This document shows, in pieces, positions 1-64,000 of a DNA stretch of 64,000 nucleotides (position 1 is its first letter; each line of letters begins with the position of its first letter). This DNA is from Streptomyces sp. NBC_00459 (GTDB lineage: Bacteria; Actinomycetota; Actinomycetes; Streptomycetales; Streptomycetaceae): NCBI RefSeq assembly GCF_036013955.1, contig NZ_CP107903.1, positions 1,302,001 to 1,366,000 on the forward strand. The letters are read 5' to 3'. A program made the position numbers and the translations under genes. A model generated the notes under the pieces. The model did no database searches and was not told the DNA's origin. It worked only from the letters and a program-made list of their open reading frames with translations.

Positions 1-351
1 CCCCGGGAACCTCCGCGCCCGCACACCCGTCGCGATCACGACCGCGTCGGCGTCCACCTGCCGTCCGGACTCCGTACGCACCGTCCGCGACACCGGATCA
101 AGGCCCACCGCCGGATCACCCAGCACGAACTCGGCTTCCAGCGCGGCCAGTTGCTCCTGCGCCCGCAGCGCGGCGCGCGCCGGCTCCCAGGCACCGGACA
201 GCACCTGCTTGGACAGCGGCGGCCGGTCGTACGGGGCATGCGGCTCGTCACCGAGCACCGTGATCCCACCCGCGAAGCCCTTGCGCCGCAGCGCCTCTAC
301 CGTGGACAGCCCGGCCGCGGAGGCGCCCACCACCAGGACGCGGGCCGTCAT
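1..351 (-). CDS. NAD(P)H:ferredoxin reductase, FAD-dependent (partial, N-terminal part)
   Basis: This is the N-terminal 117 residues of a pyridine nucleotide-disulfide oxidoreductase of the rhodocoxin/putidaredoxin reductase type; the rest lies beyond position 1. It begins MTARVLVVGASAAGLSTVEA, a Rossmann FAD-binding fingerprint, followed by the family motif PYDRPPLSKQVLSG and by VVIATGVRARRFPG, the end of the first FAD-binding half. Such enzymes pass electrons from NAD(P)H to a ferredoxin serving a P450 or a Rieske oxygenase. Plausible partners here are the P450 at 41 kb and the [3Fe-4S] ferredoxin at 22.6 kb, but this is inference. The ATG overlaps the stop of a 16-codon frame (ATGA), so translation may be coupled to it. 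Confidence 0.85.
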   Translation of the reverse strand, partial: MTARVLVVGASAAGLSTVEALRRKGFAGGITVLGDEPHAPYDRPPLSKQVLSGAWEPARAALRAQEQLAALEAEFVLGDPAVGLDPVSRTVRTESGRQVDADAVVIATGVRARRFPG

Positions 352-398
352 GCGGTCACCCCACGGGTGCCGTTCCTGACGTCGTCGTCGATGCTCAT
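348..398 (-). CDS. possible 16-codon leader peptide before the ferredoxin reductase
   Basis: A short frame (MSIDDDVRNGTRGVTA, then stop) starts at an ATG preceded by a good ribosome binding site (TGGAGC) and ends in an ATGA overlap with the reductase start. The reductase itself has no convincing ribosome binding site, so this frame probably delivers ribosomes to it. It has no recognisable domain and could be only an upstream coupling frame rather than a functional peptide. Confidence 0.4.
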   Translation of the reverse strand: MSIDDDVRNGTRGVTA

Positions 399-429
399 GC
401 GTGCTCCATTGCAGCTGCGGCTCGATGCC

Positions 430-466
430 TGGCTGAAAGTTATACCTGCCGGTCGGTACAAACAAC
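430..466 (-). promoter_or_regulatory. promoter with TGTACCGACCG-type operator (site A)
   Basis: On the minus strand TGTACCGACCGGCAGG is followed by TATAACTTTC, so the element sits between a TTGTTT-like -35 and a TATAAC -10 box. It reads toward the leader frame and ferredoxin reductase. The same arrangement recurs at 1,760-1,790 and near 52,300, suggesting one repressor. Confidence 0.5.
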
Positions 467-512
467 CCTGCGCGGAGGATCCGTCGCCAACGGCCCCCTC
501 CGCCCGGGCCGC

Positions 513-1253
513 TCAGGCCAGATAGCGGCCGCCGTTCGCGCTGAGCGTCTGGCCGGTCACATAGCTCGCCTCTTCGGAGGCCAGATAGGCCACCGCGTGG
601 GCGATGTCCTCCGGGGTGCCGGCCCGCTTCATCGGCATCATGGCGGCGACCGCGTCGACGTCGACGGGGCCCTGGCGCACCAGCGGGGTGTCGATGAAGC
701 CGGGCGGTACGTGGTTGACGGTGATCCCCTTCTCTATGTACTCGACCGCCAGCGCCCGGGTGAGGCCGATGACACCGCCCTTGGAGGCCGCGTAGTGCGC
801 CATGGAGGGCGCGCCGGTCTGTGCGGACGAGGACGAGATGTTGACTATCCGGCCCCATCCCGCCTCGACCATGTCGGGCACCAGCTCCCTGGTGACCAGG
901 AACGGGCCCTTGAGGTTGATCCCGATCATCCGGTCCCAGGCGGCCTCGCTGATGCTCGTGAAGGGCTCGTAGGCGGTCGTTCCGGCGTTGTTGACCAGGA
1001 TCGCCACCGGACCGAGTTCCTCCCGGGTGCGGGCCGCCGAGGCCGCGACGGCCTCGGCGTCGGCCGCGTCACCGGCCACCGCGATCGCCGTGCCGCCCTC
1101 CTTGACGATCAGGGCGACGGTTTCCTCGGCGCCCTCGGCGTTCAGGTCCCAGACGGCGACCGCGGCCCCCTTGGCGGCGAGTACGGTCGCGATTCCCCGG
1201 CCGATGCCACGGGCGCCGCCGGTGACCACCGCGACCTTTCCGTGCAGTGTCAT
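513..1253 (-). CDS. short-chain dehydrogenase/reductase (FabG-like)
   Basis: A 246-residue classical SDR, probably interconverting an alcohol and a ketone with NAD(P)H. Visible motifs are the nucleotide-binding TGGARGIGRG at the N-terminus, the NNAG motif near residue 88, the catalytic YAASK (Tyr and Lys) near 155, and the C-terminal SYVTGQTLSANGG typical of 3-oxoacyl reductase-like SDRs. The ATG has AAGGAG seven bases upstream. It lies downstream of the carboxymuconolactone-decarboxylase-like gene on the same strand, 77 bases away, so both are probably expressed from the promoter near 1,780. Next to the Baeyer-Villiger enzyme, it could make the ketone that enzyme oxidises; that role is inferred. 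Confidence 0.85.
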   Translation of the reverse strand: MTLHGKVAVVTGGARGIGRGIATVLAAKGAAVAVWDLNAEGAEETVALIVKEGGTAIAVAGDAADAEAVAASAARTREELGPVAILVNNAGTTAYEPFTSISEAAWDRMIGINLKGPFLVTRELVPDMVEAGWGRIVNISSSSAQTGAPSMAHYAASKGGVIGLTRALAVEYIEKGITVNHVPPGFIDTPLVRQGPVDVDAVAAMMPMKRAGTPEDIAHAVAYLASEEASYVTGQTLSANGGRYLA

Positions 1254-1330
1254 GCGTACTCCTTGAGTGATGGGGGTGTGCCGACGGGTCGCGCCCGGTC
1301 GGCGACGAACAGGGGCGATACAGGGCTCCG

Positions 1331-1723
1331 TCAGCCCTCCAGGGCCTCGCGGGCCGCGGTGCGGGCGGCGACGGCCCGGGGGAAGCCGGTGTAGCCGCTG
1401 GAGTGGTAGACGACCTCGGCGATCTCGTCCTCGGTCAGTCCGTTCGTCCGGGCGATACGGACATGTGTCTTCAGCTCGGTCTCGGCGCCGAGGGCGATGA
1501 GGATGCCCAGCGTCACCAGACTGCGGTCACGGGGAGCCAGTCCCTCGCGGCCCCACAGACCGCCCCAGACACCAAGAAGTCCGATGTCGACGAGGTCCTC
1601 GCCGAGGCGGCCGTCCCGTAGATCGACGTCGCCCTCGGGGAACACACCCGGCAGGGCGGCGCGCATGGCCTTCCAGCCGGCGGCCCGCAGATCGGCGGTC
1701 TCTTCGACACCCTTGTCGCTCAT
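1331..1723 (-). CDS. carboxymuconolactone decarboxylase family protein
   Basis: A 130-residue all-helical protein of the CMD/AhpD superfamily. The core LAPRDRSLVTLGILIALG followed by ELKTHVRIARTNGLTEDEI and the closing VVYHSSGYTGFPRAVAA matches PcaC-like gamma-carboxymuconolactone decarboxylases. The AhpD CxxC pair is absent, so a peroxidase role is unlikely. The start at 1,723 is chosen for its GGGAG ribosome binding site; an in-frame upstream ATG lacks one. It leads a two-gene unit with the SDR and is divergent from the Baeyer-Villiger monooxygenase. The substrate is unknown; decarboxylation or lactone handling after ring oxidation fits the context. Confidence 0.75.
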   Translation of the reverse strand: MSDKGVEETADLRAAGWKAMRAALPGVFPEGDVDLRDGRLGEDLVDIGLLGVWGGLWGREGLAPRDRSLVTLGILIALGAETELKTHVRIARTNGLTEDEIAEVVYHSSGYTGFPRAVAARTAAREALEG

Positions 1724-1757
1724 ACCTGTACTCCCGTTGTGCGGCTTCACGTCCTTC

Positions 1758-1792
1758 AGCGAAAGTTAGATCAGACGGTCGGTACAATCAAT
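1758..1792 (-). promoter_or_regulatory. promoter with TGTACCGACCG-type operator (site B)
   Basis: On the minus strand TTGATTGTACCGACCG is followed by TCTGATCTAACTTTC. This matches site A base for base in most positions (TGTACCGACCG and TAACTTTC). It serves the CMD-SDR unit starting at 1,723. Confidence 0.5.
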
Positions 1793-1855
1793 GACTCGAC
1801 AGAGATTCACATCCATTGCCCGGACCCGCCCTCTCATCTACCCTCACTGAATATT

Positions 1856-1869
1856 CGACCGAGCGGTCG
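1856..1869. promoter_or_regulatory. palindromic operator-like site before the Baeyer-Villiger gene (site F)
   Basis: CGACCGAGCGGTCG is a 14-base interrupted palindrome (CGACCG/CGGTCG) about 32 bases upstream of the monooxygenase ATG. It shares the GACCG half-site with the other TGTACCGACCG-type elements. Confidence 0.4.
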
Positions 1870-1901
1870 ACATATGAATCAAGGCTCACGCGGGAGAGCA
1901 C

Positions 1902-3560
1902 ATGAGCGACACGACGAAGACGAGCCCGGACCAGGTCGGCGCAGGCAGCACGGGCAGCACGGTGGACGTACTGGTCATCGGAGCCGGTGTCACCGGCATC
2001 TACCAGCTGTACCGGGCCCGGGAGGCCGGGTTCTCGGTGAAGCTGCTGGAGGCGGGGACCGGGGTGGGCGGCACCTGGTACTGGAACCGCTATCCCGAGG
2101 CGCGCTTCGACTCCGAGAGCTACACCTACGGCTACCTCTTCTCCAAGGAGCTGTGGGAGGAGTGGGAGTGGTCGGAGAAGTTCGCGGGCCAGCCGGAGAT
2201 CGAGCGGTACTTCAACCACGTCGTCGACCGGTTCGACCTGCGCCGCGACATCTCCTTCGGCGTCAAGGTGACCGCGGCCGTCTTCGACGAGGCGTCCGGG
2301 GTCTGGACCGTGCGGGGCAGTGACGGCACCGAGGTCCGGGCCCGCTTCGTCGTCGCGGCGACCGGCAACCTCTCGGTGCCGTACATCCCGGCCGTCCCGG
2401 GACGCGAGGACTTCCGCGGCGCGCAGCACCACACCAGCCGCTGGCCGAAGACCCCCATCGACTTCACCGGCAAGCGGGTGGCCCAGATCGGCACCGGCTC
2501 CAGCGGTGTGCAGATCATCTCCGCGATCGCGGACGACGTGGACCGGCTGACCGTCTTCCAGAAGGACGCCGACTGGCTCACACCGCTCAACAACGGGCCG
2601 ATCACGCCCGAGGAGCAGGCGGAGCTGAAGGCGAACTTCGAGTCCATCCGCGACACCCTGAACACTTCCCCGAGCGGGTTCCTGCACCAGATCGTCATGC
2701 GTTCCGGCCTCGAGGACAGCCCGGAGGACCGGCAGGCGTTCTACGAGGAGCGGTGGAACGGCCCCGGTTTCACCAAACTGACCGAGCACTACTACGACAT
2801 GCTCTCGAACGAGACCGTGAACGCGGAGTGGTGCGCGTTCATGGCCGACAAGATCCGCAGCATCGTCAAGGACCCGGAGACGGCGGAGAAGCTGATCCCC
2901 AAGGCCCACGGCTACGGCGGACGGCGGCCCCCCTTCGGGACCGGCTACTACGAGACGTACAACAAGCCGAACGTCTCCCTCGTCGACATCAACGAGACTC
3001 CGATCACCCGCATCACCGAGGACGGGATCGAAACCGCCGCGGGCGTCGAGGAGTTCGACATCATCATCTGGGCGACGGGCTACGACTTCGGCACCGGCGC
3101 CCTCAACAGGCTCGGTGTGCAGGGGCGTCGGGGTCTCCCCCTGAAGGAGTACTGGTCGGACGGCCCGCGCACCTACCTCGGGATCGCGACGGCCGGCTTC
3201 CCGAACTTCTTCTTCCCCGGCGGGCCGCACGGCGCGACGGGCAACAACCCGCGGTACGCCGGCGACCAGGTGGAGATCGTCACCGACGCGGTGATTCACG
3301 CACGCGACCACGGTCACGACGTCATCGAGGTGACCGAGGCCGCCGAGGAGGAGTGGACGGACAGCGTGAACAACAGCACGATGTCCTCCTTCCTGGAGAG
3401 CAGCTACTTCTCCGGAGGCAACATCCCCGGCAAGCCGGTCAAGCAGCTGCTGAACCCGAGCGGACGCTGGAGGCTCCAGGAGCTGATCCGCGAGGCGGTC
3501 CAGAACGACTTCCCCGCCCTCACCTTCTCCAAGGCCACGGAGCGCAGGAGCGAGGCCTGA
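1902..3560 (+). CDS. Baeyer-Villiger monooxygenase (FAD/NADPH)
   Basis: A 552-residue class B flavoprotein monooxygenase that would insert oxygen next to a ketone to give an ester or lactone. It has the FAD-binding GAGVTG (residues 27-32), the diagnostic FRGAQHHTSRWP (171-182, matching FxGxxxHxxxWP), and a second Rossmann motif GTGSSG (197-202) for NADPH. Length and the GGTWYWNRYPEARFD stretch match cyclohexanone monooxygenase-type enzymes. The ATG follows GGGAGAG. It stands alone on the plus strand, divergent from the CMD-SDR unit, with palindrome site F upstream and a 29-bp hairpin downstream. The substrate could be a steroid or an alicyclic ketone; the sequence does not decide. Confidence 0.93.
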   Translation: MSDTTKTSPDQVGAGSTGSTVDVLVIGAGVTGIYQLYRAREAGFSVKLLEAGTGVGGTWYWNRYPEARFDSESYTYGYLFSKELWEEWEWSEKFAGQPEIERYFNHVVDRFDLRRDISFGVKVTAAVFDEASGVWTVRGSDGTEVRARFVVAATGNLSVPYIPAVPGREDFRGAQHHTSRWPKTPIDFTGKRVAQIGTGSSGVQIISAIADDVDRLTVFQKDADWLTPLNNGPITPEEQAELKANFESIRDTLNTSPSGFLHQIVMRSGLEDSPEDRQAFYEERWNGPGFTKLTEHYYDMLSNETVNAEWCAFMADKIRSIVKDPETAEKLIPKAHGYGGRRPPFGTGYYETYNKPNVSLVDINETPITRITEDGIETAAGVEEFDIIIWATGYDFGTGALNRLGVQGRRGLPLKEYWSDGPRTYLGIATAGFPNFFFPGGPHGATGNNPRYAGDQVEIVTDAVIHARDHGHDVIEVTEAAEEEWTDSVNNSTMSSFLESSYFSGGNIPGKPVKQLLNPSGRWRLQELIREAVQNDFPALTFSKATERRSEA

Positions 3561-3563
3561 GCA

Positions 3564-3625
3564 CACGGAAAGCCGATGCTCGTGCCACCCGATCCGTCGG
3601 GTGGCACGAGCATCGGCTTTCCGTG
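3564..3625. terminator. long perfect hairpin, likely bidirectional terminator
   Basis: A perfectly paired 29-base stem (3,564-3,592 against 3,597-3,625) with a 4-base loop lies between the convergent monooxygenase and SnoaL-like genes. No T-tract follows directly, as is common in high-G+C actinomycetes. Confidence 0.8.
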
Positions 3626-3654
3626 ACACGGCGAGGTGCTGACGCGTCCGCGCC

Positions 3655-4062
3655 TTACGGCAGGAAGGTCGTGACCCTCCGCTGGAACTTCCACGCGCCG
3701 TCGTGGTGGCGCAGCGTGTCGTCGTAGCGGCCGACGAGCTGCACCGCCCAGCCCGACTCGCCGCGCTGGAAGAACGCCAGGTCACTGATCGCTGTGGCCT
3801 CCTCCTCGGTGTACGAGGTGACCACCGTGTTGGCCACCAGGTGCAGCTGCGGCTGGGTCGGCGCGAAGGCCGCGAAGCCCTCGCGGATCGCGTCCCGGCC
3901 CTCGAAGGTCGCGATACCGGCGATCTCGGCGACGCCGTCGGGCACGAACAGTTCGGCGAGCTCGGCGTTGCGGCCGGTGTCCAGCGCCTGCGCGTACGCG
4001 GCGATGGCGGTGTGCACTCCGGTGGTGACCGACGCCTCGGCGTCGGCGGAAGTGGTGCTCAT
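3655..4062 (-). CDS. SnoaL-like/NTF2-fold protein, copy 1
   Basis: A 135-residue NTF2-fold protein in the SnoaL-like polyketide cyclase/ketosteroid isomerase superfamily. The N-terminal helix AAYAQALDTGRNAELAELF and the C-terminal strand WAVQLVGRYDDTLRHHDGAWK are typical. A tyrosine aligns with the ketosteroid isomerase active-site Tyr, but the position of the catalytic Asp is occupied by Ile (GVAEIAG), so classical isomerase chemistry is not supported. It is a close paralogue of the next gene (both contain QRGESGWAVQ and WKFQRR/WLLRRR ends), with which it probably forms an operon. Function unknown. Confidence 0.8.
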   Translation of the reverse strand: MSTTSADAEASVTTGVHTAIAAYAQALDTGRNAELAELFVPDGVAEIAGIATFEGRDAIREGFAAFAPTQPQLHLVANTVVTSYTEEEATAISDLAFFQRGESGWAVQLVGRYDDTLRHHDGAWKFQRRVTTFLP

Positions 4063-4098
4063 CTCTCTCCAAGGTCAAGTCGAAGGGGCGACACGCGG

Positions 4099-4497
4099 TC
4101 AGACCTGGTACGTCGTCTTCCTGCGGCGGAGCAGCCAGGTGCCGTCGACCCTGGTCAGCTCGTCCTCGTAGTGCCCGACGACCTGGACCGCCCAGCCCGA
4201 CTCGCCGCGCTGGAGGAAGGCCACGTCACTCGTGGCCGTCGCCTCGTCCTCGGCGGCGGAGGTGACGACCGTGTTGGTGACCAGGTGCAGCTGCGGCTTC
4301 TCCGGCGCCCAGCCCTTGAAGGCCGCGCGGAGGGCGTCGTGCCCCTGGAGGGGGTCCGTGCCCGGCAGTTCCAGGACCCCGTCGGGTGTGTACAGCGCGA
4401 CGATCTCGTCGGTGCGTCCGGCGTCCTGGGCCCGAGTGTGCGTCCCGATCACGGAACGGACGCCGGCAGCCACCCACGCCTGTGTGGATTCGCTCAT
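4099..4497 (-). CDS. SnoaL-like/NTF2-fold protein, copy 2
   Basis: A 132-residue paralogue of the downstream SnoaL-like protein, sharing QLHLVTNTVVTS, QRGESGWAVQ and the GTWLLRRRKTTY end. The start at 4,497 was chosen over an adjacent ATG because GGGGAG lies just upstream; a longer reading frame extends to 4,749 but that part is antisense to the cyclase promoter and has no support. The ketosteroid-isomerase Tyr and Asp positions are His and Leu here. The pair may act as two subunits or as duplicates. It is divergent from the cyclase gene and shares the region holding site C. Confidence 0.78.
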   Translation of the reverse strand: MSESTQAWVAAGVRSVIGTHTRAQDAGRTDEIVALYTPDGVLELPGTDPLQGHDALRAAFKGWAPEKPQLHLVTNTVVTSAAEDEATATSDVAFLQRGESGWAVQVVGHYEDELTRVDGTWLLRRRKTTYQV

Positions 4498-4582
4498 CAT
4501 CTCCCCAACAGTCGATGTTTCGACCACTGAGTCTATTGCTGAACGCAAGACAATAAAAAGGGCTTCGACGAAGCAAGTTCCA

Positions 4583-4610
4583 GTTGTTGACCGACCGGTA
4601 TAATCTAAAT
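4583..4610 (+). promoter_or_regulatory. TATAAT promoter with overlapping ACCGACCGG element (site C)
   Basis: TTGTTGACCGACCGGTATAAT contains a consensus -10 box at 4,599-4,604, about 57 bases before the cyclase ATG. The ACCGACCGG element immediately precedes and touches it, as expected for repression by occlusion. Confidence 0.55.
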
Positions 4611-4660
4611 AGCATGCCGACGACCGTCGACGAGGACCGTCGCGTGAGGAGGCGTTAGTC

Positions 4661-5707
4661 ATGACGAAGCGTTGGAAGCAGCGTCCGCCGGGCTCGACCT
4701 GGGGCGACTGGGGCGAGGACGACGAGCTGGGCCGGATCAACCTGCTCACCCGGGAGAAGGTCCTTCAGGGCGTGCGCGAGGTCGAGCACGGCATCGCCTT
4801 CAGTCTCAGCCTGCCGCTCGACCATCCCGGTGGCTCGGCCATGAACCAGCGCCGCTACCCGCCGATCCTGCGCCCCACCGAAGACCTCCAGCACAACCAG
4901 GACGTCTTCTACAACATCAAAGCCAGCGAACACTTCTCCCCCGACCTCATCGACGTCTGGTCCGACGACGTGGTCACCCTCTGGCCGCAGTACTCCACCC
5001 AGTGGGACGCCCTCGCCCACCAGGGCGCCGAGTTCGACGCCGACGCCGACGGGATCGCCGAAGCCGTCTACTACAACGGCTACCGCGCCGGCACCGACCT
5101 CGTCGGACCGCAGGAAGACGCCAAGGGCGACGGCAGCGGCAGCCTCGGCTTCGCCCGCCACCTCGGCCTCGAACACATGGCGGAACACGGCGTCCAGGGA
5201 CGCGGCGTCCTCATCGACATCGCCCACCACCTCGGCACCGACTACCAGCCGGTCACCTACCGGCAGTTGCGCGCCATCATGGACGCCGACAACGTCACCG
5301 TCGAACCCGGCGACATCGTCCTGCTCCACACCGGCTTCGCCACCCAGATCCTCGCCTGGAACAAGAACCCCGACCCGGTCGCGATCCATCAGACCGCCGC
5401 CTACCTCGACGCCCACGACCCCGAGATCCTCCAATGGATCACCGACTCCCAGCTCGCCGGCCTCGTCGCCGACAACTACGCCGTCGAGGGAGTCGGCGTC
5501 GGCAACGAGACCGGCCCCCACTCCCTCCTGCCCATCCACCACCTCTGCCTCTTCAAACTCGGCGTCCCCCTCGGCGAACTGTGGTACCTCGACAAACTCG
5601 CCACCTGGCTGCGCGAACACCACCGCACCCGATTCCTCCTCACCGCACCCCCGCTGAACCTCCCGGGAACGCAAGGCAGCCCCCTGACTCCGGTGGCCAC
5701 CGTCTGA
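4661..5707 (+). CDS. cyclase/kynurenine formamidase-family metal hydrolase
   Basis: A 348-residue member of the cyclase family (kynurenine formamidase, isatin hydrolase and related enzymes). The family hydrolyses cyclic amides, lactones or cyclic diketones. Residues around 107-117 (QWDALAHQGAEFD) occupy the place of the family metal motif, with the two His of the standard HxGTHxDxxxH partly replaced by Gln/Trp as in the long 'QWD' subgroup. GDIVLLHTG near 221 and VEGVGVGNETG near 276 are further conserved blocks. It starts at an ATG with GAGGCG upstream. It might hydrolyse the lactone made by the Baeyer-Villiger enzyme; that is an inference from position. Confidence 0.8.
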   Translation: MTKRWKQRPPGSTWGDWGEDDELGRINLLTREKVLQGVREVEHGIAFSLSLPLDHPGGSAMNQRRYPPILRPTEDLQHNQDVFYNIKASEHFSPDLIDVWSDDVVTLWPQYSTQWDALAHQGAEFDADADGIAEAVYYNGYRAGTDLVGPQEDAKGDGSGSLGFARHLGLEHMAEHGVQGRGVLIDIAHHLGTDYQPVTYRQLRAIMDADNVTVEPGDIVLLHTGFATQILAWNKNPDPVAIHQTAAYLDAHDPEILQWITDSQLAGLVADNYAVEGVGVGNETGPHSLLPIHHLCLFKLGVPLGELWYLDKLATWLREHHRTRFLLTAPPLNLPGTQGSPLTPVATV

Positions 5708-5721
5708 CACGGACACCGCCA

Positions 5722-5762
5722 AAGGGAGGGGGCCCAGGACCGAGTCCTGGGCCCCCTCCCTT
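5722..5762. terminator. hairpin terminator between convergent genes
   Basis: A perfect 19-bp stem (5,722-5,740 with 5,744-5,762) and 3-base loop sits 15 bases after the cyclase stop and 30 bases before the end of the opposing E1 gene. It could serve both. Confidence 0.85.
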
Positions 5763-5792
5763 CGTCCCCCTTGCCTTTGTTCCCCTTGGCGG

Positions 5793-7796
5793 TCAGACCG
5801 CCGCGATCCGCCGCAGCGTCTCGGCGATCGTGTCCTGCGACGGCAGCCACACCCGCTCCAGCGAGGGCGCGTACGGCGCCGGCACATGCGGCGGGGCCAC
5901 CCGGGTCACCGGAGCGTCCAGGTGCCAGAAGCCCTCGTCCACGGCGAGCGCTGCCAGTTCGGCTCCGACGCCGAAGTCCCGTACGGCCTCGTGGGCGATG
6001 ACCAGGCGGTTGGTCTTGGCGAGGGAGGCGAGGACGGTCTCCCGGTCCAGCGGGGCGACCGTGCGCAGGTCGATCACCTCCACGCTCACCCCCTCGGCGG
6101 CGAGCAGGTCGGCGGCGGCCAGGCAGTCCTGGACCATCCGCGACCAGGAGACCAGGGTGATGTCGGTGCCCTCACGGATCACCTTGGCCTTGCCCAGCGG
6201 GATCAGGTGGTCGGCCGGCGGACGCGGGCCCTTGAGGCCGTACTGGAGCCGGTTCTCCACGAAGACCACCGGGTTCGGGTCCTGGATGGCGGCACGCAGG
6301 AGGCCGTATGTGTCGGCCGGGTTGGACGGCATGACCACCGTCAGACCCGGGATGTGGGCGAGCAGGGCCTCCAGGCTCTGCGAGTGCTGGCTGCCCGAGG
6401 AGCGGCCCGCGCCGAACTGGGTGCGTACGACGAGCGGCATGGAGGCCCGGCCGCCGGTCATGAACCGCAGCTTGGCCGCCTGGTTCAGGAGCATGTCGAG
6501 GCAGACGCCGATGAAGTCCATGTACATGATCTCGACCACCGGCTTCATCCCGGCCATGGCCGCCCCGACCGCCGTACCGAGGATGGCGCTCTCACTGATC
6601 GGGGTGTCACGGACCCGGCCGGGGAAGGCGTCCGCCAGGCCACGGGTCAGGCCGAAGACGTTGCCGCCCGCGCCGATGTCGATCCCGGCGAGGAACACAT
6701 CGGGATCGGCGGCGAGTTCGTGCTCCAGCGCGAGACGTACGGCGTCCATGGAGCGGAAGACCTCACCTTCGGCGGGGGCCGGCTCGGGGATCGTGGAGCG
6801 CGGCGCCGAGACGAAGTCGTACAGGGTCTCGGGGGCCGGTTCGGGCAGGCTCCTCGCCCACTCCACGGCCGCCTCGATCTCGTTGTCGATCTCCTCGTCG
6901 ACGGCGTCGGCCAGTTGGGCCGGGACACCGGCCGCCGTCAGGTGCCGGCGGGCGACCAGCAGCGGGTCCCGGTCCTTGGCTGCCGCGACCTCCTCGGCGC
7001 TGCGGTAGCGCTCGGGGTCGCCCTCGTAGTGGCCGTGCCAGCGGTAGGTCTCGGCCTCGACGAGGACGGGCCCCGCGCCGCCGCGCAGGCGTTCCACCAC
7101 GTCGTTCATCAGCCCGGCCACCGCGAGGACGTCGTTGCCGTCGACGTGCGCGTAGTCGATGCCGTACCCGGCGGCGCGGGCGGAGAGCGGGGCGCGGTGC
7201 TGTGCGGACGCGGGCGAGAACTCGGAGTAGTGGTTGTTCTCGCACAGGAAGACCACGGGCAGATCCCATACGGCGGCCAGGTTGACTGCCTCGTGGAACA
7301 TGCCCTGGGCGACCGCGCCGTCCCCGAAGAACGCCACGACCACATCACCGGCGGCGCGCAGCTTGGCCGCGGTGGCCACCCCGGTGGCGATCGGCAGGCC
7401 TGCGCCGACGATGCCGTTGGCGCCGTAGATCCCGAGGCCCGGGTCGGCGATGTGCATCGATCCGCCGCGGCCGTGGCAGGTCCCGGCCTCCTTGCCCATC
7501 AGCTCGGCCATCATGGACGCCGTGTCGAGGCCCTTGGCCAGGACGTGGCCGTGCCCCCGGTGGGTGGAGGTGATCCCGTCGCCGGGGCCCAGCGGCCAGC
7601 AGGCGCCCACCGCACTGGCCTCCTGACCGATCGACAGGTGCAGGAAGCCGGGGATCTCCGTCGCCTTGTACAGCACGGACGCCCGCTCCTCGAAGCGCCG
7701 GATGCGTCGCATGCGGCGGTACATTTCCAGGAGCTGTTCCGCGTGCGCGGAACCGGCGGAACCGGTCGTTGTCTGGTGGGGTGCCTCGGTCGTCAT
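5793..7796 (-). CDS. fused alpha-beta thiamine-diphosphate dehydrogenase (2-oxoacid dehydrogenase E1 type)
   Basis: A 667-residue natural fusion of E1 alpha and E1 beta of the pyruvate/branched-chain 2-oxoacid/acetoin dehydrogenase family. The alpha half (to about residue 340) carries the thiamine-diphosphate motif starting GDG at 158-160 and ending CENN. The beta half begins near EGEVFRSMDAVRLALEHEL and holds the E1-beta core ISESAILGTAVGAAMAG and the C-terminal transketolase domain. Usually the subunits are separate and work with a lipoyl E2 and an E3; neither is in this window. It is divergent from the TetR gene at 8,012 with site D between. The substrate is not determinable; a diketone or 2-oxoacid from ring cleavage is plausible. 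Confidence 0.88.
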   Translation of the reverse strand: MTTEAPHQTTTGSAGSAHAEQLLEMYRRMRRIRRFEERASVLYKATEIPGFLHLSIGQEASAVGACWPLGPGDGITSTHRGHGHVLAKGLDTASMMAELMGKEAGTCHGRGGSMHIADPGLGIYGANGIVGAGLPIATGVATAAKLRAAGDVVVAFFGDGAVAQGMFHEAVNLAAVWDLPVVFLCENNHYSEFSPASAQHRAPLSARAAGYGIDYAHVDGNDVLAVAGLMNDVVERLRGGAGPVLVEAETYRWHGHYEGDPERYRSAEEVAAAKDRDPLLVARRHLTAAGVPAQLADAVDEEIDNEIEAAVEWARSLPEPAPETLYDFVSAPRSTIPEPAPAEGEVFRSMDAVRLALEHELAADPDVFLAGIDIGAGGNVFGLTRGLADAFPGRVRDTPISESAILGTAVGAAMAGMKPVVEIMYMDFIGVCLDMLLNQAAKLRFMTGGRASMPLVVRTQFGAGRSSGSQHSQSLEALLAHIPGLTVVMPSNPADTYGLLRAAIQDPNPVVFVENRLQYGLKGPRPPADHLIPLGKAKVIREGTDITLVSWSRMVQDCLAAADLLAAEGVSVEVIDLRTVAPLDRETVLASLAKTNRLVIAHEAVRDFGVGAELAALAVDEGFWHLDAPVTRVAPPHVPAPYAPSLERVWLPSQDTIAETLRRIAAV

Positions 7797-7854
7797 GCGC
7801 GTCCTCGCAATGATCGCGCGGGCGGTACAAGGCCGCGCCGCCGGAGTCCATCTT

Positions 7855-7887
7855 TTAATGTACCGTCTGGTCTAGCAAACTGGTCAA
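7855..7887. promoter_or_regulatory. operator-like element between E1 and tetR (site D)
   Basis: TGTACCGTCTGGTCTAGCAA resembles site B (TGTACCGACCGTCTGATCTA) with four bases missing. Its position between the divergent E1 and TetR genes suggests autoregulation by the TetR protein. Confidence 0.4.
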
Positions 7888-8011
7888 GCACAATAGAACG
7901 AGGTCCCGGACCTGCTTCCCCCCGGATGTGCCACCGGCCGTCCGGACGCGGGCCCGAGGCCATGTCCCATCGACACGTCGAAATGTCGACACATCAGGCG
8001 GGGAGAACCAC

Positions 8012-8719
8012 ATGCCACGACCACCGGGTCACGGGCCGGACTACGAGGTCCGACGCCAGAAGATCATCGACACCGCCGCGACCCTCTTCGCCCGTCATGG
8101 CTACGCGGCGACCTCGATCAACGAACTGGGCCGTGCGGTCGGGCTCGCCAAGGGTGCCCTGTACTACTACATCGGGTCCAAGGAGAACCTGCTGATCGAG
8201 ATCCAGTCGCGGGTGATGGACCCGCTCCTGTCCCGCGCCCGGGAGATCGCGGGCCTCGACGCGGACCCGCTGGTACGGCTGCGGCTGCTGTCGGAGTCGC
8301 TGCTGACGATCATCTTCCGCAGGCTCGACCACATCTGGGTCTACGAACACGACTACCGCAGCCTCACCGGCGACTACCTCGACACGCTGCTGGGCCAGCG
8401 CGCGGAGTTCGAGCAACTGGTCCGGGGGCTGCTCACGGAGGCCGTGGAGCAGGGCACCTTCCGCGCGGTCGAACCGCACCTGGCCACCCTGCAGTTCCTG
8501 AATCTGCACAACCACACCTACCAATGGGTGAAGCCGGACGGCGACTGGGACGCCTCGTACCTGTCCAGCGAGTACTGCGACACCCTGCTGCGGGGATTCG
8601 GAGCACCCGGCGCCGCCCTGCCGGACGTGGAGGAGGAGGCCGCCGCCTTCAAGCGCGACCGGCCGGACCTGCCGCTCGACCCCGAGGCCGTGTGGCAGCC
8701 CGCCGCCCTGGCGAGCTGA
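8012..8719 (+). CDS. TetR-family transcriptional regulator
   Basis: A 235-residue repressor with an N-terminal TetR helix-turn-helix: IIDTAATLFARHGYAATSIN, then LGRAVGLAKGALYYYIGSKENL (residues about 15-62). The C-terminal ligand-binding part resembles the KstR2/YtrR-like class that often senses acyl-CoA thioesters. The start at 8,012 is set by a GGGGAG ribosome binding site; frames extending upstream lack one. It is divergent from the fused E1 gene. I propose it as the regulator of the TGTACCGACCG-type sites at 430, 1,758, 1,856, 4,583, 7,855 and 52,296, because one lies in its own promoter region. This is not proven. Confidence 0.9.
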   Translation: MPRPPGHGPDYEVRRQKIIDTAATLFARHGYAATSINELGRAVGLAKGALYYYIGSKENLLIEIQSRVMDPLLSRAREIAGLDADPLVRLRLLSESLLTIIFRRLDHIWVYEHDYRSLTGDYLDTLLGQRAEFEQLVRGLLTEAVEQGTFRAVEPHLATLQFLNLHNHTYQWVKPDGDWDASYLSSEYCDTLLRGFGAPGAALPDVEEEAAAFKRDRPDLPLDPEAVWQPAALAS

Positions 8720-8762
8720 GCCCGCCGGCACAACCGGCATGTCCGGTACAGCCGGTACAGGG

Positions 8763-8786
8763 GGCCCGCGGTACGCACCGCGGGCC
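8763..8786. terminator. hairpin terminator after tetR
   Basis: A 10-bp perfect stem with 4-base loop, followed by TCTTCTTG on the plus strand, lies between the TetR gene and the convergent acyl-CoA dehydrogenase. Confidence 0.75.
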
Positions 8787-8815
8787 TCTTCTTGTCCCGC
8801 ACCGGGTCGCCCGTC

Positions 8816-9970
8816 TCACGCCTGCTTCAGCAACGCCCGGGCGACGACGTCGCGTTGGATCTCGTTGGTGCCCTCGCCGATCTCCAGGATCTTCGCGTCT
8901 GCGTAGAACCGCGAGATCTCCGACTCCCGCACATAGCCGTAGCCGCCGTGGATCTGCACCGCCTGGGAGGCGGCCCGGTTGGCCACCTCGGAGGCGTACA
9001 GCTTGGCCATGGCGGCCTCCGTGCCGTACGGGCGCCCCTGATCGGCGAGCCAGGCCGCCCGGTAGACCATCCAGCGGGCGGCCTGGAGCTCCGTACCGAT
9101 GTCGGCGATCTTGTGGGCGACCGCCTGGAAGGCCGACAGCGGGCGGCCGAACTGGTGGCGTTCCGTGGCGTGTTTGACGGCCAGCGCGAGTGCCGCCCTG
9201 GTCAGCGACAGACCCAGCGCGGCGACGCTGACCCGGCCCTTGTCGAGGACGGCGAGGAACTGGCGCAGCCCGTTGCCCTCTTCGCCGATCAGATGGTCGT
9301 CGGCGATCCAGCAGTCCTCGAAGACCAGCTCCCGGGTGTCCATGGCGTGCCAGCCGAGCTTCTTCAGCTTGGCGCCGCAGCTGTAACCGGGTGTGCCGGT
9401 CGGGACGTAGAAGGTGGCGAACCGTTTCCGCCCGTCCTCGCCCTTGCCGGTCGTGGCCAGCAGGGTGACACCCTGGCTGATGTCGGTGCCGGCGTTGGTG
9501 ATGAACATCTTGGTGCCGTTGATCAGCCAACCACCGTCCGCACGGCGGGCCGTGGTGGTGATGCCCGCCGCGTCGGAACCGGCGCCGGGCTCGGTCAGGC
9601 CGAACGCCCCGATGGCCTCGCCTCTGGCCAGCGGGGTCAGCCAGCGCTGCTTCTGCGTCCGGGTGCCGTAGGTCAGGAGCGGGAGCGTGGCGATGGTCGA
9701 GTGCGCGTTCCAGGAGGAGGCGACCGACTGGTCGGCCGCGCCGAGTTCCTCCATGACCGCGACGTACGACACCATGTCCGAGCCGGCGCCGCCGTACTCC
9801 TCGGGCACGAGCATGCCCATCAGGCCGAGTTCGCCGAGCTTGGTGAAGATCTTGGTCGGGAACGTCTCGGTCTCGGACCACTCCGCGGCGTTCGGAGCTA
9901 TCTCCTTCGCCGCGAACTCGCGGACCATCTCCTGGAGGTCCCGGGTCTCCTCCGGCAGGTCGAAATCCAT
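8816..9970 (-). CDS. acyl-CoA dehydrogenase (short/medium-chain type)
   Basis: A 384-residue FAD enzyme introducing the alpha-beta double bond into an acyl-CoA. It has the N-terminal helical domain (MDFDLPEETRDLQEMVREFA), the flavin-binding FGLTEPGAGSDAAG, and the C-terminal VQIHGGYGYVRE and GEGTNEIQRDV; the Glu of EGT corresponds to the catalytic base of medium-chain dehydrogenases, so this copy should be a complete enzyme. The ATG lies one base after the stop of the alcohol dehydrogenase gene, so the two are tightly coupled. Unlike the other acyl-CoA dehydrogenases of the window it looks like an ordinary homotetrameric enzyme. Confidence 0.93.
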   Translation of the reverse strand: MDFDLPEETRDLQEMVREFAAKEIAPNAAEWSETETFPTKIFTKLGELGLMGMLVPEEYGGAGSDMVSYVAVMEELGAADQSVASSWNAHSTIATLPLLTYGTRTQKQRWLTPLARGEAIGAFGLTEPGAGSDAAGITTTARRADGGWLINGTKMFITNAGTDISQGVTLLATTGKGEDGRKRFATFYVPTGTPGYSCGAKLKKLGWHAMDTRELVFEDCWIADDHLIGEEGNGLRQFLAVLDKGRVSVAALGLSLTRAALALAVKHATERHQFGRPLSAFQAVAHKIADIGTELQAARWMVYRAAWLADQGRPYGTEAAMAKLYASEVANRAASQAVQIHGGYGYVRESEISRFYADAKILEIGEGTNEIQRDVVARALLKQA

Positions 9971-9971
9971 G

Positions 9972-11030
9972 TCACAGTCCCTTCGGAGTGAGGAGCACCT
10001 TGAGGTGCCTGGCCCGGTCGGCGGCCAGGTCCGCGAAGACCCCGGCTCCGTCCGCGAGCGGAAAACGCCCGGTGACCAGAGCGGAGGCATCCAAGCGCCC
10101 GGTGCTCATCAGGTCGATCACCCGGGGGATGTCGAAGTTGTAGCCGAGCGTCCCGGCCACGGACCGCTCGTAGAAGACGAGTTGCCCCATATCGAACTCG
10201 ACGCTGCCGTGCCCGACACCGGCGAGCACGACCCGTCCGCCGCGCCGGACGGTGGCGACCGCCTGCCCGGCCAGCGCGGGCACACCGGTCGCGTCGATGA
10301 CGACGTCGGGGCCGATGCGTCCGGTCCTCAGGAACACCTCACGGCGTACGTCCGTCTCGCGCGGGTCGAAGGCCTCGGTGACGCCGAGGCCGAGCAGCAA
10401 CTCGCGGCGCCCCGCGAGGGGTTCGCTCACATAGAGCCCGGCCGCACCGGCGATACGGGCCGCGAGAACCACGGCGACGCCGATCGGGCCTCCGCCGACG
10501 ACCAGGACGTTGTCGCCGGGCCGCACTCCCGCGCGGGTGACCGCGTGCAGGCCCACGGCAAGGGGTTCGGCGACGGCCGCCATCTCGTCGCTGACGTTGT
10601 CGGGCAGCCGGGTCAGCCCGCCGAGCGGCACGGTGACGCGGTCGGCGAAGGCACCGGGCGAGGCGAGACCGACGGAGCCGCTCCTGGGGCAGATGTGGTA
10701 CTCGCCGCGTGCGCACCAGAAGCAGACTCCGCAGCTCCAGACGGGGTCGGCGGTCACCCGGTCGCCGACCGCGATGCCGGGTGTCTCGGTGCCCAACGCG
10801 ACGACCGTGCCGCTGAGTTCATGGCCGAGGGCGAGGGGTGGGGCGGCGCCGGTGAGGGGGTGGGGGCTGTCGCGGATCATGTGGGGGCCTTCGAGGAACT
10901 CGTGCAGGTCTGTTCCACAGATTCCGGACCAGGTCACGTCCACGACGGCCTCGTGGGGGGCGGGGGCGGGCGGGTCCGGGACCTCCTCCAGCCGTAGGTC
11001 TCGTGCGGCGTGCCAGCGCAGTGCCTGCAT
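9972..11030 (-). CDS. zinc-dependent alcohol dehydrogenase (MDR family)
   Basis: A 352-residue medium-chain dehydrogenase of the butanediol/sorbitol dehydrogenase group. The catalytic zinc ligands are seen in GICGTDLHEF (Cys), LGHELSG (His-Glu) and later Glu; the structural zinc lobe has the cysteine cluster CGVCFWCARGEYHICPRSG. The Rossmann motif VVGGGPIGVAVVLAA starts near residue 175. It would oxidise a secondary alcohol with NAD(P). It heads a two-gene unit with the acyl-CoA dehydrogenase; the short distance to the crotonase gene upstream (99 bases) contains a Streptomyces repeat, so that gene is probably transcribed separately. Confidence 0.92.
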   Translation of the reverse strand: MQALRWHAARDLRLEEVPDPPAPAPHEAVVDVTWSGICGTDLHEFLEGPHMIRDSPHPLTGAAPPLALGHELSGTVVALGTETPGIAVGDRVTADPVWSCGVCFWCARGEYHICPRSGSVGLASPGAFADRVTVPLGGLTRLPDNVSDEMAAVAEPLAVGLHAVTRAGVRPGDNVLVVGGGPIGVAVVLAARIAGAAGLYVSEPLAGRRELLLGLGVTEAFDPRETDVRREVFLRTGRIGPDVVIDATGVPALAGQAVATVRRGGRVVLAGVGHGSVEFDMGQLVFYERSVAGTLGYNFDIPRVIDLMSTGRLDASALVTGRFPLADGAGVFADLAADRARHLKVLLTPKGL

Positions 11031-11080
11031 GGTCCGCCCTCCTTTCGGTTCGTGGTGTCGGCTTTGTACGTACGCGCGGG

Positions 11081-11138
11081 TCCGTTGGGGCTGGTCGCGC
11101 AGTTCCCCGCGCCCCTACGGGGGGCGCCCTTACGGGGC
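11081..11138. repeat. Streptomyces-type intergenic repeat, copy 1
   Basis: Contains GCTGGTCGCGCAGTTCCCCG followed by a GCGCCCCT...GGGGGCGC hairpin. Near-identical copies lie at 45,862 and 53,945, and a diverged one at 33,291, each between genes. The hairpin may act as a terminator. Confidence 0.75.
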
Positions 11139-11909
11139 GTCCCCGAATCGGGCCTTGCCTGGGCCCTCGGCCAGGAACGACTCGATGCCCGTCGTCGCGT
11201 CCTGCGTGCCGAACACCCCGGTGAACAGGGAGCGTTCCAGGGCGAGGCCGGCTGACATGGAGGTGTCGGTGCCGTGGTTGACGGCCTCCTTGATGGCCTC
11301 CAGGGCTGCTGCCGGGCCCTCGGCGAGGCGGTGGGCGTAGCGGAGGGCGGTGGCATGCGCCTCCGGTGCCGGGACCACCTCGTCCACCAGGCCCAGTCGC
11401 AGGGCCTCCGGCGCGTCCACCCGGCGGCCGGTCATCAGCAGGTTCTTGGTCCGGGACGGGCCGATCAGACGGGTCAGCCGCTGGGTGCCGCCCGAGCCCG
11501 GGATGATCCCGAGCAGCACCTCGGGCTGGCCGAGGAGCGCGTCGTCGGCCGCGATGCGGTAGTCGGCGGCGAGGGCCAGTTCGAGGCCGCCGCCGAGCGC
11601 GTACCCGGTGATCGCCGCGACGACCGGCATGGGCAGTTGGGCCACCTCGTCGAAGGTGCGCTGCAACGCCCGGTTCCAGCCCCGCACCTCCTCGACGCCC
11701 ATCGCGGCGAGCGCCTTGACGTCCGCACCGGCGGCGAACAGCCGTTCACCGCCGTAGAGCACGACGGCCCGCACCCGGGGCGAGTCGGCCAGTTCGCGTA
11801 CGCGGGCGGCCAGTTCGTCGCGCTGGACGGTGTCGAAGGCGTTCAGCGGTGGGTGGTCGAGGCGGACCGTGACAACGGGTCCGTCGGTGTCGAGACGGAT
11901 GCGCGGCAC
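11130..11909 (-). CDS. enoyl-CoA hydratase (crotonase family)
   Basis: A 259-residue crotonase that would add water to a 2-enoyl-CoA. Both catalytic glutamates of classical hydratases are present, in GYALGGGLELALAADY and in GQPEVLLGIIPGSGGTQRL; the oxyanion-hole segment is FAAGADVKALA. I place the start at the GTG at 11,909 (VPRIRLDTDGP) because GAGGAGG lies six bases upstream; the open frame runs on to 12,566 but without start signals or similarity. It is divergent from the acyl-CoA synthetase at 12,123, and the two share a promoter region with palindrome site at 12,013. Confidence 0.92.
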   Translation of the reverse strand: MPRIRLDTDGPVVTVRLDHPPLNAFDTVQRDELAARVRELADSPRVRAVVLYGGERLFAAGADVKALAAMGVEEVRGWNRALQRTFDEVAQLPMPVVAAITGYALGGGLELALAADYRIAADDALLGQPEVLLGIIPGSGGTQRLTRLIGPSRTKNLLMTGRRVDAPEALRLGLVDEVVPAPEAHATALRYAHRLAEGPAAALEAIKEAVNHGTDTSMSAGLALERSLFTGVFGTQDATTGIESFLAEGPGKARFGDAP

Positions 11910-12012
11910 CAGGGCCTCCTCATCGGGGGAAACAAGGCGAACCCACCGGCGCGCGGATGGTTGTCGATGCGTTCGCGTCGTCGTACAGTTCGGCCAGCAA
12001 GTTTTATAGACC

Positions 12013-12028
12013 AAGAGGTACACTAAAT
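12013..12028. promoter_or_regulatory. ATTGAGTATACTCAAT-like operator/promoter site 1
   Basis: AAGAGGTACACTAAAT matches the proposed consensus at 11 of 16 positions. TACACT (12,019-12,024) is a plausible -10 box for the acyl-CoA synthetase. TATAAA on the opposite strand nearby could serve the crotonase. Confidence 0.45.
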
Positions 12029-12122
12029 CGTGGTAGTGGGCAACCAACCGGCCGGAACCCGCCTTTCCGTATGAGCGGTGGCAAGAAGCATTCGCCGTGC
12101 AGACACAGAGCGAGAGAGACCC

Positions 12123-13655
12123 GTGCACAATTTCGCGAGCATCCTCGATTACCACCTGACCCAGCGGCCCGAATCCGTGGTCGTCACCCAGGAGGACCGC
12201 CGTCTGACGGTGCGCGAGCTCCACGACCGGGTCAACCGGCTGGCCGCGGGCCTGACGGAGCTGGGCGTCCGGCGCGGTGACGTCGTCGGGCTGCTGCTCT
12301 ACAACCGGCCGGAGTTCCTGGAACTGGTCTATGCGGCCAACCGCGTCGGGGCGGTCTTCCTCCCGCTGAACTACCGCCTGTCCGAGGAGGAATGGGCGTA
12401 CATTCTGGGCCACTCCCAGGCGAAGGCGATCATCACCGAACCGGAGTTCGTTCGGGCGGCCGACCGGATCGCCGGAAAACTCGGCGCTCTGGAGCACCGC
12501 ATCCTGGTGGACGGCGAAGCGGAATCGGACGAGTGGACCGATTACGAGGCGCTGCTCGACCGGCACCCGGGCGCCCGGGTGGATCCCGTCGAGGTCGGGC
12601 CGGACGATCTCCAGCGGCTGATGTACACCTCGGGCACCACCTCACGCCCCAAGGGTGTGCGCATCACGTACGGCAACCTGCACGCGAAGAACGTGTCCCA
12701 GATCGTCCACTTCGGCCTCACCGCGGCGGACACCACACTCGTGGCCGGGCCGCTCTACCACGTCGGCGGCCTGGACATGCCGGCCCTTCCGGTGCTGTAC
12801 GCGGGCGGCGGTGTGGTTCTCCAGCGCAAGTTCGACGCGCCCGGTGTACTGAGGGCCATCGAGGAGCACAAAGTCACCAACGCCTGGCTGGCGCCGGTGA
12901 TGGTGAACGCCGTCCTGGAGGTCCCGGACCGGGAGTCGTACGACACCACCTCGATGCGCTTCATCGTGGGCGGCGGCGAGAAGACCCCGGAGCCGGTACT
13001 GCGGCGCATCATGACCGCGTTCCCGAACGCCTGGTTCGCCGATGCCTACGGTCTGACCGAGACGGTCTCGGGCGACACCTTCCTCGACCGCGAGCACGCC
13101 CTGTCCAAACTGGGCTCGGTCGGCCGGCCCGTGCCGCACACCCGGATCCGGATCGTCGACGACACCGGCAAGGAGGCCCCGGCGGGCGAGCTCGGCGAGA
13201 TCACGCTGCGCGGCCCGAAGGTCTTCGCGGGCTACTGGCGCGACGAGAAGGCGACCGCCGCGGCCCTGCGGGACGGCTGGTTCCACACCGGCGACATCGG
13301 ACACGTCGACGAGGAGGGCTTCCTCTACATCGACGACCGCAAGAAGGACATGATCGTCTCCGGCGGCGAGAACATCGCCACCCCCGAGGTCGAGCGGGTC
13401 CTGTACGAACACCCGGCCGTACTGGAAGCGGCGGTCGTCGGCCTGACCCACCCGCGCTGGGGCGAGGTGCCGCGCGCCTTCGTGGTGTTCCGGCCGGGCA
13501 CGGACGCCGGCGTCGAGGAGCTGCGGGAGTTCTGCTCCGAGCGCCTGGCGAAGTTCAAGGTGCCGGCCCGTTTCGACGTCGTCGACGAACTCCCCCGTAC
13601 GCCCTCGGGCAAGGTCCTCAAGCGGACGCTGCGCGACATCCCGGCGGGAAGCTGA
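12123..13655 (+). CDS. acyl-CoA synthetase (AMP-forming, FadD type)
   Basis: A 510-residue adenylate-forming ligase that activates a carboxylic acid with ATP and CoA. It has the P-loop-like MYTSGTTSRPKGV (residues 167-179), the hinge region GWFHTGDIGHVDEEGFLYI, the DRKKDMIVSGGENI motif and the C-terminal lysine in PRTPSGKVLKRTLRD. A GTG at 12,123 with GAGAGAG upstream is preferred; an in-frame GTG at 12,078 has no ribosome binding site. Length is close to FadD3, which activates the C/D-ring propionate HIP in steroid degraders, but side-chain ligases are equally long, so the substrate is open. Confidence 0.92.
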   Translation: MHNFASILDYHLTQRPESVVVTQEDRRLTVRELHDRVNRLAAGLTELGVRRGDVVGLLLYNRPEFLELVYAANRVGAVFLPLNYRLSEEEWAYILGHSQAKAIITEPEFVRAADRIAGKLGALEHRILVDGEAESDEWTDYEALLDRHPGARVDPVEVGPDDLQRLMYTSGTTSRPKGVRITYGNLHAKNVSQIVHFGLTAADTTLVAGPLYHVGGLDMPALPVLYAGGGVVLQRKFDAPGVLRAIEEHKVTNAWLAPVMVNAVLEVPDRESYDTTSMRFIVGGGEKTPEPVLRRIMTAFPNAWFADAYGLTETVSGDTFLDREHALSKLGSVGRPVPHTRIRIVDDTGKEAPAGELGEITLRGPKVFAGYWRDEKATAAALRDGWFHTGDIGHVDEEGFLYIDDRKKDMIVSGGENIATPEVERVLYEHPAVLEAAVVGLTHPRWGEVPRAFVVFRPGTDAGVEELREFCSERLAKFKVPARFDVVDELPRTPSGKVLKRTLRDIPAGS

Positions 13656-13657
13656 GC

Positions 13658-13679
13658 GGGTCCGGACGGGGGCGGACCC
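13658..13679. terminator. possible short hairpin terminator
   Basis: GGGTCCG and CGGACCC pair across an 8-base loop a few bases after the synthetase stop. Weak compared with the other hairpins of the window. Confidence 0.4.
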
Positions 13680-13760
13680 GAAGGGGTTCGGGCGGGGGCG
13701 GATCTGAGGCGGCGGCGGCCGTCTTTCGCTGCGCGACGTGGACGGCCCTTCGGCTGCCGG

Positions 13761-13840
13761 CCGCGAGCTGCCGGGAGCCTGTCGCGCCCGCGCGGCGGAG
13801 CCGCAGATCGCCCCGGCCCCGCACCCCTGTCGGGGCGGGT
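13761..13840. repeat. Streptomyces-type intergenic repeat, second family, copy 1
   Basis: GTCGCGCCCGCGCGGCGGAG, then CCGCAGATCG and a GC-rich GCACCCCTGTCGGGG hairpin. A second copy, with GTCGCGCCCACGCGGCGGAG, is at 17,731. Both lie between genes and have no coding signal. Confidence 0.7.
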
Positions 13841-13841
13841 C

Positions 13842-14630
13842 TCAGCCCGCGAGGAGAAGGTCCTCGGCGACTGCCTTCACCGCGTTCACCACGAGCGGCG
13901 CCACGAGTTCCAGGGAGGAGCTGCCGTCCCCCACCACCGAGATCGCGCCGATCGGACCTTCGGGGCCGCGCAGGGCGAGGCCGACGCAGCCGAGGTCGGG
14001 GAAACACTCTCCGCGGTCGATCGCCAGGCCGTTGCGGCGGCGCACTGTGCGGAGTTCGCGGTGCAGGTGGTCGAGGTGGCCGATGCTGTGGTCGGTCCGG
14101 CGCTCGATCAGCTGTGCGTACCGCGCGTCGATCTCCTCCGGGCTCAGCCAGGCGAGCATGGCCTTGCCGAGCCCGGTGCAGTGGGCGACCGCGCGGCCCC
14201 CGACCTTCGACGGGATGTCGACCGCCGCCCGGCCTCCCACCTTGTCCAGGTAGTAGATCTCGGGCCCGTCCAGCACGGCCAGATGGACGACCATTCGCGT
14301 ACGGACGGCCAGGTCCAGGAGGTGGGGCGCAGCGGCCGACCGCAGCGCGCTGTGGCCGATCTCCCGGCCGCCCAGACCGAGCGCCCGCCGCCCCAGCGTG
14401 TACCCGGCCACCGTGTGCCGCAGCCAGTCCAGGCGGACCAGCTGGTCGAGTATCCGGTGGGTGGTGGAACGCGGGAGATGGGTCCGGCGCGAGACCGTCT
14501 CGAGTGTCAGGTGGGTGTGCGGACGCTCGAAGAGATCCATGATCAGCGTCACGCGCTCCATCATCGACGGAGGCAGTACCTGCCCGACGACCTCGGAGGG
14601 TCGCGAGTCCAGGCGAAGGGCAGACGTCAT
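13842..14630 (-). CDS. IclR-family transcriptional regulator
   Basis: A 262-residue regulator with an N-terminal winged helix (RVTLIMDLFERPHTHLTLET, LPRSTTHRILDQLVRLDWL) and a C-terminal GAF-like effector domain ending LGCVGLALRGPEGPIGAISV. IclR proteins commonly control aromatic ring-cleavage operons, and this gene lies directly downstream of hsaE-hsaG-hsaF. The ATG at 14,630 has AGAGAGG upstream; the frame could begin seven codons earlier but without such a site. A strong terminator separates it from hsaF, and it has its own TAGAAT -10 box, so it is a separate transcript. Confidence 0.92.
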   Translation of the reverse strand: MTSALRLDSRPSEVVGQVLPPSMMERVTLIMDLFERPHTHLTLETVSRRTHLPRSTTHRILDQLVRLDWLRHTVAGYTLGRRALGLGGREIGHSALRSAAAPHLLDLAVRTRMVVHLAVLDGPEIYYLDKVGGRAAVDIPSKVGGRAVAHCTGLGKAMLAWLSPEEIDARYAQLIERRTDHSIGHLDHLHRELRTVRRRNGLAIDRGECFPDLGCVGLALRGPEGPIGAISVVGDGSSSLELVAPLVVNAVKAVAEDLLLAG

Positions 14631-14650
14631 CGTCGGTGCCTCTCTGCTCA

Positions 14651-14670
14651 AACTGAAATCAATTCTAGTT
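14651..14670 (-). promoter_or_regulatory. iclR promoter with imperfect palindrome
   Basis: AACTGAAATCAATTCTAGTT is an imperfect 20-base inverted repeat that overlaps a minus-strand TAGAAT -10 box about 32 bases before the IclR start. The overlap suggests autoregulation. Confidence 0.45.
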
Positions 14671-14769
14671 CGGCTTCGGCGTCAAGGTACCAATGCCACG
14701 GGCCGCAGAGAAAGAGTCGTGCACCGAATAATTGGGGCGGTCGGTCTATTAATCCCGGGGCGCAAAAAA

Positions 14770-14807
14770 GTACCGCTCCCCGGAAGACTGCTTCCGGGGA
14801 GCGGTAC
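14770..14807 (-). terminator. rho-independent terminator of hsaE-hsaG-hsaF
   Basis: A perfect 17-bp stem (14,770-14,786 with 14,791-14,807), 4-base loop, followed on the minus strand by a run of six T, starts 12 bases after the hsaF stop. Confidence 0.92.
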
Positions 14808-14818
14808 GTCGGCCGATG

Positions 14819-15832
14819 TCAGCCCTGGGTGAGGTCCAGGGCGATGTCCACGATCATGTCCTCCTGGCCGCCGACCAGCCCGCGCCTGCCGACCTCCTGG
14901 AGGATCGTGCGGGCGTCGAGTCCGTAGCGCTCGGCCGCCGCCTCGGCGTGGCGCAGGAAACTGGAGTAGGCGCCGGCATAGCCGAGGGTGAGGGTCTCCC
15001 GGTCGACGCGCACCGGTCGGTCCTGGAGCGGGCGGACCAGGTCCTCGGCAGCGTCCTGGAGGGCGAACAGGTCGCAGTCGTGCTTCCAGCCCTGGAGGTT
15101 GGCGACGGCGATGAACGGCTCGATCGGGCAGTTGCCCGCGCCGGCGCCCTGTCCCGCGAGCGACGCGTCGACCCGGGCCACCCCCTCCTCGACCGCCACC
15201 ACCGAGTTGGCCACCGAGAGGGACAGGTTCTCGTGCGCGTGGATGCCGATCTGGGTCTCCGGATCGAGCACGTCCCGATAGGCGCGGATGCGGTCGCGCA
15301 CCCCGTCCATGGTCAGCCGGCCGCCGGAGTCGGTGACGTACACACAGTGCGCGCCGTACGACTCCATCAGCTTCGCCTGTCCGGCGAGGACCTCCGGGGA
15401 CGCCATGTGGGCCATCATCAGGAACCCGGAGACGTCCATGCCGAGTTCGCGGGCGGTGGAGATGTGCTGGGCGGCGACGTCCGCCTCCGTGCAGTGCGTG
15501 GCGATGCGCACCGAGCGGACGCCCATGGCGTAGGCCCGCTTGAGTTCGACGATCGTGCCGATCCCGGGCAGCAGGAGGGAGGTGAGGGTGGCGCGCTCGA
15601 TGACATCGGCCGCCGCCTCGATCCACTCCCAGTCGGTGTTGCTGCCCGGCCCGTAGTTGAGGCTGCCGCCGGCCAGACCGTCGCCGTGGGCGACCTCGAT
15701 GGCGTCCACGCCCGCCCGGTCGAGCGCCCTGGAGATCTTCGCGACGAACTCGGGGGTGATCCGGTGCCGGACGGCGTGCATACCGTCCCGGAGGGTGACG
15801 TCCTGGACGTAGAGCCTGGGGGTGGCGGTCAC
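14819..15832 (-). CDS. hsaF: 4-hydroxy-2-oxovalerate/hexanoate aldolase
   Basis: A 337-residue pyruvate aldolase of the DRE-TIM metallolyase family (HsaF/BphI/MhpE). It cleaves 4-hydroxy-2-oxohexanoate (from steroid ring A) into pyruvate and propanal. The N-terminal [14 protein letters not shown] carries the Arg/Asp/His of the active site, [15 protein letters not shown] carries metal-binding His residues, and [19 protein letters not shown] is the family signature. Its start overlaps the hsaG stop (ATGA), consistent with the known aldolase-dehydrogenase complex that channels the aldehyde. Substrate assignment to the steroid route comes from kstD, hsaC and hsaD close by. Confidence 0.93.
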
Positions 15833-16809
15833 TTGGTCACCTCGGTGGTCGCCTCGGAGGGGAATCGCTGGGCGATGCGCTCGGCGACGCGCAGGGCGGC
15901 CGAGGTCATGATGTCGAGGTTGCCGGCGTAGGCGGGCAAGTAGTGGGCGGCGCCCTCCACTTCGAGGAAGACGGAGACCTTGGTGGTCGCCTCGGAGGGG
16001 TCGCCGGTGAAGAGGGTGTGCACCGGGTCGCCCTCGGGGACCGGTGTGAACTGGACCTGCTGCTTGAGCCGGTAGCCCGGCACGTACTCGGCGACCGCCG
16101 CGACCATCTCCTCGACGGAGGCGCGGATCGCCTCGTGGTCGGCGTCGCCGATCAGGCAGTACACCGTGTCCCGCATGATCAGTGGCGGTTCGGCCGGGTT
16201 GAGGACGATGATCGCCTTGCCGCGCCGGGCGCCGCCCACCTTCTCGATCGCCCCGGACGTCGTCTCGGTGAACTCGTCGATGTTGGCCCGGGTGCCGGGT
16301 CCGGCCGACTTGGAGGCGATCGACGCGACGATCTCGGCGTAGGGCACGGGAGTCACGCGGCTGACGGCGTGGACGATCGGGATCGTCGCCTGGCCGCCGC
16401 AGGTGACCATGTTCAGGTTGTCGACAGCGTTGTCGGCGGCATCGGCGTTCGCGAGGTGCTCGTCCAGGTTCACCGGCGGCACCACGAACGGGCCGATGGC
16501 CGCCGGGGTGAGGTCGACGAGGCGTTTGCCGTACGGGGCGAGCTTCCTGGCGTTCTCGACGTGGGCCTTCGCCGACGTGGCGTCGAAGACGATGGCGATC
16601 TCGTCGAAGCCCTCCATGCCGATCAGTCCGTCCACGCCCTCGTGCGTGACGGGTACCTTCAGCCGGGCGGCGCGCGCCAGTCCGTCCGAGTCAGGGTCGA
16701 TGCCCACCATCGCGGCCATCTCCAGGGTGTCGGACAGACGCAGCACCTTGATCATCAGGTCGGTGCCGATGTTGCCGGAGCCGATAACGGCCACCTTGGT
16801 CTTCGTCAT
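15829..16809 (-). CDS. hsaG: acylating acetaldehyde/propanal dehydrogenase
   Basis: A 326-residue CoA-acylating aldehyde dehydrogenase (HsaG/BphJ/MhpF), converting propanal or acetaldehyde, NAD and CoA to the acyl-Co[20 protein letters not shown] is the Rossmann motif; the nucleophile is Cys137 in [13 protein letters not shown]. The start at 16,809 is fixed by AAGGAG six bases upstream and by ATGA overlap with hsaE; the open frame extends to 17,040 without support. It should form a complex with HsaF. The product in a steroid pathway would be propionyl-CoA. Confidence 0.94.
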
Positions 16810-17678
16810 CCGTGCTCCTTGGGGGCCTTGGGATCCTTGGGGTCGCTGCGTTGCTTGCGGTCCTGGCGTTCCTGGCGTTCCTGGGTGGAGAAGACCGCTG
16901 TCACTGATCCCAGGCCCGACAACTCGGCCCGTACGGTGCTGCCCGGCGGGGTGGGGACGAGCGGGCCCAGGGCGCCCGAGAGCACGATCTGGCCGGCGCG
17001 CAGCGGGTCGCCGAACTCCCTGGCGGTACGGGCAAGCCACAGCAGCGCCGCCAGGGGGTCGCCGAGGCAGGCGGCTCCGGTCCCCTCGGAGGCGAGCACG
17101 CCGTCGGCGTACAACCGCATGGTCACGTCACGGGGTTCGAACTCCTTGAGGTCGACGCGCTCGCCGCCGAGGACGAACAGGCCGCTGGAGGCGTTGTCGG
17201 CGATCGTGTCCGTGATCGCGATGTCCCAGTCGGCGACCCGGCTGTCCACGATCTCCAGCGCGGCCACGGCGTGTCCGACCGCCGAGCGGACCCGTTCGAT
17301 GTCGAGGTCGTCGTCGTCCAGGTCGGCGGCGAGCACGAACGCGATCTCCGCCTCGACCCGGGGCTGCAGCAGGCGCCCACTGGGTACCTCCGGTAGCGCG
17401 GAGACGTCCATGTCGTCGAGCAGGACCCCGAAGTCCGGTCGGTCTACGCCTACTTGGCGCTGGACGGACTCGGAGGTGAGGCCTATTTTCCGGCCCACCA
17501 CCCGTGCGCCGGCGGTTAGGCGGCCGGCGATGACGTGTTGCTGGACGGCGTAGGCGAGGGCTATGTCGGTGCTGCCCAGGAGGTCCCGTACGGGGGCACA
17601 GGGTTTTCCGGCGTGGGCCGCGTCGGTCAGTCGCGCGGCTGCCTCGGCGACGGGCGTCGGTTTCCCGGTGTCTGTCAT
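16806..17678 (-). CDS. hsaE: 2-hydroxyhexa/penta-2,4-dienoate hydratase
   Basis: A 290-residue member of the 2-keto-4-pentenoate hydratase/fumarylacetoacetase family (HsaE/MhpD/BphH). It hydrates the dienoate released by Hsa[24 protein letters not shown] and [18 protein letters not shown] (metal-binding Glu residues) are family signatures. The ATG at 17,678 has GAGG at proper spacing; an ATG six bases earlier lacks this. The protein runs about 25 residues longer than usual, ending in a charged tail ([16 protein letters not shown] and on) encoded by short repeated units. First gene of hsaE-hsaG-hsaF. Confidence 0.93.
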
Positions 17679-17730
17679 TCGCATCCTCAACTTTTGCGGT
17701 GCGCTCCGCCAGGGAGGCGGTTCTTCGTCC

Positions 17731-17810
17731 GCGGGTTCGTGGTGGCTTGTCGCGCCCACGCGGCGGAGCCGCACATCGATACAGCCCCGCGCCCCTCAGG
17801 AGGGGCGCGT
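17731..17810. repeat. Streptomyces-type intergenic repeat, second family, copy 2
   Basis: GTCGCGCCCACGCGGCGGAG continues into CCGCACATCGAT and a GCGCCCCT...AGGGGCGC hairpin, as in the copy at 13,761. It lies between the hsaE start and the MITE-like element. No gene is visible in the 17,679-18,250 gap. Confidence 0.72.
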
Positions 17811-17979
17811 CTCCCGTGTCCCTTCTTCGCCAGAACCGCTTCGGCACCCAGCCTGAGCGGCCTCGGTGTACCGCAGGTGCAGGCATTCCGCTCAGCGGGA
17901 CTGCGGGGTCTGTCGGTGGGTCTCGGTGAGCGAGATGGCTGAACAGCGCGGGCGTGACGGCTCGTTACCGTCGTCGGCA

Positions 17980-18218
17980 GGGCCTGTCGTTTGGATCACG
18001 CCGACTTCAGCCGCGGCGCCATTTGTCTGCCGGTGAGCAGGGCGTGGTGCGTGCAGCTGCAAGGCGGAGGAGGGCGTCAACGCGATGGGGGTCCCCCCCG
18101 GTCGAGCGAAGTCGAGAGTGGGGGAGTTGGCAACCGACGACAACGCGGCTGGGAGTCCCCCCTCTGGGGGAGTGCGTGCCACGCCCCGCGGCCCAGGCGT
18201 GATCCAAACGACAGGCCC
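17980..18218. mobile_element. MITE-like element with 23-bp perfect terminal inverted repeats
   Basis: GGGCCTGTCGTTTGGATCAC at 17,980 and its exact reverse complement ending at 18,218 form 23-base perfect inverted ends of a 239-bp non-coding element. The interior holds further GGGGGTCCCCC-type inverted repeats and no open frame of note. No target-site duplication is obvious. It sits 32 bases upstream of kstD, so its end may contribute promoter or leader sequence. I recall similar ends scattered in Streptomyces genomes, but that needs a search. Confidence 0.75.
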
Positions 18219-18250
18219 ACACTGCTGAACGGCTGGAGGAGAGGTCCAGG

Positions 18251-19852
18251 GTGAGCATCAACGAAGATGTCTACGACGTGGTCGTCGTAGGGTCCGGCGG
18301 AGGTCTGGTCGGGGCGTATGTGGCGGCTTCGCGCGGCCTGCGCACGCTCGTCATCGAGAAGACCGACCGGGTGGGCGGCACCACCGCCTACTCCGGTGCC
18401 GGGCTCTGGTTCCCGGGCTCCGCGCCGCTCGACCGGGCCGGCGTCGAGAACGACGTCGAGAAGGCCCGGACGTATCTGCGCGGAATCGTCGACGACAGTT
18501 CCCGGGAGCGGCGCCAGGACGCCTATCTGCGGGCCGGCGCCCAGCTGATCGACGAGCTGGAGCGGAACCCGCGGTTCGGGTCCTTCGTGTACGGGCCGGT
18601 GCCTGAGTACTACGCGGCGGCTCCCGGCGCCTCCCCCGCCGGGCACACCGTCTTCCCGGCGGAGATTCCGGCCGCCGAACTGGGCGAGCACGCCCGGCTC
18701 GTGCGCAACCCCCTCCCGATGGAACGGTGGGGCCGCGACCAGGGTCCCGTGCTCAACGGAGGCCGCGCGCTGATCGGCAGGGCGCTGGCCGCGTTCCTGG
18801 AGACCGGCAACGGCACGATCCGGCTCGACACCGCGCTGGAGAGCCTCGTCGTCGAGGACGGCAGGGTCGTCGGCGTGCATGCCGTCAGCAAGGGTGAGCC
18901 CGTCCGGATCCGCGCCGAGCGGGGCGTGATCCTCGCCGCCGGCGGCTTCGAGCGTGACCCCGGGCTCCGCAAGCGGCACCAGCCGCCCCTCACCGGCGAG
19001 TGGTCCAACGGCGCGCCGGCCAACACCGGCGACGCCCTGCTGGCGGGGATGGCGGTCGGAGCCGCCACCGAACTGCTCGACCAGGCCTGGTGCGTACCGG
19101 GGCTCGTGTGGCCGGACGGTCTCCCGCTCTTCCACACGGGCACCCGGGGCGGAATCTGGGTCAACGCCGCGGGCGAACGCTTCATGAACGAGAACCTCCC
19201 CTACGACCAGGGCGGACGCTGGATCCTCCGTCTGCACACGACCACAGGCGTCTCGCACATCCCCGCCCACTGGGTGTTCGACCAGCGGCAGCTCGACCGG
19301 GACGGCTTCGGTGGCCCGGCCGACCAGCCGGTGAGCCCCGAGTGGTTCAAGTCGGGCGCGCTGAAGACGGCCGACACCCTTGAGGAACTGGCGAAACTGA
19401 TCGACGTACCGTTCGAGGCACTGCGCAAGAGCATCGAGGAGTTCAACAGCTACGCGCCCACCGGAGTCGACGAACGGTTCCATCGCGGGGAGACACCCTG
19501 GGACCAGATCGCCAACCACGTGCTGGGCTTCCCCGCCCATCCCGAGCTGAGCTTCCCGGCACCGCCCACGACCGACTGGCCGAACCCGCTGCTGCCTCCG
19601 CTCGACACCCCGCCGTACTACGTGGCGACCATCCTTCCGTCCGACATCGGCACCAAGGGCGGACTGAAGACCGACGAGAACGCGCGGGTGCTGCGGCCGG
19701 ACGGCAGCTCGATCGACGGGCTCTACGCGAGCGGGAACACCATGGCCGCGATGTCCGGACGTGTCTACCCGGGTGCGGGGACCCCGATCGGTTCCAGTCT
19801 CGCCTTCTCCTACCTCGCGGTGCTCGACATCATCGCCGGCGCGAAGGACTGA
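18251..19852 (+). CDS. kstD: 3-ketosteroid delta1-dehydrogenase (KstD) family flavoprotein
   Basis: A 533-residue FAD enzyme of the fumarate reductase/KstD family, which would desaturate C1-C2 of 3-ketosteroids; the dienone then opens to a 9,10-secosteroid after 9alpha-hydroxylation. DVVVVGSGGGLVGAYVAASR and TDRVGGTTAYSGAGLWFPGS at the N-terminus, NGGRALIGRALAAF, and the C-terminal GRVYPGAGTPIGSSLAF with the active-site Tyr and Gly are characteristic. The GTG start follows GGAGGAGAGG. It is the only plus-strand gene between the hsaE operon and hsaC, followed by a strong terminator. The exact steroid preference cannot be read from sequence. Confidence 0.92.
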   Translation: MSINEDVYDVVVVGSGGGLVGAYVAASRGLRTLVIEKTDRVGGTTAYSGAGLWFPGSAPLDRAGVENDVEKARTYLRGIVDDSSRERRQDAYLRAGAQLIDELERNPRFGSFVYGPVPEYYAAAPGASPAGHTVFPAEIPAAELGEHARLVRNPLPMERWGRDQGPVLNGGRALIGRALAAFLETGNGTIRLDTALESLVVEDGRVVGVHAVSKGEPVRIRAERGVILAAGGFERDPGLRKRHQPPLTGEWSNGAPANTGDALLAGMAVGAATELLDQAWCVPGLVWPDGLPLFHTGTRGGIWVNAAGERFMNENLPYDQGGRWILRLHTTTGVSHIPAHWVFDQRQLDRDGFGGPADQPVSPEWFKSGALKTADTLEELAKLIDVPFEALRKSIEEFNSYAPTGVDERFHRGETPWDQIANHVLGFPAHPELSFPAPPTTDWPNPLLPPLDTPPYYVATILPSDIGTKGGLKTDENARVLRPDGSSIDGLYASGNTMAAMSGRVYPGAGTPIGSSLAFSYLAVLDIIAGAKD

Positions 19853-19858
19853 CCCCAC

Positions 19859-19897
19859 GGCTGTGCCCGGGACACCTGCCGTGTCCCGGGCACAGCC
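19859..19897. terminator. hairpin terminator after kstD
   Basis: A perfect 17-bp stem with 5-base loop begins seven bases after the kstD stop, between it and the convergent TetR gene. Confidence 0.88.
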
Positions 19898-19904
19898 GCG
19901 TGTT

Positions 19905-19968
19905 CCCGTCCCCGTCCTCGTTCCCGTCCTCGTTCCCGTCCTCGTCCCCGTTCATGTTCGTGTTCGTG
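19905..19968. repeat. short tandem repeat of hexamer/dodecamer units
   Basis: Units such as CGTCCTCGTTCC and TGTTCG repeat back to back for about 64 bases between kstD and tetR, giving a pyrimidine-rich plus strand. It ends at the tetR stop codon. Confidence 0.75.
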
Positions 19969-19969
19969 T

Positions 19970-20581
19970 TCAGGACGTGGCGATCAGTCGCGCGGCCAGG
20001 TGCAGGTCCGCCTCCGCCTGCTCGGTGGTGATCTCCTCGGTCAGCATGGCCACGAACAGACCCCACCAGCTGTAGACGAGCAGTCGCACCCTGCTGCGCG
20101 TGGTCTCCGCGTCCGCTCGGCATCCGAGCAGCTGCAACAGGCGCTGTCCCAGGGCTCTTTCGACGATGTCGAAGCGGGTCGGGACCACGCTCGCGTACTC
20201 GGTGAACGACGACAGCGCCACGGCCGACGCCAGCAGGGGGCTGGCCAGCAGCTTTCCGCTCAGCGCGACGAGCGTCCGCGCCACCTCCGTCGCCGGGTCG
20301 TGCGCGTCGGCGGCGGGAGAACCGGCGTCCCGGCCCCCGAGGAACTCCTCGATGTGCCATTCGAGGACGGACAGGAACAGACAGGGCTTGGACGGGAAGT
20401 AGCGGTACAGCGTGGCGATCGCGACGCCGGCCTCCCGGGCCACGTCCTGCATCTGCACCCGGGCGAGCCCGTCACGGGCGCCGAGGTCGGAGGCGGCGCG
20501 CAGAATGCGTACCTGGCGGGCGGCCTGGCGGCTCGACACCGGAGCGGCGGGGCGCCGAACCTCTGCGGGTCTGATCGCCAC
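19970..20581 (-). CDS. TetR-family transcriptional regulator
   Basis: A 203-residue repressor. The DNA-binding domain reads RQVRILRAASDLGARDGLAR, VQMQDVAREAGVAIATLYRYFPSK (residues about 20-65), like KstR-type regulators. The GTG at 20,581 (preceded by GGGGGAC) is taken as start; the same frame runs upstream across hsaD but is antisense-like noise there. It follows hsaD by 44 bases on the same strand and is probably cotranscribed. By position it could regulate kstD, hsaC and hsaD. The KstR operator (TnnAACnnGTTnnA) was not obvious in the hsaC-hsaD gap, so its site is unknown. Confidence 0.9.
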   Translation of the reverse strand: MAIRPAEVRRPAAPVSSRQAARQVRILRAASDLGARDGLARVQMQDVAREAGVAIATLYRYFPSKPCLFLSVLEWHIEEFLGGRDAGSPAADAHDPATEVARTLVALSGKLLASPLLASAVALSSFTEYASVVPTRFDIVERALGQRLLQLLGCRADAETTRSRVRLLVYSWWGLFVAMLTEEITTEQAEADLHLAARLIATS

Positions 20582-20625
20582 GTCGTCCCCCTGTCGTCGA
20601 GTCAGCCCACCGACGCAGACGCAGG

Positions 20626-21495
20626 TCAGGACTGATCCGGGCGGGTCAGGAAGGCCAGCACCGTGCTCTCCCAGGCCGCCTTCTGCTCGATCATGGCCCA
20701 GTGCCCGCAGTCGGGGAGGACGTGCAACTCGGCCTTGGGGATCGTGCGCATCGGCAGCAGCGCGTTGTCCAGCGGGGTGACCCGGTCGTCGCGGCCCCAG
20801 GTCAGCAGCGTGGGTACGGCGACCTTGTGGAGCGCCGCCCAGATGGGCTGGTCGGAGTGGGCCTGGGCGGCCATCATCCCGGCCATCGCCTGTCGGCCGT
20901 AGATGCGGCGGGACGCCTCCAGCGTCGCCGGGTCGGTGGCGCTCGCCCAGCGCTCCTCGATCAGTTCGTCGGTGAGGAGGGCGGGGTCGTGGACCATCGA
21001 CCGCAGCCACTGCACGAGGTTGTCCCGGGTGGGGTTCTCGGTGAACTCCACCAGCAGGTTGAGCCCTTCGCTGGGCGCCGGGGAGAGGATGTTGCGGCCC
21101 ACTCCCCCGATGGTCACGACCCTGCGGAACAGGTCCTTGTGGGCGACCGCGAGGCCCACTGCCACGAACCCGCCCATGGAGTTCCCGACGACGTCCACCC
21201 GGTCGAGCCCGAGGCCTTCGAGGAAGCGCAGTACGGCCTTCGGGGCCGCCGCCATCGGGTTCTCGTCGGTCGGGTCGCTCACGCCGAAGCCGGGGAACTC
21301 CAGGACGAGCGTGCGGAAGTGCTGGGCGAACACGGGCAGGTTGCCCCGGTAGTTGCGCCAGCCGGTCACACCGGGCCCCGACCCGTGCAGCAGGAGCAGC
21401 GGCGGTCCGTCGCCCGCCTCGTGGTAGCGCAGCACACCCTCGTCGGTGGGGAGTTCGCGCAGGGTGTTCTCGTACGTCAGGGAGGTGAGTGTCAT
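20626..21495 (-). CDS. hsaD: meta-cleavage product hydrolase (4,9-DSHA hydrolase type)
   Basis: A 289-residue alpha/beta hydrolase that splits the C-C bond of the ring-cleavage product of 3,4-DHSA into a dienoate and the C/D-ring propionate. Oxyanion motif HGSGPGVTGWRNYRGNL, nucleophile Ser106 in VGNSMGGF, acid in GRDDRVTP (236-237) and His265 in PDCGHWAMIEQ match HsaD/BphD. Divergent from hsaC with 159 bases between; followed by tetR. With hsaC and hsaE-F-G the lower ring-A route is complete in this window. Confidence 0.94.
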   Translation of the reverse strand: MTLTSLTYENTLRELPTDEGVLRYHEAGDGPPLLLLHGSGPGVTGWRNYRGNLPVFAQHFRTLVLEFPGFGVSDPTDENPMAAAPKAVLRFLEGLGLDRVDVVGNSMGGFVAVGLAVAHKDLFRRVVTIGGVGRNILSPAPSEGLNLLVEFTENPTRDNLVQWLRSMVHDPALLTDELIEERWASATDPATLEASRRIYGRQAMAGMMAAQAHSDQPIWAALHKVAVPTLLTWGRDDRVTPLDNALLPMRTIPKAELHVLPDCGHWAMIEQKAAWESTVLAFLTRPDQS

Positions 21496-21654
21496 GGCTG
21501 CACGGTGGCATCGGGACGGCGGCCCTCGCCGGTGGGCTCCCGATCAGTGGGACGGTCCCGGCGGAGGGCGGCGCGGGCTGTCTAGCGTCGTGGGCGTAGC
21601 GATGCCGGGGGCTCTCGGGCCGCCCGGACCTGATCAATGCGAGGGGAGGACCTG

Positions 21655-22527
21655 ATGGGTGTTCGCTCACTCGGGTACCTGCGTCTGGAGTCCAACGACA
21701 TCGACAAGTGGAAGGCCTTCGGGGGCGACTTCCTCGGTCTGATGCCCGTCGAGGGTGGTGATCCCGAGTCCCTCCACTTCCGGATGGACGACTATCCGGC
21801 CCGGATCGTGGTCTCTCCGGGGGCCCAGCCCGGGATGACGGCGCTGGGCTTCGAGGTTCTCGACGAGCGGGAGCTGGCGGGGCTGGTCGCGGACGTCGAG
21901 AAGGCCGGCATCAAGGTGACCGCCGGTACCGAGGTCGAGGCGGCGGCCCGGAAGGTCACGGGCTTCGTCAAGTTCAACGACCCGGGCGGCAACCCGGTCG
22001 AGCTGTTCTACGGCACGACGCTCGACCATGTGCCGGTGCAGACCCCGCTGGTGTCGGGCTTCGTCACCGGCGACATGGGCTTCGGGCACGCCATCATCTC
22101 CGCCGAGGACGCTCGGGGCACGTTCGAGTTCTACGTCAACGTGCTGGGCTTCATCGAGCGGAACACGATGCGCTCACCGGGCGGCACGACCTGGTTCATG
22201 GGCTGCAACCCCCGGCACCACACCCTCGGGGTGACGCCGATGCCCGGTCCGGGACGGCTGCTGCACTTCATGGTCGAGGGCGCGACGCTGGACGACGTGG
22301 GGCGCGCGCTGGACCGGGCGGGGAAGTACGAGGTCCCGATGATGCACACGCTGGGCAAGCACACCAACGACCACATGGTGTCGTTCTACGTCTGGTCGCC
22401 GGAGAACTACGCCGTCGAGTTCGGCTGGAACGGGCTGAAGGTGCCCGAGCCGGTGCCCGTCTACGAGATCACCGACGGCGCGTTCTGGGGTCACCACTTC
22501 ACGCCGCCGCCGATGCCGGGCGGCTGA
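21655..22527 (+). CDS. hsaC: extradiol (iron) ring-cleavage dioxygenase
   Basis: A 290-residue two-domain vicinal-oxygen-chelate dioxygenase that opens the catechol ring of 3,4-DHSA. The start MGVRSLGYLRLES and the block FGCNPRHH-like FMGCNPRHHTLG resemble HsaC. Iron ligands are His145 (MGFGHAII), His204 (RLLHFMVE) and Glu255 (YAVEFGWNG); His189 and His240 are likely catalytic residues. The ATG at 21,655 is preceded by GAGGGGAGG; a start six codons earlier lacks one. Divergent from hsaD and closed by a terminator at 22,544. Confidence 0.95.
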   Translation: MGVRSLGYLRLESNDIDKWKAFGGDFLGLMPVEGGDPESLHFRMDDYPARIVVSPGAQPGMTALGFEVLDERELAGLVADVEKAGIKVTAGTEVEAAARKVTGFVKFNDPGGNPVELFYGTTLDHVPVQTPLVSGFVTGDMGFGHAIISAEDARGTFEFYVNVLGFIERNTMRSPGGTTWFMGCNPRHHTLGVTPMPGPGRLLHFMVEGATLDDVGRALDRAGKYEVPMMHTLGKHTNDHMVSFYVWSPENYAVEFGWNGLKVPEPVPVYEITDGAFWGHHFTPPPMPGG

Positions 22528-22543
22528 ACGCACACGCAGGGCG

Positions 22544-22573
22544 GAGCCCCACGGTCCCTGGACCGTGGGGCTC
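22544..22573. terminator. bidirectional hairpin terminator
   Basis: A 14-bp perfect stem (22,544-22,557 with 22,560-22,573) lies between convergent hsaC and the ferredoxin gene. Confidence 0.85.
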
Positions 22574-22590
22574 AGTTGTCGTACGGGAGG

Positions 22591-22779
22591 TCATTCGACG
22601 GTGATCGCCCGTTCCGGGCAGGCCGACTCCCCGTCGCGGGCGGCCTGTTCAAGGTCTCCGGGGACCTCGTCGTCGAAGGGCCGCGCGTAGCCGTCCTCGT
22701 CCAGACGGAACAGTCCGGGCGCCGCCGCCGCGCATCGCGCGTGTCCCGAGCAGGACGACGTATCGATGGTGATCTTCAC
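22591..22779 (-). CDS. [3Fe-4S] ferredoxin, P450-partner type
   Basis: A 62-residue ferredoxin beginning MKITIDTSSCSGHARC. Cluster ligands are Cys10, Cys16 and Cys54 (SACPERAI), with His13 where a fourth Cys would be, the pattern of single-cluster ferredoxins that feed actinobacterial P450s. The start is a GTG with GGAGTGG upstream, 14 bases after the mycofactocin-type SDR stop, making it the last gene of the amidohydrolase-small protein-SDR operon. The nearest P450 is at 41 kb; a direct link to the SDR is also possible. Confidence 0.9.
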   Translation of the reverse strand: MKITIDTSSCSGHARCAAAAPGLFRLDEDGYARPFDDEVPGDLEQAARDGESACPERAITVE

Positions 22780-22793
22780 GAACCACTCCTGTT

Positions 22794-23606
22794 CTACGGC
22801 TTGTTGGTCGACCCGGCGTCGACGGTGAACTGCAGGCCGGTGACGTATCTCGCCTCCTCCGAGGCGAGGAACAGGACCGCGTTCGACACGTCCCGGGGTT
22901 CCACGCACGGGGCGTGGGTGTTCATCGCGGCGAGGGCGAACATCGGTTCCCGCGCGGCGAGTTCGTCGATCGGCACGCCGACGGTGATGCCTGTGCCGCT
23001 GACGCCGGTGGGGTGGACGGTGTTCACCCGGATGCGGTGCGTGCCGAGTTCGTTGGAGAGGGCCTTCATCAGGCCGACCACACCGTGCTTGGCGGCGACG
23101 TAGTGGGCGTACGGCACATGGCCGCGGATTCCGGCCGCCGAGCTGATCATGATGATCGAGCCGCCGTCGCCCGCCTCGATCATCCCCGGGAGCGCTGCCC
23201 TTGCCGTGTTCCAGGCGCCCTTGAGGTTGACGTCGACGACGACGTCCCAGGCCTCCTCGGACAGCTGCCAGGCGGAACCCGAGCTCATGACGCCCGCGTT
23301 GGCGACGACCACGTCGAGGCGCCCGAACTCCTCGTGCGCGGCGTCGACGGAGGCCCGCATCTCGGTGATCGAGCGGACGTCGGCCTGGACGGCGACGCAC
23401 CGCCGGCCCGTCGCCCGTACCAACTCGGCGGTCTCCTCCAGCTGTTCCTTCGACGCGAGCGAGTAGGGCAGCTCGTCGCTGATGTCGTGGCAGACGTCGG
23501 TGACGACGATGTCCGCGCCCTCCTCCGCCAGCCGTACGGCGTGGGAGCGGCCCTGTCCGCGCGCCGCACCCGTGATGAGCGCGACCTTGTTATCGACTCG
23601 CCCCAT
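22794..23606 (-). CDS. mycofactocin-coupled SDR family oxidoreductase
   Basis: A 270-residue SDR with the hallmark opening MGRVDNKVALITGAARGQGR of the mycofactocin-coupled family (carveol dehydrogenase-like), which holds NAD tightly and is thought to hand electrons to mycofactocin rather than exchange NADH. It has the extra loop after the second strand (HDISDELPYSLASKEQLEET), SIIMISSAAG, and the catalytic YVAAK. The mycofactocin maturation genes at 60.8-64 kb supply the matching cofactor pathway. It starts seven bases after the 81-residue protein gene. Likely oxidises a secondary alcohol on the pathway. Confidence 0.93.
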   Translation of the reverse strand: MGRVDNKVALITGAARGQGRSHAVRLAEEGADIVVTDVCHDISDELPYSLASKEQLEETAELVRATGRRCVAVQADVRSITEMRASVDAAHEEFGRLDVVVANAGVMSSGSAWQLSEEAWDVVVDVNLKGAWNTARAALPGMIEAGDGGSIIMISSAAGIRGHVPYAHYVAAKHGVVGLMKALSNELGTHRIRVNTVHPTGVSGTGITVGVPIDELAAREPMFALAAMNTHAPCVEPRDVSNAVLFLASEEARYVTGLQFTVDAGSTNKP

Positions 23607-23613
23607 GGCAGCC

Positions 23614-23859
23614 TCACTTCTCCGAGTGGTCGGTCAGGTCGGTCGGACCGGTCGGGTTCGTCAGATCCTCGGCGGCCTCGCGCAGAGCGCGCAGCCGCCG
23701 CTGGAGGAGTTCGCGCTCGGCCTCGTCGTCGGCGCCGAGTCCGGCGAGGCGTACGTCCGTATCGGCGATCTCCGTGTGGAGCCTGCCGTGGGCCTCCTCG
23801 CGGGTGAGCAGGTCCAGGTCGGTCCAGTCGGACCGCTCGGACTCCGGCCGCCTGCTCAT
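23614..23859 (-). CDS. small coiled-coil protein coupled to amidohydrolase
   Basis: An 81-residue acidic, helix-rich protein (LTREEAHGRLHTEIADTDVR, then ERELLQRRLRALREAAEDL) predicted as a short coiled coil. Its start overlaps the amidohydrolase stop as ATGA and it is followed after seven bases by the SDR, so it is a genuine operon member. I do not recognise a family. A structural or subunit role with the amidohydrolase is possible. Confidence 0.65.
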   Translation of the reverse strand: MSRRPESERSDWTDLDLLTREEAHGRLHTEIADTDVRLAGLGADDEAERELLQRRLRALREAAEDLTNPTGPTDLTDHSEK

Positions 23860-25001
23860 GCGGGGAGGTTGTAGAGGCGGCGGGCGTTCAGCTCCACGAT
23901 CTTGTGCACCTCGTCGTCCGGTACGTCGGCGAGGACCTCGGCGGCGTAGGCGCGGCTCTTGGGCCAGTACGAGTCGGAGTGGGGGTAGTCGCACTCCCAG
24001 GTGATCTTGTCGACGCCGACGTGGTGGCGGACCTCGACGCCGAAACGGTCGTCGATGAAGCAGCCGTGGAAGTGCTTGTGGAACAGCTCGGAGGGCCGCA
24101 CGCTCTGGTTGACGTTCTGGTAGAAGCGGTGCCTCTCCCAGGTGCCGTCACTGCGCTCCAGCAGGTACGGGATCCAGCCGATGCCGCCCTCGGACAGCCC
24201 GATCTTCAGCTTGGGATGCCTGTGGAGCACCGGGGAGAAGAGCAGGTCGGCGGTGGCGTACATGGCGTTGGTGCCGAACAGGGCGATCGTCACCGCGAAC
24301 GGGGCTTCCTCGGCCGTCTTCGGCGCCTTGCCCGAGGTGCCGAAGTGCAGGCACAGCGGCATGTCGGTCTCCTCCGCCGCCGAGAACACCGGGTCCCAGT
24401 GGTCGGTGTGGAAGGAGGGCAGACCTCGCGGTGCCGGGTTCTCCGGGAAGGAGATCGCCTTGGCGCCCTTGGCGGCGGTCCGGTGGATCTCGGCGACACA
24501 GGCCTCGACGTCCCACAGCGGCAGGATCACCAGGGGGACGAGACGGCCGGGCGCGGTGGCGCACCACTCATCGAGCACGAAGTCGTTCCACGCCTTGACG
24601 CACAGCAGCGCGAGTTCACGGTCCTTGCCGTCCATGAAGACGTGGCCCGAGAACCCCGGGAAGGACGGGAAGCACAACGCCCCCCAGACCCCGTCGAGGT
24701 CCATGTCGCGCAGGCGTGCCTTCGGGTCGTAGCAGCCCGGGATCATCTCGTCGTAGCGCGTCGGTTCGAGGCCGAACTCCTCGGGGTTCTTGCCGGCCAC
24801 GGCGTTGAGGCCGATGTAGGGGTAGATCCGGTCCTCGTAGACCCACACCTCGGCGGGTGCCTGGCCCTCTCCGCGCGGTTGCTCGACGCTCCGGGGGCCC
24901 GCCTCCCGGTACTTCGCGGGCAGCCGGTCGGACCACAGTCGTGGGGGCTCGATCAGGTGATCGTCGGTCGACAGCAACTTCATCCATGGCTGCAACGGCA
25001 T
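23856..25001 (-). CDS. amidohydrolase-2 family protein
   Basis: A 381-residue TIM-barrel metal hydrolase/decarboxylase of the amidohydrolase-2 (ACMSD-like) family. The N-terminal STDDHLIEPPRLW stands where the family has its HxH metal pair (here DxH), LCLHFGTSG holds the barrel His, and ITWECDYPHSDSYWP the final Asp. Proteins of this group are frequent in actinobacterial steroid and fatty-acid clusters and may hydrolyse or decarboxylate CoA-linked acids. The start at 25,001 has GGAG eight bases upstream; the open frame reaches 25,040. First gene of a four-gene operon, divergent from the second mycofactocin-type SDR. A relative is encoded at 50,956. Confidence 0.88.
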   Translation of the reverse strand: MPLQPWMKLLSTDDHLIEPPRLWSDRLPAKYREAGPRSVEQPRGEGQAPAEVWVYEDRIYPYIGLNAVAGKNPEEFGLEPTRYDEMIPGCYDPKARLRDMDLDGVWGALCFPSFPGFSGHVFMDGKDRELALLCVKAWNDFVLDEWCATAPGRLVPLVILPLWDVEACVAEIHRTAAKGAKAISFPENPAPRGLPSFHTDHWDPVFSAAEETDMPLCLHFGTSGKAPKTAEEAPFAVTIALFGTNAMYATADLLFSPVLHRHPKLKIGLSEGGIGWIPYLLERSDGTWERHRFYQNVNQSVRPSELFHKHFHGCFIDDRFGVEVRHHVGVDKITWECDYPHSDSYWPKSRAYAAEVLADVPDDEVHKIVELNARRLYNLPA

Positions 25002-25139
25002 CCTTGCGCTCCCTCGGTCTCGGAGACTCTCCAGCATCACCGCATTGCGTGTACTGATCAGGTCTCACTCAGTGGAAGTAGGGCATGAAACCCCTTGCTT
25101 CTCACGAATCATGGATGTGAGCCAGATCCCTTCACAGAG

Positions 25140-25155
25140 ATTCAGGATACTCTTT
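25140..25155. promoter_or_regulatory. ATTGAGTATACTCAAT-like site 2
   Basis: ATTCAGGATACTCTTT lies 22 bases before the plus-strand SDR ATG, just ahead of its GAAGGAG ribosome binding site, and contains GATACT as a possible -10 box. Confidence 0.45.
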
Positions 25156-25176
25156 TATTCGACGGAAGGAGACCCC

Positions 25177-26040
25177 ATGGGTCGAGTGCAGGACAAGGTC
25201 GTCTTCATCACGGGGGCGGCACGCGGCCAGGGCCGGGCCCAGGCGATCCGGCTCGCCGCGGAGGGCGCCGACATCATCGCGGTGGACCTCTGCGAGGACA
25301 TCGCCACCAACGGCTACGCGCTGGCCACCGAGGCCGACCTGGAAGAGACGGTGCGTCAGGTCGAGAAGCTCGGGCGGCGCATCGTCGCCCGCAAGGCCGA
25401 CGTGCGCGAACCGGCGGCTCTCAAGGCTGCCGTGACCGAGGGGGTTGCCGAACTCGGGCGACTCGACGCGGTGATCGCCCAGGCCGGTATCTGTCCGCTG
25501 GGCCCCGGTCAGAGCGCGCAGGCCTTCCTGGACGCCGTCACCGTCGACTTCAACGGGGTGGTCCACGCCGTCGACGCGGCACTCCCCCATCTGCCCGACG
25601 GCGCCTCGATCGTGGCCACCGGGTCCATCGCCGGGCTGATCCCGGCGACCACGGACAACCCGGCCAACGGTCCGGGCGGCCTGGGCTACTCCTTCGCCAA
25701 GCGCCAAGTGGCCTCGTTCGTGCATGACTTGGCGACGGTGCTCGCGTCCCGGCGGATCCGGGTGAACGCGCTGCACCCGACGAACGTCAACACGGACATG
25801 CTCAACAGCGACCTCATGTACCGCTCGTTCCGCCCCGACCTGGAGAACCCGACCCGCGAGGACGCGCTGCCGAGCTTCCCCGCGACGACCGGCTTCGGGA
25901 TCCCCTACGTCGAGCCCGAGGACATCGCGGACACCGTCCTCTTCCTCGTATCCGACGAGTCCCGTTATGTCACCGGCATGCAGATGCGTGTCGACGCGGC
26001 GGGCTACGTCAAGCGGCGCCCCCAACTGCCCACCTTCTGA
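25177..26040 (+). CDS. mycofactocin-coupled SDR family oxidoreductase, second copy
   Basis: A 287-residue SDR again opening with the family signature (MGRVQDKVVFITGAARGQGR) and the insert CEDIATNGYALATEADLEET. The catalytic Tyr and Lys are in YSFAKRQ. The ending DESRYVTGMQMRVDAAGYVK is typical. It should use the mycofactocin system like the copy at 22,794, and the two are about 40% alike by eye. The ATG has GAAGGAG upstream. It stands alone on the plus strand, divergent from the amidohydrolase operon, so the region holds two mycofactocin-type dehydrogenases under separate promoters. Confidence 0.92.
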   Translation: MGRVQDKVVFITGAARGQGRAQAIRLAAEGADIIAVDLCEDIATNGYALATEADLEETVRQVEKLGRRIVARKADVREPAALKAAVTEGVAELGRLDAVIAQAGICPLGPGQSAQAFLDAVTVDFNGVVHAVDAALPHLPDGASIVATGSIAGLIPATTDNPANGPGGLGYSFAKRQVASFVHDLATVLASRRIRVNALHPTNVNTDMLNSDLMYRSFRPDLENPTREDALPSFPATTGFGIPYVEPEDIADTVLFLVSDESRYVTGMQMRVDAAGYVKRRPQLPTF

Positions 26041-26062
26041 ACGGGGTTCACGCAACTGGCGT

Positions 26063-27049
26063 TCATGCCGCGCCTGCGCCCGTCATGTCGATGACCACCT
26101 TCCCGGTGGTCCGGCGTTCCGCGACGTCGGTCAGGGCGGCGGCCACCTCGGCGAGGGGGTGAACGCGTGAGACGAGCGGGCGCATTCCGTCGCGGACCAT
26201 CGCCGCGAGCGCCCGGTCGCCGGCGGCCACCGCGTCCGGGGCGTACTGGCGCAGCATGCGGATCTCGAAGCCCCGTACGACCGCGTCCTTGAGCAGGACC
26301 AGGTTCAGCGGTATCCGCGGGATCTTCCCGTCTGCGTAGCCCACGGTGACGAACCGGCCGCCCCGCCTCAGTGCGCGCAGGGCGGCCTCGGCGTGGTCGC
26401 CGCCCACCGGGTCGACCACGAGATGGGCGCCGCCGTCGGTCAGTTCACGGATCCGGGTCTTCAGGTCCTCGCGGACGTAGTCCACGCCCGTCACCGCCCC
26501 GAGCTTTCGGGCGACCGTCAGGCGCTCCTGACTCGACGCCGCCGCGACCACGCGCATCCCGAGCCGGGTCGCGACGTCGACGGCCGCCGAGCCGACCCCG
26601 CCCGCGGCACCGAGCACCGCAGCCCACTCCCCCTCCTCGCCCCGCCCGACGGTCGTCAGGGCGTGATAGGCGGTCGCATAGGTCACGTGGAACGCGGCGG
26701 CGTGGACCATGTCGAGTCCTTCGGGGACGGGACGCAGGCCCGACACGGGCACCACGACCTGCTCGGCGAAGGCCCCGGTGAGCACCGCCCCGGCCACGGG
26801 TGAGCCCACGGGAGGGCCGGACACCCCGGGCCCCAGCGCGGTCACGACGCCGGCGAACTCGCTGCCGGGCGTGAACGGCAGGGGCGCGGGGACCTGGTAG
26901 CGGTCCGCCACGAGCAGCACATCGGGGAAGTTGACGGCCGCCGCGTGCACCCGGACCAGCACCTCTCCCGGGCCGGGTTCGAGGTCGCCGAGCTCGACGA
27001 CCGACAGCCCTGCCGGCGGCCCGTACTCCGTACAGCGTGCGGCTCTCAT
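26063..27049 (-). CDS. quinone oxidoreductase-like MDR enzyme (zinc-free)
   Basis: A 328-residue medium-chain reductase of the NADPH:quinone oxidoreductase/enoyl reductase group. There are no zinc-binding cysteines; AAAVNFPDVLLVADRY, PFTPGSEFAGVV and the NADPH motif VLGAAGGVGSAAVDVATRLG are typical. It probably reduces an enone or enoyl-CoA. The start overlaps the stop of the acyl-CoA dehydrogenase gene (ATGA) with GAGAGGAC upstream, placing it third in an SDR-dehydrogenase-reductase operon. Confidence 0.9.
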   Translation of the reverse strand: MRAARCTEYGPPAGLSVVELGDLEPGPGEVLVRVHAAAVNFPDVLLVADRYQVPAPLPFTPGSEFAGVVTALGPGVSGPPVGSPVAGAVLTGAFAEQVVVPVSGLRPVPEGLDMVHAAAFHVTYATAYHALTTVGRGEEGEWAAVLGAAGGVGSAAVDVATRLGMRVVAAASSQERLTVARKLGAVTGVDYVREDLKTRIRELTDGGAHLVVDPVGGDHAEAALRALRRGGRFVTVGYADGKIPRIPLNLVLLKDAVVRGFEIRMLRQYAPDAVAAGDRALAAMVRDGMRPLVSRVHPLAEVAAALTDVAERRTTGKVVIDMTGAGAA

Positions 27050-28257
27050 CGTGTCCTCTCGACAGTGGGCATCGCCGGGTCCCGGGGCAGGCCCAGTACC
27101 TGCTCGGCGATGGTGTTGCGCTGGATCTCGGCGGTGCCCGCGCCGATCGACGAGGCCCGGGTGCGCAGGAAGCCCCACGCCCACCGTCCGCGCTGGACGG
27201 CGTGCGGATCGCGGCGGCCGAGGATGCCGTACGCACCCAGCAACTCCAGCGCGAATTCGTGCAGTTCCTGTTCGAAGGTCACGATGAAGAGCCGTGACGT
27301 CGAGGACGCCGGTCCGGGTTCGCCCTTCGTCATGATGTCGGCGATGGTCCGCATGCCGGTCAGGCGCATGATCCGCACGCGGATCTCGAAGTCGGCGAGG
27401 CGGTCGCGCACCAGGGGGTCCGCCGTCGCGCCGCGCTCGCGCGCCAGCTCGATCAGTTCGTCGAGGACGCGCCGGTACAGAGCCGCCTGGTTCATCGCGC
27501 CGGCCGCGCGTTCGTGGCCGAGGCTCGTCCGTACGAGGGGCCAGCCGCCGTTCTCCGGGCCGATCCGGTCGGCCACCGGCACGCGTACGTCGTCGAAGAA
27601 GATCTCGCAGAAGTGCGCGTCCCCGGTCAGGTCCCGCAGCGGGCGCACGCTCACGCCAGGGGCGCGCGCGTCGATCAGCAGGTAACTGATGCCGTCCTGG
27701 CGGGAGTCGGGCGGTCCCGTGCGGACCAGGGTGAAGAGGATGTCGGCGATGTCGGCCGAACTGTTCCACATCTTCTGCCCGTTGACGACGTACACGGCAC
27801 CGGGGTCGTCTGGTCCGCCGCCCTCCCGTCGCGCGGTCGTCCGCAGTGCGGGCAGGTCCGAGCCGGCCTCCGGTTCCGAATAGCCCTGTGCCCATACGGA
27901 GTCGCCGCGCAGCATGGGGCGCAGGAAACGCTCCTTCTGTTCGGGGGTGCCGTACTTGACGAGGGTCGGCGCCGCGATACCGAGGCCGGTACCGAGTGGT
28001 CCGGGCACCCGGGCTCGCGCGTACTCCTCCTGGTAGACCACCTGTTGGGCGAAATCCAGTTCCATGCCGCCGTATTCGCGCGGCCAGCTCGGACCGGCGT
28101 ATCCGGCGTCGAACAGGGTGGCCAGCCAGGCCTTCCGCCACGACAGGCGCTCGGCGGGGTCCTTCGGGCGGCGGCCGGGGTGATGGTCCGTCAGAAAGGT
28201 GCGCAGGCCCGCCCGGAACTCCTCGTCGGTGGGTGCCTCCTGGGCCGGTGCGGTCAC
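27046..28257 (-). CDS. acyl-CoA dehydrogenase (steroid FadE large-partner-like)
   Basis: A 403-residue acyl-CoA dehydrogenase: N-terminal helical domain with PSWPREYGGMELDFAQQ, flavin segment QGYSEPEAGSDLPALR, and C-terminal SSIGAGTAEIQRNTIAEQVL. The residue at the usual C-terminal catalytic Glu is Ala (GAGTAEIQR). This ending resembles those I know from mycobacterial FadE proteins that pair with a second, shorter subunit. The GTG start overlaps the stop of the SDR (GTGA). Candidate partners are the shorter dehydrogenases at 39,411 and 55,345. Confidence 0.9.
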   Translation of the reverse strand: MTAPAQEAPTDEEFRAGLRTFLTDHHPGRRPKDPAERLSWRKAWLATLFDAGYAGPSWPREYGGMELDFAQQVVYQEEYARARVPGPLGTGLGIAAPTLVKYGTPEQKERFLRPMLRGDSVWAQGYSEPEAGSDLPALRTTARREGGGPDDPGAVYVVNGQKMWNSSADIADILFTLVRTGPPDSRQDGISYLLIDARAPGVSVRPLRDLTGDAHFCEIFFDDVRVPVADRIGPENGGWPLVRTSLGHERAAGAMNQAALYRRVLDELIELARERGATADPLVRDRLADFEIRVRIMRLTGMRTIADIMTKGEPGPASSTSRLFIVTFEQELHEFALELLGAYGILGRRDPHAVQRGRWAWGFLRTRASSIGAGTAEIQRNTIAEQVLGLPRDPAMPTVERTR

Positions 28258-29021
28258 CTCGGCGCCATGCGGATGGCGCCGTCGAGGCGGACGGTCTGGC
28301 CGTTGAGGTAGGAGTTCTCCAGCATCTCGACGGCGAGGCGCGCGTAGTCGTCCGGGGTGCCGAGACGCTTGGGGTGCGGGACGGACGCGGCGAGTCCCTC
28401 GCGGATGTCCTCGCGGAGCCGGCCGAGCATGGGGGTGTCCATGACGCCCGGCGCGATGGTGTTCACCCGGATCTGCCAACTGGCCAGGTCACGGGCGGCG
28501 ACCAGGGTGATGCCGTGTACGCCGGCCTTGGCGGCGGTGTAGGAGGTCTGGCCGATCTGGCCGTCGAACGCGGCGACCGACGCGGTCAGGACCACCGCAC
28601 CACGGTCGCCGTCGACGACGTCGTTGGCGGCGAGCCGGGCGGCGGCCAGGCGCAGTACGTTGTAGGTGCCGATCAGGTTGACCCGTACGACCTCGGCGAA
28701 CGTGTCGAGTTCGCCGGGGTTGCGGTCGCGGTCGATGATCCGGGTGCGGTCGCCGCCGCGGCCCGCGCAGTGCACGACGAAGCGCAGCGGGCCGAGTTCG
28801 GCGGCGGCGTCGAGGGCGGTGGTGACCGCGGCCTCGTCGATGACGTCGGCGCGGACGAAGCGGGCGGCGTCACCGAGGTCGGCGACCGCCTTGACGCCCT
28901 GTTCCTCGGAGATGTCGGCGAGGACGACCCTGCCGCCGCGCTCGATGATCCGGCGGGCGGTGGCCAGGCCGAGGCCGGAGGCGCCTCCGGTGACCAGTGC
29001 CGATGAACCGTCGATGTTCAT
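28254..29021 (-). CDS. SDR, 3-hydroxyacyl-CoA dehydrogenase type II-like
   Basis: A 255-residue SDR resembling type 10 17beta-hydroxysteroid/3-hydroxy-2-methylacyl-CoA dehydrogenases. MNIDGSSALVTGGASGLGLA, the long insert RGGDRTRIIDRDRNPGELD, VVLTASVAAFDGQIGQTSYTAAKAG (Tyr and Lys) and PKRLGTPDDYARLAVEML are typical of that group. It would oxidise a 3-hydroxyacyl-CoA or a ring hydroxyl. The ATG at 29,021 follows GAGGAGTGG. A close relative is encoded at 56,520 (both contain EGQIGQ/DGQIGQ and the same ending). Confidence 0.9.
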   Translation of the reverse strand: MNIDGSSALVTGGASGLGLATARRIIERGGRVVLADISEEQGVKAVADLGDAARFVRADVIDEAAVTTALDAAAELGPLRFVVHCAGRGGDRTRIIDRDRNPGELDTFAEVVRVNLIGTYNVLRLAAARLAANDVVDGDRGAVVLTASVAAFDGQIGQTSYTAAKAGVHGITLVAARDLASWQIRVNTIAPGVMDTPMLGRLREDIREGLAASVPHPKRLGTPDDYARLAVEMLENSYLNGQTVRLDGAIRMAPR

Positions 29022-29042
29022 TTCCCACTCCTCACGGGACAC

Positions 29043-29115
29043 TTCTTGAATGGGACGGGTCTTGGATGGGACGGGTCTTGGATGGGGGCGGGTCCTGAGG
29101 GGACTGGTCCTGAAT
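29043..29115. repeat. short tandem repeat of about 16-base units
   Basis: TTGGATGGGACGGGTC and close variants repeat about four times between the acyl-CoA dehydrogenase stop and the SDR start. No gene is visible in it. Confidence 0.7.
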
Positions 29116-29124
29116 GGGAAAGGG

Positions 29125-30273
29125 TCACAGTCCCAGGGATTTGCTGATGATGGTCTTCAGGACCTCGCTGGTGCCGCCGTAGATACGGGTCACCCTGGCG
29201 TCCGCGTACAGGCGTGCGATCGGTGATTCGAGGATGTAGCCGTAGCCGCCGTGCAGTTGGAGGCAGCGGTCGACGACCCGGCCCTGTGTCTCGGTGCAGA
29301 ACAGCTTGGTCCTGGCCGCGTCGACCGGACTCAGTTCGCCGGTGACGAGCGCCGCGACCGCCGCGTCCAGCAGGGTCTGGGCGGCCGTCAACTCGGTGTC
29401 CAGGGAGGCGAGTTCGAACTTCGTGTTCTGGAAGTGGGCGACCGGTTTCCCGAAGACGGTCCGGTCGCGTACGTAGGTGACGGTCAGGTCGATCGCGGCG
29501 CGGGCCTGGGCGACCGCGCCGACCGCGATGGCCAGCCGTTCCTGGGCCAGGTTGCGGCCGAGGAGGGAGAACGCCGCGCCCTCCTCGCCGAGCAGGTTGG
29601 CGACGGGGACGCGGACGCCGGCGAAGGACAGCTCAACGGTGTCCTGGACGTGGAGGCCGATCTTCTCCAGCTTGCGCCCGACGGTGAACCCGGGCGTTCC
29701 CTTCTCCACCACCAGCAGGGACAGTCCGGCACGCCGGTTGGCCGGATCGGTGGCGGTGCGGGCCACGACGATCACCAGGTCGGCGTGGTGGCCGCCGGTG
29801 ATGAACGTCTTCGCCCCGTCGAGGACGTAGTGGTCACCGTCTCGGACGGCCTTCGTCGTGACCCCGGCCAGGTCCGAGCCGGTGCCGGGTTCGCTCATCG
29901 CGACCGCGGTGTACAGCTCGCCCGAGGCCAGCCCCGGGAACCAGCGGGCCCGCTGTTCGGCGTTGGCCAGCCCCGTGAAGTACGGGACGACCACGTCGAG
30001 GTGGGTGCGCAGGCCGCCCAGTGTCACGCCGGCGCGGGCGCACTCCTCCTGGATGACGACGTTGAAGCGGTAGTCGTCCGAGCCGCCTCCGCCGTACTCC
30101 TCGGGGATCGCCGTACCGATGATGCCGAGCTTGCCGAGTGCGGTGAACAGCTCACGGGGGACGAGTGCGGCGCGGCGCCAGTCCTCGTACACCGGGAGCA
30201 CTTCGCGGGTGATGAAGTCACGGACCAGGAGACGGAAGTCCTCGTGATCCTGTTCGAACAGGGTCCGGCGCAT
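29125..30273 (-). CDS. acyl-CoA dehydrogenase
   Basis: A 382-residue acyl-CoA dehydrogenase: IPEEYGGGGSDDYRFNVVIQ, flavin motif VAMSEPGTGSDLAGVTTK, and the C-terminal QLHGGYGYILESPIARLY and YGGTSEVLKTIISKSLGL. The usual Glu in the last motif is Gly (GGTSE). The ATG at 30,273 has AAGGAG upstream; an adjacent GTG is less likely. It is the first gene before the SDR-dehydrogenase-reductase operon, separated from it by a 103-base gap holding tandem repeats. A promoter with a clear TATACT box lies 27 bases upstream. Confidence 0.92.
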   Translation of the reverse strand: MRRTLFEQDHEDFRLLVRDFITREVLPVYEDWRRAALVPRELFTALGKLGIIGTAIPEEYGGGGSDDYRFNVVIQEECARAGVTLGGLRTHLDVVVPYFTGLANAEQRARWFPGLASGELYTAVAMSEPGTGSDLAGVTTKAVRDGDHYVLDGAKTFITGGHHADLVIVVARTATDPANRRAGLSLLVVEKGTPGFTVGRKLEKIGLHVQDTVELSFAGVRVPVANLLGEEGAAFSLLGRNLAQERLAIAVGAVAQARAAIDLTVTYVRDRTVFGKPVAHFQNTKFELASLDTELTAAQTLLDAAVAALVTGELSPVDAARTKLFCTETQGRVVDRCLQLHGGYGYILESPIARLYADARVTRIYGGTSEVLKTIISKSLGL

Positions 30274-30295
30274 CACAGCTCCTTCAGTGGACCCT

Positions 30296-30311
30296 ATTCA
30301 GTATACGTAAT
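30296..30311 (-). promoter_or_regulatory. ATTGAGTATACTCAAT-like site 3 with TATACT box
   Basis: ATTCAGTATACGTAAT; on the minus strand TATACT at 30,305-30,300 is a -10 box for the acyl-CoA dehydrogenase at 30,273. Confidence 0.6.
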
Positions 30312-30376
30312 TGCCTTCCTCGGTCCAGGGTGATCAGGAAAGTGGCAGTACATGGCTATGCATGACCGCTTCCTTG

Positions 30377-31849
30377 TCAGTGCCACCAGGGAATGAGTGC
30401 ATCCAAATGCCGTCCCATCCGGTGGCGGGCGACCCCCGCGTCGCCCTGCACGATCGCGTCGAGGATGCGCTGGTGCACGTGCTGGACCTCCTCGGCGGCC
30501 GTGTCACCGGGCAGCGGACGGTCGTGGCCTGAGGCGTGCCGGCGGAAGAGTTCGGTGATGATGGAGAGGAAGAGCGACAGCACCGGATTGTCGGCCAGGG
30601 CAGCCAGTTCGGAGTGGAACAGGTCGGCCTTGCGGAGTTCGTCGGCCGGACCCTCGGTGGGCCACCGGACGGCCTTCGTGAGGCGTTCGACGACCTCGGT
30701 GTCGCCTCCGGCGTGCCGGGCGGTCACCCTGGCGATGATGCCGAGTTCGATGGCGTTGCGGACGATCCGCAGGTCGTCGGCCGTGACGCCCTGGTATTCG
30801 AGGAAGAGGGCCATCGTGTCGATGCTGGCCTGCGGTTCCGGCGCGGTGACGACCAGTCCGCCGCCGGGACCCCGGCGCATACGGGCGACCGAGTGGTACT
30901 CCAGGAGCCGCACGGCCTCCCGCAGCACGGCGCGGCTGACGCCGTAGCGGGCCAGCAGGTCGGCCTCCGAGCCGAGCACCATGCCGATCTGCCAGCCACG
31001 CGCGGCGATGTCGTCGTGGATCCGGGCGGCCAGCACTTCGGCGAGCTTGGCACGCAGGCCCTCGACGAGTTCGGGCTCGATCACGTTCCCCGAGATCCGC
31101 TGCCCGCGATGCACCCGGTGCTTCTCGATCCAGGCGGCGACCGACTCCAGATGGGCGGTGAGTTCGGTCTGCGCGCGGGCGCCGTCGTCGGCGATGACGG
31201 CCTCGACGACCGCGCGGTGGGCCCGGTGCGAGGTCTCCTTCGCCGCGTGCATCTCGGCCTTGGTGACCCGGCGGGAGGTGTGCGCGTACCGGGCCGTGAG
31301 GCGGGTGAGCACATCGACGAACAGGTGCAGCACCGGGTTTCCCGACAACTGGCCGAGCACCGGGTGCAGCGGGTCCTGCGAATGGACCGACGGGTCGTCC
31401 CAGTGGGCGAGTTCGCTGTCGAGCGTGGCGCGGAGGGTGGCGATGCCCTCTTCGGTGATGCGGTCCGCGGCGAGGCCCGCGGCGATCGGTTCGAGGAGCT
31501 GACGGGCCTGAAGGAGGTCGGTGACGCTGGTGCCGACGTACTCCAGGTAGATCACCATGGCCCTGGTCGCCGGTCCCGCGTCGGGGGCGCAGACGATCAG
31601 GCCGCCGTTCGGGCCGCGCCGCATCCGGGCGACCTGGTGGTGCTCGACCAGCCGTACCGCCTCGCGCAGCACCGCGCGGCTCACCCCGAGGCGTTCACGG
31701 AGGTCCACCTCCGAGCCCAGGGACTCGCCGACGGGCCAGCCCTGGCGGATCACGGTCGCCTCGATACGGTGCGCGGTCTGTGCGGCCAGTTTGCCGACCG
31801 GGACACCGGTCTCGCCGTCGGCGGGTTCGCGGTCGACGGCAGTCGCCAT
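30377..31849 (-). CDS. tandem (double-length) GntR/FadR-family regulator
   Basis: A 490-residue protein made of two complete FadR-type GntR regulators head to tail. Copy 1 has its winged helix at about 20-90 (GVSRAVLREAVRLVEHHQVA) and an FCD effector domain to about 235; copy 2 has its winged helix at about 255-335 (GVSRAVLREAVRLLEYHSVA) and FCD domain to the end. Ordinary family members are about 230 residues and dimerise, so this one can act as a built-in dimer. FCD domains of this type usually bind acyl-CoA or organic acids. Its own promoter carries a copy of the ATTGAGTATACTCAAT-like site. I propose it as the regulator of the fourteen such sites. ATG with GAGGAG upstream. Confidence 0.93.
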   Translation of the reverse strand: MATAVDREPADGETGVPVGKLAAQTAHRIEATVIRQGWPVGESLGSEVDLRERLGVSRAVLREAVRLVEHHQVARMRRGPNGGLIVCAPDAGPATRAMVIYLEYVGTSVTDLLQARQLLEPIAAGLAADRITEEGIATLRATLDSELAHWDDPSVHSQDPLHPVLGQLSGNPVLHLFVDVLTRLTARYAHTSRRVTKAEMHAAKETSHRAHRAVVEAVIADDGARAQTELTAHLESVAAWIEKHRVHRGQRISGNVIEPELVEGLRAKLAEVLAARIHDDIAARGWQIGMVLGSEADLLARYGVSRAVLREAVRLLEYHSVARMRRGPGGGLVVTAPEPQASIDTMALFLEYQGVTADDLRIVRNAIELGIIARVTARHAGGDTEVVERLTKAVRWPTEGPADELRKADLFHSELAALADNPVLSLFLSIITELFRRHASGHDRPLPGDTAAEEVQHVHQRILDAIVQGDAGVARHRMGRHLDALIPWWH

Positions 31850-31872
31850 GGGGCCAACTCCTCAGAGGGGAT

Positions 31873-31888
31873 ATTGCGGATCCCCAGT
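31873..31888 (-). promoter_or_regulatory. ATTGAGTATACTCAAT-like site 4, upstream of the GntR gene
   Basis: ATTGCGGATCCCCAGT, 24 bases upstream of the tandem GntR start. It closely resembles ATTGCGCATACCCAAT upstream of the CoA transferase at 43,643. Suggests autoregulation. Confidence 0.5.
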
Positions 31889-31994
31889 CTATTCGTCGGT
31901 GGCGCGGGTGACGTGCGGGTCGGGTACCTGACACCGAGATCGGGTGCCTGTTTTCGTTCTCGCTCCTGGTCTCTGGCGGAAGCCAGTCGATACA

Positions 31995-32010
31995 ATTAGA
32001 GTACCCTCAT
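31995..32010 (+). promoter_or_regulatory. ATTGAGTATACTCAAT-like site 5
   Basis: ATTAGAGTACCCTCAT is a near-perfect palindrome (ATTAGAGT/ACCCTCAT), 44 bases upstream of the acyl-CoA dehydrogenase at 32,055, in the region divergent to the GntR gene. Confidence 0.55.
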
Positions 32011-32054
32011 TTTGAGATCGTGCGCATGACGACGACACCTAGGAGCCGGCAGCG

Positions 32055-33245
32055 ATGCGACTGGAGCCCACACCCGAACTCGAGGCGTTCCGGAGGAAGG
32101 TGCGGGCCTTCGTCGCCGAGCACGCGCCCGGGGTGAAGACCCACTCCGGTGTGCGCGCACCCGAGCCCGCGCTGATGCCGGCGATCAGGGAGTGGACCGC
32201 GAAGCTGTACGAGGCGGGCTTCCTCGGGATCGACTGGCCCGTGGAGTACGGCGGCCGGCCCGACGCCCATCCCCTGGAACCGTTCGTCGTCGCCGAGGAG
32301 ATCGCCCGCGCCCGCACCTGGCCGCCTGTCGGCGCGGCCTCGCTGGCCTCGGGCGCCCTGCTCGACTTCGGCACCGACGCGCAGCGGGCACGTTTCCTGC
32401 CCCGTATCCGCGCCTGCGAGGACGTGTGGTGCCAGCTGTTCAGCGAGCCGGAGGCGGGCAGTGATCTGGCCTCGCTGCGGACCCGGGCGCGCCGGGAGGG
32501 CGGAGCCGACGACGACGTGTTCGTCGTCGACGGCCAGAAGGTGTGGACGACCAACGGCCAGCACGCCGACATGGGGTACCTGTTGGCGCGCACCGACGAT
32601 GCCGCGCCCAGGCACAGGGGAATCACCGCGTTCGCGCTGGACATGCGCAGCCCGGGGGTCGACATCCGGCCGCTGCGCGAGATCACCGGGACCACCGACT
32701 TCAACGAGGTCTTCCTCGACGGCGCCCGGATTCCGGCCGCGAACGTCATCGGCCGGGTGAACGACGGCTGGCGGGTGGCGATGAGCAGCCTCGGGCGCGA
32801 GCGTTCCGGAGTGGCCGCGCGCGGCGCCGAGTTGTTCGCCGTACTGGACGATCTGCTGCGGCTCGCGGAGGAGACGCCGGTCGGTGGCCGGCCCGCGGTG
32901 GAGGACTCCGCCACCCGGCAGGCGATCGGGGAGCTGGCGGCGCGGGTGCAGGTGAACGCGGCGATGATCTCGCTGGCGCAGTCGCGGATGCTGCACGGTA
33001 CGGAGGGGGTCGGTGACGCCCTGCTGGGCAAGATCTTCTTCAGTGAACTCAACCATGATCTGGCCGAGTTCGGGCTGCGGCTGCAAGGGACTGACGGATT
33101 GCTCGCCGAGGGTGACGCCGAGGTTGTGGCAGGTGGGTGGTGGCAGGACGCGCATCTGTACTCGCGGGCGTACACGATTGCTGGTGGGGCGAACGAGGTG
33201 TTGCGTACGCAGTTTGCTGAGCGGGGGTTGGGGTTGCCCCGCTAG
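32055..33245 (+). CDS. acyl-CoA dehydrogenase (FadE large-partner-like)
   Basis: A 396-residue acyl-CoA dehydrogenase: IDWPVEYGGRPDAHPLEPFV, flavin segment CQLFSEPEAGSDLASLRTRA, KVWTTNGQHADMGYLLART, and the ending YTIAGGANEVLRTQFAERGL with no Glu at the usual C-terminal position. The protein resembles the large partners of heteromeric steroid acyl-CoA dehydrogenases. ATG follows AGGAG. Single gene divergent from the tandem GntR regulator, followed by a Streptomyces repeat. Confidence 0.91.
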   Translation: MRLEPTPELEAFRRKVRAFVAEHAPGVKTHSGVRAPEPALMPAIREWTAKLYEAGFLGIDWPVEYGGRPDAHPLEPFVVAEEIARARTWPPVGAASLASGALLDFGTDAQRARFLPRIRACEDVWCQLFSEPEAGSDLASLRTRARREGGADDDVFVVDGQKVWTTNGQHADMGYLLARTDDAAPRHRGITAFALDMRSPGVDIRPLREITGTTDFNEVFLDGARIPAANVIGRVNDGWRVAMSSLGRERSGVAARGAELFAVLDDLLRLAEETPVGGRPAVEDSATRQAIGELAARVQVNAAMISLAQSRMLHGTEGVGDALLGKIFFSELNHDLAEFGLRLQGTDGLLAEGDAEVVAGGWWQDAHLYSRAYTIAGGANEVLRTQFAERGLGLPR

Positions 33246-33290
33246 CTGGTAGTGACGCGATGTGTTGTTTTCGGCTGCTACGCCGTCGTG

Positions 33291-33335
33291 GCTGATCGCG
33301 CATTTCCCCGCGCCCCTAAAAGCTCCAGGCGCCCT
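33291..33335. repeat. Streptomyces-type intergenic repeat, diverged copy
   Basis: GGCTGATCGCGCATTTCCCC with GCGCCCCT following is a diverged copy of the repeat at 11,081. It lies between convergent acyl-CoA dehydrogenase and thiolase genes. Confidence 0.6.
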
Positions 33336-33341
33336 TCTCAG

Positions 33342-34484
33342 TCACAGCAGCTCGATGATCGTCGCGTTTGCCGTGCCGCCGCCCTCGCACATCGTTTGGA
33401 GGCCGTACCGCAGGCCCTCTTGGCGCATCCTCGCCAGTAGCCGTGTCATCAGGATGGCGCCCGAGCCGCCCAGCGGGTGACCCACGCCGATCGCGCCACC
33501 CAGGGGGTTGAGGCGTTCGGGGTCGGCGCCTGTCTCGGCGAGCCAGGCCAACGGGACCGGGGCGAATGCCTCGTTGACCTCGTACACGCCCATGTCCTCG
33601 ATGGACAGCCCGGAGCGGCGCAGTACCTTCTCGGTCGCGGGGATGGGGCCCAGGAGCATGGTGATCGGGTCCGCGCCGCTCACCGCGCCGGTGTGGTAGC
33701 GGGCGATCGGGGTGAGGCCGAGGTCGCGGGCGCGCTCCGGGGTGGTGATGAGCAGGGCGGCTGCGCCGTCGGAGATCTGGGAGGCGTTTCCGGCGTGGAT
33801 CACGCCGTCCTCCTTGAACGAGGGCTTCAGCTTGGCCAGTGTGTCGGGGGTCGTGCCGCGTCGCAGGCCCTCGTCGACGGTGAACCTGGTGCCGTCGACC
33901 TCGATCGGCACGATGTGGTCGTCGAAGACGCCCGAGTCGATCGCGGCGGCGGCCTTGGCATGCGAGGCGGAGGCGAACTCGTCGAGCCGGTGGCGGCTCA
34001 ACTTCCAGCGTTCGGCGATGAGTTCGGCTCCGACGCCCTGGCTGAACTCGAACCCGTCGTAGCGGGCGACGGCGGCAGGTCCGTACGGCTGTCCCGTGGT
34101 CCGGTGCGAGCCGAGCGGCACCCGGCTCATGGTCTCGACGCCGCCCGCCACCACCAGGTCGTACTGGCCCGACATGACGGCGTGCGCGGCCTGGTCGACC
34201 GCCTGTTGGCTGGAGCCGCAGGCCCGGTTGACCGTGACGGCCGGTACGTGTTCGGGCCAGCCGGCGGCGAGCACGGCGAACCTCCCGACGTTGCTGGACT
34301 GGTCGCCGACCTGGGTGACGCAGCCCCAGACCACGTCGTCCACCGTGCCGGGGTCGATTCCGGTGCGCTCGGCGAGGGCCTTGAGCACCTCGGCCGACAG
34401 ATCCGCCGCGTGCACCGGCGCCAGCGAGCCGTTGCGCTTGCCGATCGGGGCGCGTACGGCGTCGACGATGACGGCGTCTCGCAT
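33342..34484 (-). CDS. acetyl-CoA acyltransferase (thiolase, FadA5-like)
   Basis: A 380-residue degradative thiolase: nucleophile Cys89 in VNRACGSSQQAVDQAA, EVNEAFAPVPLAW, GHPLGGSGAILMTRL with catalytic His, and the second Cys in QTMCEGGGTANA. The overall pattern is like FadA5, which thiolyses sterol side-chain beta-ketoacyl-CoAs in mycobacteria. It lies 13 bases after the racemase gene on the same strand, and the pair fits side-chain shortening of a methyl-branched acyl-CoA. Specific substrate not shown by sequence. Confidence 0.92.
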   Translation of the reverse strand: MRDAVIVDAVRAPIGKRNGSLAPVHAADLSAEVLKALAERTGIDPGTVDDVVWGCVTQVGDQSSNVGRFAVLAAGWPEHVPAVTVNRACGSSQQAVDQAAHAVMSGQYDLVVAGGVETMSRVPLGSHRTTGQPYGPAAVARYDGFEFSQGVGAELIAERWKLSRHRLDEFASASHAKAAAAIDSGVFDDHIVPIEVDGTRFTVDEGLRRGTTPDTLAKLKPSFKEDGVIHAGNASQISDGAAALLITTPERARDLGLTPIARYHTGAVSGADPITMLLGPIPATEKVLRRSGLSIEDMGVYEVNEAFAPVPLAWLAETGADPERLNPLGGAIGVGHPLGGSGAILMTRLLARMRQEGLRYGLQTMCEGGGTANATIIELL

Positions 34485-34497
34485 GGGGAAAGTCCTC

Positions 34498-35649
34498 TCA
34501 GTCGGTGGAGAATTGCGCTGCGGCGCCGCTGGCCAGCAGCGCGTCGATGCCGTCGACCTGCCAGTCCCGGAATACGGCGCGGGTGTCCGCGCCGACCGCG
34601 GGTGCGGTCGTCGCCGGGCGGGTCGGGGTGTCCGAGAAGCGTGGTGCGGCGGCCGGCTGGACGACGCCGTCCGGTGCGGTCAGGGTGGCGCGCGCGGCCA
34701 GGTGGGGGTGACCTGCCGCCTCGGTGAGACTCAGGACCGGGGCCACACAGGCGTCGGTCCCCTCGAACAGTGCCGCCCACTCGTCCCGTGTGCGCTCGGC
34801 GAACCGCTTCTCCAGCAGTTTCCTCAGCTGCGGCCAGGTCGAACGGTCGTGCTGGCGGTCGGGGTCGACGCCCAGGTCGAGGAGTTCGACCAGACGCCGG
34901 TAGAACTTGCGCTCCAGCGCGCCGACGGCCACATGGCGGCCGTCCCGGGTCTCGTACACGGCGTAGAAGGGCCAGCCTCCGTCGAAGCGGTTGACCCCGC
35001 GCTCGTCGCTCCACTCGCCGCGCCCGAGCTTGGCAAAGGTGCTGGCGAGGAGGTGGGCGGTGCCGTCGACGATGGCCGCGTCGACGACCTGGCCCCGGCC
35101 GGTGCGCTCGGCTGCGTACAGCGCGGCCAGGACGCCGATCACGAGGTAGCAGCCGCCGCCCCCGAAGTCGCCGACGAGGTTGAGCGGGATGCGCGGCGGC
35201 CCGCCCGCCTCCCCGATCGCGCCGAGCGCGCCCGTCAGCGCGATGTAGGTGATGTCGTGTCCGGCGGCGGTGGCCAGCGGCCCGTCCTGGCCCCAGCCGG
35301 TCATCCGGCCGTAGACCAGACGGGCGTTACGGGCCAGGCAGTCGTGCGGCCCGATGCCCAGCCGTTCGGTGACTCCGGGGCGGAACCCCTCGATCAACAC
35401 GTCGGCCCGCTCGACGAGTTGGAGGAGCGCGGCGGCTCCGGCCGGGTGCTTCAGGTCGAGTACGACCGACCGTTTCCCCCGGTTGAGCACGTCCGCCGGT
35501 CCGCCGGCGTCCGGTTCGTCCGCCCGCCCGGGCCGGTCCACCCGGACGACCTCCGCCCCGAGGTCGGCGAGCAGCATCCCGGCGAACGGCCCGGGTCCGA
35601 TGCCACCGAGTTCGACCACCCGGCAGCCGGTCAGAGGTCCCGTCGTCAT
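34498..35649 (-). CDS. alpha-methylacyl-CoA racemase (CaiB/BaiF family)
   Basis: A 383-residue family III CoA-transferase fold protein. His131 and Asp161 (AAGHDITYIALTGALGA and VGDFGGGG) correspond to the catalytic His/Asp of mycobacterial alpha-methylacyl-CoA racemase, and the N-terminal GCRVVELGGIGPGPFAGMLL is typical. Racemases invert the 2-methyl centre so that stereospecific dehydrogenases can act, as in sterol or bile-acid side chains. The start at 35,649 has GGGAGGG upstream; the frame extends to 35,685. Forms a unit with the thiolase. Site 6 is in its promoter. Confidence 0.9.
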   Translation of the reverse strand: MTTGPLTGCRVVELGGIGPGPFAGMLLADLGAEVVRVDRPGRADEPDAGGPADVLNRGKRSVVLDLKHPAGAAALLQLVERADVLIEGFRPGVTERLGIGPHDCLARNARLVYGRMTGWGQDGPLATAAGHDITYIALTGALGAIGEAGGPPRIPLNLVGDFGGGGCYLVIGVLAALYAAERTGRGQVVDAAIVDGTAHLLASTFAKLGRGEWSDERGVNRFDGGWPFYAVYETRDGRHVAVGALERKFYRRLVELLDLGVDPDRQHDRSTWPQLRKLLEKRFAERTRDEWAALFEGTDACVAPVLSLTEAAGHPHLAARATLTAPDGVVQPAAAPRFSDTPTRPATTAPAVGADTRAVFRDWQVDGIDALLASGAAAQFSTD

Positions 35650-35674
35650 GGTCGCCCTCCCCCCACTCAACTCA

Positions 35675-35690
35675 ATTACGGACACTTAAT
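35675..35690 (-). promoter_or_regulatory. ATTGAGTATACTCAAT-like site 6
   Basis: ATTACGGACACTTAAT lies 26 bases upstream of the racemase start, between it and the end of the preceding crotonase gene, implying a separate promoter for racemase-thiolase. Confidence 0.45.
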
Positions 35691-35710
35691 TTCGACGGCG
35701 TGCGTCGATG

Positions 35711-36475
35711 TCAACGGCCCTTCCAGACCGCCGCCCGCTTCTCCGCGAACGCGGCGGCGCCCTCCCGGGCGTCCTCCGACCGGAAGACGGGAGCGGAGAT
35801 CTCGAACTGCCGCGCCCATCCCTCCTCCAGCGACCAGTCCGTGGCATGGCTCGCGATCTCCTTGGTGGCCGCGACGGCGAGGGGACCGTTCGCCGCGATC
35901 GTCGCGGCGAGTGCGAGGGCGCCGTCGAGTGCGCCACCCTCGTCCGTGAGCCGGTTGACCAGGCCGATCTCGGCCGCCCGTACGGCGCTGATCGGTTCGC
36001 CGGTCAGCAGTAGTTCCAGCGCGACGACGTACGGGATCCGGCGCGGGAGGTGGAGGGCCGCGCCGGCGCGGGCGACCAGGGACCGCCGCACCTCGGGGAC
36101 GCCCAGCCGTGCCGTGCGGGAGGCGACCACCAGGTCGCAGGCCAACAGGAGTTCGAAGCCGCCGGCCAGGGCCCAGCCCTCGACCGCGGCGACCAGCGGT
36201 TTGCGCGGCGGGGTCAGGGTGATCCCGCACAGGCCCCGGCCCTCGATCGCGGGGGACTCGCCCCGCAGCCAGGCCTTGAGGTCCATCCCGGCCGAGAACG
36301 TGCCACCGGCGCCTGTGAGCACACCCGCCCGCAAGTCGTCCGACTCGTCCAACTCGTCGACCGCCGCCGCCACTCCGGCGGCCACCCCCGCGTCGAGCGC
36401 GTTCTTCACCGCCGGGCGGTTGATCGTGATGACCTGAACCGCGCCACGGCGCTCCACCAGCACCTCGTCGGACAC
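35711..36475 (-). CDS. enoyl-CoA hydratase (crotonase family)
   Basis: A 254-residue crotonase with GTFSAGMDLKAWL for the oxyanion hole, and both glutamates of classical hydratases in EGWALAGGFELLLACD and LGVPEVRRSL. The GTG start has GAGGAGG upstream and is two bases from the stop of the MaoC-like gene, so it is the last gene of ligase-dehydratase-hydratase. Having two different hydratases in one operon suggests more than one double-bond hydration step per substrate. Confidence 0.9.
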   Translation of the reverse strand: MSDEVLVERRGAVQVITINRPAVKNALDAGVAAGVAAAVDELDESDDLRAGVLTGAGGTFSAGMDLKAWLRGESPAIEGRGLCGITLTPPRKPLVAAVEGWALAGGFELLLACDLVVASRTARLGVPEVRRSLVARAGAALHLPRRIPYVVALELLLTGEPISAVRAAEIGLVNRLTDEGGALDGALALAATIAANGPLAVAATKEIASHATDWSLEEGWARQFEISAPVFRSEDAREGAAAFAEKRAAVWKGR

Positions 36476-36477
36476 GT

Positions 36478-37779
36478 CTACCTCCTCGAATCGTTCGACT
36501 GATCGCCGGTCACGGCGAATCGGGCCAGTTCATGGGCGACCATGCCGTCCAGGTCGTCGGCGGGCGGTGCCGGGAGGCCGACGGCACGCTGGCGGGTCGG
36601 CAGTAGGACTACGGCCGTACCTGGCGTGGTCACCTCACCGCGCTGGTTCTCGCACCGCACCTCGATGTGCACCTCGGCCCGCCCGTCCAGCCGCCGTTTG
36701 TCGACGACCGTGCCGCGCACCCACGTGGTGTCGCCCAGATAGTTGAACTTGCGGTGCTCGCACCGCAGTTTCCACAGCCAGCCGTCGTCGCCGATCCAGT
36801 CGGTGAGCAGATGGCACAGCCAGGTCTCGCGCATCCCGCCGTAGTCGTACGGGTTCGGCAGCCCGAGTTCCTTCGCCCGCGCGGGTTCCCAGTGCAGCCG
36901 CTGCACGGTGTCCGGGATGTTCAACGGGTTCGGCGGATACAGCCCCGGGGCCTTGCGCCGGACGCGCGCGGCGATCCCGAAGGCGCCGGGCGGGGTGAGC
37001 TGCATGCCCCAGCCCAGATGCCAGACGACGACGTCCGTGGTGGTGAGCGGCCCCTTCACCCGGGGCTGGAGTTCGTCGCCGATCCCGACGTCCTCCCAGA
37101 AGCGGGGCTCGGCACCGCGCCGGGTCTCGGCCGCGTAGGCAGCGTCGATCTCGGCCAACTGCTCTGCTGTGTAGGGCTCCTGGGCCAGATGCTCCTTGGC
37201 GCGCTTTTTCGACGTGTGCCGTTCGGCGTTGATCCAGGTGCCCCGGCGCAGGGCGTGCATCTCGCCGCGCCCGTTGGCGTAGAGGTAGTCGCGGACGACG
37301 TGTGCCGTGCGCCCGCCGAAGCTGCTGGGCTTGAGGTGGACGCCCACCTGGGTCTGCAACACCCGGCACCGGTCGCCCAGTCGGAGCGGGCGCCACCACT
37401 CGAACTCCATCACCGCCTGATAGGAACCGAGCCCGGCGAAGGGGTCGCCCTTGAGCAGCGCCCTGGTCTCGGGGTCGGGCTTCGGGGCGGCGTCCTCCCC
37501 CATCGTGTAGAGGAAGGTGGGCGGTGCGACGAGCGAGCCCCAGCGGGTCCGGGCAGCGTGCTCCGGGTCGCAGTACAGGGGGTTGTCGTCGCCGTAGCCG
37601 TACGCGAAGTGGCGTACGCCGTCCCAGGTCACCTCGTGGTTGTGCGGGGGGTTGTGCTGGGGCTGGGGGACGCCCAGGCGCCGGCGGGAGCGCTCGACGG
37701 CCTCGTCGGTCAGTACGCCGAACCGCTCGGCGGGCTTCTCGGACGTACCCGCTTGGTTCTCTGCCCGCGTATCCGTCAT
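36478..37779 (-). CDS. MaoC-like double-hotdog dehydratase
   Basis: A 433-residue protein with an N-terminal FAS1-type MaoC dehydratase domain (DGVRHFAYGYGDDNPLYCDP, then LVAPPTFLYTMG) and a C-terminal MaoC-like hotdog (GPLTTTDVVVWHLGWGMQL...CENQRGEVTTPGTAVVLLP). It probably hydrates a bulky 2-enoyl-CoA, a role taken by MaoC-type proteins in steroid side-chain degradation. ATG at 37,779 follows GGAGGAACAG and overlaps the ligase stop (ATGA). The open frame extends beyond to 39,309, but that part is the ligase gene read in another frame. Confidence 0.85.
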   Translation of the reverse strand: MTDTRAENQAGTSEKPAERFGVLTDEAVERSRRRLGVPQPQHNPPHNHEVTWDGVRHFAYGYGDDNPLYCDPEHAARTRWGSLVAPPTFLYTMGEDAAPKPDPETRALLKGDPFAGLGSYQAVMEFEWWRPLRLGDRCRVLQTQVGVHLKPSSFGGRTAHVVRDYLYANGRGEMHALRRGTWINAERHTSKKRAKEHLAQEPYTAEQLAEIDAAYAAETRRGAEPRFWEDVGIGDELQPRVKGPLTTTDVVVWHLGWGMQLTPPGAFGIAARVRRKAPGLYPPNPLNIPDTVQRLHWEPARAKELGLPNPYDYGGMRETWLCHLLTDWIGDDGWLWKLRCEHRKFNYLGDTTWVRGTVVDKRRLDGRAEVHIEVRCENQRGEVTTPGTAVVLLPTRQRAVGLPAPPADDLDGMVAHELARFAVTGDQSNDSRR

Positions 37780-39290
37780 CGCTGTTCCTCCTTGACGCGC
37801 TCCTGCTGTGCGAGCCGGGCGCTGACCAGTTCCAGCAGTTCCACGCGGCTGACCTTGCTCGACGGGGTCCGGGGCAGCGCGTCGACGACGACGATGTGCG
37901 CCGGGATCTCGTACGGGGTGAGCCGGGTCCGGCAGAAGGCGACGAGTTCGCCGGTGTCCGGGGCGGGCAGGTCCGGTTCGGTCTCGACCGCCGCGACCGG
38001 TACCTCGCCGAGTCTCGGGTCCGGGAATCCCGCGACTGCCGCCTCGCGGACGGCGGGGTGGGTCTCCAGGACGCGCTGGACGGTCTCCGGCTGCACCTTG
38101 AAGCCGCCGCGGATGATGGCGTCGTCCGCGCGGCCCTCGATCCAGACGAACCCGTCGGCGTCGATCCGGGCGAGATCGCTGGTCCGTGTCCAGGCCCGGC
38201 CGCCCCGGGTGCTCTGCTCGGTGCGGACCTCCAGGGTGCCGGGTCTGCCGACGGGCAGCTCGGTGCCGTCCTCGCCGGTCACCCTCAGTTCGACGCCGGC
38301 GAAGGCGCGTCCCGCGCTGCCCGCCTTCCGCTGCCACCACCGCTCGTGCAACGGCAGCGTCCAGCCCACCACGGCTCCGGCGAACTCCGTGGCTCCGTAG
38401 GTCATGAGGACGGGAATGCCGTACGTGCGAAAGAACGCGTCGGCGAGTTCCGCCGGGCAGGGGGCGGTGCCGGAGGTGACGACCTGGAGGCTCGCCAGCC
38501 GTTCCCCGGGGACGCCCGCGTCGAGCACGGCGCGGATGGCGGCCGGTACCAGGCTCGCCGCCCGCAGCCGGTGCCGCTGCACTGCGCCCACCCAGGGTTC
38601 GACGGCGAACCTGGGCATGAGAAGCATGCGGCGCCCGGTCGCGAGACAGGCGAGCGCCCGCCACAGTCCGCTGATGTGCACGAGCGGGGTGGCCACGAGC
38701 GCCGCCGAGCGCGACAGCAGGCGCGCGTCCTTCGGGGTCTGGCCGCCGGAGACGAGGGCCTGGTCGAGTTGTCCGACGCGCAGGTGTACGCGTTTCGGCG
38801 GGCCCGTGGTACCCGAGGTGAGCATCTCCACGGCGATGTCCGGGCCGGCGAGGGGCGCCCCTGCCGACGGCGTGCCGCCCGCAAGCTTGATGATGCCGTC
38901 GGTGCCCGCCTCCAGGGCCGCGCCGTGAGCGGTCACCGTGCTCGACACGCCCTCGCGGGCCAGGACTTCGGCGCCTGCGACGACGACGGGTGGCTCGCAG
39001 CGCGCGATGTCGGCAGCCAGCCGCGCGGCGGGCTGCAGCGGGCTCAGCATCACCAGGCAGCGCCCGGAGGCGAGCACCGCGGCGACGACGGCCACGTGCT
39101 CGGGCCGGTTCTCCAGGACAACGCCGACGCGAGCGCCGGAAGGAAGTCCCAGCGCGTCGAGCGCGTCGACGACACCGCGCGCGGTCTCCTGGATCTGCCC
39201 CCAGGTCCACCACTCGCCCTCGTACTCGATCGCCTCGGCGTCGGCGGGGGCCTCGGTCAGCAGCCGGGACAGGCGGTCGCGAATTCCCAC
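37776..39290 (-). CDS. acyl-CoA synthetase (AMP-binding)
   Basis: A 504-residue adenylate-forming ligase. EMLTSGTTGPPKRVHLR (P-loop), LMTYGATEFAG, the hinge DLARIDADGFVWIEGRADD and the C-terminal PRTPSSKVSRVELLE (catalytic Lys) are visible. The P-loop has Arg after Lys instead of Gly-Val, slightly unusual. First gene of ligase-MaoC-crotonase. GTG start with AAAGG upstream; a TATACT promoter and site 7 lie 27-42 bases upstream. It should activate the acid entering this side-chain pathway. Confidence 0.9.
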   Translation of the reverse strand: MGIRDRLSRLLTEAPADAEAIEYEGEWWTWGQIQETARGVVDALDALGLPSGARVGVVLENRPEHVAVVAAVLASGRCLVMLSPLQPAARLAADIARCEPPVVVAGAEVLAREGVSSTVTAHGAALEAGTDGIIKLAGGTPSAGAPLAGPDIAVEMLTSGTTGPPKRVHLRVGQLDQALVSGGQTPKDARLLSRSAALVATPLVHISGLWRALACLATGRRMLLMPRFAVEPWVGAVQRHRLRAASLVPAAIRAVLDAGVPGERLASLQVVTSGTAPCPAELADAFFRTYGIPVLMTYGATEFAGAVVGWTLPLHERWWQRKAGSAGRAFAGVELRVTGEDGTELPVGRPGTLEVRTEQSTRGGRAWTRTSDLARIDADGFVWIEGRADDAIIRGGFKVQPETVQRVLETHPAVREAAVAGFPDPRLGEVPVAAVETEPDLPAPDTGELVAFCRTRLTPYEIPAHIVVVDALPRTPSSKVSRVELLELVSARLAQQERVKEEQR

Positions 39291-39316
39291 GGGAGCAGCC
39301 TTTCGTCACCAGGCCA

Positions 39317-39332
39317 ATAAAGTATACTCAAT
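39317..39332 (-). promoter_or_regulatory. ATTGAGTATACTCAAT-like site 7 with TATACT box
   Basis: ATAAAGTATACTCAAT, one of the closest matches to the consensus. On the minus strand TATACT is a -10 box for the acyl-CoA synthetase. Confidence 0.62.
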
Positions 39333-39410
39333 TGATGATCATTTGCTTCCGCACCCGCACTCTGCCGCCACAAGTGACAAAAACCACGTGATTCAGTGAC
39401 CTGAAATAGC

Positions 39411-40544
39411 TCAGATTCCGACCAGGTCGGCCAGCCGGGCCCGGTGTGCGGCCGGGCTGCCGAAGAGCTGCTCCGACGACTTCGCGCGCTTCAGGTACAG
39501 GTGCGCGTCGTGTTCCCACGTGTAGCCGATGCCGCCGTGGATCTGGATGTTCTCCTTGGCGGCATGGGTGAAGGCGTCCGCGCAGTACGCGGCGGCGAGC
39601 GCGGCGGACACCGGCAGTTCGTCCGGTTCCCCGGCCGCCACGGACATCGCGCGGTAGGCCGCCGAGCGGGCGGCCTCGACCTGGAGCAGCATGTCGGCGC
39701 ACTTGTGCTTGACCGCTTGGAACGACCCGATGGGACGGCCGAACTGGACCCGGATCCTCGCGTACCGCACCGCGGCGTCCAGGCATGCCTGCGCCCCGCC
39801 GACCTGCTCGGCGGCCAGGGCAACGGCCACGAGGTCGACGACGGTCCGCAGATACGCCGTGGCATCACCATCCGGACCGACCCGCACCGCGGGCACCCCG
39901 TCGAGGTCGATCCGCGCCAGACGCCGCGTCGGGTCGAGCGCCTCCAGCCGGCTGCGGGTCACGCCGGTCGCGGCGCCGTCCACGGCGTACAGCCCAGGGC
40001 CCGTGTCCGCGCGGGCGGTCACGAGGAGCAGGTCGGCACTGTGGCCGTCGACGACGAACATCTTCGTGCCCGAAACCCGCCAGCCCGTGTCGCCCTTTTC
40101 GGCGCGCGTCGCCGAGGCCGTCACGTCCTCGACCCGCCACGACCCGCCCGCCTCGGCCAGCGCCAGGGTGCCGCTCAGCGAACCGTCCGCGATCCCGGGC
40201 AGCCAGCGCGCCTTCGCCGTGTCGTCGCCGGACGCGGTGAGGGCCTGGCCGGCGAGGGCCACGGTGGCGAAGTACGGCGAGGGCAGCAGGACCCGCCCCA
40301 GCTCCTCCAGGACGATCCCCAACTCGACCGGGCCGCCGCCGAAACCGCCGTACTCCTCCGGCAACGCGATTCCGTGCAGGCCGAGTTGGGCCGCCATCCG
40401 GCGCCCGAGCTCCGGGTCGTGGCCCTCCTCCGACTCCATCGAGCGGCGCACCGCCTCGCTCGGCGCCTTGTCCGACAGGAAGCGGCGCAGCGTCGAACGG
40501 AGTGCCTCGTGCTCCTCGGTGAAGGTGGTGAAGGTCGGTGCCAC
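39411..40544 (-). CDS. acyl-CoA dehydrogenase (short partner, FadE27/29-like)
   Basis: A 377-residue acyl-CoA dehydrogenase with IALPEEYGGFGGGPVELGIV, RIRVQFGRPIGSFQAVKHKC and the ending IQIHGGIGYTWEHDAHLYLK. That ending, without the EIQR motif, resembles the shorter subunits of heterotetrameric steroid acyl-CoA dehydrogenases. The GTG at 40,544 with AAGGAC upstream is preferred; a GTG at 40,583 overlapping the preceding stop (GTGA) would add 13 residues. Last gene of P450-VOC-dehydrogenase. A likely partner is one of the longer enzymes at 27,046 or 32,055. Confidence 0.88.
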   Translation of the reverse strand: MAPTFTTFTEEHEALRSTLRRFLSDKAPSEAVRRSMESEEGHDPELGRRMAAQLGLHGIALPEEYGGFGGGPVELGIVLEELGRVLLPSPYFATVALAGQALTASGDDTAKARWLPGIADGSLSGTLALAEAGGSWRVEDVTASATRAEKGDTGWRVSGTKMFVVDGHSADLLLVTARADTGPGLYAVDGAATGVTRSRLEALDPTRRLARIDLDGVPAVRVGPDGDATAYLRTVVDLVAVALAAEQVGGAQACLDAAVRYARIRVQFGRPIGSFQAVKHKCADMLLQVEAARSAAYRAMSVAAGEPDELPVSAALAAAYCADAFTHAAKENIQIHGGIGYTWEHDAHLYLKRAKSSEQLFGSPAAHRARLADLVGI

Positions 40545-40579
40545 GTACGTCGTGTCCTTCTCTGTCAGTGAGGCAACTG

Positions 40580-41083
40580 TCACTGGGAGGTCTGTTGGGG
40601 CGTCCGTTGGGGCGTCTTCGACCGCAGGTAGGCGGCGAAGTCGGGCATCCGGGCGCGGTCCACGATCTCTATGCGCAGGCCGGAGGGAGCCAGGTGGTAG
40701 GCGAAGATCGACGGTTCTCCGTCGATCACGGCGCAGGCCTCCAGGGCGAAGCCCGCCTCCACCAGTCTTTTCGACGTCGCCGGGACGTCGTCGCAGAAGT
40801 AGCCGAGGTGGTGCGTGGCGATGTGTGCGGCAGCAGTCCACGGTGTCCCGGGGATCTCCTGGACGAGTTCGATGTGCGGGGCGTCGAGCGAGTACGCGTA
40901 GCGCAGAGGCAGTACGCGTTCGCCGTCGGCGAGGCGGACCGGCAGTTCGGCGTACATGGTCTCGGTCCACCGATAGCCCGCGACCTCGGTCAGCCGGGCC
41001 TTCCACTCGTCGACGTCCGGGACGACGATCCCCGTGTGGTAGAGGTCGGCCGCACCGAGCGGACGGTCCGTCGCGCCGCTCAC
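40580..41083 (-). CDS. VOC (glyoxalase-fold) protein
   Basis: A 167-residue vicinal-oxygen-chelate protein. Metal ligand candidates are His in LYHTGIVVPDV, Glu in PHIELVQEI, His in THHLGYFCDDV and Glu in LRIEIVDRA, spaced as in methylmalonyl-CoA epimerase or glyoxalase I. The GTG start overlaps the P450 stop (GTGA), tying expression to it. Possible roles are epimerisation or isomerisation of an acyl-CoA intermediate; I cannot choose. Confidence 0.82.
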   Translation of the reverse strand: MSGATDRPLGAADLYHTGIVVPDVDEWKARLTEVAGYRWTETMYAELPVRLADGERVLPLRYAYSLDAPHIELVQEIPGTPWTAAAHIATHHLGYFCDDVPATSKRLVEAGFALEACAVIDGEPSIFAYHLAPSGLRIEIVDRARMPDFAAYLRSKTPQRTPQQTSQ

Positions 41084-42279
41084 CAGGCGAGCCTGAGCTG
41101 CTTGATGCCGTACATGTTGCCGTGCGCCTCGATGTCCTGGCCGGGTTCGACCTCGTAGTCGGGGATGCGCCGGTGCCATTCCTCGACCGCCACGTTGAGT
41201 TCGAGGCGGGCGAGATGCGAGCCGAGGCAGCGGTGGGGGCCCGAGCCGAAGGCGATGTGGTTGGTGGTCTCCCGGTGCAGGTCCACTTCCAGCGGGTTGT
41301 CGTACCGTCCGGGATCGCGGTTGGTGACCGCGACCGGGAGCATCACCATGTCGCCGGCCCGGACCGGGCAGCCGCCGATCTCGACGTCCCGCGTCGCCTT
41401 GCGGGCCGGGACGACGGGTGAGTAGACACGCAGGATCTCCTCCACGGCGGTGGAGATGAGCGAGGGGTCGGCGACGATCGCCCGGCGCTGCTCGGGGTGC
41501 GTGGCGAAGTGGTAGAGCGCCCAGCCGACCGAGATCGGGACGGTGTCGAAGCCCGCCTGGAAGAACAGGACGCAGAACGCGTGCATGTCCCGGTCACTGA
41601 TCTTCTCACCGTCGATCGTCCAGGTCATCGCGCGTGACAGCAGGTCGTCGCGCGGGGCCTCGCGGCGCAGGGCGATCTGCTCGTCGAAGTAGTCCGACAC
41701 GGCGTTCATGGCCGTCAACTGCCGCTGCCCGTCCGGGTCTTCGCCGTAGGTGAGGTGCAGCAGGTCGTGTGTCCAGTGGAGGAACTGGCCGAGGTCCTCC
41801 TCGGGCAGACCCATCAGGTCCATGAAGATCCGGGTCGGGAACTGGCGGGCGAAGGCGTCGAGGACGTCTGCGCTGCCGGCGCCCTTCAGGCCGTCGATCA
41901 GGTCGCCGGCGATCTTCCGGATCTTCGGCTCGTCGGCTGCGGCGGCCTTCGGGGAGAAGTGCTTGCCCAACAGCCGTCGCCACTCGGTGTGCTGGGGCGG
42001 GTCCAGCATCTCCGGGATCCACAGGAACCTCGGGTTCGGGTTGAGCACCGTCACCGACTCGCTGGAGAAGGTCCGCCAGTCCTGGAGGGCCCGCTGGATC
42101 GCCTCGCTCTCGGTGACGACCCAGTAGCCTTGCGCGATGGTGCTCCGGAACCCGGAGTGGGTGACGGCGAGTTCGTCCCAGCGCTGTTGATGGCTGAGCA
42201 CCGGTCCGCTGAGCCGGTTGTCGAAGTGGTAGGCGGGGACTCCCTCGTGGGTTCCCTCGGGTTCGAGTGTCGTGCTCAT
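41080..42279 (-). CDS. cytochrome P450
   Basis: A 399-residue soluble bacterial P450. The I-helix oxygen-activation motif AGFDT is at 242-246, the ExxR pair is Glu281-Arg284 (EILR), and the heme loop FGSGPHRCLG places the ligand at Cys351. It starts at an ATG with GAGGAG upstream; a GTG three bases earlier is less likely. It leads the P450-VOC-acyl-CoA dehydrogenase operon, suggesting hydroxylation of a substrate later thioesterified and dehydrogenated, such as terminal oxidation of a side chain. Electron donors could be the ferredoxin at 22,591 and the reductase at 1. Confidence 0.94.
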   Translation of the reverse strand: MSTTLEPEGTHEGVPAYHFDNRLSGPVLSHQQRWDELAVTHSGFRSTIAQGYWVVTESEAIQRALQDWRTFSSESVTVLNPNPRFLWIPEMLDPPQHTEWRRLLGKHFSPKAAAADEPKIRKIAGDLIDGLKGAGSADVLDAFARQFPTRIFMDLMGLPEEDLGQFLHWTHDLLHLTYGEDPDGQRQLTAMNAVSDYFDEQIALRREAPRDDLLSRAMTWTIDGEKISDRDMHAFCVLFFQAGFDTVPISVGWALYHFATHPEQRRAIVADPSLISTAVEEILRVYSPVVPARKATRDVEIGGCPVRAGDMVMLPVAVTNRDPGRYDNPLEVDLHRETTNHIAFGSGPHRCLGSHLARLELNVAVEEWHRRIPDYEVEPGQDIEAHGNMYGIKQLRLAW

Positions 42280-42337
42280 CACGGCTCCTCTCGTCGTACG
42301 TTCGTCACGTCGTCCGCCGTCACGCCGTACGGGGGGT

Positions 42338-42380
42338 CATGTCGTACGGGGCATGTCGTACGGGGCATGTCGTACGCGGG
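42338..42380. repeat. tandem repeat of 14-base units
   Basis: CATGTCGTACGGGG occurs about three times in direct succession between the P450 start and the CoA-transferase stop. Related GTACGGGG units continue on both sides. Confidence 0.75.
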
Positions 42381-42410
42381 GCAGCTCGCACGGGACATCG
42401 GGTACGGGGG

Positions 42411-43643
42411 TCACGTCGCCGCGCCGTCGATCTTGAGCGCGATGAGCTCCTCCTCGCCGATGCCGAGCGAGCGCAGGACGTCGTCGGTGTGTTCCGCGAA
42501 CAGGGGTGCCCGGGTCAGGGTGGCCGGGGTCTCGTCGAACTGGACCGGACTGGCCACCAGTTCACGGTCGACCCCGTCGGCGTCCACGACGGGGGCGATG
42601 AGGCCGTTGGCCCGCAGCGCCGGATCCTGACCGACCTCCCAGGCACTCTGCACGGCCGCCCACTGGCCCTCACCCCGGGAGAGGATCTCGACCCACTCGT
42701 CGTACGGGCGGGAGGCGATGAGCCCGGCGACGATCTCGGCGGCCTCACCGGCGTTCGCCATCAACTTCTCCGTGCTGTCGAAGCGTTCGTCGCGGGCGAG
42801 TTCCTCGCGGCCGGCCAGCTTGCAGAACTCGGCCCAGTACCGGCCGGGTTGCAGCATCGACAGTTCGATCCAGCGGCCGTCCGAGCTGCGGTAGGCCCCG
42901 ATGAGGGGGTTGGTGGCCGAGCCGTACCGGGGTTGGATGTTCACCGGGAGCGGGCCGCCGTTCATCAGCGCCATGTTGACCGTGAACTGCGTCGCCCAAG
43001 CGCCCACGCCGAGCAACGACACGTCCACGACGGACGGTTCGCCGGTCGTGGCGCGGGAGTAGAGCGCGGCGGCGATACCGCCGGCGATCGTCATGCCGCC
43101 GATCGCGTCGCCGTAGGCACCGGCGGGCATCCGGATCATCCGCTCCGCGCCTGCCGGGGTGACACCGGCGGCGCTGCCGCCGCGCGCCCAGAAGGCGGTG
43201 CTGTCGTAGCCGCCCTTGCGCGCCTCCTCACCACGGGCGCCGAAGCCGCTGCCCCGGACGTAGATGATGTCCGGGTTGACCGCGCGGACGTCCTCGACGT
43301 CGATGCGCAGCTTCGCCCGTGCGTCGGGCAGGAAGTTCGTGAGGAACACGTCGCTGTTGCGGATGAGTTCGTCCAGCACGCGCCGCGCGGACGGCTTCTC
43401 CAGGGCGAGACCGACGCTGCGTTTCCCCCGGTTGGGACCTTCCACGATCGGGAAGAACGACGACTCCTTGCTGACGGCGTCGTACCCGAGCACCCGCACC
43501 AGGCCGCGCTGGCCGTCACCCCGTTCGGCGTGCTCGATCTTGATCACATCGGCACCCCAGTCCGCGAGCACGGCACCCGCCGCCGGGACGAAGGTGAACT
43601 GTGCGACCTCTAGGACCCGCACACCCTCCATGGGCCTCTGCAT
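42411..43643 (-). CDS. family III CoA-transferase (CaiB/BaiF)
   Basis: A 410-residue CoA transferase: GVRVLEVAQFTFVPAAGAVLADWGADVIKIE at the N-terminus, GPNRGKRSVGLAL for CoA binding, and Asp179 in MPAGAYGDAIGGM as the expected catalytic aspartate. It would move CoA between acids, sparing ATP, as BaiF-type enzymes do for bile acids. ATG at 43,643 follows GGAGGAG. It is a single gene divergent from the acyl-CoA dehydrogenase at 43,757, with sites 8 and 9 between them. Confidence 0.9.
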   Translation of the reverse strand: MQRPMEGVRVLEVAQFTFVPAAGAVLADWGADVIKIEHAERGDGQRGLVRVLGYDAVSKESSFFPIVEGPNRGKRSVGLALEKPSARRVLDELIRNSDVFLTNFLPDARAKLRIDVEDVRAVNPDIIYVRGSGFGARGEEARKGGYDSTAFWARGGSAAGVTPAGAERMIRMPAGAYGDAIGGMTIAGGIAAALYSRATTGEPSVVDVSLLGVGAWATQFTVNMALMNGGPLPVNIQPRYGSATNPLIGAYRSSDGRWIELSMLQPGRYWAEFCKLAGREELARDERFDSTEKLMANAGEAAEIVAGLIASRPYDEWVEILSRGEGQWAAVQSAWEVGQDPALRANGLIAPVVDADGVDRELVASPVQFDETPATLTRAPLFAEHTDDVLRSLGIGEEELIALKIDGAAT

Positions 43644-43682
43644 CGGACCAACTCCTCCGAGCCTGAACGCTCCTGAGACGCT

Positions 43683-43698
43683 ATTGCGCATACCCAAT
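43683..43698 (-). promoter_or_regulatory. ATTGAGTATACTCAAT-like site 8
   Basis: ATTGCGCATACCCAAT is a near palindrome 40 bases upstream of the CoA-transferase start. Confidence 0.55.
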
Positions 43699-43735
43699 CA
43701 ACGAAGAACGCGCTCCAGTATGGACCGAGGGTCTT

Positions 43736-43751
43736 AAAAAGTATACTGTTT
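43736..43751 (+). promoter_or_regulatory. site 9 with TATACT box; probable leaderless start
   Basis: AAAAAGTATACTGTTT. TATACT (43,742-43,747) ends nine bases before the ATG at 43,757, and no ribosome binding site intervenes, so transcription should begin at or within a few bases of the start codon. Confidence 0.62.
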
Positions 43752-43756
43752 TCGGC

Positions 43757-45076
43757 ATGCTGGATTTCTCGATCGAACCCGATTTCCAGGCCAAGCTGGA
43801 CTGGGCGACGACCTTCGTACGCGAGGAGGTCGAGCCCCTCGACCTCCTGTTCCCGCACGGGGGCGACCCGTACGACACCCGCAACGAGAAGGCCCGTGCG
43901 ATCCTGCGGCCGCTCCAGGACACGGTCAGGGCGCAGGGCCTGTGGGCCTGCCATCTCGGCCCCGAACTGGGCGGCGCGGGGTACGGACAGGTGAGGCTCG
44001 CGTACCTCAACGAGATCCTGGGCCGCTCCTACTGGGCCCCCACGGTCTTCGGCACCGCCGCCCCCGACACGGGCAACGCCGAGATCCTCGCCATGTTCGG
44101 CACCGAGGAGCAGAAGGCCCGCTATCTGCGGCCGCTGCTCGACGGGGACATCGTGTCCACCTTCTCGATGACCGAGCCGCAGGCGGGCGCCGACCCAAAG
44201 GAGTTCGTCTGCCATGCCCGGCGCGACGGGGACCAGTGGGTGATCGACGGCGAGAAGTGGTTCTCGTCCAACGCCCGTTACGCGGCCTTCCTCATCGTCA
44301 TGGCCGTCACCGATCCGGACGCGCCGCCGCACGCCCGCATGTCGATGTTCATCGTGCCCGCCGAGACACCGGGCATCGAGATCAAGCGCAACGTCGGCAC
44401 CATGGACGAACGCGACAGCCTCGACGAGGGCATCCACGCCTACATCCGCTACGACCAGGTCCGGGTCCCGCTCGACGCCATGCTCGGCGGCCCCGGCGAG
44501 GGCTTCAAGGTCGCCCAGGCCCGCCTCGGCGGCGGCCGGGTGCATCACGCGATGCGTACGGTCGGCAAGTGCACGCGGGCCTTCGACATGATGTGCGAAC
44601 GGGCGCTGTCCCGACGTACGCAGGGCACTCTGCTCGCGGAGAAGCAGGCGGTGCAGCAGTTCATCGCGGACTCCTGGGTGGAGTTGCAGCAGTTCCGGCT
44701 GCTCGTGCTGCACACCGCCTGGATCATCGACACCCAGCCGCACGGCGCGGCCCGCACCCAGATCGCGATGTGCAAGGTCCAGACGGCCAAGGTTCTGCAC
44801 GACATCATCCAGCGGGCCCTGCATGTGCACGGCTCGCTCGGCACGACCAACGAACTGCCGCTCGCCAAGTGGTGGATGGCCGCACCGAACCTCGCCCTCG
44901 CCGACGGCCCCACCGAGGTGCATCGCACGACGATCGCCAGGCGGCTGCTGAAGAACTACCGGCCTGCGGAGGGCCTGTTCCCCAGCGAGCACATTCCGCC
45001 GAAGCGGGAGGCCGCCCGCAAGCGGTACGCGCACATCGTCGAGGACGAGGGCCTCGCGGGGCGGGCGGACGTATGA
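43757..45076 (+). CDS. acyl-CoA dehydrogenase, ACAD11/LvaC-like
   Basis: A 439-residue acyl-CoA dehydrogenase of the ACAD10/11 subgroup: FSMTEPQAGADPKEFVCHAR, GEKWFSSNARYAAFLIVMAV, VHGSLGTTNELPLAKWWMAAP and the subgroup ending ADGPTEVHRTTIARRLLKNY. In the levulinate pathway of Pseudomonas, LvaC of this subgroup converts 4-phosphoacyl-CoA to an enoyl/3-hydroxyacyl-CoA. The kinase, small partner, SDR and acyl-CoA ligase of that pathway are all encoded next door, supporting this reading. It overlaps the SDR by ATGA. It has no ribosome binding site. Confidence 0.9.
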   Translation: MLDFSIEPDFQAKLDWATTFVREEVEPLDLLFPHGGDPYDTRNEKARAILRPLQDTVRAQGLWACHLGPELGGAGYGQVRLAYLNEILGRSYWAPTVFGTAAPDTGNAEILAMFGTEEQKARYLRPLLDGDIVSTFSMTEPQAGADPKEFVCHARRDGDQWVIDGEKWFSSNARYAAFLIVMAVTDPDAPPHARMSMFIVPAETPGIEIKRNVGTMDERDSLDEGIHAYIRYDQVRVPLDAMLGGPGEGFKVAQARLGGGRVHHAMRTVGKCTRAFDMMCERALSRRTQGTLLAEKQAVQQFIADSWVELQQFRLLVLHTAWIIDTQPHGAARTQIAMCKVQTAKVLHDIIQRALHVHGSLGTTNELPLAKWWMAAPNLALADGPTEVHRTTIARRLLKNYRPAEGLFPSEHIPPKREAARKRYAHIVEDEGLAGRADV

Positions 45077-45849
45077 GCGGCGACCGCGATACGAGGTCCG
45101 TCGCGCCGGCCGACCTGTTCGACCTGTCCGGCAAGGTCGCGCTCGTCACCGGCGGCAGTCGGGGACTGGGGCGCGAGATGGTGCGCGCTTTCGCCGCCGC
45201 CGGGGCGGATGTGGTGATCGCCAGCCGCAAGGCCGACGCGTGCGAGGCGGTGGCCGCGGAGGTCCGTGACCTGGGTCGGCGTGCGCTGCCGGTCGCCGCG
45301 CACGTGGGGCACTGGGACGACCTCGGTCTGCTCGCCGACGCGGCGTACGAGGAGTTCGGGAAGGTCGACGTCCTCGTCAACAACGCCGGTATGTCGCCGT
45401 TGGCGCCGTCGTCCGCCGGGACCAGTGAGGAACTGTTCGACAAGGTCGTCGGGGTCAACTTCAAGGGGCCGTTCCGGCTCGCCTCGTTGGTCGGGGAGCG
45501 GATGACGGAGGGGGGTGGCGGCTCGATCATCAACGTCTCGTCGTCGGGCGCGTTGTTTCCGCAGCCGCGGTTCGGTCCTTATGCGGGGGCGAAGGCGGCG
45601 TTGAACGCGCTGACGACTGTCTTCGCCCTGGAGTACGGGCCGAGTGTGCGGGTCAACACGATCTCGGCGGGGCCGTTTCTGACGGACGTCTCCAAAGCCT
45701 GGTCCGAGGAGAAGCGGCAGAGTACGCGCAGTGCGGTGGGGCGGCCCGGGCGGCCGGAGGAGATCATCAGTACGGCGTTGTATCTGGCGAGTGACGCGTC
45801 CAGCTATACGACGGGGGCGCTGATTCGCGTGGACGGTGGGTTGTACTAG
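45073..45849 (+). CDS. SDR, LvaD-like by context
   Basis: A 258-residue SDR: LSGKVALVTGGSRGLGREMV, VDVLVNNAGMSPLAP, catalytic Tyr and Lys in FGPYAGAKAALNAL, and SSYTTGALIRVDGGLY at the end. The start overlaps the acyl-CoA dehydrogenase stop (ATGA). In the levulinate pathway LvaD reduces the 4-ketoacyl-CoA to the 4-hydroxy form; the gene order here gives the same candidate role, though the sequence alone shows only an SDR. Confidence 0.88.
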   Translation: MSGDRDTRSVAPADLFDLSGKVALVTGGSRGLGREMVRAFAAAGADVVIASRKADACEAVAAEVRDLGRRALPVAAHVGHWDDLGLLADAAYEEFGKVDVLVNNAGMSPLAPSSAGTSEELFDKVVGVNFKGPFRLASLVGERMTEGGGGSIINVSSSGALFPQPRFGPYAGAKAALNALTTVFALEYGPSVRVNTISAGPFLTDVSKAWSEEKRQSTRSAVGRPGRPEEIISTALYLASDASSYTTGALIRVDGGLY

Positions 45850-45861
45850 GTGGTTCGTTGG

Positions 45862-45917
45862 CTGCGGGCCGGTGGGGGCTGGTCGCGCAGTTCCCCGCGC
45901 CCCTTTCGGGGCGCTGG
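45862..45917. repeat. Streptomyces-type intergenic repeat, copy 2
   Basis: GGCTGGTCGCGCAGTTCCCC and a GCGCCCCTTTCGGGGCGC hairpin, between convergent SDR and kinase-like genes; it may terminate both transcripts. Confidence 0.78.
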
Positions 45918-45952
45918 TCTGCACCCAGGATCCCCGGCACCGCCCAGCAACC

Positions 45953-46978
45953 TCAGCCCAGCAGTTGCATCGCCTCGTCGAGCAGGACCGGCAACGCGGG
46001 CAGCATGCGCTGGTGCATGTCGGTCAGGTGATCCGCCTTCCTGCCGCGCTTGATCAGCAGGGCCGTGGCGGCGGACTCCTTGTACTTCGTCAGGGCCTCG
46101 AACCACCATAGGTCCGGGAGCCGTTCGCCCCGGGCCTCCTCGTAGGTGTCGATGAGTTCGGCCTTGCCCGGCATGCCGGTCGGCTCCGGGGACAGGGACG
46201 CCGGGTGGTCGGCCTCGTCCGTGAAGAAGGTCAGCCAGGTGATGTCGACCCTGGGGTCGCCGAGCGACCAGATCTCCCAGTCGATGACCGCGTTGACCGA
46301 GTCCGCGTCGCACAGTGTGTTGCCGAGGCGGTAGTCGCCGTGGGTGAACACCGGCATCATCGCGGCGGGAACGGTCGCGCGCAGCCGGTCCGCGACCGCC
46401 TCGTAGCCGGTGCGCAGGTCCTCGGGGACCGTCGTGAACGCCCGGGTCCAGCGGTTGATCTCGGCGCCGGGCGTGACAACCGGCTCCACGGCGAGGGCGG
46501 TTCGCTTGGGGTCCGTGCGGTGCAGGTGGGCGAGCATCCTGGCCGCGTCCAGGGCCCGGGCGCGTACCTGCGCGGCGGACAGTGCGCCCCGGGGCACGAG
46601 CACCGGTTCCACACAGTCCCCGGGCACCAACTCCATGGCCACGAAAGGCTGTTGGGCCGGGGGTGCACCCTTCTCCCAGAACAGCACCTTCGGCACCCGC
46701 ACGCCGGGCACGCCCGCCAGTACGTGCATGAGCCGCGCCTGGCGCAGCACGTCCCGGTTGCGGACCGGCTGGAGGCCGGGCGGGGCCACTTTGAGGACGA
46801 CGCGCTCGTGTCCGTCGGGGACGCCGGACAGTTCGGCGACGTAGGTGAGGCTCGATGTGCCGCCGGTGAGCGGTTCGACCGACACCACCGTGCCCTCGGG
46901 GGCCCAGCCGCGCAGTGCCTCGGCCGTGCGGCGCGTCAACTCCGTTATCGGATCAGTGCTGTTGGCGACGGTGCTCAT
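45953..46978 (-). CDS. APH-family phosphotransferase, LvaA/ACAD11-kinase-like
   Basis: A 341-residue kinase of the aminoglycoside phosphotransferase fold. TGGTSSLTYVAEL forms the nucleotide loop, VVLKVAP has the ATP-binding Lys, FTHGDYRLGNTL (His213, Asp215) is the catalytic loop and VIDWEIWSLGDPRVD the metal-binding segment. In ACAD11-type systems this domain phosphorylates the hydroxyl of a 4-hydroxyacyl-CoA. Close presence of the ACAD11-like dehydrogenase argues for that substrate class over antibiotic resistance. Last gene of the minus-strand small protein-ligase-kinase group. Start chosen at 46,978, with GAGAGACC upstream. Confidence 0.9.
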   Translation of the reverse strand: MSTVANSTDPITELTRRTAEALRGWAPEGTVVSVEPLTGGTSSLTYVAELSGVPDGHERVVLKVAPPGLQPVRNRDVLRQARLMHVLAGVPGVRVPKVLFWEKGAPPAQQPFVAMELVPGDCVEPVLVPRGALSAAQVRARALDAARMLAHLHRTDPKRTALAVEPVVTPGAEINRWTRAFTTVPEDLRTGYEAVADRLRATVPAAMMPVFTHGDYRLGNTLCDADSVNAVIDWEIWSLGDPRVDITWLTFFTDEADHPASLSPEPTGMPGKAELIDTYEEARGERLPDLWWFEALTKYKESAATALLIKRGRKADHLTDMHQRMLPALPVLLDEAMQLLG

Positions 46979-47038
46979 GGACCGGTCTCTCATCCTTGTC
47001 GGCCGACGGCCTGGCAGCTGCGTACGTCGGTCAGCGGG

Positions 47039-48538
47039 TCAACGGTCGGCGGTCAGTGCCTCGACGATGTCGCGGCGCACGAGCTTGCCGGTCGGGGTGC
47101 GGGGCAGTTCGGGCCAACGGGTGATGCGCTCCGGCGTCTTCGAGCCGCGCAGCGTGCCGCGCACCTGCGCACGCAGGTCTCCGGCGTCGACCTCCGCACC
47201 GTCCCGGACCACGACCACGGCCTCGATGCGCTGGCCCCACTCCTCGTCCGGGACACCGACGACGACCGCGTCCAGCACGTCCGGGTGGCGCAGCAGGACG
47301 TCCTCGATCTCGGCGGGCGCGATGTTCTCGGCTCCGCGGATGATCGTGTCGTCGGCCCTGCCCTCGATGTGGAGGTAGCCGTCGGAGTCGATCCGCCCCT
47401 GGTCGCGGGTGTGGAAGAACCCGCGCTCGTCGACCGCGCAGCCCTGCCCGGCGTACTCCCCCGACACCTGGTCGCCACGCACCCAGATCTGCCCGGTCCT
47501 GCCGGGGGCGACGACCGCGCCGGACGCGTCACGGACCTCCAGTTCGACACCCGGCAGCGGCAGCCCGGCGGACCCTAGCCGGGCCCGTACGGCGGGATCG
47601 GCGCTCGCGACGGCCGTGCGATGCTCCTGCGGGCCCAGGACGGTGATGGTGGACGAGGTCTCCGTCAGCCCGTAGGCGTTCACGAAGTCGACGTGCGGCC
47701 AGGCATGCAGCGCGGTCTCGATCACCCTTACGGGCATCCTGGCCCCGCCGTAGGCGAGCGCGCGCAGCGAGGGCACCGAGCGGTCCAGGCCGTCCGTGTC
47801 CATGATGCGGGCCAGCATCGTCGGCACCACCATGGCGTTGGTGACGCGCTGCCGCCGTACGAGGTCCAGCCAGCCCTCAGCGGTGAACTGGTCGAGGCTC
47901 AGGGCGCGGCGCCCCGCGTACAGGTTGGTCAGCACGTTCGACACAGCGGCGATGTGGTAGGGCGGCACGCTCACCAGGGCTGCCTCGTCCGGTCCCGCGC
48001 CGGCGAACTCCACAGTGCCGAGTACGTAGGACACCAGGTTGTGGTGGCGCAGGACCACGCCCTTCGGCGTCGAGGTCGTACCGCTCGTGTAGATGAGGAC
48101 CGCCGGGGAGTCGGGCGCCGGCGCCGGTTCCTCGCCGCCCGGAGCGGCTGCGGCCCGGGCCGCCTCGGTGAGCCACTGGTCCGGGCTGCGTACGGCGAGC
48201 CCGGCCCGGCGCAGTGCCTCGCCGTGTTCCGGGTCGGCGATACCCAGGGCGCGAGGGTGGTTCGCCAGCAGCGCGTCCAACTGCGCTTCCCCCAGGCGGT
48301 AGTTGACCGGGATCAGCGGGACTCCGGCGTGGGCCGCGGCGAACAGCGCGACCGGGAGGGCCGGGCCGTTCACCGCCAGGTACACGATGGCGTCAGCGTC
48401 GGCCGCGCGCACCGACCGGGCTCCGCCAACGGCCAGTTCACGTAGCCGCGGGGCGGTGAGCCCGTCGTCAGCGCGACCGATCAGGACCCGGTCGTCGAAT
48501 CCCTCGGCGGCCATGTCCAACAGCATCGCTATGTTCAT
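47039..48538 (-). CDS. acyl-CoA synthetase (AMP-binding), LvaE-like by context
   Basis: A 499-residue adenylate-forming ligase: LIYTSGTTSTPKGVVLRHHN, NAYGLTETSSTITVLG, hinge DQGRIDSDGYLHIEGRADD and PRTPTGKLVRRDIVEAL with the catalytic Lys. The ATG follows GGGAG and lies 16 bases after the small-protein gene. In the Lva pathway the ligase forms the CoA thioester before reduction and phosphorylation. One of three AMP-binding ligases in the window. Confidence 0.9.
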   Translation of the reverse strand: MNIAMLLDMAAEGFDDRVLIGRADDGLTAPRLRELAVGGARSVRAADADAIVYLAVNGPALPVALFAAAHAGVPLIPVNYRLGEAQLDALLANHPRALGIADPEHGEALRRAGLAVRSPDQWLTEAARAAAAPGGEEPAPAPDSPAVLIYTSGTTSTPKGVVLRHHNLVSYVLGTVEFAGAGPDEAALVSVPPYHIAAVSNVLTNLYAGRRALSLDQFTAEGWLDLVRRQRVTNAMVVPTMLARIMDTDGLDRSVPSLRALAYGGARMPVRVIETALHAWPHVDFVNAYGLTETSSTITVLGPQEHRTAVASADPAVRARLGSAGLPLPGVELEVRDASGAVVAPGRTGQIWVRGDQVSGEYAGQGCAVDERGFFHTRDQGRIDSDGYLHIEGRADDTIIRGAENIAPAEIEDVLLRHPDVLDAVVVGVPDEEWGQRIEAVVVVRDGAEVDAGDLRAQVRGTLRGSKTPERITRWPELPRTPTGKLVRRDIVEALTADR

Positions 48539-48554
48539 CGGCCCGCTCCCGCCC

Positions 48555-48872
48555 TCAGTCCGAGGCCGGGAGCGGCTTGGCGCTCTTCATCGGCATGGGG
48601 ACGCCGTTCACCGCCAGCGTGCCCTGTCCCTGCCTGGTGCAGAGCAGTTCCAGGCCGAGGTCCTCGGCGGCGTACCTCTTGCCGAGCAGGGAACCGCCCA
48701 TCAGGCCGGGGTCGGGGTCTGCGGTGCCGGTGGCGGCGGGCCCCGGCCCGTTCGCCTCGGCCATGGCCGCCCCGCCGCAGGTGATCTCCAACTCCTGCTC
48801 CGGGCACCGAACGACGATCACCGCCGTGGTGTCGACCGTACTGGCGAGCATCTGCCCCACACGTGGCCTCAT
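48555..48872 (-). CDS. small conserved protein, candidate LvaB-like kinase partner
   Basis: A 105-residue protein with VIVVRCPEQELEITCGGAAM, GKRYAAEDLGLELLCTRQGQ and a closing MKSAKPLPASD. I recognise this as a small actinobacterial/proteobacterial conserved protein type but not a named domain. Its position beside an APH-type kinase, ACAD11-like dehydrogenase, SDR and ligase matches LvaB, the small protein needed with LvaA for 4-hydroxyacyl-CoA phosphorylation. Three cysteines (in VRCPE, ITCGG, LLCTR) could bind metal. ATG with GGAGGA upstream; first gene of its operon. Confidence 0.65.
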   Translation of the reverse strand: MRPRVGQMLASTVDTTAVIVVRCPEQELEITCGGAAMAEANGPGPAATGTADPDPGLMGGSLLGKRYAAEDLGLELLCTRQGQGTLAVNGVPMPMKSAKPLPASD

Positions 48873-48921
48873 CGCAGGTTCCTCCGCGGATCTTGTTCCG
48901 TTCCGATGCCCGAAGACCAGA

Positions 48922-48937
48922 AAAAAGTATACTACTT
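48922..48937. promoter_or_regulatory. site 10 with TATACT box
   Basis: AAAAAGTATACTACTT in the divergent gap between the small protein (48,872) and the crotonase (48,992). The central GTATAC gives TATACT on the plus strand and AGTATA complement on the other, so either direction could use it. Confidence 0.58.
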
Positions 48938-48991
48938 ACCTCGATCACGTCGAGATGACGAACCAAGGCAGCGTGACGAACGGAGTGCCCG

Positions 48992-49765
48992 ATGGAGCTC
49001 AGGACCGTCCTGTTCGAGGTGGCCGACCACGTCGCCACGATCACCCTGAACCGGCCGGAGGTCATGAACGGCTTCAACCAGCGGATGCTGGAGGAGTTCT
49101 CGGCCATCTGGCAGACCGTCAGGACCGACGACGACGTGCACGTCGTCGTGTTGCGGGGCGCGGGCGAGCGGGCGTTCTGCACGGGCATGGACGTGAAGGA
49201 GGGCATCGACCGCCATCCCAACGTCTGGTCGCAGACCGACCCCGGGGAGTACCTCTCGCCGAAGCTGAACCAGGTATGGAAACCGCTGGTCTGCGCGGTG
49301 CACGGGATGGCCGCCGGCGGCGCCTTCTACTGGCTCAACGAGGCCGACATCGTGATCTGCTCGGACGACGCCACGTTCTTCGATCCGCACGTCAGCTACG
49401 GGCTCACCGCGGCCCTGGAACCGATCGGCCTCGCCCGGCGCGTCCCGCTCGGCGAGGCGCTGCGCATCGCACTGCTCGGCCTGGACGAGCGTGTGTCGGC
49501 GGCGCGCGCCCTGCAGATCGGCCTGGTCAGCGAGGTGCTCCCGGGTGCGGAACTGTGGGACCGCGCCGACGGGATCGCCCGACTCATCGCCGCCAAACCG
49601 CCAGCCGCCATCCAGGGCACCGTCCGGGCGATCTGGGAGTCGCTCGACTCGACGCGCACCCAGGCGCTGCGCACCGGACTGTCGTACACACAGATCGGCA
49701 ACCCCGTCGGCAAGGCCGAGATCGACCGCGCCGAAGTGCCCCGGGGACAGTGGACACTGCGCTGA
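48992..49765 (+). CDS. crotonase-family protein lacking both hydratase glutamates
   Basis: A 257-residue crotonase-fold protein: AFCTGMDVKEGI for the oxyanion hole. At the two positions where enoyl-CoA hydratases have glutamate it reads AAGGAFYWLNEAD and FFDPHVSYGL, so neither Glu is present. It may therefore catalyse another crotonase reaction (C-C hydrolysis, isomerisation or decarboxylation). ATG with CGGAG upstream. Followed 60 bases later by the LLM flavoprotein. Steroid C/D-ring degradation uses a crotonase hydrolase (EchA20), but I see no specific match. Confidence 0.85.
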   Translation: MELRTVLFEVADHVATITLNRPEVMNGFNQRMLEEFSAIWQTVRTDDDVHVVVLRGAGERAFCTGMDVKEGIDRHPNVWSQTDPGEYLSPKLNQVWKPLVCAVHGMAAGGAFYWLNEADIVICSDDATFFDPHVSYGLTAALEPIGLARRVPLGEALRIALLGLDERVSAARALQIGLVSEVLPGAELWDRADGIARLIAAKPPAAIQGTVRAIWESLDSTRTQALRTGLSYTQIGNPVGKAEIDRAEVPRGQWTLR

Positions 49766-49785
49766 CACTCCCCTAGCCTGCATGA

Positions 49786-49801
49786 AAAGAGTGCACTTTA
49801 T
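49786..49801 (+). promoter_or_regulatory. ATTGAGTATACTCAAT-like site 11
   Basis: AAAGAGTGCACTTTAT, a strong inverted repeat around GTGCAC, 24 bases upstream of the LLM flavoprotein start. Confidence 0.52.
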
Positions 49802-49825
49802 AGAGGCTACGAAGGTGAGGCTTCC

Positions 49826-50854
49826 ATGTTGTTCGGCATGCCCTGGCCCGGCCGGGACGTCGCACGGGAGGCCGAGCAGGCCGGTGTCGGCGCCTTCTGC
49901 GCCGGGGAGTTCGTCGACCACGACGCCTATCTCACGGTGGCCGACATCGTGGCGAACACCGACCACGCCCTGGCGGGCCCCGCCATCGCCTACGCGTTCG
50001 CCCGCACCCCCTACGCCCACGCCACCGCCCTGCGCCAGCTGCACGCGCAGGCGCCGGGCAGGCTGTTCCTCGGTCTGGGCAGCGCCGCGTTCAGGATCAA
50101 CCGGGACTGGCTGGGCGTACCCGCCGAACGTCCGGTGGCCCGGATCGCCGAGACGGTCGGCGCGGTGCGGGCCTGGCTGCACGCGGAGAACGGCGAGAAG
50201 GTCAGCTACTCCGGTGAGTTCTATTCGCTGGACGCCGATGTCCGGGCGCCGGTGCTCGGCCGGCTGGACATCCCGGTCCTGCTCGCCGCGTTCAACACCG
50301 GCATGGCCGCGACCGCGGGCCGGGTCGCCGACGGTGTCGTGGGGCACGGCCTGTTCACCTCCTCCTGGTGGAACGACGTCGTACGGCCCTCGGTGGAGCG
50401 CGGCGCGGGGGGCGGCGCGAGCGGCGGCGTTCCGGAGCCGCGTTTCCTAGAACACGGCTGGATCATCACGGCAGTCGACGACTCCGCACCCGAACGCGCC
50501 GTCGCGGATGCCCGCCGGATGATCGCCTTCTACCTCACGGTGAAGACGTACGACCCCTATGTCGCCCACCACGGCTGGGAGGAACCGGTCGCCCGGCTGC
50601 GGGCCGCGTTCCGGACGGGCGACACCGACGCCATGGCCCGGGCGGTCACCGACGAGATGGTCACCGAGATCGCCGTCTGCGGGACGACCGCCGAGGCGAA
50701 GGACACCCTCGCCCGCCGCGCCGGCTCGCTCCCTCGTGACGTCGGCTACTTCGCGCCCCCGAGCTTCATGGTGAGCGGGCGGCGACGGGCCGCGTACTCC
50801 CGGGCGGCCCTGGCCCTGATCGGCGCGGTTCCGGACGTACCGGAGCACCCCTGA
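49826..50854 (+). CDS. LLM-class flavin/F420-dependent oxidoreductase
   Basis: A 342-residue luciferase-like TIM-barrel protein: MLFGMPWPGRDVAREAEQAG, HATALRQLHAQAPGRLFLGLGSAAF and IPVLLAAFNTGMAATAGRVADGVVGHG are typical. The overall pattern fits the F420-dependent actinobacterial branch, though FMN use cannot be excluded. ATG has GAAGGTGAGG upstream. It follows the crotonase gene and is closed by a terminator. Reaction unknown. Confidence 0.85.
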   Translation: MLFGMPWPGRDVAREAEQAGVGAFCAGEFVDHDAYLTVADIVANTDHALAGPAIAYAFARTPYAHATALRQLHAQAPGRLFLGLGSAAFRINRDWLGVPAERPVARIAETVGAVRAWLHAENGEKVSYSGEFYSLDADVRAPVLGRLDIPVLLAAFNTGMAATAGRVADGVVGHGLFTSSWWNDVVRPSVERGAGGGASGGVPEPRFLEHGWIITAVDDSAPERAVADARRMIAFYLTVKTYDPYVAHHGWEEPVARLRAAFRTGDTDAMARAVTDEMVTEIAVCGTTAEAKDTLARRAGSLPRDVGYFAPPSFMVSGRRRAAYSRAALALIGAVPDVPEHP

Positions 50855-50869
50855 CACACGCACGCGGGC

Positions 50870-50905
50870 GACCGGCCCCGGAGCGTCCACGCTCCGGGGC
50901 CGGTC
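50870..50905. terminator. bidirectional hairpin terminator
   Basis: A perfect 16-bp stem with 4-base loop between convergent LLM and amidohydrolase genes. Confidence 0.87.
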
Positions 50906-50955
50906 CTTGGCGCAACCGCCTGTCAGCCGCAGATCAGCTGCGGGCCAGGCACAGC

Positions 50956-52233
50956 TCAGGCGTCCTGGGGAAGCGGCGCGAGCTTCCTGCTCTTGTCGAA
51001 GTGCACGACGTCGGCCAGCGTGCCGCCGAGAATCGCCGCGCGGTCCTCGTCCGGGACGCCCTCGAAGTTCTCGGCGATGCACTCGGCGCTGTCGCGGAAG
51101 GTGCCCTCGGCGTGCGGGTAGTCGTTGCCCCACATGACCGTGGAGAGGCCGGTGATGTGGCGGGCCTTGACGGCCGTCGGGTCGTCGGCGAACTGGACGT
51201 GGATCTGGCGCCGGACGTACTCGGTGGGCTTGAGCGGGTAGGGCCACTTGTCGTTGATGGCGAACAGCCGCCCCATGGAGGGCTGCTCGGTCGGGGGACG
51301 GTTGTCGTCCCAGAAGCCGAGCCACCAGTCGGGGTCCTGACCGGTGCCGGTCTTCCACGCCTTGTCCATGTAGCCCATGAAGGACACCAGCCAGCCGGCC
51401 GTGTACTCGATCAGGTTGAAGTGCAGGTCGGGGAAGCGCTCGCACACACCGCCGCCGACGAGGCTGGCGATGATGCCCTGCGGACCGGCCACGGCCGACC
51501 CGACCGCGAAGCCCATGGTGCGGCCGGCGACCATGTCGTCGGTCAGGTTGCCCTTGCCCATGTTCATGGCGTTCATCAGGCCCCGGACGGTCACCGCCGT
51601 CTCGGACACCTCCTCCTTGACCTTGACCCCGCCGGTCGCCACATGGATGAACACCGGCAGCCCGTGCGCCTGCGCGGCGGCCCAGACCGGGTCGTACTCC
51701 CGCGAGTAGAAGGGCATCGGCGGGATCTCCGGCACGAGGATCGCCCCGAGGCCCAGCCGCGCGATCCGCTCGATCTCCGCGACGGCCTCGGGCACGTTCG
51801 TGAGAGGGATGGCCGCCGTCGGGCGCAGCCGGTCCTTGTACGGCAGATACCGCTCGACCAGGTAGTCGTTCCAGACGCGGGCGTGCGCCATGGACAGTTC
51901 GTGGTCGTCGGTGAACAGGACGAACAGCGAAAGGTTCGGGAACATCACCGAGGCGTCGACGCCGTCGATGTTCATGTCCCGGAGGATGTGCTCGGGATCG
52001 CCGTCCGGGGTCTCCCCGCCGGTCTGACGGTATTTGGAGATGGTCCAGCCGTCGAACCCGATGGTGTGCAGTTTCTTGAACTCCGTGTGCCCGCCCGGCA
52101 CGATCGGCTCGTCGAGCGTGAACTCCTCTTCCCAAAGGGCCCGTTCACGCAGGTTCTTGGGGAGCCGGGTCTTGAAGAGATCGACCGGCTCGATGATGTG
52201 CGAATCGCCGGAGACGACAAATTCCTTGAACAC
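50956..52233 (-). CDS. amidohydrolase-2 family protein
   Basis: A 425-residue metal-dependent hydrolase/decarboxylase of the ACMSD-like group. VSGDSHIIEPVDLF stands at the usual HxH site (here DxH), LPVFIHVATGG has the barrel His and MWGNDYPHAEGTF the final Asp. It is related to the protein at 23,856 (shared layout RDMNIDGV/RDMDLDGV, DYPH). GTG start with AGAGGT upstream. Its promoter holds site E of the TGTACCGACCG family, which links it to the genes at 0-8 kb rather than to its neighbours. Confidence 0.88.
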   Translation of the reverse strand: MFKEFVVSGDSHIIEPVDLFKTRLPKNLRERALWEEEFTLDEPIVPGGHTEFKKLHTIGFDGWTISKYRQTGGETPDGDPEHILRDMNIDGVDASVMFPNLSLFVLFTDDHELSMAHARVWNDYLVERYLPYKDRLRPTAAIPLTNVPEAVAEIERIARLGLGAILVPEIPPMPFYSREYDPVWAAAQAHGLPVFIHVATGGVKVKEEVSETAVTVRGLMNAMNMGKGNLTDDMVAGRTMGFAVGSAVAGPQGIIASLVGGGVCERFPDLHFNLIEYTAGWLVSFMGYMDKAWKTGTGQDPDWWLGFWDDNRPPTEQPSMGRLFAINDKWPYPLKPTEYVRRQIHVQFADDPTAVKARHITGLSTVMWGNDYPHAEGTFRDSAECIAENFEGVPDEDRAAILGGTLADVVHFDKSRKLAPLPQDA

Positions 52234-52289
52234 AGGCGGTACCTCTTTCGAACATCGTCGTTCGCGCAGAATCCACCCCGCGGATGAGG

Positions 52290-52330
52290 CCGAAGTTACC
52301 TGTACCGATCGGTCTAGTCAATGATTCAGC
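52290..52330 (-). promoter_or_regulatory. promoter with TGTACCGATCGG-type operator (site E)
   Basis: On the minus strand TTGACTAGACCGATCGGTAC is followed by AGGTAACTTCGG, matching the layout of sites A and B (operator between -35 and TAAC-type -10). The core AGACCGATCGGTAC is close to a palindrome. Confidence 0.5.
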
Positions 52331-52418
52331 ATACGGATTAGCGGCCCGACGCGTTCAAGAAACCTGACAGACGCCTGACTTGGGGCCGATCAACGCACCC
52401 TCTTCCCTCAAGCCTGCA

Positions 52419-52434
52419 ATTAAGTACACTCAAC
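52419..52434 (+). promoter_or_regulatory. site 12 with TACACT box; probable leaderless start
   Basis: ATTAAGTACACTCAAC. TACACT (52,425-52,430) ends seven bases before the ATG of the aldehyde dehydrogenase; no ribosome binding site is present. Confidence 0.62.
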
Positions 52435-52437
52435 TGC

Positions 52438-53916
52438 ATGACGACGGCTTACTCGTTCTCTTCGCAGCTCTACATTGACGGGCATCGCACGGACGGCGAT
52501 TCGGAGGCGTCACTCGTCGTACGCAATCCGGCGACGGAGGAATTGATCGCCGAGGTGCCCCAGTCCTCGCTCACGGATGTGCGACGTGCCGTCGAGGCGG
52601 CGCGCCGGGCCTTCGACGAGGGGCCGTGGCCCCGGCTGAAGCCCGCCGAGCGGGCCGCGGTGCTGTTGCGCATGGCCGAGGAGATGGAGCGCAGGCTCCC
52701 GGACCTCGTCGCCGTCAACATCGCCGAGGCGGGATCGGTCCGTCCGCTCGCGGAGAGCCTGCAGACCCGCGTCCCGGTGGCCCACCTGCGCGACATGGCC
52801 GAGCGGGTCATGCCGGCGTTCGCCTGGGAGCGCCCGATGCAGCCGACCGTCGCGCCGGGCATCGGCATCTCCCAAGGGGTGCTGCGCCGCGAGGCGTTCG
52901 GCGTGTGCGCCCTGATCTCCGCCTACAACTTCCCCTTCTTCCTCAGCATGATGAAGGTGATCCCGGCTCTCGCGGCGGGCTGCACCGCCGTGCTCAAACC
53001 GGCGCCCGCGACTCCCCTGGAGTCCCTGCTGATCGGCGACTTCGCCGACGCCGCCGGGCTGCCCCCCGGTGTGCTGAACATCGTCACCGGCGACATCGAG
53101 GCCGGCCGCGAACTCACCACCCACCCCATGGTGGACCTGGTCAGCTTCACCGGGTCGGACACCGTCGGGCGCACGGTCTACGCCCAGGCCGCGGCCTCCC
53201 TGAAGAAGGTCGTCCTAGAACTCGGCGGCAAGTCGGCGAGCATCGTCCGCGCCGACGCCGACCTCGACGGCGCCGTACGGTCCGCGCTCGCGGGCATCAC
53301 CACCCACGCCGGACAGGGCTGCTCGCTGCTGACCCGCACGCTCGTCCACGAGTCCGTCCATGACGAGCTGGTCGCCCGGCTGAGCGCGGGTCTCGCCGCC
53401 GTCAGGGTCGGCGACCCGGCGGACCCGGCCACCACCATGGGCCCGCTGATCAGCGAGGCCCAGCGGGACAAGGTGGAGAAGCTGATCCGCGTCGGCGAGG
53501 AGGAAGGGGCCCGGATCGTCCACGGCGGCAGACGTCCGGCGGGCCTCGACCGGGGCCACTTCATGGAACCGACCCTCTTCACCGGCGTCGACAACGGCAT
53601 GACCATCGCGCGTACGGAGTTCTTCGGACCGGTCGGCGTCGTCATCCCGTTCGCCACCGACGAGGAGGCGGTACGGATCGCGAACGACAGCCCGTACGGC
53701 CTCGCCGCTGCCGTCTGGAGCGCCGACACGGTGGCCGCCCACGGGATCGCGTCGCGTATCCGGGCGGGCGGGGTGACGATCAACGGCGGCAGTGCCGGGG
53801 TGAACCCGCGGGCCGCCTTCGGCGGATACAAGCAGAGCGGACTCGGCCGCGAGTGGGGAGAGTTCGGGCTCGACGAGTATCTGCAGACGAAGACGGTCAG
53901 CTGGGCCGCACGGTAG
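52438..53916 (+). CDS. NAD-dependent aldehyde dehydrogenase
   Basis: A 492-residue aldehyde dehydrogenase superfamily enzyme. The general base is Glu261 in VVLELGGKSA, the nucleophile Cys295 in THAGQGCSLLTR, and NAD binding includes SAYNFPFF and FTGSDTVGR. It would oxidise an aldehyde to an acid, possibly after alcohol oxidation of a side-chain end. The start codon lies right behind a promoter -10 box with no ribosome binding site. Single gene, followed by a Streptomyces repeat and a convergent thiolase. Confidence 0.93.
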   Translation: MTTAYSFSSQLYIDGHRTDGDSEASLVVRNPATEELIAEVPQSSLTDVRRAVEAARRAFDEGPWPRLKPAERAAVLLRMAEEMERRLPDLVAVNIAEAGSVRPLAESLQTRVPVAHLRDMAERVMPAFAWERPMQPTVAPGIGISQGVLRREAFGVCALISAYNFPFFLSMMKVIPALAAGCTAVLKPAPATPLESLLIGDFADAAGLPPGVLNIVTGDIEAGRELTTHPMVDLVSFTGSDTVGRTVYAQAAASLKKVVLELGGKSASIVRADADLDGAVRSALAGITTHAGQGCSLLTRTLVHESVHDELVARLSAGLAAVRVGDPADPATTMGPLISEAQRDKVEKLIRVGEEEGARIVHGGRRPAGLDRGHFMEPTLFTGVDNGMTIARTEFFGPVGVVIPFATDEEAVRIANDSPYGLAAAVWSADTVAAHGIASRIRAGGVTINGGSAGVNPRAAFGGYKQSGLGREWGEFGLDEYLQTKTVSWAAR

Positions 53917-53944
53917 CGCTCCACTGGGAGGGCGGTCATGAATC

Positions 53945-53999
53945 TGCGGGTGGGTGGAGGCTGGTCGCGCAGTTCCCCGCGCCCCTTTCCGGGCGTCGG
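53945..53999. repeat. Streptomyces-type intergenic repeat, copy 3
   Basis: GGCTGGTCGCGCAGTTCCCC with GCGCCCCTTTCCGGGCG following, between convergent aldehyde dehydrogenase and thiolase genes. Confidence 0.77.
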
Positions 54000-54041
54000 C
54001 GCGCACCCGAATTCACCAGGCCCGCACGTGAGGAAGCGCCC

Positions 54042-55214
54042 TCACACCGTCAGCACCATCGCCGATCCCATGCCCCCACCCGCGCACATCGCCGCGACCG
54101 CCGTCCCGCCGCCCCTGCGGCGCAACTCGTGCGCCAGGGTCACCACCATGCGGGTGCCGGTGGTCGCGATCGGGTGACCGAGGCTGCAGCCACTGCCGAA
54201 CGGGTTGACCCGCTCCGGGTCGAGGCCCAGTTCAATGGTGGTGACGACGGCGACCGCGGCGAAGGCCTCGTTGACCTCGAAGAGGTCGACGTCCTCGACG
54301 CCGAGCCCGGCCCGCCCGAGCGCCTTGCGAATCGCGGCGATCGGCGCCAGCCCCGTCTCGACCGGATCGACACCGACGCTGGCCCAGGACCGTACGGTCG
54401 CCAGCGGCGTCAGTCCGTGCGCGGCGGCGACGTCCGAACCGGCGACCACGACGGCCGCCGCGCCGTCGTTGACCCCGCTGGAGTTGCCCGCCGTGATGGA
54501 GAAGCCCTCGATCTCGGGGTGCAGCACCTTCAGCGCCGCCAGCTTCTCCCCGGTGGTGTCGCGCCGGGGATGCTCGTCGGTGTGGAAGACCGAGGTCGCC
54601 CCGTCCCTCCCCGTGACCTTCACCGGCACGATCTCATCGGTGAACCGGCCCTCGTCGATGGCCCGTACGGCCCGCTCGTGCGAGCGCAGCGCCCACGCGT
54701 CCATCTCCTCGCGCGTGAGGTCGGCCAGCCGGGCGGTGTTCCAGCCGACGAGAACGCCCATGTCGTCGTTGGGGGCCTCCCGCGTCGGAACGTGGGTCGG
54801 CGCCATCCAGGGGTCCTGCCATTCGTCGGTGCCCGGGATCCGCCACCGGGACACCGGCGCCGTGGACGACGAGTGCGTGCCGCCCGCGACGACCGCACGG
54901 TCCATTCCGGCCCGTACGCTCCCGGCGGCTGTCGCCACGCTCGCCAGACCGGAGGCGCAGTGCCGGTTGTGCGCCAGACCGGGTACGTGGGTCAGCCCGG
55001 CCCGGATCGCCGCGTACCGGGCGATGTCCCCGCCTCCGGCGAGTGACTCACCGAGGACGACGTCGTCGATCGTCTCCAGCGGCAGTCCACTGCGGTGGGC
55101 GGCCTCGCGTACGACGAGGGTGGCGAGTTCGAAGGCGCTGGTGTCCCGCAGGGTTCCCCTTCGGGCGGTTCCGATCGCGGTACGGCATGCGGAGAGAAGC
55201 ACGGCATCAACCAT
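54042..55214 (-). CDS. acetyl-CoA acyltransferase (thiolase)
   Basis: A 390-residue thiolase: Cys86 in HNRHCASGLASV is the acyl acceptor, LFEVNEAFAAVAV, GHPIATTGTRM (His) and AMCAGGGMGSAM (second Cys) complete the site. It is clearly different from the thiolase at 33,342, so two thiolytic steps are served. The ATG sits seven bases after a TACTCT -10 box with no ribosome binding site, a likely leaderless gene. Divergent from the acyl-CoA dehydrogenase at 55,345. Confidence 0.92.
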   Translation of the reverse strand: MVDAVLLSACRTAIGTARRGTLRDTSAFELATLVVREAAHRSGLPLETIDDVVLGESLAGGGDIARYAAIRAGLTHVPGLAHNRHCASGLASVATAAGSVRAGMDRAVVAGGTHSSSTAPVSRWRIPGTDEWQDPWMAPTHVPTREAPNDDMGVLVGWNTARLADLTREEMDAWALRSHERAVRAIDEGRFTDEIVPVKVTGRDGATSVFHTDEHPRRDTTGEKLAALKVLHPEIEGFSITAGNSSGVNDGAAAVVVAGSDVAAAHGLTPLATVRSWASVGVDPVETGLAPIAAIRKALGRAGLGVEDVDLFEVNEAFAAVAVVTTIELGLDPERVNPFGSGCSLGHPIATTGTRMVVTLAHELRRRGGGTAVAAMCAGGGMGSAMVLTV

Positions 55215-55218
55215 GCAA

Positions 55219-55234
55219 TTAAGAGTACTTAACT
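55219..55234 (-). promoter_or_regulatory. site 13 with TACTCT box; probable leaderless start
   Basis: TTAAGAGTACTTAACT, with the inner palindrome TTAAGAGTACTTAA. On the minus strand TACTCT (55,227-55,222) ends seven bases before the thiolase ATG. Confidence 0.6.
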
Positions 55235-55324
55235 CAAGGAGAGATCGACAGGCCCTTCATGAATCCCCTTGAAACTCAACGGTCAGTAGCCGATTACCAG
55301 CCAGACATCTCGACCCGATCCATA

Positions 55325-55340
55325 AAAGAGGATACCTTGT
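55325..55340 (+). promoter_or_regulatory. site 14 with GATACC box; probable leaderless start
   Basis: AAAGAGGATACCTTGT. GATACC (55,331-55,336) ends eight bases before the GTG start of the acyl-CoA dehydrogenase, without a ribosome binding site. Confidence 0.55.
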
Positions 55341-55344
55341 TCCG

Positions 55345-56481
55345 GTGAACTTCGAGCTCAGCGAGGAGCAGGCCATGTTGCGCGAAGCCTCGCGCGACCT
55401 GTTGGCGGACCGGGCCCCGATCGAGCACGTACGGGCGTGGCTGGACCGCGACGAGGACGTCGACCCCGAGGTGTGGCGGCTCACCGCCGACCTCGGCTGG
55501 CCCGGGCTCGGCGTACCCGAGGAGTACGACGGCAGCGGCCAGGGGCTGGTGGAACTCGCCCTTGTCGCGGAGGAGTTGGGGCGCGCCCTCGGGCGGGGTC
55601 CATTCGTGCCCACTGCCGTCGTGGGCCGGGCACTCGCCGTCGGCGGCGCACCCGCCCTCCGGTCCGAGGTGCTGCCGACCCTGGCCGCCGGATCGTCCTG
55701 GGCCACCTGGGCGTTCGCCGAACCTCGGGTCCCCTGGTCCCTCGGCGGCGTCCGCGCCACCGCGCGCACGGTCGAGGACACGTACGTCCTCGACGGCGTG
55801 AAGACGGCGGTGCAGGACGCCGAAGGTGCCCGCTGGCTGCTCGTCACGGCACTGCACGAAGGTGTCCCGGCCTCGTTCCTCGTCGACCGCGACGCCCCGG
55901 GCGTCACCGTCCGGCGTCAACGCACCCTCGATCCGACCCGCGCGTTCCACGAGGTCCGCTTCGAGGGCGTACGCGTCCCGCACGACCGGCGCCTCACCGG
56001 CGGCCCCGAGGACGTCCAGCGGCTCCTCGACGAGGCGTCGGTGCTGCGGTGCGCCGACTCGCTCGGGGTGATGCGTCGCCTGCTGGAGCTCACGGTCGAA
56101 CACACCACGACCCGGGTGCAGTTCGGACAGCCGATCGGCACCTTCCAGGCCGTCAAGCACTCCGCCGCCGACATGGCACTCCTCGTGCACGGCGCCGGTG
56201 CGGCCACCCACTACGCGGCGATGGCCGCCGACGCGGGCACCGACGACGCGGCCCGCGCCGCCTGTGCCGCCGCCTCGTACGTCTCGGCGGGCTCCGGCGA
56301 GGTCGCGGCGCGGGCGCTCCAGCTGCACGGCGGCATCGGCTTCACCTGGGAGCACGACCTGCACCTCTGTCTGCGCCGCGCCAGGGCCGACAGCGTCCTG
56401 TACGGCGACGCGGCCGTCCACCGCGACCGTCTGTGCACCCTGCTGCGGCCCTCTCCCGCAACCTCGACCGCGTCCTCCTGA
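55345..56481 (+). CDS. acyl-CoA dehydrogenase (short partner, FadE27/29-like)
   Basis: A 378-residue acyl-CoA dehydrogenase: MNFELSEEQAMLREASRDLL, GVPEEYDGSGQGLVELALVA, RVQFGQPIGTFQAVKHSAAD and the ending QLHGGIGFTWEHDLHLCLRR without EIQR, like the enzyme at 39,411. These short forms usually pair with a longer subunit. It is followed after 38 bases by two SDR genes, so this is a dehydrogenase-SDR-SDR operon. Confidence 0.9.
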   Translation: MNFELSEEQAMLREASRDLLADRAPIEHVRAWLDRDEDVDPEVWRLTADLGWPGLGVPEEYDGSGQGLVELALVAEELGRALGRGPFVPTAVVGRALAVGGAPALRSEVLPTLAAGSSWATWAFAEPRVPWSLGGVRATARTVEDTYVLDGVKTAVQDAEGARWLLVTALHEGVPASFLVDRDAPGVTVRRQRTLDPTRAFHEVRFEGVRVPHDRRLTGGPEDVQRLLDEASVLRCADSLGVMRRLLELTVEHTTTRVQFGQPIGTFQAVKHSAADMALLVHGAGAATHYAAMAADAGTDDAARAACAAASYVSAGSGEVAARALQLHGGIGFTWEHDLHLCLRRARADSVLYGDAAVHRDRLCTLLRPSPATSTASS

Positions 56482-56519
56482 GCGCATCCTCCCGAGCGCA
56501 AAGACCCGAAAGGTTCCCG

Positions 56520-57284
56520 ATGGAGATCAAGGGCAAGAAGGCCGTGGTGTTCGGCGGCGCATCCGGCATGGGCCGGGCCACCGCCGAGCTGCTCGCGGCC
56601 CGCGGCGCCGAGGTCGCCGTACTCGACCGTCCGGCGTCGGCGGGCGCCGAGGTCGCCGCCGCTTTCGGCGGGAGCTTCCACCCCGTGGACGTGACCGACT
56701 CCGAGGCGACGGAGAGCGCGCTGAGCGCCGCCGTGGACGCCCTGGGCGGGCTGCACGTGTCGGTCACCACCGCGGGCGGCGGCAGCGTACGGCGCACGCT
56801 CGGCAAGGACGGGCCGCACGACCTGGACACCTTCCGTCGGGTGCTCGACCTGAACGCCGTGGCCACCTTCAACATCAGCCGCCTCGCCGCCGCGCACATG
56901 AGCCGCAACGAGCCCGAGGAGCCGGACGGCGAACGGGGCGTCATCGTCAACACGTCCTCGATCGCCGCCTTCGAGGGCCAGATCGGCCAGGTCGCCTACT
57001 CCGCCGCCAAGGCGGCGATCGCCGGCATGAGCCTCACCATGGCCCGCGATCTCGGCTCCCTCGGCATCCGCGTCGTCGCCATCGCGCCCAGCCTCTTCGA
57101 GACGGGCGCCACCGAGAAGATCCCTACCGAGATACGGGCGGCACTGGTCAAGGACGCCGCGTTCCCCCGGCGCCTGGGCCGTCCGGACGAGTACGCGAAG
57201 CTCGCCCTCGCGATCGTCGACAACCCCATGCTCAACGGCCAGTGCCTCCGTCTGGACGCCGGCCAGCGATTCGGACCGAGGTGA
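56520..57284 (+). CDS. SDR, 3-hydroxyacyl-CoA dehydrogenase type II-like
   Basis: A 254-residue SDR: MEIKGKKAVVFGGASGMGRA, SSIAAFEGQIGQVAYSAAKAA with the catalytic Tyr and Lys, and RRLGRPDEYAKLALAIVDNP. Same subgroup as the SDR at 28,254 and typical of 17beta-HSD10/3-hydroxyacyl-CoA dehydrogenases. ATG with GAAAGG upstream. Second gene of dehydrogenase-SDR-SDR. Confidence 0.9.
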   Translation: MEIKGKKAVVFGGASGMGRATAELLAARGAEVAVLDRPASAGAEVAAAFGGSFHPVDVTDSEATESALSAAVDALGGLHVSVTTAGGGSVRRTLGKDGPHDLDTFRRVLDLNAVATFNISRLAAAHMSRNEPEEPDGERGVIVNTSSIAAFEGQIGQVAYSAAKAAIAGMSLTMARDLGSLGIRVVAIAPSLFETGATEKIPTEIRAALVKDAAFPRRLGRPDEYAKLALAIVDNPMLNGQCLRLDAGQRFGPR

Positions 57285-57291
57285 GATTCTG

Positions 57292-58077
57292 ATGCCGGAC
57301 GGCAACCCGCAGGACAAGGCGGACCAGAACAGCGAGTACGAGGGCAGGGTGGCCCTCGTCACCGGCGGTGGCCGAGGCTTCGGCAAGGCCTTCGGGGAGG
57401 CCCTGTCCGCCCTCGGCGCGCATGTCGTGCTCGCCGACATCGACGGCGACGCGGCGGCCGAGGCCGCCGCCGAACTCACCGCGAAGGGCCTGGGCGCGAC
57501 CGGGGTCACCTGTGACGTCGCCGACGAGGACGAGGTCGGCACGGTCGTGAGCGCTATCGCCGACCGCCACGGCGGACTGGACATCCTGGTGAACAACGCG
57601 GGCCTGCACGCCGCCTACAACAGGCCGTTCACCGAACTGGGGCTGGCCAAGGTACGGCGGGTCCTCGACGTCAACGTCATGGGCACCGTCATCTGTACGC
57701 TCGCGGCCCAGCCGGCCATGCGGGGCCGGCCCGGCGCCTCCATCGTCAACATCTCGTCGTCGGCCGCCTACGCGAACCGCAGCATCTACGGCGTGTCCAA
57801 GCTGGCCGTACGCGGCCTGACGGTGTCGTTCGCGCGCGAGTTCGCCGCCGACGGCATCCGGGTCAACGCGATCGCGCCGGGCCTCATCTTCACCGACGCC
57901 GTACGGGCCCAACTGTCCGCCGCCGAAGCCGAACGCGTCCTGGGAGAGCAGATCCTGCGGCAGGAGGGCCGGGAGCAGGACATCGTCGAGGCGCTGCTGT
58001 ATCTGGTCTCGTCGAAGGCGTCCTTCGTCACCGGCGAGACGCTGCGGGTGACGGGCGGATTCGCGCTGTCGGTCTGA
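57292..58077 (+). CDS. short-chain dehydrogenase/reductase
   Basis: A 261-residue classical SDR with a 15-residue polar extension before EGRVALVTGGGRGFGKAFGE. LDILVNNAGLHAAYNRPF, NISSSAAYANRSIYGVSKLA (Tyr, Lys) and SFVTGETLRVTGGF are standard. It starts eight bases after the preceding SDR stop and has GAGGTGAG upstream. Substrate not evident; a hydroxysteroid or hydroxyacyl-CoA is likely by context. Confidence 0.9.
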   Translation: MPDGNPQDKADQNSEYEGRVALVTGGGRGFGKAFGEALSALGAHVVLADIDGDAAAEAAAELTAKGLGATGVTCDVADEDEVGTVVSAIADRHGGLDILVNNAGLHAAYNRPFTELGLAKVRRVLDVNVMGTVICTLAAQPAMRGRPGASIVNISSSAAYANRSIYGVSKLAVRGLTVSFAREFAADGIRVNAIAPGLIFTDAVRAQLSAAEAERVLGEQILRQEGREQDIVEALLYLVSSKASFVTGETLRVTGGFALSV

Positions 58078-58082
58078 CGCCT

Positions 58083-58130
58083 GGAACGGCTGGGGCCCCG
58101 CGACCGACGTCGCGGGGCCCCAGCCGTTCC
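58083..58130. terminator. bidirectional hairpin terminator
   Basis: A perfect 22-bp stem with 4-base loop between the convergent SDR and membrane-protein genes. Confidence 0.9.
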
Positions 58131-58137
58131 GGCTGTC

Positions 58138-58878
58138 CTACACGGTCACCGGTTCGTTGTCCGGTTTCCCGGCGAGTTCCTTCTCCTCGTTCGTGATCGC
58201 CTTCAGCAGCACGTACGGCGTGGCGATCTTCCACACGGCGTACGCGACCGAGGGGATGATGTTCGCGAGGAGTCCGTTCCAGGCGAGCGGCCCGTCCTGG
58301 TTGAGGAAGACGAAGGCACCCGGGACGAGCGTCACTCCCAGCACGATGCTGAGCCAGCCGTACCAGCGCGGGAAGAGCGGCTTGGCCCGGGTGTGGTCGA
58401 TGAACGCGGCGTATCCGATCGACCAGACCTGGAGGACGAAGATGCAGGCGTTGCCCACGAACATCAGCCAGAAGATGTCGACCATCGCGGTCAGGACATC
58501 GACGGAGTGCGCCTCCGGACGGTAGGCCGCGGCGGCGAGGATCGCGAGCGGGAAGAAGAACCCGAGCGGAGCGACCACGCCGGTGGTGAGCTGGGTCATG
58601 GAGAGCAGCCCCCAGCCGCCCTCGACCCGGCGCAACTGCATGCTCGTCACGATGACGTACGGGTACTCGAACGGTACGAGCAGAACCATCAGCGCGACAC
58701 AGGTGAGGATCCCCGTGCGGTGGTCCTTGAGGAAGGCGACGACGTCCTCGGGACTCTCCGTCGGGCTCATCGGCGGAGTGAGGTGGCCCACGGCGAACGC
58801 GACGAGGAATCCCACGAAGAGGACGACGCCGCACCACGCCGAGATTCTCTGCAGTCTTATGTGGAGGTCTTTCTTCAT
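58138..58878 (-). CDS. six-helix integral membrane protein of unknown function
   Basis: A 246-residue protein with about six hydrophobic segments (for example WCGVVLFVGFLVAFAVGHL, VVAPLGFFFPLAILAAAAY, IFWLMFVGNACIFVLQVW, WYGWLSIVLGVTLVPGAFVF) and a charged C-terminus. I do not recognise a family. It follows hsaB by 43 bases on the same strand and may be cotranscribed, so a role at the membrane linked to the catabolic pathway (uptake, or anchoring) is possible. ATG preceded by AAGGGGAG. Confidence 0.8.
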   Translation of the reverse strand: MKKDLHIRLQRISAWCGVVLFVGFLVAFAVGHLTPPMSPTESPEDVVAFLKDHRTGILTCVALMVLLVPFEYPYVIVTSMQLRRVEGGWGLLSMTQLTTGVVAPLGFFFPLAILAAAAYRPEAHSVDVLTAMVDIFWLMFVGNACIFVLQVWSIGYAAFIDHTRAKPLFPRWYGWLSIVLGVTLVPGAFVFLNQDGPLAWNGLLANIIPSVAYAVWKIATPYVLLKAITNEEKELAGKPDNEPVTV

Positions 58879-58921
58879 TTACGGCTCCCCTTTGAGCTCG
58901 TTGACCAACTGCTATCAACCG

Positions 58922-59464
58922 CTACCAACCGACAAGCCTGTCCAGCACGAGCGTCGCGCTCGACAGGTAGTCGCCGTATCCGCCCCGGAAGAACAGCAAC
59001 GGGGTTTTCGGTGATTCGACGCGGAGATCGCGGACCCGTCCCACGACCAGCCAGTGATCGCCGATCTCGACGAACTGCTCGACCGTGCAGTCGACCCAGG
59101 CGACCACTCCGTCGAGCACGGGACTGCCCAGCGCGGACGCGTTCCAGTTGGTGCCCTCGAACCGTTGCGAGGCCCGGCCCGCCAGCTGCCGGGACAGTCG
59201 TTCCTGGTTGCCCGCGAGCGAATTGGCGCAGAAACGGCCGGCGGTTCGGATCGTCCGCAGGGTCGTGGAGGAACGGTCGACGAGAAAGGACACCAGGGGC
59301 GGGTCCAGGGAAACGGAGGTAAAGGTCCCGACCACCATTCCGTGCGGCCGCCGTTCGGCGTCCGTGGTGGTGATCGCGACCACGCTCGTGGGGAAGTTTC
59401 CCAGGACGTCGCGGAATCGGCGCCCGTCGATCGAATCCGCCGGACGACCGGAACTGTCGCTCAT
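58922..59464 (-). CDS. hsaB: flavin reductase component (HsaB-like)
   Basis: A 180-residue flavin reductase-like protein: FRDVLGNFPTSVVAITTTDA, HGMVVGTFTSVSLDPPLVSF, and GDHWLVVGRVRDLRVE are hallmarks of the HpaC/HsaB family. It supplies reduced flavin to HsaA for 3-HSA 4-hydroxylation. It starts nine bases after the hsaA stop, matching the usual two-component pairing. Confidence 0.92.
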   Translation of the reverse strand: MSDSSGRPADSIDGRRFRDVLGNFPTSVVAITTTDAERRPHGMVVGTFTSVSLDPPLVSFLVDRSSTTLRTIRTAGRFCANSLAGNQERLSRQLAGRASQRFEGTNWNASALGSPVLDGVVAWVDCTVEQFVEIGDHWLVVGRVRDLRVESPKTPLLFFRGGYGDYLSSATLVLDRLVGW

Positions 59465-59473
59465 CCGGTCTCC

Positions 59474-60655
59474 TCAGATCAGAATGCGCATCGGCTCGGG
59501 CAGCTCAAGTCCCATCTGGGCCAGGGCGTTCGCGTGATAAGCCGCCCCGGGAACATGGATCATGTGCTGGAGTCCGACGTGCGCGTCCCGCCAGAACCGC
59601 TGCATCGGATTGCCCCGCCGGATCGCGTTCCCGCCGGACCTGGCGAAGATCTCGTCCAGCGCGGAGACGGCCCGCCAGGCGCAACGGACCTGGTTGCGCC
59701 GTACGTCGGCCCGGTCCTCGATGCCGATGGGCTTGCCGGCCTCGACCTGGTCGTACAACCGGCTGATGCCGTCGATGAGTTGGACCCGGGAGGCGGCGAT
59801 CTCCGCAGCGGCCTCCCCGGCGGCGTAGAGGACGTAGGGGTCGTCACGCACCTGGACGCCGGTCACGGCGACCCGGTCGCGCTGCTGGGCCAGGTGCACG
59901 GCGAGCGCGCCCTCGCAGATGCCGATGACCGCAGCGGTGATGCCGAGCGGGAACATCGAGCTGAAGGGCAGCTTGTAGAGGGTGTCGGTGAGCCCGACGG
60001 CCTCCGCGGCGGCGCCCTCCTGGACGGCCTCCTGGCGGATGGCTCGGTGCTCGGGGATGAACGCCTTGTCGACGACGACGTCCTTGCTGCCGGTGCCCGA
60101 CAGCCCGACCACGTCCCAGGTGCCGTCGATGATCTCGTAGTCCGAGCGGGGCAGCACGACGTGCAGGACGGTGATGGGCCCGGCGGGCCGCCCCTTGCCG
60201 TCGCCGAGCAGTGCGCCGAGGAAGTCCCACTGACAGTGGTCGCTGCCGGAGGAGAACGGCCAGCGTCCGCTGAGGACATAGCCGCCGTCCACCGGTTCGG
60301 CGATGCCGTTGGGCATGTAGGGCGAGGCGATCCAGGTGTCCGGGTCGTCGTCCCACACCTCGTGTGCGAGCCGGGGATCCATCTGGGCCAGCTCCCAGGG
60401 GTGCACCCCGACGACTCCGGCCACCCAGCCCGCGGCTCCGTCGTGCCGGGCGACCGCCATCACCGCTTCCGCGAAGTCCCGGGGGTGAGCACCGAATCCG
60501 CCGAACTCCTTGGGCTGCAGAAGCCGGATGACCCCTGCGGACTTGAGCAGTTCGACGGTCCGGTCGCTCAGTCTGCCGAGTGACTCGTTCTCGTCGGCGA
60601 GTGCGGCCAGTTCGGAACCCAGCTCCTCGACACGACCGACCACTTCATGCGTCAC
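59474..60655 (-). CDS. hsaA: flavin-dependent 3-HSA hydroxylase oxygenase component
   Basis: A 393-residue group D flavin monooxygenase with acyl-CoA dehydrogenase fold, the same length as known HsaA. FLGALLGDGKGRPA, PRSDYEIIDGTWDVVGLSGTGSKDVVV, and PMQRFWRDAHVGLQHMIHVPG match HsaA-type hydroxylases. It hydroxylates the phenolic A ring of 3-HSA to the catechol cut by HsaC. The GTG at 60,655 has AGGAGG upstream; the frame reaches 60,697. First gene of hsaA-hsaB, 125 bases after mftF on the same strand. Confidence 0.92.
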   Translation of the reverse strand: MTHEVVGRVEELGSELAALADENESLGRLSDRTVELLKSAGVIRLLQPKEFGGFGAHPRDFAEAVMAVARHDGAAGWVAGVVGVHPWELAQMDPRLAHEVWDDDPDTWIASPYMPNGIAEPVDGGYVLSGRWPFSSGSDHCQWDFLGALLGDGKGRPAGPITVLHVVLPRSDYEIIDGTWDVVGLSGTGSKDVVVDKAFIPEHRAIRQEAVQEGAAAEAVGLTDTLYKLPFSSMFPLGITAAVIGICEGALAVHLAQQRDRVAVTGVQVRDDPYVLYAAGEAAAEIAASRVQLIDGISRLYDQVEAGKPIGIEDRADVRRNQVRCAWRAVSALDEIFARSGGNAIRRGNPMQRFWRDAHVGLQHMIHVPGAAYHANALAQMGLELPEPMRILI

Positions 60656-60780
60656 GCCGCACACCTCCTGGCAACTGATCCATCGCGTACGCCGCACGTC
60701 CCCGGCGGCAGGATGTCCTCAGTGTCGTGACGCCCCCCGAGGCCCGCTGAACGCTTTCCGCTGACCGGGACAGGCGCGCC

Positions 60781-62178
60781 TCAGCGGGTGACGCGGGGCC
60801 GCAACGCGGCGGTGGAGCGGCCTTTGAGGGCGGAGAACCACACGCCGGCGCCGTAGGCGAGGTCGTCCAGTCGGCGGGCGACGCCGTAGCGGAGCGGGTC
60901 CAGTGAGTCGTCGCCGCGCCGGTACTCGAGTGCGATGTCGGCCAGAGCGGCGACCGCTGCGGCCCGCCGCATCCGCCGGGACATCAGGCAGCCGACGGCG
61001 GTGAGCGGCCACCAGTGCCGGGTGAGCAGCGCGGAGGTCTGCGCCAGGGTGGCGAGGGCCCCGTTGCCCGCGAGCGGCACGGCCAGCCGGTACGGATGCC
61101 GGGTGCCCTCGAACTTGCGGCCGATACGCAGGACGACGACGCCGAGAACGGTCCCCGCGACCGGCGCCGACCAGCGCCGTTGGGCGAGCAGCGCGGCGGC
61201 GAACACCGCGCTCCAGGGGGCGAACACGGCCGGCGCGATGTTCTCGGGGTGCCGCAGGGCGAGCGGATGCGCCCCGGTCCCGTACACGGCCTTGCGCAGG
61301 AACCAGTCGCCCACCCGCACCCGGTGCTCGTGGGAGGCGCGGACGGCGGGCTCGTAGCGCACCCGCAGCCCCGCCCGGAGCAGTCGCCAGCACAGGTCGA
61401 CGTCCTCCCCCACCCGCATCGCCTCATCGAACCCGCGCCCGTCCCGCAGCGCGTCCACCCGTGCCACCGCGCAGGCCGTCGGCGCCCAGGAGACGGGCGT
61501 GCCGGGGCGCACCGCGGCCGGGTGGGCGCCGAGGTCGAGGGAGGACCGGGTGTTCTCGTACCGCTCGATCCAGGTGGTGGCGCCGCCGCCCAGACCGGTG
61601 ATGCGGGGTACGGCCATGGCGACCCGGGGATCGGCGAAGTGCCGGAGCAGGGTCGGCACCGTGTCGGGGTTCAGCACGATGTCGGAGTCGGCGAGGACGA
61701 CGTAGGGCGTGGTCACGTGGCGGAGCCCGGCGTTGCGCGCACCGGCGGGGCCGGTGTTCGTGTCCAGGGCGACCAGGCGGGCGCCGTACCGGGCGGCGAC
61801 GGCCGCCACGGGGGTCGGGTGCCGCGAGGCGTCGTCGACCACGATCACGGGCGGGCCCGTGCCGATGCTGCGCAGGAGCCGGTCCAGTTGGCGCGGACGG
61901 TCGCGGACCGGGATCACGACCGTGTACCGGGGGTCGCGCGGCATGGGCAGCGAGTCGACGACGGGTTGGGCCAGGCCGCAGTCGATCAGCCGGTCCGCGA
62001 GGAGCGCGCTCGCCGCGTCCCGTACGGGAATTGTCCGACCGACGACGAGTTTGCGGGCCCGCGGTGTCAGTCGTAGCAGGCGGGTCGGGAATCCGCCGAC
62101 GAGGGCGCGCCCGCCGTCGACGACGCGGGTGTGCCGGTCGAACGCGACGACGACACCGACGTCGGCGGGAAGCGTCAT
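60781..62178 (-). CDS. mftF: mycofactocin glycosyltransferase MftF
   Basis: A 465-residue family 2 glycosyltransferase that adds the oligoglucose chain to (pre)mycofactocin. GT-A core: YTVVIPVRDRPRQLDRLLRS, VIVVDDASRHPTPVAAVA, YVVLADSDIVLNPD (the DxD), GEDVDLCWRLLRAG; the N-terminal part and C-terminal hydrophobic segments agree with MftF. The start overlaps the mftE stop (ATGA). Gene order D-E-F on one strand is that of known mycofactocin clusters. Confidence 0.93.
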   Translation of the reverse strand: MTLPADVGVVVAFDRHTRVVDGGRALVGGFPTRLLRLTPRARKLVVGRTIPVRDAASALLADRLIDCGLAQPVVDSLPMPRDPRYTVVIPVRDRPRQLDRLLRSIGTGPPVIVVDDASRHPTPVAAVAARYGARLVALDTNTGPAGARNAGLRHVTTPYVVLADSDIVLNPDTVPTLLRHFADPRVAMAVPRITGLGGGATTWIERYENTRSSLDLGAHPAAVRPGTPVSWAPTACAVARVDALRDGRGFDEAMRVGEDVDLCWRLLRAGLRVRYEPAVRASHEHRVRVGDWFLRKAVYGTGAHPLALRHPENIAPAVFAPWSAVFAAALLAQRRWSAPVAGTVLGVVVLRIGRKFEGTRHPYRLAVPLAGNGALATLAQTSALLTRHWWPLTAVGCLMSRRMRRAAAVAALADIALEYRRGDDSLDPLRYGVARRLDDLAYGAGVWFSALKGRSTAALRPRVTR

Positions 62179-62906
62179 CGGCGTACGGACCCGGTACGGC
62201 GGGCCGGATCGGCGAGGCGGCCCCGGTAGTCGACCGTCCACGCGCCGATCCGGCGGACCGTGGCCGACACCATCGCCTCCATCGTCCGGCTGCCCTCCTC
62301 GGCCGAGGCCCCGGCAGGATCGCCGAGCACACCGGAGGGCGAGACGGCGCGGACACCGTGGGCAGCGAGATCCGGCAGGAGGTCGGGCAGGGGGCGTGTG
62401 TCGCCCGCGACGGCGGCGCCGAGCCGTACGCGCGCCGGGTCCAGGTGCAGCATCAGGGAGGTCTCCGTACGACCGGCGTGCGCGTCACCGCCGGGTGTCC
62501 CGCAGGCGGTCCAGGCGATGTCGTGGCCCTCGGCGCGCAGCAGGCGGAGGGCGGTGTCGAGGGTGGCGGTGTTGCCTCCGTGGCCGTTGACGAACACGAT
62601 GCGGCCCGCCCACAGGGAGAGGGAGCGTGTCAGTTCCACGACCACCGTGCTCAGCGCCTCGTGCCCGATCGAGACGGTCCCCGGGAAGTGCGCGTGTTCG
62701 CCGCTGGCGCCGTAGGCGACCGGCGGTGCCACCCACGACGCGGGCAGGGCGTCCGCCGTGCGCTGTACGACGGCACGGGCGACGACGGTGTCGGTGTCGA
62801 GCGGCAGATGCGGGCCGTGCTGCTCGGTGGACCCGACCGGGACGAGGACCAGCACACCGGACGGTACGGCCGGCCAGACGGCGTCGGCCAGGACGTGCGG
62901 CGCCAT
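62175..62906 (-). CDS. mftE: mycofactocin precursor peptide peptidase MftE
   Basis: A 243-residue creatininase-family metallopeptidase that releases the C-terminal Val-Tyr-derived core from modified MftA. Metal-binding motifs are VGSTEQHGPHLPLDTDT (Glu, His, Asp), FVNGHGGNTATLDTAL and DAHAGRTETSLML. The ATG at 62,906 lies two bases after the mftD stop. The frame open upstream to 63,533 is antisense-type noise within mftD. Confidence 0.93.
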   Translation of the reverse strand: MAPHVLADAVWPAVPSGVLVLVPVGSTEQHGPHLPLDTDTVVARAVVQRTADALPASWVAPPVAYGASGEHAHFPGTVSIGHEALSTVVVELTRSLSLWAGRIVFVNGHGGNTATLDTALRLLRAEGHDIAWTACGTPGGDAHAGRTETSLMLHLDPARVRLGAAVAGDTRPLPDLLPDLAAHGVRAVSPSGVLGDPAGASAEEGSRTMEAMVSATVRRIGAWTVDYRGRLADPARRTGSVRR

Positions 62907-62908
62907 GG

Positions 62909-64000
62909 TCAGGCGACCGGGGCGGGACCCGGGAGGTCGGCGCCGCCCAGGGTCAGTGGGAAGCCCGGCGGTATCACCAGGTCCTCGGGCGACAGCTCGT
63001 GGACCGAGGAGTGACCGAGGCCCAGTACCGCCGAGTCGAGGCCGCCGCGCAGGATGTCCAGCACGTTCGCCACGCCGGCCTGCCCGTTGGCGGCCAGGCC
63101 CCACAGGTAGGCGCGGCCGATCAGGACGGCTCGGGCGCCGAGGGCGAGTGCCTTCGCGACATCGCTGCCGCGCCGGATGCCGCCGTCCAGAAGGACCTCG
63201 ACCTGGTCGCCGACCGCCTCCACGACGGACGGGAGCACGCGGATCGTGGCCGGGGTGGTGTCCAGGTTGTTCCCGCCGTGGTTGGACACGGACAGCGCCG
63301 ACACCCCCGCGTCGACCGCCCGTCTGGCGTCGTCGACCCGGGTCACCCCCTTGAGGAGGAAGGGTCCGCCCCACTCGGCGCGCAGCCACTTGACGTCGTC
63401 CCAGGTCGGCGGCGCGGTCTGCATCCACTCGCCGTAGGCGCCGAAGAAGGTGGGCGACCGGCCGCCGGGGGCCCGCAGGTTGGGCACGGTGAGGTCGGGG
63501 AGTCGGCCGGACCGGGCGTACTGCCAGAGCCACTTGGGCCGGGGCAGCACATCGGGGGCGAACCGCAGCGCGGTCCGGAGATCGAGCTTCTCCGGTATGG
63601 AAGGGCTCCCCCAGTCGCGGCCGTGGGAGAACGACCAGTCCAGGGTGACTATGAGGGCCTTGGCGCCGGCCGCCCTGGCCCGGTCCATCCGCTGGACCAT
63701 GGTGTCGCGCGTGCCGCTCCAGTAGAGCTGGTAGAAGAAGTCCGGCTGGGCGTCGGACACCTCCTCCACCGGCTTGCTCGCGAACGAACTGAGGCCCATG
63801 ACGACGCCCCGGTCGGCAGCGGCCCGGGCGACGGCGACCTCGCCGTCCGGGTGGACCGCCTGCACCCCCGTCGGCGAGATGAGCACCGGCAGCGAGGTGT
63901 GCACGCCCATTACCGTCGTCGACAGGTCGCGCTGCGCGTGATGTCCCACGACGCGCGGGGCGAAGCCCAGTTCGGCGAAGGCAGTGATGTTGTCGTCGAT
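62909..64000 (-). CDS. mftD: pre-mycofactocin synthase MftD (partial at 5' end)
   Basis: The last 363 residues of an FMN-dependent alpha-hydroxyacid dehydrogenase family protein, running off the window end. In the mycofactocin pathway MftD deaminates the cyclised core to give the redox-active pre-mycofactocin. LPVLISPTGVQAVHPDGEVA, LIVTLDWSFSHGRDW, SNHGGNNLDTTPATI (catalytic His) and LLDGGIRRGSDVAKALALGA are visible. The first visible residues IDDNITAFAELGFAPRVVGH continue in frame, so the true start is beyond 64,000. mftA, mftB and mftC are expected just outside. Confidence 0.92.
   Translation of the reverse strand: MDDNITAFAELGFAPRVVGHHAQRDLSTTVMGVHTSLPVLISPTGVQAVHPDGEVAVARAAADRGVVMGLSSFASKPVEEVSDAQPDFFYQLYWSGTRDTMVQRMDRARAAGAKALIVTLDWSFSHGRDWGSPSIPEKLDLRTALRFAPDVLPRPKWLWQYARSGRLPDLTVPNLRAPGGRSPTFFGAYGEWMQTAPPTWDDVKWLRAEWGGPFLLKGVTRVDDARRAVDAGVSALSVSNHGGNNLDTTPATIRVLPSVVEAVGDQVEVLLDGGIRRGSDVAKALALGARAVLIGRAYLWGLAANGQAGVANVLDILRGGLDSAVLGLGHSSVHELSPEDLVIPPGFPLTLGGADLPGPAPVA

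Follow-up and report, generated by a model that had tools for sequence, protein, structure and literature searches.

Five genes arranged as two convergent units were found in the window (the whole stretch of 64,000 nucleotides analysed), beside steroid-type breakdown genes and with ring-cleavage-type genes nearby (Table 1). All five ORFs and the convergent layout described in the original prediction were present, and the ADGPTEVHR ending of the acyl-CoA dehydrogenase-fold protein (ACAD) and the HGDYRLGN stretch of the kinase were both found. A codon-position GC filter selected four of the five ORFs, the SDR gene being supported by its Pfam match and by its overlap with the ACAD stop; Pfam matches were obtained for every gene except that of the 105-residue protein. 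The kinase and the ACAD are encoded by separate convergent genes, with no fusion of the ACAD10/ACAD11 style, and an alternative internal start of the kinase at 46,978 is possible.

Table 1. Genes and promoter-like elements of the locus (positions in the window)
Feature	Position	Strand	Evidence and remarks
Third copy of the 12-mer	39317..39328	+	9-mer core intact, one letter of the 12-mer differs; 5′ of an AMP ligase gene
12-mer AAAAAGTATACT, promoter/operator-like	43736..43747	+	5′ of the ACAD gene and of a divergent CoA-transferase gene
ACAD11-type acyl-CoA dehydrogenase-fold gene (ACAD)	43757..45076	+	Best PDB matches, residue alignment, motif survey; proposed phosphate eliminator
SDR oxidoreductase gene	45073..45849	+	Pfam adh_short; ATGA overlap with ACAD stop; proposed 4-oxoacyl-CoA reductase
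APH-fold small-molecule kinase gene, separate clade	45953..46993	-	PF01636 E 1.3e-30; tree; key residues; model
AMP-dependent acyl-CoA ligase gene, accessory to the cassette	47039..48538	-	AMP-binding Pfam; homologue in 11/38 listed loci
105-residue protein gene, ligase-paired	48555..48872	-	Model; probably tandem desulforedoxin-like (zinc-ribbon-like) repeat
Second 12-mer AAAAAGTATACT, identical	48922..48933	+	Between the 105-residue protein gene and a divergent enoyl-CoA hydratase gene

The two convergent units have a promoter element in common, as had been proposed from a shared palindrome: the same 12-mer stands at 43,736 and 48,922 without a single difference. At up to two mismatches, six matches were found in the window vs. 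0.04 expected from shuffles, corresponding to four places, two of which match on both strands; the AMP ligase gene downstream of the third copy starts at 39,290 on the minus strand. The 9-bp core AAGTATACT occurs three times genome-wide, always inside the window (39,320; 43,739; 48,925). It was rejected as a genome-rare word, since three copies are close to the number estimated from base composition (about four per genome; four for the reversed control), and it is the clustering of the core, not its copy number, that is notable.

The dehydrogenase-fold enzyme and its conserved neighbours

The best PDB matches of the window ACAD were 4hr3 and ACAD11 (E 1.6e-84 to 1.8e-73), and the next ACAD family followed at E 7.7e-45, at least 28 orders of magnitude behind. 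A residue alignment revealed that R626, H634, R637 and D753 of ACAD11, whose roles are given in PMC12440821, are all matched, so that the window enzyme preserves the catalytic Asp and the phosphate-site motif RLGGGRVHHAMR with its Arg/His/Arg. The motif frame and the Asp were present in 105 of the 105 collected ACAD rows (104 distinct; L074 and L158 are one locus from two sources), although this conservation is partly built in, because the listed named loci (at least 80) were chosen by ACAD similarity. Tyr replaces the His in six rows; this exchange is found at the six loci L139-L144, where a kinase of the window clade lies beside an ACAD11-like ACAD. In the own genome, the motif was restricted to 3 of the 30 ACAD loci examined. 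By these residues the window ACAD is of the ACAD11/LvaC mechanistic type, as had been predicted. Orthology with LvaC did not hold up: identity to mouse ACAD11 was 39% for the window ACAD vs. 58% for an own-genome paralogue at 1.866 Mb, which belongs to the nearest pair of the ACAD11 type at 1.864-1.867 Mb, 0.5 Mb from the window, and a deep split placed the window ACAD in a sister subfamily to ACAD11/4hr3, in a tree made by a quick method with no bootstrap and no LvaC.

The pairing of such ACADs with kinases was observed from both directions. Of the 39 ACAD matches in the own genome, three had E < 1e-60, and these lay 66, 367 and 1,135 bp from the nearest of 34 PF01636 matches, while for the other 36 the nearest distance was 1,606 bp, beside one of the three pairs. 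With the window kinase as query, three own-genome kinases were found, and each of the three ACADs has one of them no more than 0.9 kb away; own-genome kinases lie at 614 kb and 1.864 Mb. Among relatives, a kinase-first search gave 13 matches of at least 40% identity, and 11 of these had an ACAD11-type gene no more than 2.3 kb away, a count that is small but free of ACAD-selection bias. No ACAD11-type gene was found in the 20 kb examined around the other two (L135, L138), nor around the distant kinases of L145 and L146 (27-33% identity). Starting from the ACAD, a kinase was present within 4 kb in 36 of the 38 listed loci with close ACADs, and 35 of them had an SDR homologue of at least 50% identity no further than 2.5 kb away, with ORF starts in the collected loci set by script. 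The gene order varied, kinase, ACAD and SDR being all co-directional in some lineages (L169, L173), and the SDR received only general SDR names from NCBIfam. Judged by this distribution of homologues, the kinase, the dehydrogenase and the SDR are a conserved cassette, in agreement with the original prediction.

Two explanations would separate the ACAD from the kinase. In the first, an ordinary acyl-CoA dehydrogenase would lie by chance next to an antibiotic-type phosphotransferase, in line with the APH fold of the kinase and its weak match to the APH(3′) model. The pairing across several gene orders and the lack of the ACAD motif in 27 of 30 own-genome loci argue against coincidence, and the APH(3′) score of 35.7 fell far short of the cut-off of 205, which makes this explanation scarcely credible. 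With the gene context also opposed, the antibiotic phosphotransferase was rejected as an identity for the kinase, and the warning that such a label would mislead proved sound. In the second, the ACAD would perform an unrelated reaction on a polycyclic CoA ester (e.g., plain dehydrogenation or hydration) and the kinase would serve another substrate of the cluster. For many such ACADs, e.g., mycobacterial ones, no kinase was detectable up to a distance of about 9 kb, and 33 of 42 more distant listed ACAD loci (L193-L234), some of them on short contigs, had none detectable within 4 kb. However, the phosphate-site residues are conserved even in kinase-less loci and the ACAD subfamily to which the window enzyme belongs is strongly coupled to kinases, so that we regard an unrelated reaction as improbable.

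Placement of the kinase and of the small protein

In addition to HGDYRLGN, the window kinase carries RQ at helix C and IDWE. Its structure model (mean pLDDT 83.9), built like that of the 105-residue protein from a shallow alignment (16 or 22 rows), had 3dxp, 25-HSK and Rv3168 as nearest folds, 3dxp (Z 24.6) ranking above 25-HSK (Z 22.8) in VIA-align. ACAD11 chains were absent from the best 50 matches of the model (Foldseek; VIA-align), an absence that is uninformative. A profile search of the PDB with the kinase family placed 9fsg (25-HSK) first and the chain 9o56 second. In the kinase tree, a branch of 94/88, a support just below the tool's star, put the window clade (37 rows, 100/96) on the 25-HSK/Rv3168 side and left ACAD11, 3dxp and the two own-genome paralogues on the other; LvaA is not among the rows, and PDB chains entered the tree only with the parts that could be aligned with the window kinase. 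All 37 members have Gln in place of the helix-C Glu, as do 25-HSK and Rv3168, and all lack the equivalent of R176, one of two arginines proposed to contact CoA, whereas the R86 equivalent is kept in 36. The catalytic motif is HGD in all 37 and WGD in 25-HSK and Rv3168.

The kinase had been predicted to be a member of the LvaA/ACAD11 clade, and the separate branch and the missing arginine speak against this. It belongs to another APH clade, although similarity to ACAD11 is still detectable (E 6.6e-12). The loss of the R176 equivalent and the Gln in place of the helix-C Glu mean that recognition of a CoA ester by this kinase is not secured. The placement of the kinase outside the LvaA/ACAD11 branch, that of the ACAD in a sister subfamily and the profile match to 25-HSK weigh against the main reading, as do the Tyr at L139-L144, the kinases with no ACAD11-type gene found nearby and the distant ACAD loci with no detectable kinase.

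The kinase might instead resemble 25-HSK, the 25-hydroxysteroid kinase of Sterolibacterium denitrificans (PDB 9fsg, 9ft5; PMC8449060), and activate a steroid intermediate at an alcohol group ahead of elimination, the ACAD removing the phosphate or acting on another step. The profile ranking, the side of the tree, the common helix-C Gln and the ring-cleavage-type genes close by are consistent with a free-alcohol kinase, 25-HSK, the best solved profile match, being an enzyme that acts on a free alcohol; moreover, the same source gives identities as high as 46% between 25-HSK and phosphotransferases of actinobacteria. Against it stand the HGD and the retained R86 equivalent of the clade, the higher fold rank of 3dxp, a conserved neighbour that is an acyl-CoA-type phosphate eliminase, and an identity to 25-HSK (28%) about the same as to ACAD11 (27%) and Rv3168 (29%). 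On balance, we consider a 25-HSK-like role rather unlikely.

As for the remaining genes, an AMP ligase is present as predicted for an LvaE candidate, yet the view that it always belongs to the cassette was rejected, a ligase homologue being present in just 11 of the 38 listed loci. The 105-residue protein had no sequence match in Pfam, NCBIfam or the PDB, and its family gave no match in a PDB profile search; a zinc-ribbon Pfam was matched by 3 of 16 family members (best E 5.7e-4) and not by the window protein. Its model (mean pLDDT 77.4) consists of two three-strand units, and residues 3-40 align with desulforedoxin (1dxg) at 1.1 Å over 36 residues (Z 3.3), first of three rows at Z of at least 2. 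For the full-length model, Foldseek gave 1dxg at 1.2 Å over 34 columns, with a TM of 0.82 by target length, at rank 9 and a non-significant E of 4.7. Desulforedoxin has four Cys per chain; the window protein has three, and its 44 homologues have from 0 to 4. At 30 of the 34 listed places of such homologues (the other four being that of the window and three weak matches), a ligase homologue lay within 1 kb in 16 and a kinase beside the gene in 3. By its model, the protein is probably a desulforedoxin-like (zinc-ribbon-like) unit repeated in tandem; by its neighbours, it goes with the ligase.

Its proposed identity as LvaB was rejected on grounds of family, predicted fold and neighbours: no family matched, and the fold and the neighbours point elsewhere. 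DUF6285, which we take to be the LvaB family, adjoins a kinase in six of six loci inspected; it was not found in the own genome, and a search for literature on it returned none. A bona fide equivalent of the Lva operon, with LvaA, LvaB, LvaC, LvaD and LvaE all there, would fit the presence of one gene of each broad kind within 5.1 kb. The other fold and partner of the small protein, the failure to find DUF6285 in the genome, the different kinase clade and the pair closer to ACAD11 at 1.864-1.867 Mb make such an operon very improbable. Thus, the ACAD type and the cassette of the Lva reading stand, while LvaB, the LvaA/ACAD11 kinase clade and LvaC orthology do not.

Proposed chemistry and known systems

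The reading that we favour, with moderate confidence, is a variant cassette for ATP-driven dehydroxylation of 4-hydroxyacyl-CoA, composed of kinase, ACAD and SDR, with a non-orthologous kinase and an inferred activity. The SDR would reduce a 4-oxoacyl-CoA to the 4-hydroxyacyl-CoA, the kinase would phosphorylate the 4-hydroxyl at the expense of ATP, and the ACAD-fold enzyme, by its residues and the published chemistry of ACAD11, would eliminate phosphate to give a 2-enoyl-CoA for beta-oxidation, with the catalytic Asp and FAD acting and Arg/His/Arg holding the phosphate. Its mode of action would match that of LvaA-LvaC-LvaD, except that the kinase belongs to another APH-fold branch and that an LvaB-like protein was not found. 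A probable role for the AMP ligase and its zinc-ribbon-like partner, outside the kinase step, is to supply this catabolic cluster with a CoA ester. The ring-cleavage-type genes nearby suggest that the substrate is perhaps an acid from a steroid- or terpenoid-like compound.

A broader and tentative proposal, which we hold to be possible and rather doubtful, is that non-orthologous kinases can replace one another as partners of ACAD11-type eliminases. Under this proposal, kinases of the window clade go with distant ACAD subfamilies and ACADs of the window subfamily with two clades of kinases, cross-pairings that would make the kinase a swappable substrate adaptor. The window clade would then be a separate group of hydroxyacyl-CoA kinases, LvaB-free and short of one of the two proposed CoA-contact arginines, with bulky CoA esters from steroids or terpenoids as its speciality.

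In Pseudomonas (levulinate) and in mammals (4-hydroxy acids), hydroxy acids have been reported to reach beta-oxidation by being phosphorylated and then losing the phosphate. If true, a cassette that is conserved in actinobacteria and uses another kinase would extend the same chemistry to ring-compound catabolism, correct 'aminoglycoside phosphotransferase' annotations and supply natural kinase/ACAD pairings for asking what determines substrate choice. Among the papers listed by literature searches, the 25-HSK work was the only relevant one on steroid-linked or actinobacterial hydroxyacyl-CoA kinases, and two papers on ACAD10/11 were the only relevant ones on LvaC/ACAD11 with Streptomyces or Nocardia.

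The lvaABCDE levulinate operon of Pseudomonas putida KT2440, as described in PMC6692424, PMC11342911 and PMC12440821, likewise groups a kinase, an ACAD of the phosphate-eliminating type and an SDR, with a ligase nearby. Unlike that operon, the window has a kinase from another clade, an ACAD of a sister subfamily, a facultative ligase and no LvaB-like protein that could be found, and its genes form two convergent units inside a ring-degradation-type cluster. With mammalian ACAD10/ACAD11 it shares the active-site Asp and Arg/His/Arg of the ACAD and the HGD...N and R86 equivalent of the kinase, but the genes are separate, helix C has Gln for Glu, the R176 equivalent is missing and the ACAD is 39% identical to ACAD11. 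The 105-residue model aligns with desulforedoxin over residues 3-40 and repeats the three-strand pattern in its second half, whereas two units in tandem and three Cys in total set it apart. Finally, the window kinase resembles 25-HSK and Rv3168 (3ats) in its APH-like fold and helix-C Gln, and 25-HSK in the logic of an ATP-dependent dehydration within a steroid pathway, but differs from both in having HGD where they have WGD and in an identity of 28-29%.

Gene layout, shared palindrome and surrounding cluster

The genome consists of a single contig of 9.76 Mb, and ORF, codon-position GC and Pfam checks verified that the five genes originally predicted to form an LvaABCDE-like set exist in the positions and orientations claimed. 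The acyl-CoA dehydrogenase (ACAD) and SDR genes are joined by an ATGA overlap, and the SDR and kinase genes are convergent, with 103 bp between their ends. G/C-rich inverted-repeat stretches, as seen in this gap, are common between Streptomyces genes.

Features of the cassette and its surroundings (window positions)
Feature	Position	Strand
667-aa protein fusing pyruvate-dehydrogenase-type E1 alpha and beta parts	5,793-7,796	
GTATAC site, upstream of an ACAD gene starting at 30,276	30,301-30,306	
GntR/FCD protein, both domains doubled	30,377-31,849	
Third 12-mer copy, one mismatch	39,317-39,328	
12-mer	43,736	
TATACT	43,742-43,747	
ACAD	43,757-45,076	+
SDR	45,073-45,849	+
G/C-rich gap of inverted-repeat character	45,850-45,952	
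Kinase	45,953-46,993	-
AMP ligase	47,039-48,538	-
105-aa protein	48,555-48,872	-
12-mer	48,922	
Flavin-dependent hydroxylase, its reductase and mycofactocin genes (probable, by NZ_CP108236.1 gene order)	58,900-63,949	
PF08028 match	59,477-60,697	

The predicted palindrome shared by both promoters was found as an identical 12-mer, AAAAAGTATACT. The third copy precedes another ligase gene, and the 9-mer core occurs three times in the whole genome, exactly at these sites. Of 15 syntenic loci examined, 12 retain both cassette sites (AGTATACT), or 11 of 14 once a duplicate locus is merged; L162, L163 and L165 have neither. TATACT ends nine bases ahead of the ACAD start codon, a position that would be compatible with a leaderless transcript. 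The GntR/FCD protein may be the reader of the 12-mer and of the related GTATAC site.

A 4-hydroxy-2-oxovalerate aldolase and an acetaldehyde dehydrogenase were found in the window above NCBIfam cut-offs, and HsaC-, HsaD-, KstD- and 2-keto-4-pentenoate-hydratase-type genes matched below them; therefore, a ring compound is likely the food of this cluster. Since Streptomyces sp. NBC_00080 carries a very similar gene run on a linear plasmid of 561 kb (L237, NZ_CP108236.1:417957-459258), the segment may be mobile.

The dehydrogenase and its kinase partners

The nearest solved structures to the window ACAD were 4hr3 and ACAD11 (E 1.6e-84 to 1.8e-73; next ACAD family, 7.7e-45), and the alignment matched it to ACAD11 at all four functional positions, namely R626, H634 and R637 of the phosphate site and the catalytic D753 (PMC12440821), the ACAD11 motif HCMR reading HAMR. 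The motif frame and the Asp were preserved in all 105 collected rows (104 distinct), with His (99) or Tyr (6) at the His position; as a control, only 3 of 30 own-genome ACAD loci (best 30 of 39 matches) carried the motif. The proposed LvaC/ACAD11 likeness held for the functional residues and not for subfamily membership: identity to ACAD11 is 39%, against 58% for the own-genome paralogue at 1.866 Mb, a deep split parts the two in the ACAD tree, and the window ACAD belongs to a sister subfamily of ACAD11. ACADs about 60% identical to it, mostly mycobacterial (L201-L202, L204-L206, L208, L210-L212, L214-L216, L220), carry the full phosphate-site motif, and no kinase was detected within about 9 kb of them.

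Three own-genome ACADs matched at E < 1e-60, the following match being at 9.6e-43. A search with the window kinase gave three kinases (E ≤ 0.001), and every one of the three ACADs is accompanied by one of them at a distance of at most 0.9 kb. Their distances to the nearest of 34 PF01636 matches were 66, 367 and 1,135 bp; for the 36 other ACAD matches the closest was 1,606 bp, adjoining one of the pairs. The two further kinase/ACAD11-type pairs lie at 613944-616093 (L102) and 1864502-1866664 (L104) of the contig, the latter being nearer to ACAD11 and 3dxp.

Among relatives, 11 of 13 kinases of at least 40% identity (the window's own left out) had an ACAD11-type gene within 2.3 kb; none was found near the kinases of L135 and L138, nor near those of L145 and L146 (27-33% identity). 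Searching from the ACAD side, the best 80 named loci were taken, and the 38 closest (L155-L192, 66-97% identity; mostly Streptomyces, at 97% and below, among the matches listed) had a kinase no more than 4 kb away in 36 cases, the exceptions being L164 and L167 (a short contig), and the SDR in 35 cases. Among the more distant L193-L234, a kinase lay within 4 kb in 9 of 42. Gene order varied, including kinase-ACAD-SDR and ACAD-SDR-kinase, each unidirectional. In L162 and L165 each cluster has a pair of window-clade kinases: the first lies immediately upstream of the ACAD gene (47-48%), and the second occupies the window-like position (73-76%).

Kinase clade and kinase exchange

The kinase is the interesting part of the cassette. 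It had been put forward as the candidate for LvaA. In a 77-row tree it falls in a 37-row clade (support 100/96), and a branch supported at 94/88 separates this clade from ACAD11, 3dxp and both own-genome paralogues. The 25-hydroxysteroid kinase (25-HSK) and Rv3168 lie on its own side. The nearest folds to its model (mean pLDDT 83.9), among the matches listed, were 3dxp (Z 24.6), 25-HSK (22.8) and Rv3168 (21.7). The kinase retains its HGD, Asn and DWE catalytic residues, and the clade's HGD, as opposed to WGD in 25-HSK and Rv3168, argues against reading the enzyme as a plain 25-HSK.

All 37 clade members have Gln for the helix-C Glu, lack the R176 equivalent and carry Glu at the ACAD11 Gln177 position, the R86 equivalent being kept in 36; all four positions are kept in both paralogue groups (34 rows). 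R86 and R176 are described in PMC12440821 as proposed CoA contacts. In Pseudomonadota, HGDVGTPN replaces HGDYRLGN in the kinases of L180, L182-L184, L187 and L189-L192, and that of L188 has HSDLGTPN; the ACADs beside them are close relatives of the window ACAD.

Window-type kinases pair with window-type ACADs, with those of L136 and L137, which occupy other places in that half of the ACAD tree, and with six near ACAD11 (L139-L144). Mapped on that tree, the label 'window-type kinase' requires 6 changes, at least 4 of them forced by supported branches. The 36 paired loci of L155-L192 divide into 22 with a window-type and 14 with an ACAD11-side kinase, the latter all Pseudomonadota, and lineage separation contributes to this pattern.

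The 105-residue protein and the Lva route

The 105-residue protein gave no family, PDB or profile match, and 25 of 199 genomes, its own included, encode a homologue. Of the 34 places listed, 30 loci were fetched: 16 have an AMP-ligase homologue no more than 1 kb away, four an ACAD11-type gene and three a kinase at up to 5 kb, and these last three are all copies of the orthologous cluster from the same genus. Its model (mean pLDDT 77.4) comprises two three-strand units, residues 3-40 superposing on desulforedoxin 1dxg (1.1 Å, 36 residues, Z 3.3); Foldseek gave TM 0.82 by target length, yet E 4.7. A zinc-ribbon Pfam matched 3 of 16 family members, the window protein being without a match. The predicted identity with LvaB was therefore abandoned in view of the model and the neighbours (ligase 16/30 versus kinase 3/30), and we propose, with moderate confidence, a tandem desulforedoxin-like ligase partner.

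DUF6285, which we take to be the LvaB family, adjoins a kinase in all six loci examined. A survey of 396 genomes from the phylum showed it in 38, and a search of the own genome found none. According to PMC6692424, LvaB (12 kDa) binds LvaA, was required for growth of P. putida on levulinate and was not found in the P. citronellolis region analysed. An LvaA orthologue from B. pseudomallei took the place of the kinase part of ACAD10 in a study whose main text does not name LvaB (PMC11342911). Hence, conceding the P. putida requirement, a missing LvaB is not necessarily evidence against function. The gene set lies outside the Lva set as defined, and on balance we favour a cassette working like the Lva/ACAD11 route.
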